24,592 nt of DNA, taken from positions 1 through 24,592 of the IMG/VR virus record IMGVR_UViG_3300025917_000058. One strand, written 5' to 3'. The translations under genes and the position numbers were made by a program. Source of the stretch: a virus. Shown one piece after another: positions 1-24,592 of this stretch. Each line of letters begins with the position of its first letter. Within the stretch, counting starts at the first letter, position 1. Under the pieces are notes generated by a model. It saw only the letters and a program-made list of their open reading frames with translations, was not told the origin of the DNA and did not search any database.

Positions 1-48
1 CCAGGCGAACCGTAGAGACTAGAAGGCAGACTAGGAGGAGGAAGAAAC

Positions 49-423
49 GTGCCGAAGCCTAGTGAGGCTCCCTGGCTAGTCAGGGTAATACGAGGAAACC
101 TTAGGGTAGCTCTACCTCTAACCCTAGAAGGCCTCAGAGACACCACAGCTGCAGAACTAGCTTCACTAGCGGCTAAGGAGATGCTCAAGATTCAACTAAG
201 CAATCCCGGTAGAGCAGACAAACGGATCGACCCATTCGGCAAAGTGCCGATGGCAGTAAGACTGTATGGTAAGGACAACGCGCTTATCCCTTCTGTGGCC
301 CTAGAACCCCAGCTGATGGGGCACTGGTTTCAAGCCGAGCTTCCCACAGAAGAAGCAAGAGAAGTGTTCGGCCGCATCTCAGTATGCGAGCTAGAACTAG
401 TTGACATTCTAACACTAGTGTAA
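49..423 (+). CDS. Hypothetical protein (124 aa)
   Basis: I do not recognise this protein. It is predicted to be soluble, with no membrane segment or signal peptide, and mixes helical stretches with short strands near its C-terminus. The start is a GTG at 49, chosen because a strong Shine-Dalgarno run, AGGAGGAGG (33-41), sits 7 nt upstream. The 48 bases before it show only a TAG at 13-15, which may end a gene lying outside the window. The stop is followed at once by the ribosome site of the next small gene, so it belongs to the same rightward unit. Codon use, rich in CTA and in CTAG words, is typical of this phage. A function cannot be assigned. Confidence 0.75.
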   Translation: MPKPSEAPWLVRVIRGNLRVALPLTLEGLRDTTAAELASLAAKEMLKIQLSNPGRADKRIDPFGKVPMAVRLYGKDNALIPSVALEPQLMGHWFQAELPTEEAREVFGRISVCELELVDILTLV

Positions 424-435
424 AGGAGCAGTAAA

Positions 436-609
436 ATGGCCAAGAAGACGATCACTATCGATTTTACCTACGAGAAGGACACGAAGAACAAGGTACGGTT
501 TAAGGAGCAGAACGATCCACAGTCCATCGGTATCCTCTACCTCACCAAGAAGGCCTACGACGGTATGGGCAAGCCCCAGAAGCTGACTGTGGAGATTACA
601 GAAGCATGA
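436..609 (+). CDS. Small conserved-type phage protein (57 aa)
   Basis: This 57-residue ORF starts with MAKKTITIDF and ends VEITEA. An AAAGGAG (422-428) lies 7 nt before the ATG and overlaps the stop of the preceding gene. Its own TGA overlaps the next ATG (ATGA), which supports it as a real, coupled gene. It is rich in Lys and Thr, and alternating polar and hydrophobic residues at both ends suggest a small beta-rich fold. Small proteins with this look (a TITIDFTYEKDTKN-like start, then an IGxLYL stretch) occur widely in tailed phages without known function. That comparison is from memory, not a search. Confidence 0.75.
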   Translation: MAKKTITIDFTYEKDTKNKVRFKEQNDPQSIGILYLTKKAYDGMGKPQKLTVEITEA

Positions 610-806
610 CCAGAGACATCCTATCAGGGGTAACTGCCCGCCGGATCGCAGGTATGACGGATGAGCAGAAGGTAAAGCTCCAAGCACTAGACGACTCAGA
701 TGGTGTAGTACGTTTCGAGATGCAAGGTGCAGACGTATTCGTTCAAACAGGAGTGGCAGATGGAACCATTACACCAGGAGGAGAGTGGATCACCGATGGA
801 GGATAG
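606..806 (+). CDS. Small hypothetical protein (66 aa)
   Basis: This gene is coupled to the previous one through an ATGA overlap at 606-609. The N-terminal half (TDEQKVKLQALDD) looks helical and the C-terminal half is short strands rich in Gly and Thr. There is no recognisable domain, signal or membrane segment. The last codons overlap the start of the next ORF (ATG at 796). Just downstream, at about 828, base composition changes abruptly, so this is the last gene before the first GC-rich patch. Function unknown. Confidence 0.6.
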   Translation: MTRDILSGVTARRIAGMTDEQKVKLQALDDSDGVVRFEMQGADVFVQTGVADGTITPGGEWITDGG

Positions 807-1164
807 CTCTAGCCGTCTTTCTAGCGATACGACTACAGCGGTCGGCTGGGTTCTTGGGCCGTGCGTTCGTCCCGGCCAGCGCATCGCGGCAGGCGCTCCG
901 GCCGACGACTGGTGGCGCGAGCCGCACGTCATGTGCACGGGCAGTCACCACATCGGACCCGGTGAGCCTGTGATCTGCAAGTGCCCCTGCCACGGCGCGC
1001 ACCCTGTCCTGCGCTGCCCTCGCCGCTACGACGCTACGGCGCGCTGCACCTGCCCGAACGGCCACCACGGCGACGAGAACGCCGCGTTCGTCGCGTGGAC
1101 CGCGGAGGTCGAGAAGGACCAGGCCATGCTCGACGCTGTGTTCTCGGAGGATACGGATGCCTGA
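796..1164 (+). CDS. Cys/His-rich putative zinc-binding protein in a GC-rich patch (122 aa)
   Basis: The ATG at 796 is preferred over an in-frame ATG at 727 because AGGAGGAG (776-783) lies 12 nt upstream and the longer form would run deep inside the preceding gene. Residues from about 38 to 95 contain many Cys and His in CxxGSHH, CKCPCHG, RCPRR and CTCPNGHH arrangements, which suggests one or two metal-binding sites; no known zinc-finger class is matched. From about 828 the sequence is about 70-75% GC with nearly all codons ending in G or C, and has no CTAG word, unlike the rest of the window. The first dozen codons still have phage-like composition, so the body appears to have been joined to an existing start. 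Possible roles such as DNA binding or countering a host protein are guesses. Confidence 0.6.
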   Translation: MEDSSSRLSSDTTTAVGWVLGPCVRPGQRIAAGAPADDWWREPHVMCTGSHHIGPGEPVICKCPCHGAHPVLRCPRRYDATARCTCPNGHHGDENAAFVAWTAEVEKDQAMLDAVFSEDTDA

Positions 1165-1255
1165 GTCGTTTTCACGGGGCGAGGTCGAGCGGATGCGGGC
1201 GGAGATGTGGTCGCAGTTCGCGCCCGACACCACCATCGAGGAAGTCTGCGGCGAT
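828..1255. other. GC-rich, CTAG-free patch 1 (probable recent acquisition)
   Basis: Counted blocks give 75% GC (841-900), 70% (901-960) and 73% (1021-1080), against 52% for 61-120. There are no CTAG words here, while the first 420 nt of the window hold 11. The edges are sharp: left at about 828, right after CTAGCG; right at about 1255, where phage-like sequence with an AGAAAGGAG ribosome site resumes. No terminal repeats or transposase were seen, so the route of entry is unknown. Confidence 0.65.
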
Positions 1256-1291
1256 AGTCATACAAAGAAAGGAGCCACAGATGGTAGTTGA
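1157..1291 (+). CDS. Short ORF, possibly a 3'-truncated gene (44 aa)
   Basis: The ATG at 1157 overlaps the previous stop by 8 nt. The first ~33 residues (MPESFSRGEVERMRAEMWS...) are charged and helical and use the GC-rich codons of the patch. The last ~11 residues run into phage-like DNA and read through the ribosome site of the next gene to a TGA overlapping its second to fourth codons. This is what one expects if a longer foreign gene was cut off at the right edge of the insertion (about 1255). It may still be translated. No function is assigned. Confidence 0.4.
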   Translation: MPESFSRGEVERMRAEMWSQFAPDTTIEEVCGDSHTKKGATDGS

Positions 1292-1472
1292 ACTGTGGAT
1301 CTGCCCTAACTGCCACAACTACTATGGATCTTCATCAGTCCACGGGGTAGACCTAGCCAAAGAGATGAACACCAAACTAAATACACCAGAGCAAACACAT
1401 AGCCGAGCCCAATGTCCACAGTGCAAGACTGAGAGGAAACTACAAGTGCTACGAGTTCTAGATCCATCATGA
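1281..1472 (+). CDS. Zinc-ribbon small protein (63 aa)
   Basis: The ATG at 1281 is chosen because AGAAAGGAG (1266-1274) lies 6 nt upstream and composition returns to phage style here. Two Cys pairs, CPNC near the N-terminus and CPQC about 38 residues later, are the knuckles of a zinc ribbon, and the hydrophobic LWI and LQVLRVL strands flank them. Small zinc ribbons with an NYYGSSS-like loop are common in actinophage early regions with no known role; nucleic-acid or protein binding is the usual guess. The stop overlaps the next start (ATGA at 1469-1472). Leu-Trp is written CTG TGG, part of the over-used hexamer. Confidence 0.75.
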   Translation: MVVELWICPNCHNYYGSSSVHGVDLAKEMNTKLNTPEQTHSRAQCPQCKTERKLQVLRVLDPS

Positions 1473-1777
1473 CTGACAATAGACCGGGCTACGACGAAGC
1501 GGTAGAGGCGGTTGCCGCCCATTTGCATGAACAGGCTCGTAATCCGACCGGGACAGCGAAAGCTCTTCTCGACGCCGCCTACCCGATCATCGAACGGGCG
1601 GTGCGGGCGCGCATGGAGGTCGAGATGGGTGAGCGACTGAGAGCGTGGGGCAACGCGGACCGCGCTGACGAGCGCCGCCGGATCGTGGAGGCGCTACGGG
1701 CCGAGGGCGCGAAAGGCGAGGCGTCGATGTGGACATTCGGCATCGCCGCCGACTTCATCGAGCGGGAGCTTTCATGA
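1469..1777 (+). CDS. Helical hypothetical protein in GC-rich patch 2 (102 aa)
   Basis: This ORF couples to the zinc-ribbon gene through ATGA. It is nearly all alpha-helical and rich in Ala, Arg and Glu (AVEAVAAHL, ADERRRIVEALRAEG), ending in a WTFGIAADFIEREL segment. From about 1480 to its stop it is strongly GC-rich with G/C-ending codons and no CTAG. Similar helical proteins with an AxxHLHEQ...LLDAAYPIIE plan occur in Streptomyces-type phages and prophages as unknowns; this is recollection, not a search. It lies just upstream of the helicase gene, separated by 16 nt that include a stray ATGACT repeat of the next start. Confidence 0.65.
   Translation: MTDNRPGYDEAVEAVAAHLHEQARNPTGTAKALLDAAYPIIERAVRARMEVEMGERLRAWGNADRADERRRIVEALRAEGAKGEASMWTFGIAADFIERELS
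1480..1777. other. GC-rich, CTAG-free patch 2
   Basis: This is the second stretch with streptomycete-like composition, separated from the first by about 225 nt of phage-like DNA holding the zinc-ribbon gene (which has two CTAG words). The right edge is marked by ATGACTGCACC at 1774 and ATGACTAAG at 1794. The repeated ATGACT may be a scar: the helicase start could originally have overlapped the zinc-ribbon stop, with the insert duplicating the ATGA coupling site. Confidence 0.5.
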
Positions 1778-1793
1778 CTGCACCTAAGTTGCC

Positions 1794-3242
1794 ATGACTA
1801 AGCTCGTCTTCAAGACCAAGCCCCGCCCCTACCAGATCCCTGCACTTAAGAAGCTACTCCGCAGTGATCATCCGGGGGGCGGGCTATGGGTTCCTATGCG
1901 GTGGGGAAAAACCTGGGTAGGGATTAACGCAGCCGCCGCCCTGAACCTCAAGTACGCCTACTACCGTGTACTAGTGGTAACGACTGTAGACGGCATCGGG
2001 GTGTGGGAAGACGAGTTCGAGAAGCACTGCCCTATCCCCTACAGACTGTTTGATAAGCATGGTGAGCTAGTAGGAGGATCACAGTACGGGGCTAGCTATG
2101 AGGCTCCGATGGTCCTGCACGTACAAATTGTGAACTATGAGTGGATCTACGATCGGGAGCGTCAGTACGACAAGAAAGGTAAGTACGAGGGGTGGGATGC
2201 GGTAACGAGAAAGCAGCTACACAAGTTCGAGCCACAGATTATCATCGTAGATGAGAGTCATCACATAGGTAACCCTTCACCTATCATCTCGCGCAAACTT
2301 TACCATCTCGCTAAGAAGGCTCCGGTCAAGATCTTCATGACAGGTACTCCTTGGCACCGCAAACCGTTCTACGTATTCGGGCAGTTCAAGATCTACGACG
2401 ACTCTATCTTCGGTACCAACTTCGGTCAGTTCAAGAAGATGATAGCGGTGTTCGGGGGTTACGGTGGTTATGAAGTCAAGTCATACCAGAATCTAAAGTG
2501 GCTAAGAGACAAGGTCAAACCGCATGTATTCATCAGCAAGAAGATTCCCTCCGCTCCCCCTGTGGTACGGAAGATCAAATTCTCCCTCGCTGAAAGCCGA
2601 GATACGTACGATAAGATGGCAAGCGAGTCCTTCGTTAGCATTGACGGTAACGCTATCACAGCTCCCATCGTTCTCACTCGTCACCTTCGGCTTGCTCAGA
2701 TTGCAGGAGGATGGACGACCGATGAAGAGGGGGTTCGTCATTGCGTTGGACAAGATAGGAGAAAGGCCTTCAGGCGACGACTCGCCGAGTTCGATCAGGC
2801 TGGGATCCAAAAGATTGTGGTGGGCTGTCGTTTCATCCCAGAGCTAAAGGATTGCGCACTAGAGGCGAAGGCAGCTGGATACTCCATATACCTACTCCAC
2901 GGGGGAGTCTCTAGGGTAGAGAGGAAGGCTAGGAGAGAGGCCTTTAGGACCGACACAAAGGCTGTGATGGTTTGTCAGTTTAGAGCCTCACGAGAAGCTG
3001 TGGATATGAGTACAGCCGACACGATGGTCTTCTACTCCCTGCCCGAAGACTACCTCACATACGACCAGTTTAAGGCACGTATCGCTAAGTATGGAGAGAC
3101 GCGCACGCTACTCTACGAACACCTAATAGCGAAAGGTACTGTAGATGAAACTACCTTCGAGGCTTTAATGCTTGGTAGGGATGTCGCCGATCACCTAATG
3201 AAAAACCCTAGCTATGTGGAGGAAAGATCTGTGAAGCTCTAG
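1794..3242 (+). CDS. SNF2/SF2-type DNA helicase or translocase (482 aa)
   Basis: This is a superfamily 2 ATPase with two RecA-like domains. Visible motifs are a Q-motif-like RPYQ (residues 11-14), a Walker A variant MRWGKT (35-40) in place of the usual MGxGKT, a Walker B DESHH (153-157), and motif III TGTP (about 183-186). The C-terminal half holds the helicase C domain, with LLHGGVSR, VCQFRAS and a motif VI written QFKARIAKYGE. The usual QxxxRxxRxGQ would have Arg where Lys stands. Phage members of this family are thought to act in DNA replication or recombination by moving along or remodelling DNA. The assignment as SNF2-like is firm; the exact job is not. Confidence 0.9.
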   Translation: MTKLVFKTKPRPYQIPALKKLLRSDHPGGGLWVPMRWGKTWVGINAAAALNLKYAYYRVLVVTTVDGIGVWEDEFEKHCPIPYRLFDKHGELVGGSQYGASYEAPMVLHVQIVNYEWIYDRERQYDKKGKYEGWDAVTRKQLHKFEPQIIIVDESHHIGNPSPIISRKLYHLAKKAPVKIFMTGTPWHRKPFYVFGQFKIYDDSIFGTNFGQFKKMIAVFGGYGGYEVKSYQNLKWLRDKVKPHVFISKKIPSAPPVVRKIKFSLAESRDTYDKMASESFVSIDGNAITAPIVLTRHLRLAQIAGGWTTDEEGVRHCVGQDRRKAFRRRLAEFDQAGIQKIVVGCRFIPELKDCALEAKAAGYSIYLLHGGVSRVERKARREAFRTDTKAVMVCQFRASREAVDMSTADTMVFYSLPEDYLTYDQFKARIAKYGETRTLLYEHLIAKGTVDETTFEALMLGRDVADHLMKNPSYVEERSVKL

Positions 3243-3295
3243 AGTGTTATATACTCTGTAGTAGAAAAACATTATCTTCAGAAACAGAGAAAACC
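3243..3295 (+). promoter_or_regulatory. AT-rich leader before the nucleotide cassette (possible promoter)
   Basis: This 53-nt gap is one of the few real gaps in the rightward block and is clearly more AT-rich than its surroundings. It holds a small inverted repeat (AGAGT at 3241-3245 and ACTCT at 3253-3257) and a TATACT word that could serve as a -10 element; no convincing -35 was found. The gene behind it starts with TTG and has no good Shine-Dalgarno. It could carry a promoter or a control site for the cassette, but neither is shown. Confidence 0.3.
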
Positions 3296-3874
3296 TTGAT
3301 CATAATAGAAGGGCCGGATGGAGCAGGCAAGTCAACCCTAGTCAGAAAGATCTGCGAACGGTACGACATCAAGACCGGAGAACGAGGGGTCAAGAACCGC
3401 GACCTCCTCTACACAGTAACAAAGCAGGACACTTACACTGCCCTAGCGGCAATGGTAAAGGGCGATGAAGCACCTAAGGTGTGGGATAGGCTCTACTACT
3501 CGGAGTTGGTCTACGCGTCTGTAGTAGGTCGGGTCCCGGAGTTTACTTTCACAGACCAAAGCTTTATCCAGAGAGTCATTTCCGCAGCCAAGCCTCCCGT
3601 GATCGTGTGCTTTCCTAGCTTTAAGAAGGTGCAAGAGAACATTACTAAGGACAAGCAGATGGAAGGCGTGGTAGATAACATCGCTCTTATCTATGCACGC
3701 TATCTGACGCTTCTCTCTAGTGGAGTTTTCCCAGACCACAGAATGCTCTACTCCTACGAGGCTACAGGTGGAGATGACTACGACACACTAGACGAGATCT
3801 TCGAGGAGATTGACGACTACCTAAACGATCGTAAGCAGAGGGAATGGGTATGGGCCTCAGAAACCAACAACTAG
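3296..3874 (+). CDS. Thymidylate kinase-like deoxynucleoside monophosphate kinase (192 aa)
   Basis: The protein begins MIIIEGPDGAGKST, a P-loop (GPDGAGKS, residues 6-13) preceded by a beta strand as in TMK-family dNMP kinases. WDRLYYSELVY (about residues 62-72) corresponds to the family's DR motif for substrate phosphate binding. Such enzymes transfer phosphate from ATP to a dNMP. In phages with altered bases they can phosphorylate the modified dNMP, as T4 gp1 does for hydroxymethyl-dCMP; T4 gp1 is only a functional parallel. No in-frame ATG or GTG exists between the upstream stop and the TTG at 3296, so TTG is the start. It opens the cassette with MazG, two TS-like genes and dCMP deaminase. 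Confidence 0.85.
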   Translation: MIIIEGPDGAGKSTLVRKICERYDIKTGERGVKNRDLLYTVTKQDTYTALAAMVKGDEAPKVWDRLYYSELVYASVVGRVPEFTFTDQSFIQRVISAAKPPVIVCFPSFKKVQENITKDKQMEGVVDNIALIYARYLTLLSSGVFPDHRMLYSYEATGGDDYDTLDEIFEEIDDYLNDRKQREWVWASETNN

Positions 3875-4167
3875 TAACACAGATATGGCGCGACAAAAAC
3901 TTCCCCGGAAGCGGATGGGAAGATCAACTAATCGGAATGATGGAGGAGTTAGGCGAGCTATCGCACGCCCTCCTAAAGCAGAAGCAGAAGATCAGAGGCG
4001 AAGAAGAGAAGCACGAGGCGGATGCCAAGGATGCCGTCGGAGACTTGCTTATCTACTTGATGGGCCTCTGTTCTGTAAGAGACTGGGATGTCGAAGAGAT
4101 TCTCAATGATACTGTGGATCAAGTCCTCGGTCGCGACTGGCAGGCTAATCCACAGGACGGCTCATGA
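3850..4167 (+). CDS. MazG-like nucleotide pyrophosphohydrolase (105 aa)
   Basis: An all-alpha NTP pyrophosphohydrolase: the metal-binding EExxE motif is at residues 32-36 (EELGE) and the partner DAVGD at 61-65, followed by LLIYL. These enzymes cut a (d)NTP to the monophosphate and pyrophosphate. T4 gp56 dCTPase/dUTPase belongs to the same superfamily. The ATG at 3850 is chosen because AGAGGGA (3837-3843) lies 6 nt upstream; the in-frame ATG at 3844 would abut that site. The gene starts inside the kinase gene and ends with ATGA into the first TS-like gene. In context it may remove an unmodified dNTP such as dCTP, an inference from neighbours. Confidence 0.85.
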   Translation: MGLRNQQLVTQIWRDKNFPGSGWEDQLIGMMEELGELSHALLKQKQKIRGEEEKHEADAKDAVGDLLIYLMGLCSVRDWDVEEILNDTVDQVLGRDWQANPQDGS

Positions 4168-4991
4168 TCAAATCTTACCAGACTCTAACGGACCTGTGGG
4201 TGCAAGGCTGTAAAGACCTTCTATACATGCCCGCCTCGAAGCTTTCCTGGGCTGCAGGAGCTACTACGGGGGTTTACGACAACCTCCTAGCCTGCAGAAG
4301 TATGGAGTACGACTTCGATCCGGGGAGGGACCTGTGGCTTACTAAGCACAGATTCCAGAAGCTGCAGAGGGACTACATCGATTATGACCTCCTTCCAGCC
4401 TTCGTAGAGAAGGCCGCAAGCATGAAGCCGATCCTAGCTAAGCGCGGGACAGTAACTCAGATGTCCTGTAGAGTCCACGGAATGGTAGAACATGCAAAGG
4501 GGAAGGACAACTACAAGTGGGGGAACTGCATCTTCGGGTTTAGTTTTCGTCCAAGTCAGTCCCAGGCAGGCGTATTTACTATGCATAGCCGAACGAGTTA
4601 CATATCGTATATGGGAGGCTATGATCTGGCTCTTGCGTATAAGATCGCAGAAGCCATCGCAAGACTGCGCGGGGATTCTGTTGAAGACTACGGCTTCCGG
4701 TGGCACGTTGATTCTCTACAGTGGTACTCAATCAAAGCGATGCCATTCATTCACGTCTACGATCTCGTTGATGAGGTCCGAGACGCAAGTCCGGGAAAGA
4801 TCAGCAAGTACCCCTCACTAGGGATCACACACAACTCCTACATGTTCCTGCAGAAGCGTTGGGATAACGAGGATCCACCGAAGTATGGACCGACCCACCG
4901 AATCTGGGATCTCATGTTCAATCGTTACCTAGCGGGCAATCCTCCGGCATCAGTTCCCCTTACCTCCCTATCCTTAGAGGCACTTAAGTGA
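4164..4991 (+). CDS. Divergent thymidylate synthase-fold protein 1 (275 aa)
   Basis: The middle of the protein follows the TS core. There is a candidate catalytic Cys (C122 in GNCIFGFSF) and, 21 residues later, R143 in SRTSYISYMGGYD, which corresponds to the phosphate-binding RSxD segment of TS. Eleven residues after R143 is D154, the position of E. coli N177; Asp there is typical of dCMP-specific relatives. WHVDSLQWYS resembles the TS GDxHxYxNH segment but lacks its His. The first ~100 residues are unlike TS. It may modify a pyrimidine nucleotide or be a non-classical partner of the next gene's product. It is coupled to MazG by ATGA and to the next gene by GTGA. The family call rests on motif spacing read by eye. 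Confidence 0.5.
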   Translation: MIKSYQTLTDLWVQGCKDLLYMPASKLSWAAGATTGVYDNLLACRSMEYDFDPGRDLWLTKHRFQKLQRDYIDYDLLPAFVEKAASMKPILAKRGTVTQMSCRVHGMVEHAKGKDNYKWGNCIFGFSFRPSQSQAGVFTMHSRTSYISYMGGYDLALAYKIAEAIARLRGDSVEDYGFRWHVDSLQWYSIKAMPFIHVYDLVDEVRDASPGKISKYPSLGITHNSYMFLQKRWDNEDPPKYGPTHRIWDLMFNRYLAGNPPASVPLTSLSLEALK

Positions 4992-5848
4992 TCACCTACC
5001 AAAGCACTAACTACACTCTCGGCTTCGATGGAATGGTAAGCCACATCAAGAGAGACTTCACTGCAGCCCTTCCTGTGGATACCGGCCACTGGCAAGCCCT
5101 AAAGGGTGTTCCACAGACCAAGACGTTCGAGCTACAGAATGTAGCACTAGAGGTTCCCATCGCGGCTATACCTAACGACTGGGCACGAGAGACAGAACCT
5201 AACATGCCCTGGGCAGAGGCTCAGTTCCAGGAGCGCGTAGGTGGTAAGCCGGTCAATCCAGGAGAGACATACAAGGCCTGGCCCTACTATCGCGGGAATG
5301 TAGAGAAGCACCAAGACAAGGAGCAACAGTTCAGCCACACGTACATGGAGCGCTTCTGGCCAAAGTTTGCAAACACAGGCCAAACTCGACCTAATGGTCG
5401 TCAAGTGTTTGTTCCTCACAACGGAATTAGATACGAGTATGGTGACCTAGGAGATGTACTAGACCTTCTAATCCAAGAGCCACATACACGCCAGGCCTAT
5501 CTGCCGATCTTCTTTCCGGAGGATACAGGAGCCCATCACAGAGAGCGGATCCCCTGTACGCTAGGGTATCACTTTATGCTAAGGCAAGACAAGCTCTCCT
5601 GCTTCTATCCCATCCGCTCCTGTGACTTCTATCGACACTTCAGGGACGATGTCTATATGGCCGGGCGACTAGTGCAGTGGATTATCTCTCAGCTAGTTGA
5701 TCGTGTAGGACTGGAAGATCAGCCGGCGTACGCAGAAGAGACTGACAATGTGTGGAATGCAGTAACCCCCGGTAACCTGACGATGTTCATCCCGAGCCTA
5801 CACATCTTCGAAGGAGATATGCCTCGCCTAAAGAGAGAACTAGCATGA
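4988..5848 (+). CDS. Thymidylate synthase family enzyme with dCMP-hydroxymethylase signature (286 aa)
   Basis: This is a clear TS-family protein. It has YGDLGDVLDLL and EPHTRQA (R168, TS phosphate Arg), the nucleophile C190 in IPCTLGYHF, then R210-S-C-D213 exactly 20 residues later as in E. coli TS (C146, R166), and FIPSLHIFEGD (TS GDxHxY). At the position of the TS uracil-selecting Asn (E. coli N177, R+11) it has D221. Asp here is the established mark of dCMP hydroxymethylases (T4 gp42) and switches TS towards cytosine. So the likely reaction is addition of a one-carbon group from methylene-tetrahydrofolate to C5 of dCMP. The start is GTG at 4988 in a GTGA overlap. Whether the product is hydroxymethyl-, methyl- or otherwise substituted dCMP cannot be read from the sequence. 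Confidence 0.75.
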   Translation: MITYQSTNYTLGFDGMVSHIKRDFTAALPVDTGHWQALKGVPQTKTFELQNVALEVPIAAIPNDWARETEPNMPWAEAQFQERVGGKPVNPGETYKAWPYYRGNVEKHQDKEQQFSHTYMERFWPKFANTGQTRPNGRQVFVPHNGIRYEYGDLGDVLDLLIQEPHTRQAYLPIFFPEDTGAHHRERIPCTLGYHFMLRQDKLSCFYPIRSCDFYRHFRDDVYMAGRLVQWIISQLVDRVGLEDQPAYAEETDNVWNAVTPGNLTMFIPSLHIFEGDMPRLKRELA

Positions 5849-6273
5849 GACCGACACGAGAGGAGACGTACCTTGAAATCTGTGGAGTCCTCCGAAAGCG
5901 GAGCACCTGCCTCCGAGGTAAAGTTGGAGCTATCCTGGTCAAGGATCGACGAATTATCTCCACAGGCTATAACGGAAGTCCTCCGGGTGCTCCACACTGC
6001 GATGACCTCGGCTGTTCAGTCCCGGAAAACGAGCACGAAGCAGGGTGCCTCCGAACCATTCACGCTGAAGCTAACGTTATCGCATACGCTGCCCGCCATA
6101 ACGGTGGAGCTGAAGGATCCGCTCTCTACTGCACTCACTCCCCCTGTCTGAAGTGTGCTCAGCTTCTAGTTTCTGCAGGAGTCGTAGAGGTGCACTACAA
6201 GACCCTCTACCGTATCCCAGACGGTGTAGACCTTCTGCAGTCTCTAGGCATCCTGACTTTCTACCATGAGTGA
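5845..6273 (+). CDS. dCMP deaminase (142 aa)
   Basis: This is a zinc-dependent deaminase with the catalytic HAEAN (H73, E75) and PCLKC (C101, C104) zinc ligands, and the substrate-binding stretch GYNGSPPGAPHC (residues 41-52) typical of deoxycytidylate deaminases. It converts dCMP to dUMP, feeding dTMP synthesis. The length is normal for the family. It overlaps the preceding TS-family gene by ATGA and the polymerase gene by 8 nt, so it is firmly part of the cassette. With a dCMP-type TS relative next door it would share the dCMP pool between thymine and modified cytosine, as in T4. Confidence 0.92.
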   Translation: MRPTREETYLEICGVLRKRSTCLRGKVGAILVKDRRIISTGYNGSPPGAPHCDDLGCSVPENEHEAGCLRTIHAEANVIAYAARHNGGAEGSALYCTHSPCLKCAQLLVSAGVVEVHYKTLYRIPDGVDLLQSLGILTFYHE

Positions 6274-8698
6274 CTTCCGAGAGAAACTACGCAACCCAGA
6301 CTGTGAACTCTGTCCTCTTAACGAGGGAGCAGAGTTTGTTTGCCTTCTGGGATCCGGGCCTCCTAGGGCAAAGATCATGGTTGTAGGGGAGGCTCCGGGA
6401 GGTACAGAGGATGATGAAGGTCTTCCTTTCGTGGGATCCGCAGGTAGGCTGCTAGACAAGTCACTAAAGGAACTAGGCAACCTCGACAGGGACGACCTCT
6501 ACGTCACTAACGTAGCGAAGTGTAGGCCACCAGAAAATCGTGCACCAGAGCTGAAAGAGATCAAGGCCTGTGTTAGCTCCTACCTTCTCGAAGAGTTCAA
6601 AGCGGTCAAGCCGGACTTTGTACTCCTACTCGGCAACTCTGCTCTTAGGGGTGTTATTGGGAAGTCTGGGATTACGAAGCAAGCAGGCTCGGTCTTCAAG
6701 GTCGAAGTTGCTTCGGGACATTGGGCTAGGATCATGCCCACCATCCATCCCGCTGCGGTTCTACGAAACCCCAAGTGGACAAGTACATTTAAGGCGGATA
6801 TTACGAGGTTCGGCAACCTGGTGCGAGGACTCGATCCGTCTCCACAGACTAGAGTCAAGATTGTTAAGAACAAGAGGCAACTGCGATGGCTCCTAGAGCA
6901 GCTAGCAGAAGCTACCGAAATCTCCTGGGACATCGAGACATCTAATGACCCTGTGGAGAAACCTTACGTCCGAACTAACTTCCAGGACTGGCACGGAGAA
7001 GAGTCCCATATCACTTCTTGCTGCTTCTCCTGGGAAGAGGGCATGGCCGAAGTAGTTCCTTTCCATCATCCCGATACTCCGTGGACTAATCCCGAGAAGG
7101 TGCTATCAGTCTTCAAGGATGTAATGACTAGGGAGGGCGTGAAGTACATCGGTCATAATGGAAAGTTCGATGCAAGGTGGTTCCACAGCAAGGGGATCCC
7201 CGTACCCCAGACTTTCGATACGATGCTAGCAGCGCATATGCTAGACGAGAACCAGCCGAAAGGCCTAAAGCCACAGAGCAAAGTAGTGCTAGGGGCTAAT
7301 GCTTACGACGTAGGTGAGGAACTAAAGAACGCAAAGAACATTCCACTAAAGCGCCTCTGCACCTATAACGGTAAGGACACCGACTACACCCTACGCCTCT
7401 ATCATGTACAGAGAGAGCAACTAAAGGCTGAGCCTAGGGTAGCTAGGGTCTTCTCGAAGCTTATGATGCCTGCAAGTGAGGCTCTAGTGGATATTGAGAG
7501 AACCGGAGTCTGGGTAGACCCGGAGAGATGGGAGACACGATACATACAGGCGTGCGAGACTAGGGACAAGATCCACAAGTTCATCTCTCAGTACGCGGGA
7601 TGGGACATCAACCTCAACTCTCCACAGCAGGTAGGCAAGCTTCTCTTCGATGTGCTAAAGCTACCCATCATCGCTAAGACTAAGAAAGGTGCTCCATCTA
7701 CAGCGGAAGCTACCCTCCTTCGCATTGCAGACCAACACAAAGTAGCTACTGCACTTATCAAGTACAGGAAGTGGGCTAAGTATGTCAACACCTACCTCGG
7801 ACCATGGAAGTACGAATGGATGGATTCGGGAGGAAGGATACACAGCTCGTACAAGCTCTTTGGCACGGTCACTGGCAGACTTTCTGGTGAAGGAGGCATT
7901 CAACAAGTCCCGCGAGACCCGTTCATACGCGGTGTCATTGGAGCGACACCGGGATGGAGTTTCCTTCAGGCTGACTATTCGCAAGTTGAGCTAAGAATCG
8001 CAGCCATGCTCTCGGGCGACAAGAAGATGCTCGGGCAGTACCTCCGTGGGGAAGACATCCACATGATCCGGGCTATGCGAATGACGGGTAAGCCTGCAGA
8101 TCAGGTAAGCAAGGAGGAGAGGAAGAAAGCCAAGGCCGTGAACTTCGGTTACATCTACTCGATGGGAGCTAAGAAGTTCGTCAGCTATGCCTTTGATAAC
8201 TACGACCTCAAGATTACACTAGAAGAGGCAGAGGCAGATAGACGTTCGTTCTTCGAGGACTACCAATCCCTAAGGCCTTGGCACGCTAGACAGAGGAAAC
8301 TAGCCCAGAGGTACGGCAGGGTCCAGTCTCCTATCGGACGCATCCGACACCTACCGGATATCAAGTCCGAGGATGAGAAGGTACGAGCAGAGGCAGAGAG
8401 GCAGGCGATCAACTCTCCTGTCCAGTCCTTTGCCTCCGATCTAATGCTCCTATCTCTAGTTGAACTCCACAGGAACCTAGACCGCAAGAGATGCCGTATC
8501 GTAGGTACAGTTCACGACTCTATCCTCTTCGAGGTCAAGCAAGGCTATGAGGACGAGTACGCAGAGATAATCAAAAACCAGATGGAGGACATGTCCCTCG
8601 TGAAGAAGAAGTTCGCCACAGAAGTAACAGTACCTATCGTAGCCGATATCGAAATCGGGACGCACTGGGGGGAGACAAAGCCATGGGTCAGAAGCTAA
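6266..8698 (+). CDS. UDG (family 4)-DNA polymerase I fusion with 3'-5' exonuclease (810 aa)
   Basis: Residues 1-190 form a family-4/5-type uracil-DNA glycosylase domain: the four Fe-S cysteines C13, C16, C86 and C102, the GEAPG motif at 41-45, GLPFVGSAGRLLD, and HPAAVLRN beginning at H161. The DEDDy exonuclease follows: DIET (D222, E224), GHNGKFDARW, and a NGKDTDYTLRL third motif. The C-terminal half is a family A polymerase: motif A DYSQVELR (D570), motif B AKAVNFGYIYSMG (about 624-636) with Phe at the E. coli F762 position and Tyr at Y766, and motif C VHDS (D751). There is no 5' nuclease domain. It is probably the replicative polymerase. A UDG-like N-terminus on a phage family A polymerase is known from SPO1, a hydroxymethyluracil phage. 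The domain could scan the template for uracil. Confidence 0.92.
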   Translation: MSDFREKLRNPDCELCPLNEGAEFVCLLGSGPPRAKIMVVGEAPGGTEDDEGLPFVGSAGRLLDKSLKELGNLDRDDLYVTNVAKCRPPENRAPELKEIKACVSSYLLEEFKAVKPDFVLLLGNSALRGVIGKSGITKQAGSVFKVEVASGHWARIMPTIHPAAVLRNPKWTSTFKADITRFGNLVRGLDPSPQTRVKIVKNKRQLRWLLEQLAEATEISWDIETSNDPVEKPYVRTNFQDWHGEESHITSCCFSWEEGMAEVVPFHHPDTPWTNPEKVLSVFKDVMTREGVKYIGHNGKFDARWFHSKGIPVPQTFDTMLAAHMLDENQPKGLKPQSKVVLGANAYDVGEELKNAKNIPLKRLCTYNGKDTDYTLRLYHVQREQLKAEPRVARVFSKLMMPASEALVDIERTGVWVDPERWETRYIQACETRDKIHKFISQYAGWDINLNSPQQVGKLLFDVLKLPIIAKTKKGAPSTAEATLLRIADQHKVATALIKYRKWAKYVNTYLGPWKYEWMDSGGRIHSSYKLFGTVTGRLSGEGGIQQVPRDPFIRGVIGATPGWSFLQADYSQVELRIAAMLSGDKKMLGQYLRGEDIHMIRAMRMTGKPADQVSKEERKKAKAVNFGYIYSMGAKKFVSYAFDNYDLKITLEEAEADRRSFFEDYQSLRPWHARQRKLAQRYGRVQSPIGRIRHLPDIKSEDEKVRAEAERQAINSPVQSFASDLMLLSLVELHRNLDRKRCRIVGTVHDSILFEVKQGYEDEYAEIIKNQMEDMSLVKKKFATEVTVPIVADIEIGTHWGETKPWVRS

Positions 8699-8910
8699 GC
8701 AAGAGGAAAAGGTACGCAGCCTGTCGGGGGATCCAGAACCAGGCCACACTCCTAGCTCATGTAGAGCACGAACTGTGGAGAGCAGGTAACGTCGAGAAGG
8801 GCGGCCTAATGGAAGGTGAACGAGAGTACCTAGAGAAGCGGGCCGAGATGTTAAAGAAGGTACGTGAAGACCTAGGCAAACTAGGATCAAGATTGCAAGG
8901 AACATTATGA
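8683..8910 (+). CDS. Small basic helical hypothetical protein (75 aa)
   Basis: Basic and almost wholly helical: KLSKRKR at the start, then two helices rich in Glu, Lys and Leu (EREYLEKRAEMLKKVREDL) that could form a coiled coil. No domain is recognised. It starts inside the polymerase gene behind a GGGGGGAGA ribosome site and ends with ATGA into the nuclease gene, so it is translationally tied to both replication neighbours. A small accessory factor for polymerase or nuclease is possible but is a guess. Confidence 0.65.
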   Translation: MGQKLSKRKRYAACRGIQNQATLLAHVEHELWRAGNVEKGGLMEGEREYLEKRAEMLKKVREDLGKLGSRLQGTL

Positions 8911-9875
8911 CAGAGATGGTCCTATCGAACTCCAGGACCAAAACCTGGAGGCGGTGTCCTAACCTATACCGCTACAAATATGTGATGGGTCTAAAGCCAA
9001 AGAAAGAGCAGTCAGCTCTACGCAGAGGCTCTTGGCTCCACGAGCTATTCCAGGTTCACTACGACGGTGAGGACTGGAAGAAGCGCCACAGAGAGCTCAC
9101 CGCAGAGTTCAACCTCATGTTCGAGGAGGAAAGGGCTGACCTAGGCGACCTCCCTAGTGAGTGTGCAAGGATCTTTATCGCCTACTTGATGAACTACCGG
9201 GACGAGGACTCACACTATAAGATCATCGACTCCGAGCTTGACGAGGTAATCACGCTACCTAACGGTCTGAAGTTCCGGATGATCATTGACCTTATCGTAG
9301 AGGAGCCCGACGGGGGACTGTGGCTCTGGGACCATAAGACCGTCAAGAACTTCATGGATGCAGACTTCCTCCTTATCGATGCACAGCTTACGCGATACTT
9401 CTGGGGAGCCGAACACCTCGGATATAAGAACCTTCGTGGGGTAATCTTCAACGAGGTAATCACTGCTCCGCCTACGCGTCCTGAGCTACTAAAGAACGGA
9501 CGCCTAACCGAACGGCAGAACCTACGGTGCGATGTCTATACCTACTACCGCGAGATCAAGCGTCTAGGTCAGGATCCTAAGGACTACCGCAAGACGCTTG
9601 CTAGGCTTGCCACACAGAACGACAGATGGTTCCGTCGAACAAGACTTGCCAAGGACCGAGCCATGACTACTCAGATGATGCAAGAGCTAGTCTATACAGC
9701 GCAAGAGATGCAGAGGGCCGAGAGGACAGGTCATTTCCCGCGGACTCCTGATCGGTCCTGCACCTTCGGTTGCAGCTTCCTAAACCTTTGCCAAATGGAA
9801 CTCCAAGGAGGAGATACAGCACCTCTTATCAAGATGAACTACACCGACAGAACAGACAGGACGGAGGACGTCTAG
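8907..9875 (+). CDS. Cas4/RecB-like PD-(D/E)XK exonuclease with Fe-S cysteines (322 aa)
   Basis: The nuclease core shows LHELF near residue 47, an acidic strand MIIDLIVEEPDGG (D about 131) and LWDHKT (about 146-151), giving the D...(D/E)xK catalytic set of the RecB/Cas4 family. One Cys near the N-terminus (RRCPNLYRY) and three near the C-terminus (CTFGCSFLNLC) match the four-Cys iron-sulfur cluster of AddB/Cas4-type nucleases. Such phage enzymes process DNA ends for recombination. The gene sits next to a Sak4-like ATPase and an SSB-like protein, a common phage recombination trio. It couples upstream by ATGA, and the next gene begins directly after its stop. The tail after about residue 300 is polar. 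Confidence 0.88.
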   Translation: MTEMVLSNSRTKTWRRCPNLYRYKYVMGLKPKKEQSALRRGSWLHELFQVHYDGEDWKKRHRELTAEFNLMFEEERADLGDLPSECARIFIAYLMNYRDEDSHYKIIDSELDEVITLPNGLKFRMIIDLIVEEPDGGLWLWDHKTVKNFMDADFLLIDAQLTRYFWGAEHLGYKNLRGVIFNEVITAPPTRPELLKNGRLTERQNLRCDVYTYYREIKRLGQDPKDYRKTLARLATQNDRWFRRTRLAKDRAMTTQMMQELVYTAQEMQRAERTGHFPRTPDRSCTFGCSFLNLCQMELQGGDTAPLIKMNYTDRTDRTEDV

Positions 9876-10646
9876 GTGGCAAAGCAAGTTAGCCACACAA
9901 AAGCCGTAGAGAGTATCGGCAAAAGGATCAGACCTGTGGATGAGATTAGCCCACACGCTAAGGTGTTAGTCTACGGTCGCAATAAGAATGGTAAGACCAA
10001 GTTCGCGGCTACGGCTCCGAAGGTTCTTATCATTGACATCGACGAGGAGGGTACGAGGTCTGCCGTAGGATCCGGTGCACAGGTTGTAGAGGTATCAACC
10101 TTTGATGAGGTTGCTCACGTCTACTGGTACCTAAAGGCTGGAAACCACGGATACAAGAGCGTAGCGATCGACACGATCACTGCACTGCAGAACGCAGCGC
10201 TACGCAAGGTACTAGGTGAGGCAGAGGATCGGGACCCCACACGAGAGCCTTCCACACCAGATAGGCGTACGTGGGGTAGAGCTAACCAGCTAGTCAAGGG
10301 GTTGCTCCTAGACTTCCGCAACTTGCCGATGAACGTAGTCTTCCTAGCACAGGAACGAGTTATCAACGACGAGGAGTCTGATGAAGCTGCACTCCACACA
10401 GTAGACCTCCCGGCAGGATCTAGAGCTGTGGCCCTAGGTTGTGTCGGTATCATCGGTCGGATCTACTTGCGAGAGGCTAAGGTCAAAGGCAAGAAGAATC
10501 CACAGTGGGAAGCCCGAATGCTAGTGGGATCCCACGAAGAGTATGACACTGGAAACCGTGTCAGCACTCTACCTCGTATCATTCGTAACCCAAACATGAA
10601 GAACATTATCAAAGAGTGGCGTGCTAACGCTACAGAAGGAGAGTAA
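9876..10646 (+). CDS. Sak4-like RecA-fold ATPase / recombinase (256 aa)
   Basis: The GTG at 9876 follows the previous TAG directly. VLVYGRNKNGKTKFA holds a Walker A (GRNKNGKT, about residues 34-41) and YKSVAIDTIT a Walker B strand ending in Asp. LRNLPMNVVFLAQE fits the RecA-core strand that follows. The size and order match Sak4-type (AAA_24) phage single-strand-annealing ATPases, which help pair homologous DNA together with an SSB, and an SSB-like gene is next. It lacks the N- and C-terminal domains of full RecA. The fold call is firm; the Sak4 label rests on size, motifs and neighbours. Confidence 0.82.
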   Translation: MAKQVSHTKAVESIGKRIRPVDEISPHAKVLVYGRNKNGKTKFAATAPKVLIIDIDEEGTRSAVGSGAQVVEVSTFDEVAHVYWYLKAGNHGYKSVAIDTITALQNAALRKVLGEAEDRDPTREPSTPDRRTWGRANQLVKGLLLDFRNLPMNVVFLAQERVINDEESDEAALHTVDLPAGSRAVALGCVGIIGRIYLREAKVKGKKNPQWEARMLVGSHEEYDTGNRVSTLPRIIRNPNMKNIIKEWRANATEGE

Positions 10647-10649
10647 CAC

Positions 10650-11291
10650 GTGGCTAAGAAAGACGTTCTGAGCATTGACTTTACCAAGGAAGAGGAGGGC
10701 GGCGGAGGAGGTCGTGTTAAGTGGCCTGAGGGAGACTATCACGTCAAGATCGTGAAGTCTAGGACCGGACGCTCCTCTGAGAAGGACACTCCATACCTAG
10801 AGGTCACCTTCAAGGTTCTAGAGGGCAAGAAGAAGGGCAAGGAGATTAGCGAGAAGCTATACCTCACGCCCAAGAGCCTGAAGCGCGTTCGTATGCTTCT
10901 AGAGGCCATCGGAGTCAAGGTTCCGAAGAGTGCCATCAATCTCCCTCTAGCCAAGCTCAAGGGTAAGACTCTGTGGATCGAACTACAGGATGAAGAGTCA
11001 GACGGTTACGATCCTCGTTCTCGTGTTGCCTTCGAGGGATTTATGTCAGAGGATGACTACACTCCCGAGGATGAAGATGATGATGAAGACGATGAGGACG
11101 TTGAAGACGACGAAGATGATGACGAAGACGATGATGAAGATGACGATGAAGACGATGAAGATGACGACGATGAGGATGACGAAGAGGAAGAAGTAAAGCC
11201 GAAGAAGAAGGCAAAGGCCAAGGCCAAGCCGAAGGCCAAGAAGAAGAAGGATGACGACGAGATCGAAGACCTCGATTTGGATTTGCTCTAG
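10650..11291 (+). CDS. SSB-like (DUF669-type) protein with long acidic tract and basic tail (213 aa)
   Basis: Residues 1-135 resemble phage ssDNA-binding proteins of the DUF669 type: WPEGDYHVKI, TPYLEVTFKVLEGKKKGKEI, LYLTPKSLKRVRMLLEAIG, then LKGKTLWIEL. Residues 140-181 are acidic except for one Val (41 of 42 are Asp or Glu). A Lys/Ala/Pro stretch follows (about 183-201) and the protein ends in a second acidic piece, DDDEIEDLDLDLL, like the acidic C-terminal tip by which bacterial SSBs recruit partners. The start is GTG at 10650 with AAGGAGAG upstream. It is probably the partner of the Sak4-like protein. The long alternating acid-base-acid tail is unusual and could compete with DNA for the binding face or recruit replication proteins. 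Confidence 0.72.
   Translation: MAKKDVLSIDFTKEEEGGGGGRVKWPEGDYHVKIVKSRTGRSSEKDTPYLEVTFKVLEGKKKGKEISEKLYLTPKSLKRVRMLLEAIGVKVPKSAINLPLAKLKGKTLWIELQDEESDGYDPRSRVAFEGFMSEDDYTPEDEDDDEDDEDVEDDEDDDEDDDEDDDEDDEDDDDEDDEEEEVKPKKKAKAKAKPKAKKKKDDDEIEDLDLDLL
11067..11192 (+). repeat. GAY/GAR trinucleotide tract encoding 41 of 42 acidic residues
   Basis: This run of GAT, GAC, GAA and GAG codons is low in complexity and prone to slippage, so its length may vary between related phages. Codons are mixed (GAT/GAC, GAA/GAG) rather than one repeated triplet, which suggests selection for acidic residues more than recent expansion. The opposite strand reads as an artefactual poly-Ser ORF. Confidence 0.85.
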
Positions 11292-11305
11292 TGACCAACG
11301 GAACG

Positions 11306-11325
11306 GTGGGGGCTACGGCCCCCGC
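11306..11325 (+). terminator. Hairpin with UACG tetraloop after the SSB-like gene
   Basis: GTGGGGGC (11306-11313) and GCCCCCGC (11318-11325) pair over 8 bp with one T-G wobble around a TACG loop closed by C-G. C(UACG)G is one of the most stable RNA tetraloops. The hairpin stands 14 nt after the TAG of the SSB-like gene. No T-run follows, so it is not a textbook intrinsic terminator; it could attenuate transcription, protect the 3' end of the upstream message, or set expression of the VRR-NUC gene, which has a weak ribosome site. Confidence 0.55.
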
Positions 11326-11343
11326 TAATCCACAGGTATACAC

Positions 11344-11640
11344 ATGAAAAATGAAGCTGCACTCCAACGAAAGATCCAACAGTACCTAAAGGCACGAGGA
11401 GTCTACTGCAACAAGAACCAGGGAGGGCCAACTAGCAGAGGCCGACCAGACCTAGAGGGTTGCTACTGTGGCCTCTACTGGGCACTGGAGGTAAAGATGC
11501 CTGGAAGAGAGAATACTCTCACAGATCACCAGGCCCACAGCTTAGCATCTATCAAGGAAGCGGGAGGCTACGCAGAAGTAGCTACTTCCACAGAAGACGC
11601 TAGGATCATGCTAAAGCATCTAGACAAACTACGACGATGA
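11344..11640 (+). CDS. VRR-NUC domain nuclease (98 aa)
   Basis: A stand-alone VRR-NUC protein of normal size: an N-terminal helix (EAALQRKIQQYLKARGV), then RGRPDLEGC with the catalytic Asp, ALEVKMPG with the ExK pair, and LTDHQAHSL. The family are PD-(D/E)XK structure-specific nucleases, often found in phage replication regions and thought to cut branched DNA. The start has no good Shine-Dalgarno; a CCACAG word (11330-11335) and the UACG hairpin lie just before it, which may mean controlled translation. It ends with ATGA into the mIHF-like gene. Confidence 0.88.
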   Translation: MKNEAALQRKIQQYLKARGVYCNKNQGGPTSRGRPDLEGCYCGLYWALEVKMPGRENTLTDHQAHSLASIKEAGGYAEVATSTEDARIMLKHLDKLRR

Positions 11641-11924
11641 CCTACCCTATCAAACTAGCAAGAGAACACAAGGCTCAGAAGGCTAAGGCACTGGCTGCTC
11701 TAAGAGAGGGGAACCTAAGCCTACGCGAAGTCTTACGTGACCGCCCTGAGCCGCTCCTGGGGGTAGATATTTACGAGATCCTCCTAGCCACAAAGGGACT
11801 AGGGCCAAAGACCGCCCAACTAGTGCTAATGAAGTCTGTGGTCTGGCCTTACGTCAGACTATCACGACTTAGTAAAGTAGACCAAGGCCGCATCCTCCGC
11901 AACCTTCCTGAAAGGATCAAGTAA
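11637..11924 (+). CDS. mIHF-like DNA-binding protein (95 aa)
   Basis: The order of elements follows actinobacterial integration host factor (mIHF): an N-terminal helical part, LSLREVLRD, then VDIYEILLATKGLGPKTAQLVLM, the helix-two-turns-helix DNA-binding core with the GLGPKTA turn, and a C-terminal VRLSRLSKVDQGRILRNL in place of the host RRVRGLGxxQRxxLL. mIHF binds and bends DNA and compacts the nucleoid. A phage copy might organise phage DNA, regulate genes or imitate the host protein. Because this family is largely actinobacterial it also supports the host assignment. It overlaps the gene before (ATGA) and the gene after (TAATG). Confidence 0.8.
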   Translation: MTYPIKLAREHKAQKAKALAALREGNLSLREVLRDRPEPLLGVDIYEILLATKGLGPKTAQLVLMKSVVWPYVRLSRLSKVDQGRILRNLPERIK

Positions 11925-12328
11925 TGGAACTGACAGTAGGCGAGCTTCTCGCTAGACGACGACTTAAGCAGGATACGCTAGGCGGTGTAGAGAGGTATAT
12001 CCCAGGACAGCACTCTGCCACAATGATTGGCGACCAGGCGATCCTATCCTATGTAGACGGCACCGGCTTCGTATGTATCGTGCCTTGCCACTTCGTAGAC
12101 GATGAGTGGATTACCTACGCCTACGTCGTACGCTGTGGACTACTGACTGTGGACTCTCGTTTCATGGGTCGGCCACAGCCTCTATCGGAGGCCTCGGTTC
12201 GCGCTCTACAGGCTGCGGTTAAGAAGGCTGAGGAGAAGAAGCCAAAGAAGAAGACCACACAAAAAGAAGGGGCCACCCCCATCCCAGAGGCGACCCCTTC
12301 TTCTACTACACCGAGCGAGGAGAGCTAA
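11924..12328 (+). CDS. Hypothetical protein with low-complexity tail (134 aa)
   Basis: This is the last gene of the rightward block, joined to the mIHF-like gene by TAATG. Residues 1-75 look like a compact, strand-rich domain (MIGDQAILSYVDGTGFVCIVPCHF, in two overlapping pieces) with three Cys. Residues 78-134 are Lys/Glu then Thr/Pro/Ser-rich and probably disordered. I do not recognise the domain. The tail codons contain the leftward terminator-like hairpin (12264-12302), so the tail sequence may be constrained by RNA structure rather than protein function. Confidence 0.65.
   Translation: MELTVGELLARRRLKQDTLGGVERYIPGQHSATMIGDQAILSYVDGTGFVCIVPCHFVDDEWITYAYVVRCGLLTVDSRFMGRPQPLSEASVRALQAAVKKAEEKKPKKKTTQKEGATPIPEATPSSTTPSEES
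12261..12302 (-). terminator. Leftward rho-independent-type terminator inside the end of a rightward gene
   Basis: AAGAAGGGG (12264-12272) and CCCCTTCTT (12294-12302) form a perfect 9-bp inverted repeat with a 21-nt GC-rich interior that can fold further. Read on the minus strand the second arm CCCCTTC runs into TTTTT (complement of AAAAA at 12261-12265), the form of an intrinsic terminator. It lies about 50 nt beyond the stop of the lysin, the last leftward gene, so it would end the structural-lysis transcript. Confidence 0.65.
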
Positions 12329-12350
12329 CGCTCGATGCCTCCTGAGGGAG
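12312..12350 (+). terminator. Possible rightward terminator at the convergent junction
   Basis: CGAGCG (12312-12317) pairs with CGCTCG (12329-12334) across an 11-nt loop that contains the stop codon of the last rightward gene. A second small hairpin, CTCC-TGAG-GGAG (12339-12350), follows and leads into AGTTTAG. The T-run is short, so this is a weak candidate for ending rightward transcription where the two gene blocks meet. Confidence 0.35.
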
Positions 12351-12353
12351 AGT

Positions 12354-12857
12354 TTAGATGTACCGCCGGAAGGCTAGTACGTCTGGCCGGTAGTGCACCG
12401 GAAGAATGTAGGGGCCGCCCTCTGAGCCGTGAGAGAAGACCTTTCCACCTCCGATATACATCGCTACGTGCTCTCCGGGGTAGCCATTCCCATAGATGAC
12501 TGCATCACAGACCTTCAGACCCGACTCGTGATGTACAGTCTTACCATGCTCTAGTAGAGTACCCGTGAACCCCCCCGTCCAGTTGGCTCCATTGACAATA
12601 TCCTTTAGGCCAAAACGATGGTGTAGGATACGCCACATAATCCACGAGTACGTTGAAGAGCAATCACCGAAGAAGGGGAAGAACCCCGGCTTATGGATCA
12701 TCTTCTTCTGTAGGATAGGCTCCCAGCGACTAGCTCCCATTGTGTAATGGACATTAGCTGGGTTAGACATCAGCTTTCTTACACACTGCAAAGCTAGACG
12801 CCTAGCCTCGATCCGTCGTTTCCTGCTGAGGCCGCTGTATGTAGTAGACCTCTTCAT
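12354..12857 (-). CDS. NlpC/P60-like peptidoglycan endopeptidase, putative endolysin (167 aa)
   Basis: The C-terminal ~110 residues have the papain-like layout of NlpC/P60 enzymes: catalytic Cys C66 in FFGDCSSTYSW, CDAVIYG (GD-like turn), catalytic His H130 in GEHVAMYIGGGKV, and a further His (H143) as third polar residue candidate. These enzymes cut peptide bonds in cell-wall stems. The N-terminus is strongly basic (RKRRIEARR) and there is no signal peptide, so export would depend on the holin-like neighbour, whose gene it overlaps by 4 nt. It is the last gene of the leftward operon. A tail-associated hydrolase is an alternative, but position next to the holin favours lysis. Confidence 0.75.
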   Translation of the reverse strand: MKRSTTYSGLSRKRRIEARRLALQCVRKLMSNPANVHYTMGASRWEPILQKKMIHKPGFFPFFGDCSSTYSWIMWRILHHRFGLKDIVNGANWTGGFTGTLLEHGKTVHHESGLKVCDAVIYGNGYPGEHVAMYIGGGKVFSHGSEGGPYILPVHYRPDVLAFRRYI

Positions 12858-13168
12858 GTCTTCGGTACGACCGTTAGGCCTGCATCGCCTTGGTCGGGCT
12901 CGATCGTAGTAGCAACCGGGATCCCCGAGGTGATCGGAGTCTCCGGATCGCCCACAGCCTCGTTACCTAGCGGATTTGAGGCAACTGGATCTGTAGTGCC
13001 GTGCTTAGCTAGGCCTCGTGCGATAGCGTAAGCCGCCGGAAGGACGAGATCCATAAGTCCTTGGTAACGGTCCGGGATTGGTAGGGCCGAAATGTTGTTG
13101 AGAACGAGTAGGGCTAGAGTTCCCCAGAACTCTGTGGTCTTCCAACCCGGTTTTGCGACTATAGGCAT
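12854..13168 (-). CDS. Holin-like membrane protein (104 aa)
   Basis: The N-terminus, KPGWKTTEFWGTLALLVL, resembles small actinophage holins, with hydrophobic segments at about residues 14-31 and 40-53 separated by a short polar turn (PDRYQG). The rest (55-104) is acidic, Pro/Thr-rich and probably cytoplasmic. Holins open the membrane at a set time so that the lysin can reach the wall. AAGGAG lies before the ATG, and its end overlaps the lysin start. The holin role is inferred from size, hydrophobic segments and position. Confidence 0.65.
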   Translation of the reverse strand: MPIVAKPGWKTTEFWGTLALLVLNNISALPIPDRYQGLMDLVLPAAYAIARGLAKHGTTDPVASNPLGNEAVGDPETPITSGIPVATTIEPDQGDAGLTVVPKT

Positions 13169-13190
13169 TTGCTTCTCCTTAGATGAGACA

Positions 13191-13493
13191 TTAGTGTAGC
13201 TTTACAATATCGGTACAATCCACAATCCGAAGATGTGGTATACCGTCTTTGGGGTGCTTTGATGCAACAATGTTTATTGCTTTACGTGAGTCGTTTGCCC
13301 TCTTGCAGGCGCGAACATTATCTTCACTTACGCGAGTAAAGAGTATGGCGGAAAGTAGTACACAAGCCGAGCCTAGTAATAGACTAAAAGCAATAGCACC
13401 CTTCCAACGTTTAGGTATATCTGAAGTAAGTGCTCTCATATAAGTTTTCGATCTTCGATCTAAAAGTCCAAGGCGTCGTTCGTCGGTTGTCAT
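13191..13493 (-). CDS. Small single-pass membrane protein of the lysis region (100 aa)
   Basis: The ATG at 13493 is chosen because it overlaps the preceding stop as ATGA; a longer reading to 13568 would lie inside that gene. The N-terminal 30 residues are charged (TTDERRLGLLDRR), residues 32-53 are one hydrophobic helix, and the C-terminal ~45 residues carry two Cys that could form a disulfide outside the cytoplasm. This plan, with N inside and a small outer domain, would fit a holin partner or regulator. The DNA is more AT-rich and poorer in CTAG than its neighbours. Confidence 0.65.
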   Translation of the reverse strand: MTTDERRLGLLDRRSKTYMRALTSDIPKRWKGAIAFSLLLGSACVLLSAILFTRVSEDNVRACKRANDSRKAINIVASKHPKDGIPHLRIVDCTDIVKLH

Positions 13494-13786
13494 GTTGTAT
13501 GACCTAAGATAATGGCAATGCCACCGGATAGCATTGATATGGACGCTATAAAAGTGCCGATATACCATCTCTTATCGCTCCTACGCTCATTAGCTTGCCT
13601 AAGAGCAGTAGCTGCGATATCATCACGAAGCTTATGGATATTGTTGCGACAAGAGGTTACGTCTTTAGCCACGTAACTAAGATCTGTCTTGAGTGCTCCA
13701 ATCTCATCCACAGTATTCATAGTTCGTCTAAGGTCTTCATAGAGGTCATCTAGCCTATCATCATTCCACCTGCTTAGAGGAGTCAT
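13490..13786 (-). CDS. XhlA-like coiled-coil protein with C-terminal membrane anchor (98 aa)
   Basis: The first ~60 residues are helical with heptad-like spacing (LDDLYEDLRRTMNTVDEIG, then IHKLRDDIAATAL). One hydrophobic helix at about 74-95 (YIGTFIASISMLSGGIAII) ends the protein, leaving a short outer tail. Proteins of this plan (XhlA-like, haemolysin/holin-associated) are common beside phage holins. It overlaps both neighbours by 4 nt. Family assignment is by architecture only. Confidence 0.6.
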   Translation of the reverse strand: MTPLSRWNDDRLDDLYEDLRRTMNTVDEIGALKTDLSYVAKDVTSCRNNIHKLRDDIAATALRQANERRSDKRWYIGTFIASISMLSGGIAIILGHTT

Positions 13787-14526
13787 GTGACTAGACCGGC
13801 ACGGTAGGTGATGCCGTCAAGATGTAGAGTCCCAAAGCCGTCTCCTGGAATCCCGCGGACTACATCTCCACCAGGGAAATATGTATAGAGCATCTCCGGC
13901 TGCGGACCAGGATCATTACAGACTATGTACCCTCCTTGTACAGTGTGGTCAAAGTTGTAGATGTTCGAGAAGAATAACTGAACCGAGCGACCACTATAGT
14001 CTAGTTCAGTGATACCTCCAAAAGTGGCCCCTGATGATGAGTTCTGCCAGTTAAAAGGTACGGTAAGGAGCTGGCTCTGTAGGGGACAAAAATCAGGGGG
14101 TATGTATTGGTCAGGTGTCCCGACAGCGCCTGCACTACTACCCGCCAGGGTTACCCTAGGGGAGTTCTTTCCCACGGTATTGCCGTAAGTAGTTCCGAAA
14201 ACGTTACTAGCATCACCATACCAATGTGATTTAGTTACTTCTTGGAAATTCTCGCCCGCCGCTACATCTGCAGGAGTCATGTTTGGCTCATACAAAAGCA
14301 TCCCATACATCGTACAGATATCACCATCACGTACAATGCATAGCGGAGGAGCTGGGTTGGGGTTAGGGCTACTGTGTAGGTAGCTATCTACTACATAGTA
14401 GTCTGGTGCAAATCCTTCACTAAGATAAGGTGCTAGGTCTAGGACATTTGGCTCAGAAAAGTTCCTGATCTGCATGCCCTTGACTCTACGTTTAAGGCTT
14501 AGGTAATCATCAACGAAGTCTGGCAT
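13783..14526 (-). CDS. Putative minor tail / host-contact protein (247 aa)
   Basis: Strand-rich and aromatic, with many Gly, Asn, Pro and Tyr (PNPNPAPP, TPDQYIPPDFCP, YSGRSVQLFF, YFPGGD) and no membrane segment. This is the composition of tail-tip or receptor-binding proteins. The N-terminus (VDDYLSLKRRVKGMQ) is helical and could attach to the hub. It follows the tail hub gene (TAATG overlap) and precedes the lysis group, the usual place for a minor tail or fibre protein. No catalytic motif was seen. Confidence 0.6.
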   Translation of the reverse strand: MPDFVDDYLSLKRRVKGMQIRNFSEPNVLDLAPYLSEGFAPDYYVVDSYLHSSPNPNPAPPLCIVRDGDICTMYGMLLYEPNMTPADVAAGENFQEVTKSHWYGDASNVFGTTYGNTVGKNSPRVTLAGSSAGAVGTPDQYIPPDFCPLQSQLLTVPFNWQNSSSGATFGGITELDYSGRSVQLFFSNIYNFDHTVQGGYIVCNDPGPQPEMLYTYFPGGDVVRGIPGDGFGTLHLDGITYRAGLVT

Positions 14527-15770
14527 TACTGATCTTCACCCGCCGCAATCCCGCGTGATCTACTCTTGTCCGGAATAACTGTGATCTCCTCTTGTACTTC
14601 ACTACTATCCTCTAGCTGCCGTAGACGAACCTCAGTGATCCTAGAAGCAAAACTAGCCTGCATAGCTCCCTTGCTAATTGAGGTTGCTACGGTATCGCTT
14701 AGATCAAAGTGGTTACGATACGAAAAATGGTACTTAGGGTCAAAGAGTTCTGATGGACGCTTTAGCGTGATTTCAGCATAGTCAGGAGGGTAAGAGTAGG
14801 CCGCTAGGATCTCATTGCCTCTAGCCGCTAGAACAGCTGCACCCTTAGTCGTGCGAGGAACCTTAAAGCCAGCCACATCCCAGTCGATCCACACTCCAAC
14901 ATATTGTGCTGAGACTGTGTCAGAGACGCTAACTCTGTAGCCTGCGTTATCTACTGCGTGCACATAATTGACGATCTTACCGCCCGGCTTCCATAGGGTC
15001 TTCTTTACGTTCTTAGCACCGAAGCCGTCCTGGAAGACCACAGGATCATCAGGACCAGTTGTAATAGTCCTATCTACCCCTAGAGTGTCCTTAATGTTTA
15101 GATCATAGTAGGCGGGGACTGTGGGATCGAACTTGCGGGGTACGATCTCGAACTCTGGGCCAAGCTGGTTGTTCTGGAGGTCTAGCATGGTCTGCCAAAC
15201 TTCTTGGCCTCGTTCTACGCCAATAGTGTAGGTTGTATCCACAGAGGTGATAGTGCCATCTTTGATTCCTAGTGGCGGGAACCATCCATCATCTTCTGCT
15301 GTGGTATTCCTAGCGGCCTGGATAGCGTCCTGGAATCCCGTAGGGCCTATAGGTATGACACCCTTGAAGCTGTGGAGCATGGGAATATCGCCCCTACGAA
15401 AGAAGTGCTGCTGCATCTTCTTAGAGTAGTCCACACAGTTTAGCGTGACTATCTCTGCTTCAGAATCCCACTCGGGGGTATCGATCGGTCCCCAGAACAC
15501 GGGATCCTCGTGGTGTCCGTAGAGGATGTAGACGAACATCTCATAAGCGCGGATACCCCAGTTATTCTGGAGGTTCTGCAGCATAGGATCCCAGATCGAG
15601 ATGTCGAACTGTGCCTTACGGCTTCCCCCGTCTGAGGTCGCGATAGTTACTAGGGTGTTCTTTACTTGTGGAAGCCACCCGAGGAACTCAGAAGGACCAA
15701 AGCCATAAGTAGGAGCAGGGTTATCTCCACCGTAAAAGGGTGTAGTGAGGCCAACACGAAAGAAACTCAT
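14526..15770 (-). CDS. Tail hub / minor tail protein, ReqiPepy6 Gp37-like (414 aa)
   Basis: It stands directly after Dit, the place of the tail hub or tail-associated protein in siphoviruses. The protein is beta-rich, with FWGPIDTPEWDSEAEIVTLN, VDYSKKMQQHFFRRGD and a domain around residues 170-290 like actinophage Gp37-like minor tail proteins, which form the baseplate ring below Dit. The last 25 residues are charged and probably flexible. It overlaps Dit by ATGA. The hub role rests on order and overall resemblance. Confidence 0.72.
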   Translation of the reverse strand: MSFFRVGLTTPFYGGDNPAPTYGFGPSEFLGWLPQVKNTLVTIATSDGGSRKAQFDISIWDPMLQNLQNNWGIRAYEMFVYILYGHHEDPVFWGPIDTPEWDSEAEIVTLNCVDYSKKMQQHFFRRGDIPMLHSFKGVIPIGPTGFQDAIQAARNTTAEDDGWFPPLGIKDGTITSVDTTYTIGVERGQEVWQTMLDLQNNQLGPEFEIVPRKFDPTVPAYYDLNIKDTLGVDRTITTGPDDPVVFQDGFGAKNVKKTLWKPGGKIVNYVHAVDNAGYRVSVSDTVSAQYVGVWIDWDVAGFKVPRTTKGAAVLAARGNEILAAYSYPPDYAEITLKRPSELFDPKYHFSYRNHFDLSDTVATSISKGAMQASFASRITEVRLRQLEDSSEVQEEITVIPDKSRSRGIAAGEDQ

Positions 15771-16696
15771 GGTAGACGGTTCCTAAAGGCAATAGACCAA
15801 TCCGATAGCCCGTTGACCTCGATACTGTTATTGCCCGGGATCAGTCCCGGTACACCCTCTAGGGTCCATGTGGATTGGAACTGCTGTACGTATCTCCACA
15901 TATCAAAGGGCGCACTAGAGGTTGGGGTTGCTAGTAGCTCACCTGTCTCTAGGTTAAAGAGGTAGTCACCATCTGGCATGCCCAAGAATCCAGCCTCCGA
16001 AGCATCGAACTCTAGCTTCGGTGGATCCGGGTAGCCTAGATACCACGGAATAGTTACGCTGTGGTTGGTGATAATGATCGACGCCGGAAATGGGCCACCT
16101 GCAGGAATCGAGCCAGTGATAATAGGCTCAGTCTCTGCTCTACCTGTTACTGGGATGACCTGTGTAGTTCCCTCGGCGAATGGACCAAAGCCTTGGTAAG
16201 CCGGATCGTAGTAGCGTCCATCGAAGTTGCGAAGGGCCACAGAGAAGCCGATCTGGTACTCCGAGATTGCATCATCTTCGCTGGTTGGGTCTACCTCATC
16301 CATGTCGAAGGCGGTTACCCGTGCGTCATACCCCCACTCTTGTGTCCCTAGAGACGGATGAGGTTGATGGATCATTGGGTATGCGTTAGATAGATCCACA
16401 ACGAAAGCAGACCGAATAACATCGATCTCTGCTCTAAGTGATGGAAGATCTGCAGCATAAAGTGTGAACTCATAAGAGAGCGTCTTGCCTCTGCTAAATG
16501 AAGGAAAGAGCACCTCTCCTGGGTTAGAGGACTTCTTGTCGGTGATGTTATCCGAATCCCGGGCTGAGTAGAGGCCACGAACAGCTCTACAGATGGTCTT
16601 AGGTAGACTCGCCTCTTTGTCGTTGAGGGTAAGGCCTCTCCACAGGAAACGTGCTTCAGTTCCGAGGATGCCCTGGGTTTGATCAATGATAGGCAT
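15767..16696 (-). CDS. Distal tail protein, Dit-like (309 aa)
   Basis: It follows the tape measure (sharing one base, TAATG) and precedes the hub gene. The N-terminal half (GRTLSYEFTLYA-like GKTLSYEFTLYAADLPSLRAE) fits the Dit N-terminal belt domain. The C-terminal half from about residue 190 (GSIPAGGPFPASIIITNH, then LEFDASEAGF, LFNLETGELLA) resembles the galectin-like domain of Dit, ending in NNSIEVNGLSDWSIAFRNR. Dit forms the ring that joins tail tube to tail tip. Confidence 0.78.
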   Translation of the reverse strand: MPIIDQTQGILGTEARFLWRGLTLNDKEASLPKTICRAVRGLYSARDSDNITDKKSSNPGEVLFPSFSRGKTLSYEFTLYAADLPSLRAEIDVIRSAFVVDLSNAYPMIHQPHPSLGTQEWGYDARVTAFDMDEVDPTSEDDAISEYQIGFSVALRNFDGRYYDPAYQGFGPFAEGTTQVIPVTGRAETEPIITGSIPAGGPFPASIIITNHSVTIPWYLGYPDPPKLEFDASEAGFLGMPDGDYLFNLETGELLATPTSSAPFDMWRYVQQFQSTWTLEGVPGLIPGNNSIEVNGLSDWSIAFRNRLP

Positions 16697-19419
16697 TAGA
16701 ACTGACTAGCCCTTCTGCGCATTTCTTCGTAGAATTGAGTGGCCGTATGCCGAGGATCTGCGTTGCCTCCGCCGGCCGGGGTCGGGAGGATTAGGGTCTG
16801 GCTTCCGATGCTTGTCCCGATCCGTGTACCTCCGCCTCCGCCTCCAGCCGGTACCATACGAGGACTGATGAAGGGATTGACCATAGAGTTTGTGATTGTC
16901 TTAGCCAGCTTATTGGCGTGACTATCTAGACCGATGGTTAGGCCTTCCATGACGTTATGACCAACCTCTATCATCACCTTCGATGGTGACTTAATACCAA
17001 GAGGACCGGTAATACCGTGTAGGAGTGTGGTTGGAACACCCTTGATGATGTTAAGGATACCGCCCTTTGCTTCCTTAACACCCTGCTTGAAGCCGTCCTT
17101 GATTCTGTGGATGATGTCTCTGCCTAGGTTAAATGCCCAATCAAGGAGGTGACTAAAGAACCCGATGATCTTACCGGGGACATCCTTGATGTGAGACGGA
17201 ATAGCCTGGATGAATCGTTCTAGACCGTGGAAAGCCGTTAGTACGTGACTAATTATTCCAAGGAAGACGGTTAGAACATCAAATAGAAGCCTAAGGGCAG
17301 GTGCACCATCTTGGCCAATCTGTAGCAGAACGACAATAGTTCTAGCAAGGAAGCGAACTAGTGACTCAACCACAGGTAGTGTGTCGTCAAAGAATTGCTG
17401 TACTTGTTGACGGCCTTTCTTGCTCTTAAGGAAGTCTGCGAGATGATTAGCTGCCCTACCGATCCAAGTGGCCAAAGCTTGACCAGCCGGAGCGGCCGCC
17501 ATAAGGAAGGCTAGGAATAGATTACCAAAGGCACTAAAGACACCAGCCCAGGTCTGGAAGTTGCTGACAAGGAAGGAGATGATCCCATTGAGCTTGTCTG
17601 CATTGCCTGTCGACTTAAAGATCCTGTCGATAAAGTCAAATACGGGCTGTAGTACCGCTAGAAGTGCAGGTAGAGCTGCCGTACCGATCCTAGTGAAGAT
17701 GATAAAGAGCTTACCCATCGACTTAGCAATAGGTCCGGCTAGGATCCCGGCTACTTGTGTAAAGGAGGAGAAGGCTGCTAGAGATTCCTTGCTAGTGAGG
17801 AACTTAAAGAACTCCTTGATCCCGCCTCCCACAGCCTTACCGAAAGCCGTGAAGTCGCCAGACAAACCCTTCATAGCAGCCGGTAGACCACTAAGGCTAC
17901 TAGCGATACCGCCGATGACGGCATTGATAGCTGGGCCGAACGCTGTCTTAAAGGCCGCCTGCACCTGCTGGATGATCCGTAGGAGGCCTTGCTGTTCCTT
18001 ACTTAACCTATGAGTTAGAAACTGAGCCTTAGCCATCCCGGTATCTACACCGGTTCTATTATTGGCACGGGTCAGAGCCTCACGAGCATCCCTTACCGCG
18101 TGTAGTGCACCGACATATGACTTAGAGGCAACTAGACCTTGACGAAGGAACTTGTTGTTATCCTGCTGTGCACGGTTAAGATTGACTGTAGCGTCATGAA
18201 CCCCGTCTGTGGCCCCCTTCTGGTCTAGGCGGGCTCGACGAACTCTAAGAATCAGTGCTTCTAGCTTAAGTTGGTCACCTTGATCTACGGTAGTTCCGCC
18301 GGATCCACGAAGGTTAGCGATAGCGTTTCGCAAGCCCTTAGGATCAACCTTGACGTCTGTGAACTTCTTATAGAAGTCAGCAACATCCTTCGAGCTTAGG
18401 CCAAGCTCTAGACGGAATTGCTGTAGATCGTACTTGGCTTGCCTAAAGCCTAGGGCAGCCTCTTGCTTACCCAGCCTCGCCTCTTGCAGAGCTAGGATTG
18501 AGTCCTTGACCTTCTCCGCAGCGTCTTGCTCTTCTCGAAGCGCCTGTAGTCTGGCGTCTGAGAGATTAGCTAGAGCATCACCTAGTGATTGCTCTGCTTG
18601 CTTCCTCTGGTATGCGGCAGCTGCTGCTGTGGCATGTCCTTGTGCATCTTTGATAGCTGCTTGTTGGGAAGCTTGCTGCTTAGCCTGAAGTGCTGTCATC
18701 ACTTGAGTAAGTGACCTAAAGACCCCAAAGGCCAGGATACCTGCAGGAAGCAACAGACCCGCGATAGCCGTACCGATAGCTAGAAGGCCACCCACAGCAG
18801 CTGCAGCTGAGGCGGCTAGAGCAGCCAGGGCGGCTACTAGAATGCCGATAACTACCGCTAGGCCCGCTAGAGCTGATACCGAAGCAAGGCTTGCATCCGT
18901 GGTTCCTGAGAACACCTGAATGATCTCGGTCCCGAATCTACCTAGCTGGTTTCCGCTGGATGATGCCTTAGACCCACTAGTAGAAAGACTCGCACCTAGT
19001 TTTTCTAGGCTACTAGCAAATCTGCCAGTGATTCCCGTACTTCTGTCAGCCTCATCACCGACTCCACGGATCTTAGCTGCAAGGCCTGTTAGACCATTAC
19101 CTAGGTTCCCGAATAGACCGCCTCTACTAGCCTTATCCTGTGCTCCACCAATATTCTTAGTGAACTCTAGTAGAGCATTAGAGGGTAGATCAGTCTTGGC
19201 CGATACCCTGATCGTCTTATCATCGGGTAGAGCAGCAATAGTAGCGCGTAGAACCTCTAGGTCTGCGATCGACTTCGCGACGCCCTTGACACTAACATCT
19301 GTTTCTGCATTAGTTGAGTCTAGTGCCTTAAGATGACCGATTACATCATCGATCTCACTCTTTACGTTCCCTGCTTCGCCCCGGAACCGAAGGAGAAGAT
19401 TCTGAACATCATCCGCCAT
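16696..19419 (-). CDS. Tail tape measure protein (907 aa)
   Basis: This is the longest gene of the window. The N-terminal half is helical and coiled (SEIDDVIGHLKALDS; AEQSLGDALANLSDARLQAL; LREEQDAAEKVKDSILAL). Residues about 180-240 are a strongly hydrophobic Ala/Leu/Gly stretch with several membrane-like helices, and more hydrophobic stretches lie at about 560-660. The C-terminus has the GIKSPSKVMIEVGHNVMEG motif common to tape measures. The protein sets tail length; at the usual ~1.5 angstrom per residue it predicts a tail near 135 nm. Its start lies just inside the end of the G-T frameshift ORF, as expected. Confidence 0.93.
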   Translation of the reverse strand: MADDVQNLLLRFRGEAGNVKSEIDDVIGHLKALDSTNAETDVSVKGVAKSIADLEVLRATIAALPDDKTIRVSAKTDLPSNALLEFTKNIGGAQDKASRGGLFGNLGNGLTGLAAKIRGVGDEADRSTGITGRFASSLEKLGASLSTSGSKASSSGNQLGRFGTEIIQVFSGTTDASLASVSALAGLAVVIGILVAALAALAASAAAAVGGLLAIGTAIAGLLLPAGILAFGVFRSLTQVMTALQAKQQASQQAAIKDAQGHATAAAAAYQRKQAEQSLGDALANLSDARLQALREEQDAAEKVKDSILALQEARLGKQEAALGFRQAKYDLQQFRLELGLSSKDVADFYKKFTDVKVDPKGLRNAIANLRGSGGTTVDQGDQLKLEALILRVRRARLDQKGATDGVHDATVNLNRAQQDNNKFLRQGLVASKSYVGALHAVRDAREALTRANNRTGVDTGMAKAQFLTHRLSKEQQGLLRIIQQVQAAFKTAFGPAINAVIGGIASSLSGLPAAMKGLSGDFTAFGKAVGGGIKEFFKFLTSKESLAAFSSFTQVAGILAGPIAKSMGKLFIIFTRIGTAALPALLAVLQPVFDFIDRIFKSTGNADKLNGIISFLVSNFQTWAGVFSAFGNLFLAFLMAAAPAGQALATWIGRAANHLADFLKSKKGRQQVQQFFDDTLPVVESLVRFLARTIVVLLQIGQDGAPALRLLFDVLTVFLGIISHVLTAFHGLERFIQAIPSHIKDVPGKIIGFFSHLLDWAFNLGRDIIHRIKDGFKQGVKEAKGGILNIIKGVPTTLLHGITGPLGIKSPSKVMIEVGHNVMEGLTIGLDSHANKLAKTITNSMVNPFISPRMVPAGGGGGGTRIGTSIGSQTLILPTPAGGGNADPRHTATQFYEEMRRRASQF

Positions 19420-20130
19420 CAGTCTTCACCCCCGGAACACGGAGCATTGCAGGAAGCTGCTTCTGATCGATTTCCACAGTGGGCCTAAGCTTCAAGAGTT
19501 CCTTCGGGGCATTGAAGGCTTGGCTAGTCACTACACCTTCCATGAATAGCCTCTCAGCCTCTACCTCGTTGGACATGTCAATTAGCTCCAGTAGCCTAGG
19601 TACTGTGATACCTAGTTCTCGATCACAGTTTGGGGACTCGTCCCAGAAGGAATCGAGGTTGACACCCCATTCTCTCCAGGCGAGTCTTGCGAGTCTTGCG
19701 TCGACGTATTTGATTCGGCTAGTCTCGATCCCGCTTGGATCAAGTCCATTAGTTTTCCCAATCGACCTGCTCCGTTGACCTGAACCACAGTTTCTAGAGC
19801 ACCGATGATTTGGTCTGTGGTGGGACTAGGGTCGTTCTCCTCATCATACTCGTCTGCATCGGCGGCTTCCTGTGAAGTAAAGCCATCGAACTCGTACTGC
19901 GGCATACCTGGATTCGTTCCATTGGCAGCCTGTGTAGCTTGGTTTGGCTTTGCATTCGGATCCATTGCTGGAATGAGAATGCAGAGCAGTCGGTAAGTCT
20001 CCCGCGAATACTGCGCTGACATGATCTTCGAAAAGTCATCAGCACTTAGTCGGTGACGTAGACGAGCGTGCTTCTGTGGAACTACTGGAAATACACGCTC
20101 GCCCAACGTAACCGTTGTACTTTGTGGCAT
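19409..20130 (-). CDS. Tail assembly chaperone G-T (240 aa, by -1 frameshift)
   Basis: The first 126 codons are those of G. At GGGAAAA (19759 to 19753 on the minus strand), read in the G frame as G GGA AAA, a -1 slip leads into an ORF of 114 codons that ends with TGA at 19411-19409, just inside the tape measure start. I checked this frame codon by codon and it is open. The T part begins TNGLDPSGIETSR, includes WREWGVNLDSFWDESPN, and ends VPGVKTDGG. The G/G-T pair coats the tape measure during tail assembly, and a -1 slip between major tail protein and tape measure is the classic arrangement. Confidence 0.85.
19612..20130 (-). CDS. Tail assembly chaperone G (172 aa)
   Basis: This is the unshifted product. 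The N-terminal ~55 residues (TVTLGERVFPVVPQKHARLRHRL) look folded, with a helix DFSKIMSAQYSRETYRLLCIL. Residues 60-110 are acidic and rich in Gln, Asn and Asp. The helix TDQIIGALETVVQVNGAGRL follows; the slippery codons encode G-K in RLGKLMDLI. The last 35 residues are Ser/Thr-rich and flexible. AAGGAG lies before the ATG. It would be the major product, with G-T a minor fraction. Confidence 0.85.
   Translation of the reverse strand: MPQSTTVTLGERVFPVVPQKHARLRHRLSADDFSKIMSAQYSRETYRLLCILIPAMDPNAKPNQATQAANGTNPGMPQYEFDGFTSQEAADADEYDEENDPSPTTDQIIGALETVVQVNGAGRLGKLMDLIQAGSRLAESNTSTQDSQDSPGENGVSTSIPSGTSPQTVIEN
19753..19759 (-). promoter_or_regulatory. -1 ribosomal frameshift slippery site GGGAAAA
   Basis: On the minus strand the sequence is TTG GGA AAA in the G frame, so tRNAs on GGA and AAA can re-pair on GGG and AAA after a -1 slip, giving a classic X XXY YYZ site. 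The downstream frame stays open for 114 codons to the tape measure start. I did not identify a clear downstream pseudoknot by eye. Confidence 0.88.
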
Positions 20131-20151
20131 TATTTGCTCTCCTTATTTGGA

Positions 20152-20847
20152 CTACGGAAGCGTACCGGCAGTCTCGATGAACCAGTACCCGTGCTCGGCA
20201 CCCGCTGCAGCCGTAGGCTCACTCTTAGCGGTTAGTTCGATAGACACCGATGTAGGGTTGCCCTTGTCCGGGCTAACCGTCTTATCACTAATAGCAAGCT
20301 GCGCCCTGGGGATGATTAGAGCCACAGCAGGGGGACGGGTAACGCCGCCGCCTTCGTCTACGACCTCGGATCCAACCGGACGGAAGGTTACCATGCAGAC
20401 TCGGACGATCCGAAGATCCGTGTAGAGTCCAATTGGAATCTTCACACCAGCTGATTCACCACTATCTGCAGCTCCTTCTGCAACTGCAGTCTCTTGGCTA
20501 GTGTTCTCCATGAGCTGCAGGTTTTCTTTGATGAACTCCGCCATGTTCAGGGTGAAGTTACGAGTCACCTCAGATACCGCGGTAAATAGCTCACCTGTGG
20601 GCTGCTGGTAGGTCAAGCCTGCCGTAGTACCACCGTGAACATATGAGGGAGCGTCACTGGCAAGACCGATATCTCGCCAGCCTGTCTTAGCCGGATACTC
20701 TCCGGAAACATCTGCCTTGGGCGTGATAACATCCCACAGGTCCCCAGGCACTGCAGTTGCTACTAGATCCTCCGCGACAAGGACTCGTGCAGGACCAGTA
20801 AGAGCGCCTGCTTCGTCGTACGGAGTACGACCACCATGTACTGCCAT
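20152..20847 (-). CDS. Major tail (tube) protein (231 aa)
   Basis: It lies between the tail terminator region and the assembly chaperones, the fixed place of the tail tube gene. Beta-rich, with WRDIGLASDAPSYVHGG and FTAVSEVTRNFTLNMAEFI typical of siphovirus tube proteins (an IG-like 'difference' surface followed by a long loop and helix), and a conserved-looking VTFRPVG strand. The ATG is preceded by GGAGGT. It should be among the most abundant virion proteins. Confidence 0.82.
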   Translation of the reverse strand: MAVHGGRTPYDEAGALTGPARVLVAEDLVATAVPGDLWDVITPKADVSGEYPAKTGWRDIGLASDAPSYVHGGTTAGLTYQQPTGELFTAVSEVTRNFTLNMAEFIKENLQLMENTSQETAVAEGAADSGESAGVKIPIGLYTDLRIVRVCMVTFRPVGSEVVDEGGGVTRPPAVALIIPRAQLAISDKTVSPDKGNPTSVSIELTAKSEPTAAAGAEHGYWFIETAGTLP

Positions 20848-21078
20848 TTAGCTACCACCTCCGAACGACTGTTGACCTACATTTTGTGTACCACTATCAG
20901 GCTCGGGCTCTGAGTCAGTGCCGGAGACATCTAGAGTAAGCTTGGAAGCCTTCAGACGTGAGATCTGATCGTCTGTAAGTTCCACAGCCTCTCCGCCCTT
21001 TGCGAGAATCACATCATCCACTTGGGCGTGAGTGGGATTCTTCTTAGTGTCCTTCAGTACGACGGGCGGCATGGTCAT
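20848..21078 (-). CDS. Small hypothetical protein between tail terminator and tube genes (76 aa)
   Basis: Residues 1-52 are polar with a helix ELTDDQISRLKASKL that recalls the short 'VxxLT(D/E)xQvxxLxxaG' module seen in small phage head-tail proteins. The rest is acidic and Ser/Gly-rich and probably flexible. It overlaps the tail terminator gene by 4 nt and its stop abuts the tube gene. No function is assigned. Confidence 0.6.
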   Translation of the reverse strand: MTMPPVVLKDTKKNPTHAQVDDVILAKGGEAVELTDDQISRLKASKLTLDVSGTDSEPEPDSGTQNVGQQSFGGGS

Positions 21079-21530
21079 ACCTCCAATGGTTGCGGTTCGC
21101 CGACCGTGATTAGAAACGTGGCTTGACGAGCCACTGTACCATCCGCATGCTCGACCTCGGGCGGATCATAGCTCGTGTCAGTTAGCGGACTTGCGATATA
21201 AACCCTACCGCTTAAGGTTGGGTCTTTCTTCACGGATACCTCTAGAGCATCTATTGCATCATAGAGTGCTTGCGAGGCGTTCCACGTATTCCCGGTAGGA
21301 TCTACCATTAGCATAAGCTGCATCTCCCACACCTTCAGGACTTGCTGTTGGTAGTTTCCGATGCCGGGAAGTTTTGGCTCTGGATCCATGGTCACTCTTT
21401 GTGCGAGTACCTCAGAGATTACCAGAGGAAGTGCTTTTTGGATGGAACGTGGCTCGTCTGGGTAAGAGCTAAAGCCAGTTACGTCAGCTACCCAGGCCTC
21501 TAGTTGGAGTGCGATGTCTCTAGTGTTCAT
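21075..21530 (-). CDS. Tail terminator protein (151 aa)
   Basis: The order is HK97 gp10-like protein, then this, then the tube gene. Its length and alpha/beta pattern (TRDIALQLEAWVADVTGF, LYDAIDALEVSVKKDP, and a closing strand QATFLITVGEP) suit the lambda gpU-type terminator, which caps the finished tube and joins it to the head. Assignment is by order and secondary-structure pattern, since this family is poorly conserved. Confidence 0.68.
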   Translation of the reverse strand: MNTRDIALQLEAWVADVTGFSSYPDEPRSIQKALPLVISEVLAQRVTMDPEPKLPGIGNYQQQVLKVWEMQLMLMVDPTGNTWNASQALYDAIDALEVSVKKDPTLSGRVYIASPLTDTSYDPPEVEHADGTVARQATFLITVGEPQPLEV

Positions 21531-22000
21531 GACATCCTCCTAGCGACCTGCCTACCTAGAAGAACAGACTCACGACGTAGTGCACTGCGTAGCTGTACTC
21601 GTGTTTGTCCTGCCCAGTCCGTAGCCGGATGAAATTCACGAACTCTAGCTCGATAGATAAAGGATCCACCTGCAAGGTTTAGCCGTAGCATGCGTCGCGG
21701 ATCCTTAGGCTCGATGAAAGCTGTTCTGTGACCGAACCGAGTAACTCCACCATAGTTGTACCCATTGTTCGTGGCATTCATGGAAATTACGAAGCCGTCG
21801 ATTCCGATCCGTGATCTAATGCCTCTTGCTAGTCTTCCGGTTTTCTTAGGGGCTGCTTGACGGAAAGCTTCTTGCGCCTCATGACTTAGACGCCTTTTTA
21901 GTCCGGTAGTAAGCTCATCCACAGACAGTGAACCGGCCCGATATTTGACCGTAAGTCGGTCTAGGCCTTCCCACTTAGTGCGGAATTTGAAAGAGCTCAT
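21527..22000 (-). CDS. HK97 gp10-like neck / tail completion protein (157 aa)
   Basis: The stretch HEAQEAFRQAAPKKTGRLARGI is typical of HK97 gp10-like proteins, which have an AP(x)2TGxLxxSI-type motif and connect head and tail. The rest is basic with many Arg. Next come a strand and loop containing NNGYNYGGVTRFGH, where the family usually shows YAxxxExGT-like residues. It overlaps both neighbours by 4 nt. Confidence 0.75.
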   Translation of the reverse strand: MSSFKFRTKWEGLDRLTVKYRAGSLSVDELTTGLKRRLSHEAQEAFRQAAPKKTGRLARGIRSRIGIDGFVISMNATNNGYNYGGVTRFGHRTAFIEPKDPRRMLRLNLAGGSFIYRARVREFHPATDWAGQTRVQLRSALRRESVLLGRQVARRMS

Positions 22001-22602
22001 TTTGCTAGTCTAACTGTGACGGCTACGTGTGGATACTCTGCGTCCGGGGCTACGGAGGTGATCTTCCACAACTTAGGACCGACCTTGATGAAGCGGTTGA
22101 GTTCTAGAATGTCTAGATGCTCGATGGGCACTTCTCCATTACGACTCTCGTACTCACCGGTTGTATTGTGCGTATCCGATGAGGACCACAGGGAAAGGAT
22201 GATCGCTCGAACGTTTGTGGTTGTATCTAGCTCCTGCACTTCTCCATCGAATGGATAGAGTGTGCGTAGGGGCTGGATCCTCTGCGCGTACCCCTCTACT
22301 CTGCGTCCTAATAGAAGCTCATGTGCTCTGTCCAGAGTCTCCCAAGGAGTCCCGTCAATAGTTAGACGGCTTCCCGGAGTTAGCGGGCCTCCTGATGGCC
22401 CTATGTATCCACTTCTATACCTAACATCATATGCCCTTAGGTCACGAGGTGACTCTAGGTCACGTAGAACTGGACGGGTGGGTGACCGTAGCTCTAGGCG
22501 AAACTCTGGCTCGTTTGAAAGATCCACAGGAGAGAAGGTACCATCAGCGTTGACAGTAACTCTACGCGTGACCTTCGCTCGATGTGAATAGTCAATTAGC
22601 AC
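21997..22602 (-). CDS. Head-tail stopper / head completion protein (201 aa)
   Basis: It lies between the connector and the HK97 gp10-like gene. The protein is beta-rich: VTRRVTVNADGTFSP, a TPGSRLTIDGTPWETLDR stretch where stopper proteins carry an 'xDGxxWxV' turn, and HVAVTVRLAK at the end. The start is GTG at 22602, just upstream of the TAA of the tiny basic ORF, so the two are coupled. Assignment rests mainly on order. Confidence 0.62.
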   Translation of the reverse strand: MLIDYSHRAKVTRRVTVNADGTFSPVDLSNEPEFRLELRSPTRPVLRDLESPRDLRAYDVRYRSGYIGPSGGPLTPGSRLTIDGTPWETLDRAHELLLGRRVEGYAQRIQPLRTLYPFDGEVQELDTTTNVRAIILSLWSSSDTHNTTGEYESRNGEVPIEHLDILELNRFIKVGPKLWKITSVAPDAEYPHVAVTVRLAK

Positions 22603-22715
22603 TTTTCTGCTCTAAGCTTCTCGATCATGGTAAGCTGACGCTTACCGCTCTTAGGTACTTCTTCCTGCTCTTTGGTCTTGCTCTTCTTTGGCTTCTTACG
22701 GGTAGACGAAGTCAT
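22596..22715 (-). CDS. Tiny Lys-rich ORF between connector and stopper genes (39 aa)
   Basis: It starts with ATG at 22715 inside the end of the connector gene and stops at TAA 22598-22596, overlapping the next GTG start. It fills exactly the 93-nt gap that would otherwise be non-coding. The product is very basic (RKKPKKSKTKE, then KSGKRQLTMIEKLRAEKC). The ribosome site is weak. It may be a small DNA-binding or structural peptide, or only a leader that keeps ribosomes running into the stopper gene. Confidence 0.45.
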   Translation of the reverse strand: MTSSTRKKPKKSKTKEQEEVPKSGKRQLTMIEKLRAEKC

Positions 22716-23136
22716 CGAAGTTCTGATTGGGTAGTGAGCCGAGGAGCCCATATGGATAAGGTGCTCCTGCTGTCAGCCTGTAGAGTCTTGCATTAGCAAG
22801 CTCTTGGCTGGCCTTAGGTGCGATATAAGGTTCTTGGCCTTGCAAATTGAAGTCTCTACCGCTAGTGGTCTGTGCCCTGAACTCGATAAAGAACGCCTCA
22901 CCCTTTACCTCGTGATACTCACACTGGAATGCTACAGCGCGATAGAGTGATATGCTACGAAAACCCGCTAGACGGGTGGGGTCTAGCTTCAGTCCTGTCT
23001 CTAGGTCTAGAGACCAATTACCGAGAGCCATATTGATCTCTCGCTCGGCTGTGTCAATAAGCTTCTTTAGATCATCATCACTTAGAGATGATGTATAGAC
23101 CTTCCGAACCTGAGATAGGGTTGCGTAAGTGCTCAT
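22696..23136 (-). CDS. Head-tail connector (adaptor) protein (146 aa)
   Basis: The mostly helical plan and position suit the HK97 gp6-like connector that binds below the portal. Visible are YATLSQVRKVYTSSLSDDDLKKLIDTAEREI, given here as pieces: a short strand, then helix DDDLKKLIDTAERE, then FRSISLYRAVAFQCEYHEV. A final flexible PYPYGLLGSLPN part follows. It is coupled to the gene before by ATGA. Confidence 0.7.
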   Translation of the reverse strand: MSTYATLSQVRKVYTSSLSDDDLKKLIDTAEREINMALGNWSLDLETGLKLDPTRLAGFRSISLYRAVAFQCEYHEVKGEAFFIEFRAQTTSGRDFNLQGQEPYIAPKASQELANARLYRLTAGAPYPYGLLGSLPNQNFDDFVYP

Positions 23137-23432
23137 TTTGTAGCCTTAGATTGCGTCTTCATCGTTTCCCACAGAGCAATAGCTGCACAGCATTCTGCCC
23201 TACTCTTGGGTGCTACTTCCTGTGGACCTTTCCACTGCTTAACGTCTCCAGTATCACAGATATGACGAGCCCAATTAAGGGCTGAAGCAATTGCCATACC
23301 TACTGGCATGCCCTTATCCGCCATATGTACTGCGGCCCTGTAGACGATGGATCGGTTCCAAGCAGCGCGGGTAGCTGCAGGAAGAAACTCAATCCAGTTC
23401 TGCTTTCCCGGAACTCGTTCGAGCTGTCCCAC
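23133..23432 (-). CDS. Hypothetical capsid-proximal protein (99 aa)
   Basis: The start is GTG at 23432 with AGGAAAGGG upstream. The protein is helical, with WNRSIVYRAAVHMADKGM and MAIASALNWARHIC, ending in SRAECCAAIALWETMK. This LPxxxRxWI-RAAxHLxxKGM-AIAxAxN plan is often seen downstream of actinophage capsid genes without a known role. Three Cys are present. It might bind the capsid or DNA, but nothing shows this directly. Confidence 0.65.
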   Translation of the reverse strand: MGQLERVPGKQNWIEFLPAATRAAWNRSIVYRAAVHMADKGMPVGMAIASALNWARHICDTGDVKQWKGPQEVAPKSRAECCAAIALWETMKTQSKATK

Positions 23433-23451
23433 AGCTACCCACCCTTTCCTA

Positions 23452-23832
23452 TCAGCCGCCGGCTAGCTTGCCAGGACCCTGAACCGAGCTAAGAGCCGCA
23501 GCTCTTGCATCCGGGTCAGTCTCCGGGGTGGGCTTACCAGCGACCACACCTTCTACGGTGTAGTGACTATTAGGCGTGGGATCCGGGGTCGTACCTCGGT
23601 ATCCAGCCTTTTCGTCTGCATCAACCTGCTCCTGAACCTGCTCTGCACCTGCGACTGGATCAGCCTTCTCCAGATTCGGTGCATTCTGGACAGGGGCGTT
23701 TTCCTCACGATTATCTTCTCCACCCGCATGGGGTGAGTTGATATCCTGGGCCGAACCGGCGCCCTGACTCTGCGAGGCATCCACAGGATTCTGTGGAGTC
23801 TGCTCCTGCTGCTCGGGAGGCGTACCTTCCAT
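23452..23832 (-). CDS. Disordered hypothetical protein after the capsid gene (126 aa)
   Basis: Residues 1-75 are Gln-, Glu-, Asn- and Pro-rich and almost certainly unstructured. The C-terminal ~45 residues (GYRGTTPDPTPNSHYTVEGV, then GKPTPETDPDARA) form a more conserved-looking motif, common next to actinophage capsid genes. AAAGGAAG precedes the ATG. It could be a decoration or scaffold-related protein anchored by its C-terminal motif; this is inference from position. Confidence 0.65.
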   Translation of the reverse strand: MEGTPPEQQEQTPQNPVDASQSQGAGSAQDINSPHAGGEDNREENAPVQNAPNLEKADPVAGAEQVQEQVDADEKAGYRGTTPDPTPNSHYTVEGVVAGKPTPETDPDARAAALSSVQGPGKLAGG

Positions 23833-23861
23833 GTCAGATCACTTCCTTTCTAGTGGATCGG

Positions 23862-23911
23862 TGAGTGGGGATCTACTGTTATTGGGAGGAGAGGTTGTAG
23901 ATCCCCACTCA
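23862..23911 (-). terminator. 15-bp perfect inverted repeat after the major capsid gene
   Basis: TGAGTGGGGATCTAC (23862-23876) and GTAGATCCCCACTCA (23897-23911) pair without mismatch around a 20-nt loop, 6 nt beyond the capsid stop. No T-run follows on the minus strand. It may partly stop transcription or shield the capsid message 3' end, so that capsid protein is made in excess over the genes below. On the minus strand the loop reads CCTCTCCTCCC, which resembles the 16S anti-Shine-Dalgarno. Confidence 0.65.
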
Positions 23912-23917
23912 ACGTTG

Positions 23918-24592
23918 TTACGGAGCTAGTAGAACGCCCCAGGGAGAGCGGCTGGCCTCGGTCGGCTGGTCGTAGTTCACGACGTTTGAGACCTGGAACG
24001 CGACGCGAATAACAACTCGTAGCGCGACCATATCCTGCTGTGCGAGGTTGAACACGATTGCTCCCGTGTTATCCTGGATGACAGCCTCAGAGAGCATCTT
24101 CCACGTAATATCCTGACGGATACCCATGAAGCCCTGGGAGAAGTCACCTGCGACCATCTCAGCCGCGCCCGTACCCGTCGGCCAAAGGCCTCTCATCGGG
24201 AAGGTAATGTTCTCACCGTAGGCTGACGTCTGCGAGACCTCGCTCAGCTCCGAGCCCTGAGTAGTACGGGCCTGGCGTAGCCGACCACGAATGGTTCGGA
24301 CTGCGACAATGGAGTTGACATCGAAACCATCGGCCTCAACTGTACCGAACAGATCCGAAATATCACCTGCGATACCACCAGCTGCAGCCGCGTTAGTGCC
24401 GCGAGTAACTGTGTTACCAGCCCCCGTAGCAATAGACACGATTGAAGCAGGCCAGGTGCTGGGCTTATTGACACCGAAGAAGATAGCGGCGTCGATCGTA
24501 CGTCCCACAGCCTCTACGATGAGCGGACGAGCCTCATCCCAGATCGGAAACCCGGAGTCGTCTAGGACGGCCTCAGGAATCGGCACGATGCA
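23918..24592 (-). CDS. Major capsid protein, HK97 fold (partial, 5' end outside window)
   Basis: The frame is open through the right end of the window, so the N-terminal part is missing; the GTG at 24586 is an internal Val codon. The visible 225 codons show the MCP core: PIPEAVLDDS, the spine-helix region EARPLIVEAVGRTIDAAIFFG, GFDVNSIVAVRTIRGRLR, GLWPTG and VVIRVAFQVSNVVNYD. HK97-fold proteins form the icosahedral shell. Upstream, outside the window, portal, protease and terminase genes would be expected. Confidence 0.88.
   Translation of the reverse strand, partial: CIVPIPEAVLDDSGFPIWDEARPLIVEAVGRTIDAAIFFGVNKPSTWPASIVSIATGAGNTVTRGTNAAAAGGIAGDISDLFGTVEADGFDVNSIVAVRTIRGRLRQARTTQGSELSEVSQTSAYGENITFPMRGLWPTGTGAAEMVAGDFSQGFMGIRQDITWKMLSEAVIQDNTGAIVFNLAQQDMVALRVVIRVAFQVSNVVNYDQPTEASRSPWGVLLAP

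Follow-up and report, generated by a model that had tools for sequence, protein, structure and literature searches.

A conserved actinophage gene cassette with two thymidylate synthase-fold proteins and a predicted role in the C5 modification of deoxycytidine nucleotides

The cassette, its neighbourhood and its carriers

The DNA under study, referred to as the window in the following, is the whole stretch of 24,592 nucleotides of the IMG/VR virus record IMGVR_UViG_3300025917_000058, a phage from soil. Between positions 3296 and 6273 it harbours five overlapping genes which code, in this order, for a kinase, a MazG-type protein, two proteins designated tsA and tsB, and a dCMP deaminase; they are followed by the gene of a DNA polymerase I (PolA) (Table 1). 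A first-pass annotation had described the five reading frames with the positions and overlaps found here, and the identities which it had assigned to the kinase, the MazG-type protein, the second thymidylate synthase (TS) protein and the deaminase are backed by matches to PHROG 761, PHROG 715, PHROG 160 and PF00383, respectively. The proposed origin from an actinophage is supported by the capsid protein, for which 434 records were matched, nearly all from phages of Mycobacterium, Microbacterium, Arthrobacter and Gordonia and all with an identity below 60%. All results on the cassette reported here are computational and pertain to genes and predicted proteins only.

Table 1. Features of the cassette and its conserved neighbour, in window coordinates
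Feature	Position	Strand	Evidence and remarks
TMK-like nucleotide kinase	3296..3874	+	PHROG 761 thymidylate kinase, 3.5e-17; TTG start; proposed to phosphorylate modified dCMP
MazG-superfamily NTP pyrophosphohydrolase, proposed dCTPase	3844..4167	+	PHROG 715 MazG-like, 4.3e-8
tsA, divergent TS-fold protein in which Cys, Arg and Asp are conserved	4164..4991	+	AlphaFold2 model and structure comparison
tsA C122 codon, predicted nucleophile	4527..4529	+	conserved 37/37
tsA D154 codon, E. coli N177 equivalent	4623..4625	+	conserved 37/37; R143 + 11 residues, the spacing of TS enzymes
tsB, proposed TS-fold dCMP C5-modifying enzyme	4988..5848	+	PHROG 160 TS, 2.7e-26
tsB R187 codon, three residues before Cys	5546..5548	+	Arg 49/49
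tsB C190 codon, nucleophile	5555..5557	+	conserved 49/49
tsB D221 codon, site of E. coli N177, T4 D179 and MilA D186	5648..5650	+	Asp 49/49; gapless alignments
dCMP deaminase	5845..6273	+	PF00383, 2.7e-22; PHROG 174, 2.9e-48
DNA polymerase I with N-terminal uracil-DNA-glycosylase-family domain, conserved cassette neighbour	6266..8698	+	PF00476, 7.5e-91; PF03167, 4.9e-32

The cassette recurs in phages of Gordonia, Mycobacterium, Streptomyces, Serratia, Pseudomonas and other hosts belonging to several phyla. Dozens of its carriers are in culture, among them Gordonia phages of the CT cluster and of the Emalyn type, the mycobacteriophages Muddy and FF47, Serratia phage Serbin and Pseudomonas phage PMBT14. 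In Muddy, Amok and Zuko the slot of the MazG-type gene is occupied by dUTPase_2 proteins which are homologous to T4 gp56 (BLASTP about 1e-8), and in PMBT14 and Strzyga by PRA-PH proteins; the MazG family of the window gives no significant match to gp56 (E 0.23). The profile of the cassette kinase family matches, with 35.5 bits, the kinase whose gene lies near that of the 5-hydroxy-dCMP synthase in RB69 and, with 14 bits, E. coli Tmk; T4 gp1 is not among its matches. Comparison of the MazG-type protein and the kinase of the window with PDB sequences yielded nothing decisive.

Several relatives possess a thymidylate synthase separate from the cassette. A ThyX is present in 3 of 25 IMG/VR records of relatives as well as in Zuko, and jumbo-type contigs encode a full-length ThyA which, in the one contig examined, shows Asn at position 177, PPCH and the full C-terminal tail. 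A search of 33 records of relatives for candidate decorating enzymes detected a carbamoyltransferase in one of them, a jumbo relative, and GT2 in nine, mostly jumbo-type contigs. Both families are absent from most of the small relatives in this set, and hence there is no shared decorating enzyme which would corroborate a modified base.

Fold and active-site residues of tsB and tsA

The AlphaFold2 model of tsB (pLDDT 86.8) displays a TS fold. Its best structural matches are the dCMP hydroxylases 9iqc and 9iqu (Z 19.8 and 19.5) with true TSs just below (19.1), the margin of the hydroxylases over TS and MilA being about 1 Z unit or less. A PDB profile search with tsB returned MilA as the best match (2e-8), followed by 9iqu (7e-7) and T4 dCH (3e-5). 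When run against the genomes of T4 and RB69, the tsB profile gives a higher score to the cytosine paralogue than to the true TS (26.6 versus 18.5 bits and 31.3 versus 19.3 bits, respectively), and the in-house profile scores amount to 35.3 bits for RB69 p048, 26.3 bits for T4 gp42 and 19.6 bits for ThyA. In sequence, the similarity of tsB to characterised enzymes is low, at about 20%.

The nucleophile C190 and the sequence RSCD at positions 210 to 213 of tsB are present as first annotated, and the placement of D221 at the site of E. coli N177 is correct, since this residue aligns without gaps to E. coli N177, T4 gp42 D179 and MilA D186, so that Asp rather than Asn is found there. The distances of 20 residues from Cys to Arg and of 11 residues from Arg to the 177 site are identical in E. 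coli ThyA, T4 gp42, RB69 p048 and tsB. C190, R210 and D221 are each invariant among the 49 tsB sequences, which means that the Asp is not there by chance; in L055 an intein is inserted exactly at the nucleophile Cys. The published MilA residues K133, A176 and D186 map in the alignment to R168, S211 and D221. In place of K133 and A176 of MilA, tsB thus carries Arg and Ser of the deoxy-selecting type, the residues with which MilA mutants prefer dCMP to CMP (PMC5175136). Since R168 and S211 predict a deoxy substrate, R168, S211 and D221 together lead us to predict dCMP specificity from the sequence, a result of the computations just as are the gene order with its conservation, the fold and the residues themselves. 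The first-pass annotation had taken the Asp as the mark of dCMP hydroxymethylases. It does indicate cytosine specificity, but it characterises cytosine-specific TS-fold enzymes in general, including 5-hydroxylases and methylases.

Three positions before the nucleophile, TS has Leu, T4 gp42 has Asp and RB69 p048 has Glu, whereas tsB has an invariant Arg (R187). Asp or Glu at this position belongs to the hydroxymethylase signature and is reported to be required in T4 dCH, of which the D145N variant is inactive (Park et al. 2019, PMC6400193). This break of the signature at R187 counts against the modified-cytosine pathway proposed below, as do the variable Tyr94 equivalent (Tyr in 38/49) and the low sequence similarity to characterised enzymes. 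The Cys is followed by Thr or Ser, as in T4 gp42 and MilA. With respect to the water-holding Ser/Thr-x-Tyr motif (S94, Y96), the YG anchor places Y149-E150-Y151 of tsB at this site; Y151 is Tyr in 38 of the 49 sequences, the stretch being weakly aligned. tsB is devoid of His147, and its C-terminus extends 12 residues past H-x-F (family median 14) versus 55 residues in E. coli ThyA.

For tsA, sequence comparison to TS turned out to be weak or empty: the sequence libraries gave no TS placement, and neither Pfam nor the PDB profile search returned anything useful. Structure was therefore needed. The AlphaFold2 model (pLDDT 93.4) matches TS-fold enzymes best, namely 9iqu (Z 15.0) and MilA (Z 14.3), with true TSs reaching at most 11.4. 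Hence, the early description of two TS-fold proteins is right, although it had overlooked the Cys/Arg/Asp set of tsA. C122, R143 and D154 are conserved in all 37 tsA sequences and lie opposite C190, R210 and D221 of tsB in a profile comparison which is weak (E 0.096). All small relatives that were searched whole possess tsA. No fusion of the tsA and tsB genes was seen; the two are often separated by small genes, L048 has them in reverse order and L042 contains two copies of tsA. A tsA-tsB heterodimer argued from gene fusion or strict adjacency was thus rejected, and no complex of the two proteins is deduced from the gene arrangement.

Proposed pathway and nature of the product

The cassette probably makes a C5-substituted deoxycytidine nucleotide for phage DNA; the catalysis, the product and the presence of a modified base in the DNA are what we infer. 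The MazG-type enzyme would convert dCTP to dCMP, whereupon C190 of tsB, with its cytosine-selecting Asp, would attack C6 of dCMP and a substituent would be installed at C5. The TMK-like kinase would perform the first rephosphorylation of this product and PolA would incorporate the modified nucleotide. Surplus dCMP may be converted by the deaminase to dUMP, for dTTP, and tsA may act as a partner of tsB or as a second modifying enzyme. Good support for this sequence of draining dCTP, modifying dCMP at C5 and rephosphorylating it comes from the specificity residues, from the conservation of the gene set, from the gp56 homologues at the MazG position in relatives and from the thymidylate synthases which relatives encode separately. 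The T4-style pathway originally proposed is therefore upheld in its logic. Its gp42-like hydroxymethylase, however, is not borne out: since the nearest structures of tsB are dCMP hydroxylases and R187 deviates from the signature, hydroxymethylation is not established. As product we put 5-hydroxy-dCMP first, if tentatively, and consider 5-hydroxymethyl-dCMP a close second; 5-methyl-dCMP or another substituent appears less likely.

As regards tsB itself, a flavin-dependent dCMP 5-hydroxylase like AfhB of RB69/HY126, which would yield 5-hydroxy-dCMP, is the leading candidate, albeit a tentative one. 9iqc and 9iqu head the structural matches of tsB and rank at or close to the top for tsA as well, RB69 p048 leads the in-house profile scores, and the short C-terminus (12 residues after H-x-F) as well as the D-x-Y following the specificity Asp are as in RB69. 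Likewise, the cassette kinase family resembles the kinase near p048, and the 5-hodCMP synthase is described as a TS-superfamily enzyme (PMC13390438). Against this stand the Glu of RB69 where tsB keeps the invariant Arg187, the equal or better performance of MilA in the PDB profile search and the lack of annotated arabinosyl-transfer genes in the relatives examined. That tsB is a T4-like dCMP hydroxymethylase which uses methylene-THF and gives rise to 5-hydroxymethyl-dC in DNA is possible but slightly more doubtful. The conserved Asp177, Cys and Arg and the Thr/Ser after the Cys agree with it, MilA, which heads the PDB profile matches, is itself a hydroxymethylase, and the carbamoyltransferase of the one jumbo relative belongs to a family with demonstrated activity on 5hmdC (PMC8670742). 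Yet, the signature Asp/Glu is replaced by Arg throughout, the weakly aligned Tyr96 position appears not to be conserved, and the top structural matches are hydroxylases, if by the narrow margin given above.

The pairing of two TS-fold proteins with an Arg187 active site has no match among the characterised enzymes compared. It is conceivable, though rather unlikely, that tsA and tsB form an obligate pair, either as a hetero-oligomer or in successive steps, which makes neither hydroxymethyl- nor plain hydroxycytosine but another cytosine base, with Arg187 bringing an anionic nucleophile or some other donor to the C5 intermediate, and that this base has spread through many actinophages and phages of proteobacteria whose present annotation is thymine production.

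According to the statement in PMC8670742 citing Liu and Santi (1992), N229D converts L. casei TS to a dCMP methylase; this single Asn to Asp change argues against dTMP as the product of tsB and in favour of a methylase. Ordinary dTMP synthesis conforms to the current annotation, as of Azira gp43 in a block called thymine synthesis, and is compatible with a dCMP deaminase, a dUTPase/MazG protein and a TMK, but we consider it improbable, and a simple TS was rejected on account of the invariant Asp177, the absent His147 and C-terminal tail, and the separate ThyA or ThyX of relatives. Least probable of all is a dCMP methylase generating 5-methyl-dC, as known from phage Xp12, because two features typical of TS, the C-terminal tail and the Leu143 equivalent, are missing from tsB.

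In the literature we found neither biochemistry on a member of the cassette nor a carrier in which a modified base has been measured. A search outside the glycosylated-5-hydroxycytosine papers of Lee 2025 and Mahler 2025 returned no account of modified DNA for Muddy, GTE2, FF47 or PMBT14. If the proposed C5 modification is true, the carriers, whose cassette is now read as serving thymidylate or thymine synthesis, have modified cytosine, which would affect restriction resistance, CRISPR engineering, nanopore sequencing and type IV defences. As the block is present in dozens of cultured phages the idea is directly testable.

Comparison with known systems

The hydroxymethylcytosine pathway of T4 comprises the same set of activities, provided by the dCTPase gp56, the dCMP hydroxymethylase gp42, the kinase gp1 and dCMP deaminase. 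tsB has the TS fold and the cytosine-selecting Asp in common with it, and gp56 homologues fill the MazG slot in three of the phages named above. In contrast to T4, Arg replaces Asp/Glu three residues before the Cys, the kinase family shows no detectable relationship to the gp1 type, there is a second protein with a TS fold, the polymerase is PolA instead of a family B enzyme and no glucosyltransferase was seen.

The 5-hydroxy-dCMP synthase AfhB of RB69/HY126 (PDB 9iqc, 9iqu) is among the nearest structures of both tsA and tsB and resembles the cassette in its Asp specificity residue, its short C-terminus and a related kinase. It differs from tsB in sequence, with about 22% aligned identity, and in having Glu instead of Arg before the Cys. 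RB69 possesses genes for sugar activation and an arabinosyltransferase which are not seen here, and the RB69 stretch examined contains no tsA counterpart.

In MetaGPA, contigs whose cytosine is protected were associated with Asp at site 177, with PRA-PH and with dCMP deaminase, often along with a carbamoyltransferase (PMC8670742). These contigs have the same domain set and the same Asp177 as the cassette, which unites an Asp177 TS, a MazG/PRA-PH protein and a dCMP deaminase on one contig; the small relatives differ in being without the carbamoyltransferase. Finally, the "thymine synthesis" operon of Gordonia CT-cluster phages (Azira gp41-47, PMC10353413) is a homologous cassette whose "thymidylate synthase" gp43 is a match of tsB. 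The operon has been published as one for thymine synthesis, whereas its residues point to dCMP.

The gene block and its relatives

The window represents an entire viral contig of 24.6 kb whose capsid protein matches those of actinophages: among the 434 records matched, almost every one is a Mycobacterium, Microbacterium, Arthrobacter or Gordonia phage. Gene calls and family matches confirm the five overlapping genes recognised in the first-pass annotation (see table). The cassette formed by them is best read, in our view with good probability, as a modified-cytosine pathway, for which we infer the product chemistry, the role of the TS-fold protein tsA and the presence of a modified base in the DNA.

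Features of the window and of related records (own coordinates)
Feature	Coordinates	Remarks
TMK-like kinase	first gene within 3296-6273	family match
MazG-superfamily enzyme	second gene within 3296-6273	
tsA	4164-4991, third gene within 3296-6273	family not assigned by sequence
tsB, TS-family protein	4988-5848, fourth gene within 3296-6273	
dCMP deaminase	fifth gene within 3296-6273	block then enters PolA
PolA	6266-8698	DNA polymerase I fused to N-terminal uracil-DNA-glycosylase-family domain (PF03167, residues 29-172)
DUF669 protein	10650-11291	very long Asp/Glu run, then Lys-rich stretch; adjoins AAA_24 (Sak4-like) protein
Tail-region protein	14526-15770	no match at E 0.01 among 50,697 phage records
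L042, adjacent tsA pair	8059-9027 and 9036-9893	Cys/Arg/Asp in both
L055 (430 kb viral contig), tsB	9929-11839	in-frame intein
L058 (Muddy), cassette	10288-15819	mycobacteriophage discussed for therapy; T4 gp56 homologue in dCTPase slot
L070, carbamoyltransferase/GT2 region	1546-4401	tsB-bearing jumbo relative

Across most relatives, collected through protein search, the kinase, tsA, tsB, deaminase and polA genes occur in the same order. The block is present in the named phages Zuko, Muddy, Serbin, Strzyga (whose block has no annotated deaminase), Amok, PMBT14 and FF47 and, with fewer annotated genes, in a Desulfofustis phage. The family occupying the pyrophosphatase slot differs: MazG in the window, PRA-PH in PMBT14 and Strzyga, and dUTPase_2 proteins homologous to the T4 dCTPase gp56 (BLASTP about 1e-8) in Muddy, Amok and Zuko. 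Such a swap of NTP pyrophosphohydrolase families would fit a putative dCTPase role for this slot. The cassette kinase family scores 35.5 bits against the kinase near the RB69 5-hydroxy-dCMP synthase versus 14 bits against E. coli Tmk; T4 gp1 is absent among the listed matches of its profile.

Base specificity and chemistry of tsB

Four sequences were aligned by fixed spacing from the substrate arginine: E. coli ThyA (L143-C146-H147-R166-S167-N177), T4 gp42 (D145-C148-T149-R168-S169-D179), RB69 p048 (Glu(-3)-C163-Thr-R183-Ser-D194) and tsB (R187-C190-T191-R210-S211-D221). Since the spacings are identical, D221 occupies the E. coli N177 site, as initially proposed, and MilA numbering bears this out, K133, A176 and D186 corresponding to tsB R168, S211 and D221. 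In the MilA study, Arg and Ser at the first two places confer preference for dCMP over CMP, and Asp at the third is associated with cytosine (PMC5175136). Across 49 tsB sequences, drawn from the window itself, 40 viral contigs and eight named phages, R168, R187, C190, R210 and D221 are invariant. At position 147, the second diagnostic site of MetaGPA, tsB has Thr/Ser and both T4 gp42 and RB69 p048 have Thr, against His in E. coli TS. The L055 intein sits exactly at the catalytic cysteine (GERVP / CFTGEI...TVHN / CTIGYHF).

According to Park et al. (2019), an acidic residue three positions before the cysteine (T4 D145, sometimes Glu) activates the hydroxymethylation water, the T4 D145N mutant being dead (PMC6400193). 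As this position is Arg in 49/49 tsB sequences, tsB lacks the T4-type dCMP hydroxymethylase signature. For both TS-fold proteins the nearest structures are 9iqc, whose title gives a riboflavin-dependent monooxygenase with dCMP and FAD (Z 19.8 for tsB, 14.7 for tsA), and 9iqu, whose title gives phage HY126 dCMP hydroxylase AfhB with dCMP (Z 19.5 and 15.0). The RB69 p048 sequence agrees with the 9iqu stretch shown in the HMMER alignment, and the Mosigvirus enzyme is described as a TS-superfamily 5-hydroxy-dCMP synthase (PMC13390438). The Z margin of both entries over MilA and TS is small for tsB, and MilA is its top match in the PDB profile search; hydroxylation and hydroxymethylation are therefore close rivals.

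Members of the Azira cassette have been annotated as thymine-synthesis genes (PMC10353413). Three independent tests speak against tsB being a dTMP synthase. Searched against whole genomes, its profile ranks the dCMP-modifying paralogue above the genuine TS in T4 (26.6 versus 18.5 bits) and RB69 (31.3 versus 19.3 bits). Separate synthases are additionally encoded, namely ThyX in three IMG/VR relatives and Streptomyces phage Zuko, and full-length ThyA in jumbo-type contigs; the one such ThyA examined carries Asn at position 177 together with the PPCH motif and a complete C-terminal tail. Finally, 12 residues follow the H-x-F motif in tsB and RB69 p048, 28 in T4 gp42 and 55 in E. coli ThyA.

The TS-fold protein tsA

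Sequence libraries and the PDB profile search did not place tsA in any family; its predicted model has high confidence (pLDDT 93.4) and adopts the TS fold. C122, R143 and D154 are among its invariant residues (37/37 sequences); in a profile comparison they align, weakly (E 0.096), with C190, R210 and D221 of tsB. Its Arg and Asp are spaced as in TS enzymes, and its Cys and Arg lie one residue further apart than in these. Because a conserved Glu58 or Arg126 pair, judged by eye, is absent, tsA may be a partner or an enzyme acting differently. It was found in 17 of the 25 IMG/VR records searched whole, the other eight being jumbo-type contigs and shorter contigs of that kind.

Comparison with MetaGPA contigs

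In MetaGPA, most TS domains from protected-cytosine contigs carry Asp at position 177, and these domains are found alongside PRA-PH and dCMP deaminase (PMC8670742). In L070, a canonical ThyA has a carbamoyltransferase of the NodU type and a GT2 gene within a few kb; these lie about 20 kb from tsB, an arrangement recalling the 5-carbamoyloxymethyl-dC contigs of MetaGPA.

Follow-up and report, generated by a model that had tools for sequence, protein, structure and literature searches.

A divergent thymidylate synthase-fold protein encoded beside a TS-like partner in phage operons, a candidate for a second C5 step in cytosine nucleotide modification

Why would a phage encode two thymidylate synthase (TS)-fold proteins in tandem, one of them extremely divergent from TS? 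We addressed this question in a viral fragment from IMG/VR (record IMGVR_UViG_3300025917_000058; the window is the whole stretch of 24,592 nucleotides analyzed). The divergent companion protein is here called C and its TS-like partner T. Their open reading frames share 4 nt (4164-4991 and 4988-5848) and lie in an operon with the order kinase, NTP pyrophosphatase, C, T, dCMP deaminase, and PolA:

3296..3874, + strand: dNMP kinase-like gene, TTG start (phrog_761 thymidylate kinase, E 3.5e-17)
3844..4167, + strand: MazG/dUTPase_2-like NTP pyrophosphatase gene (phrog_715, E 4.3e-8)
4164..4991, + strand: C, companion TS-fold protein, 275 aa, ATG start (AlphaFold2 pLDDT 95.4; TS superfamily by Foldseek and VIA; phrog_13667)
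4988..5848, + strand: T, TS-like partner of C, 286 aa, GTG start (PF00303, E 5.2e-4, below cut-off; phrog_160, E 2.7e-26)
5845..6273, + strand: dCMP deaminase gene (PF00383, E 2.7e-22; phrog_174, E 2.9e-48)
6266..8698, + strand: family-A DNA polymerase with an N-terminal uracil-DNA glycosylase (UDG) domain (PF00476, E 7.5e-91; PF03167, E 4.9e-32)

The kinase-like gene occupies the same place in the operons of relatives, and its product is likely a kinase for modified dCMP or dTMP. The MazG-like protein would likely convert dCTP or dUTP to dCMP or dUMP; in phage Serbin, the homologous slot is filled by a PF08761 (dUTPase_2) gene. The UDG of the polymerase fusion (6266-8698) is type-4-like, and a similar fusion is found in locus L167 (1347-3752). 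Profile searching of the window did not identify a glycosyltransferase in this 24.6-kb fragment.

The first-pass annotation had read the frame at 4164-4991 as a TS-fold protein with Cys122, with Arg143 21 residues further on, and with Asp154 another 11 residues downstream. All of these are present, and the AlphaFold2 model, Foldseek, and VIA agree on a TS rather than a non-TS fold. The model, built from a 97-row alignment of IMG/VR relatives, had a pLDDT of 95.4 and a pTM of 0.92. When it was compared to the PDB, the best Foldseek match was the CMP hydroxymethylase MilA (E 1.5e-6, prob 1.00), followed by the dCMP hydroxylase AfhB of phage HY126 (2.6e-6) and then by TS and the T4 dCMP hydroxymethylase. 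VIA-align ranked AfhB as the closest fold (Z 14.8/14.4 over 187 residues, 3.7 A), MilA second (14.1, in effect a tie), and TS lower (about 10.5), with alignments to TS-superfamily structures covering about 180 residues. We regard the predicted TS/dCMP-hydroxymethylase fold of C as confirmed as far as computation can show it. The first 100 residues had been described as unlike TS, which is true of the sequence but not of the fold: as the model-structure alignments span residues 1 to 200, the N-terminal part belongs to the TS fold. The His of the GDxHxY motif is indeed lost in the window protein, which has Gln186, but about 31 of 164 relatives carry His in that column.

At the sequence level, the relationship became visible in a profile-profile comparison of 164 C relatives with 207 T sequences (score, 36.8; E 1.3e-4), in which Cys122 was paired with Cys190 of T, Arg143 with Arg210, and Asp154 with Asp221. 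As control comparisons scored at most 18.1 (40 column shuffles, best 18.1; one-sided reversals, 13.6 to 14.3), this register is not due to chance. An earlier comparison with only 7 T sequences had given the correct register without significance, which came with the deeper alignments. The sequence profile of C retrieved zero TS-superfamily chains from the PDB at E<=10, AfhB included, and one chance match (E 0.97). Pfam assigned no family to the window protein, and PF00303 was absent among 97 relatives. PHROG 13667, whose function is unassigned, matched the window protein (3.5e-25) and 86 of 97 C members, and it thereby gains a fold and a likely substrate class.

Five positions of C describe its predicted active site, the register of Cys122 being taken from hhalign:

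4374..4376, + strand: Tyr71 codon of C (Tyr in 159/159 relatives)
4527..4529, + strand: Cys122 codon of C, predicted catalytic nucleophile (TS C146; 160/160)
4590..4592, + strand: Arg143 codon of C, predicted phosphate ligand (TS R166; 160/160)
4599..4601, + strand: Tyr146 codon of C, where TS has its folate-contact Asp169 (Y 92, E 56, S 10, L 2, in no case D)
4623..4625, + strand: Asp154 codon of C, at the place of TS Asn177, the cytosine-type specificity residue (159/160 Asp, 1 Glu)

From established TS knowledge, we take Cys122 to be the C6 nucleophile, Arg143 the phosphate ligand, and Asp154 the residue that sets base specificity. Tyr71 may stand at the place of the catalytic Glu58 of TS, a register drawn by eye that we leave open. 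The uracil-type Asn177 is absent from C, which has Asp154 instead, and an ordinary TS is ruled out because the Asn177 and Asp169 places both fail. Judged from these residues, C looks like an active enzyme specific for cytosine, and the near-invariance of Cys, Arg, Tyr, and Asp speaks for an enzyme and not a scaffold. A catalytically dead paralogue that serves structure or regulation would suit the extreme divergence of C from TS, the missing Pfam match of the window protein, and the loss of the folate-contact residue, but Cys122, Arg143, Asp154, and Tyr71 are kept, (nearly) invariant, down to 10 to 20% overall identity, and we rejected such a pseudoenzyme as highly improbable.

The partner T retains more of the TS active site:

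5555..5557, + strand: Cys190 codon of T (TS C146; 206/207)
5624..5626, + strand: Asp213 codon of T (TS D169, folate contact; 202/207 Asp, 5 Glu)
5648..5650, + strand: Asp221 codon of T (TS N177; 205/207 Asp)

The folate-type motif RSxD is present in T (RSCD) and absent from C (RTSY). Because the Asp169 place is never Asp in C, is Asp in 202 of 207 T sequences, and is Asn in AfhB, C probably does not use folate in the manner of TS, whereas T may; in 56 C members, Glu takes this position and might nonetheless touch folate. Arg168 of T, the equivalent of the TS R126/R127 pair, is invariant (207/207), and C has no conserved equivalent of that pair. The best profile match of T was MilA (5.5e-8), followed by AfhB (about 4e-7), and in structure comparison its domain was about equally close to AfhB and TS (Z 18.6 to 17.3). 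The C-terminal extension seen in TS and in the T4 dCMP hydroxymethylase is missing from T, which is AfhB-like there. We tentatively predict that T is of either the dCMP hydroxymethylase or the hydroxylase type. T need not make dTMP, as phage Huwbert encodes a separate canonical TS with Asn177 in addition to C and T.

The first-pass annotation had proposed co-occurrence of the two genes in related phages as a check, and this association proved very strong: C stands beside T in 157 of 204 nonredundant T loci. The others carry a homologue of C5-cytosine methyltransferases (PF00145; here called M) without C (8 loci), a carbamoyltransferase (2 loci), or none of these (31 loci, mostly one clade of large phages), and 6 were too truncated to judge. 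No C was found in a whole-record search of 30 C-less T records, including the two with a carbamoyltransferase; the query had no positive in that search, but it found C in the L167 record elsewhere. C without T was not seen where the contig extends (the sequences of L045 and L046 stop immediately behind C, and L011 is fragmentary). C depends on the presence of T; T works without C, because T alone, or T together with other modifiers, exists. A genome-contig scan for C with a 5-row alignment matched only two metagenome-assembled contigs, so that C is, on that scan, essentially a phage gene.

Named phages with the module are Shrew, Burnsey, KimJongPhill, Huwbert, Serbin, Strzyga, P744, PMBT14, and LS06-2018-MD02. 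Apart from small insertions, their gene order is kinase, dUTPase/MazG, C, T, dCMP deaminase, DNA polymerase I, Cas4-type exonuclease, and Sak4, with Strzyga (no deaminase listed) and LS06-2018-MD02 (no kinase) as exceptions. The annotated names in these phages are "hypothetical protein" for C and "thymidylate synthase" for T. Actinophages, which the first reading of the window had proposed to survey, do carry the pair, but it is not restricted to them, being found in Serratia, Pseudomonas, Yersinia, and Brevundimonas phages too.

We next consider the loci in which M stands in the absence of C (five of them with an asparagine-synthase-type glutamine amidotransferase gene beside M):

L101: M at 8825-10087
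L102: M at 8870-9946
L125: M at 3488-4771; amidotransferase at 1927-3210
L130: M at 3393-4649; amidotransferase at 1479-2840
L236: M at 3964-6126; amidotransferase at 1946-3394
L237: M at 5893-7014
L238: M at 4921-6138; amidotransferase at 3218-4624
L309: M at 2205-3611; amidotransferase at 844-2256

M is found at four points in the T tree, no fewer than three of them on starred branches, and is embedded there among relatives that carry C. Within the C-bearing part of the tree, M occurs in 8 of 9 C-less loci versus 0 of 157 C-bearing loci (Fisher p 7e-13, with phylogeny ignored). The phylogeny-aware sign test gave 3 opposite, 0 same, and 2 tied pairs (p 0.25); the apparent exchange, though striking, amounts to three events, and the pattern was noticed before the sample was enlarged. 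PF00145 was present in the records of 8 of 9 C-less and 2 of 40 C-bearing loci, and a whole-record search of six M-bearing records found no C. With M present instead of C in at least three separate lineages, the pattern suggests that both act at cytosine C5, although M in C-less loci could alternatively be an unrelated anti-restriction gene.

In most M proteins, Asp replaces the Glu of the ENV motif (D[DN]L), and the nucleophile motif is HPEC or HPPC. These altered motifs and the neighboring amidotransferase hint at hypermodification instead of plain methylation, perhaps yielding amide- or amine-bearing DNA. The M of L236 (3964-6126) has an insert of >200 aa directly after the catalytic Cys, which is intein-like and possibly includes an endonuclease domain. 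The two loci that combine T with a TobZ/NodU-type carbamoyltransferase (PF16861) and no companion, L141 (2009-3682) and L195, are consistent with the published 5hmC carbamoyltransferase, whose domain was shown to act on 5hmdC (PMC8670742).

The exchange also bears on whether C and T form one heteromeric TS-type enzyme, a possibility raised in the first-pass annotation, with the chains completing each other's active site (for example, Arg168 of T reaching into the site of C). TS enzymes are dimers with sites shared between chains, C lacks the R126/R127-type pair that T keeps in 207 of 207 sequences, and adjacency of the two genes is near constant, with frequent 4-nt or 1-nt overlaps. However, T is the only one of the two in about 31 phages, mostly large ones, and in the 8 phages carrying M, and M, which is no possible TS-fold dimer partner, stands where C is absent in three lineages, which disfavors a heteromer. 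A linked model of L041, in which adjacent C and T were read through the natural stop as one chain (118 aligned rows; pLDDT 90.6), gave confident domains but a pTM of 0.58, near the value for two unplaced domains; it showed no confident interface and is compatible with either the presence or the absence of one. We consider a heterodimer distinctly unlikely.

Somewhat less doubtful, but still improbable in our view, is that C is a parallel dCMP-level enzyme, for example an AfhB-like flavin 5-hydroxylase or a dCMP 5-methylase, yielding a modified base additional to the one that T makes. In structure, C comes closest to AfhB, both proteins lack the folate-contact Asp, and a dCMP methylase would explain the exchange with M. 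This leaves unexplained why, on contigs that extend, C always came with T; moreover, C and AfhB have no direct sequence match, and Pfam and PHROG profile searches of the window found no flavin reductase in the operon around C.

We favor, tentatively and at a little under an even chance, that C is an active, highly divergent TS-superfamily enzyme working on C5 of a cytosine deoxynucleotide in a pathway that swaps dCTP for modified dCTP. A two-step modification had been proposed as the alternative to a heteromer, and it fits better; the second C5 step is favored by the combination of a cytosine-type Asp and a nucleophile, the lack of a folate contact, and the apparent exchange with a C5 methyltransferase homologue. 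With the fold, the conserved active-site residues, the operon, the co-occurrence, and the separability of T from C computed here, we infer the substrate, the order of steps, and the chemistry, including this second step, as follows. The MazG-like pyrophosphatase would convert dCTP to dCMP, to which T, as a dCMP 5-hydroxymethylase or 5-hydroxylase, would add the first C5 group. C would then take a cytosine nucleotide, most likely the product of T; Cys122 would attack C6 while Asp154 holds the base and Arg143 the phosphate, and a second, folate-independent change at C5 would follow. The dNMP kinase and a cellular kinase would yield the modified triphosphate, which the UDG-PolA polymerase would incorporate, and the dCMP deaminase would supply dTMP synthesis. 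That C founds a new TS-superfamily class acting on already modified dCMP (5hm- or 5-OH-dCMP), whose C5 group it would exchange or enlarge independently of folate, is possible, though we would expect otherwise. If true, two TS-fold enzymes in series would complete DNA hypermodification at the nucleotide level, and for the second of these steps a divergent DNA C5-methyltransferase, working postreplicatively, could substitute.

Both hydroxymethylases and hydroxylases of dCMP are already known in the TS superfamily, and modified-cytosine phages have been found to carry TS-like genes with Asp177 (PMC8670742, PMC13390438). The closest fold to C, AfhB, is by near-identity RB69 ORF048, a flavin-dependent phage dCMP 5-hydroxylase (5-hodCMP synthase; PDB 9iqu, 9iqc), and the Mosigvirus enzyme was reported to make 5-hydroxy-dCMP (PMC13390438). 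AfhB shares with C the TS fold, Asp at the Asn177 place, the lack of the folate-contact Asp (Asn in AfhB), a cytosine nucleotide, and a phage DNA-modification context, but the two have 8% identity over the 187 aligned residues, and C has about 70 more C-terminal residues with a conserved R246 and accompanies a second TS-like gene. MilA (PDB 5jnh/5b6d), a CMP 5-hydroxymethylase, likewise has the TS fold, cytosine-type specificity, and a nucleophilic Cys, but it is a ribonucleotide enzyme of antibiotic biosynthesis with 10 to 11% identity to C. For T, the role model is the dCMP 5-hydroxymethylase gp42 of T4 (PDB 1b5e/6a9b), with which it shares Asp at the Asn177 place and the RSxD motif, and T4 likewise possesses a dCTPase, a dNMP kinase, and a dCMP deaminase function; gp42 is, however, a single gene with no companion and keeps the C-terminal tail. 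The 5hmC carbamoyltransferase systems found by MetaGPA resemble the module in that MazG-like and dCMP-deaminase genes adjoin a TS-like gene (Asp177, residue 147 altered), but no companion is described there and the downstream enzyme is a carbamoyltransferase (PMC8670742).

The pairing had been called undescribed, and in the open-licence literature we found no description of C or of a second divergent TS-fold family in tandem; two GenBank records, however, already label C "pyrimidine hmase synthase" (Yersinia phage P744, MW202455), most others having "hypothetical protein." Publications on P744, PMBT14, and Serbin contained no DNA-modification data. Serratia phage Serbin (L005) is related to the dG+-modified phage 9g without having the queuosine-type cluster of 9g (PMC6509536), and in this group the C-T module may provide a different modification instead. 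The pair possibly represents unrecognized C5-cytosine nucleotide chemistry in phages of actinobacteria, enterics, pseudomonads, and many uncultured hosts, with a possible role in disguising DNA from restriction or CRISPR systems and as a possible source of new cytosine-labeling enzymes. Culturable phages with the module, such as Gordonia phage Cozz, Streptomyces phage Zuko, Serratia phage Serbin, and Pseudomonas phage PMBT14, could reveal a new base.

Some loci vary in gene content. In L018, three TS-fold genes lie in a row (4941-5948, 5948-6871, and 6868-7671), two companions followed by the TS-like gene; the companions are 36% identical, with Cys, Arg, Asp, and Tyr intact in both. L095 has a companion (3834-4661), the TS-like gene (4926-5741), and a second, divergent companion on its far side (6008-6808). 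In the large phage of L200, the TS-like gene has a family-2 glycosyltransferase and a DegT aminotransferase among its neighbors (4327-5115, 9719-10879). Gordonia phage Burnsey (L002, 7831-8670) carries a lysin B gene within the modification operon, between the TS-like gene and the dCMP deaminase.
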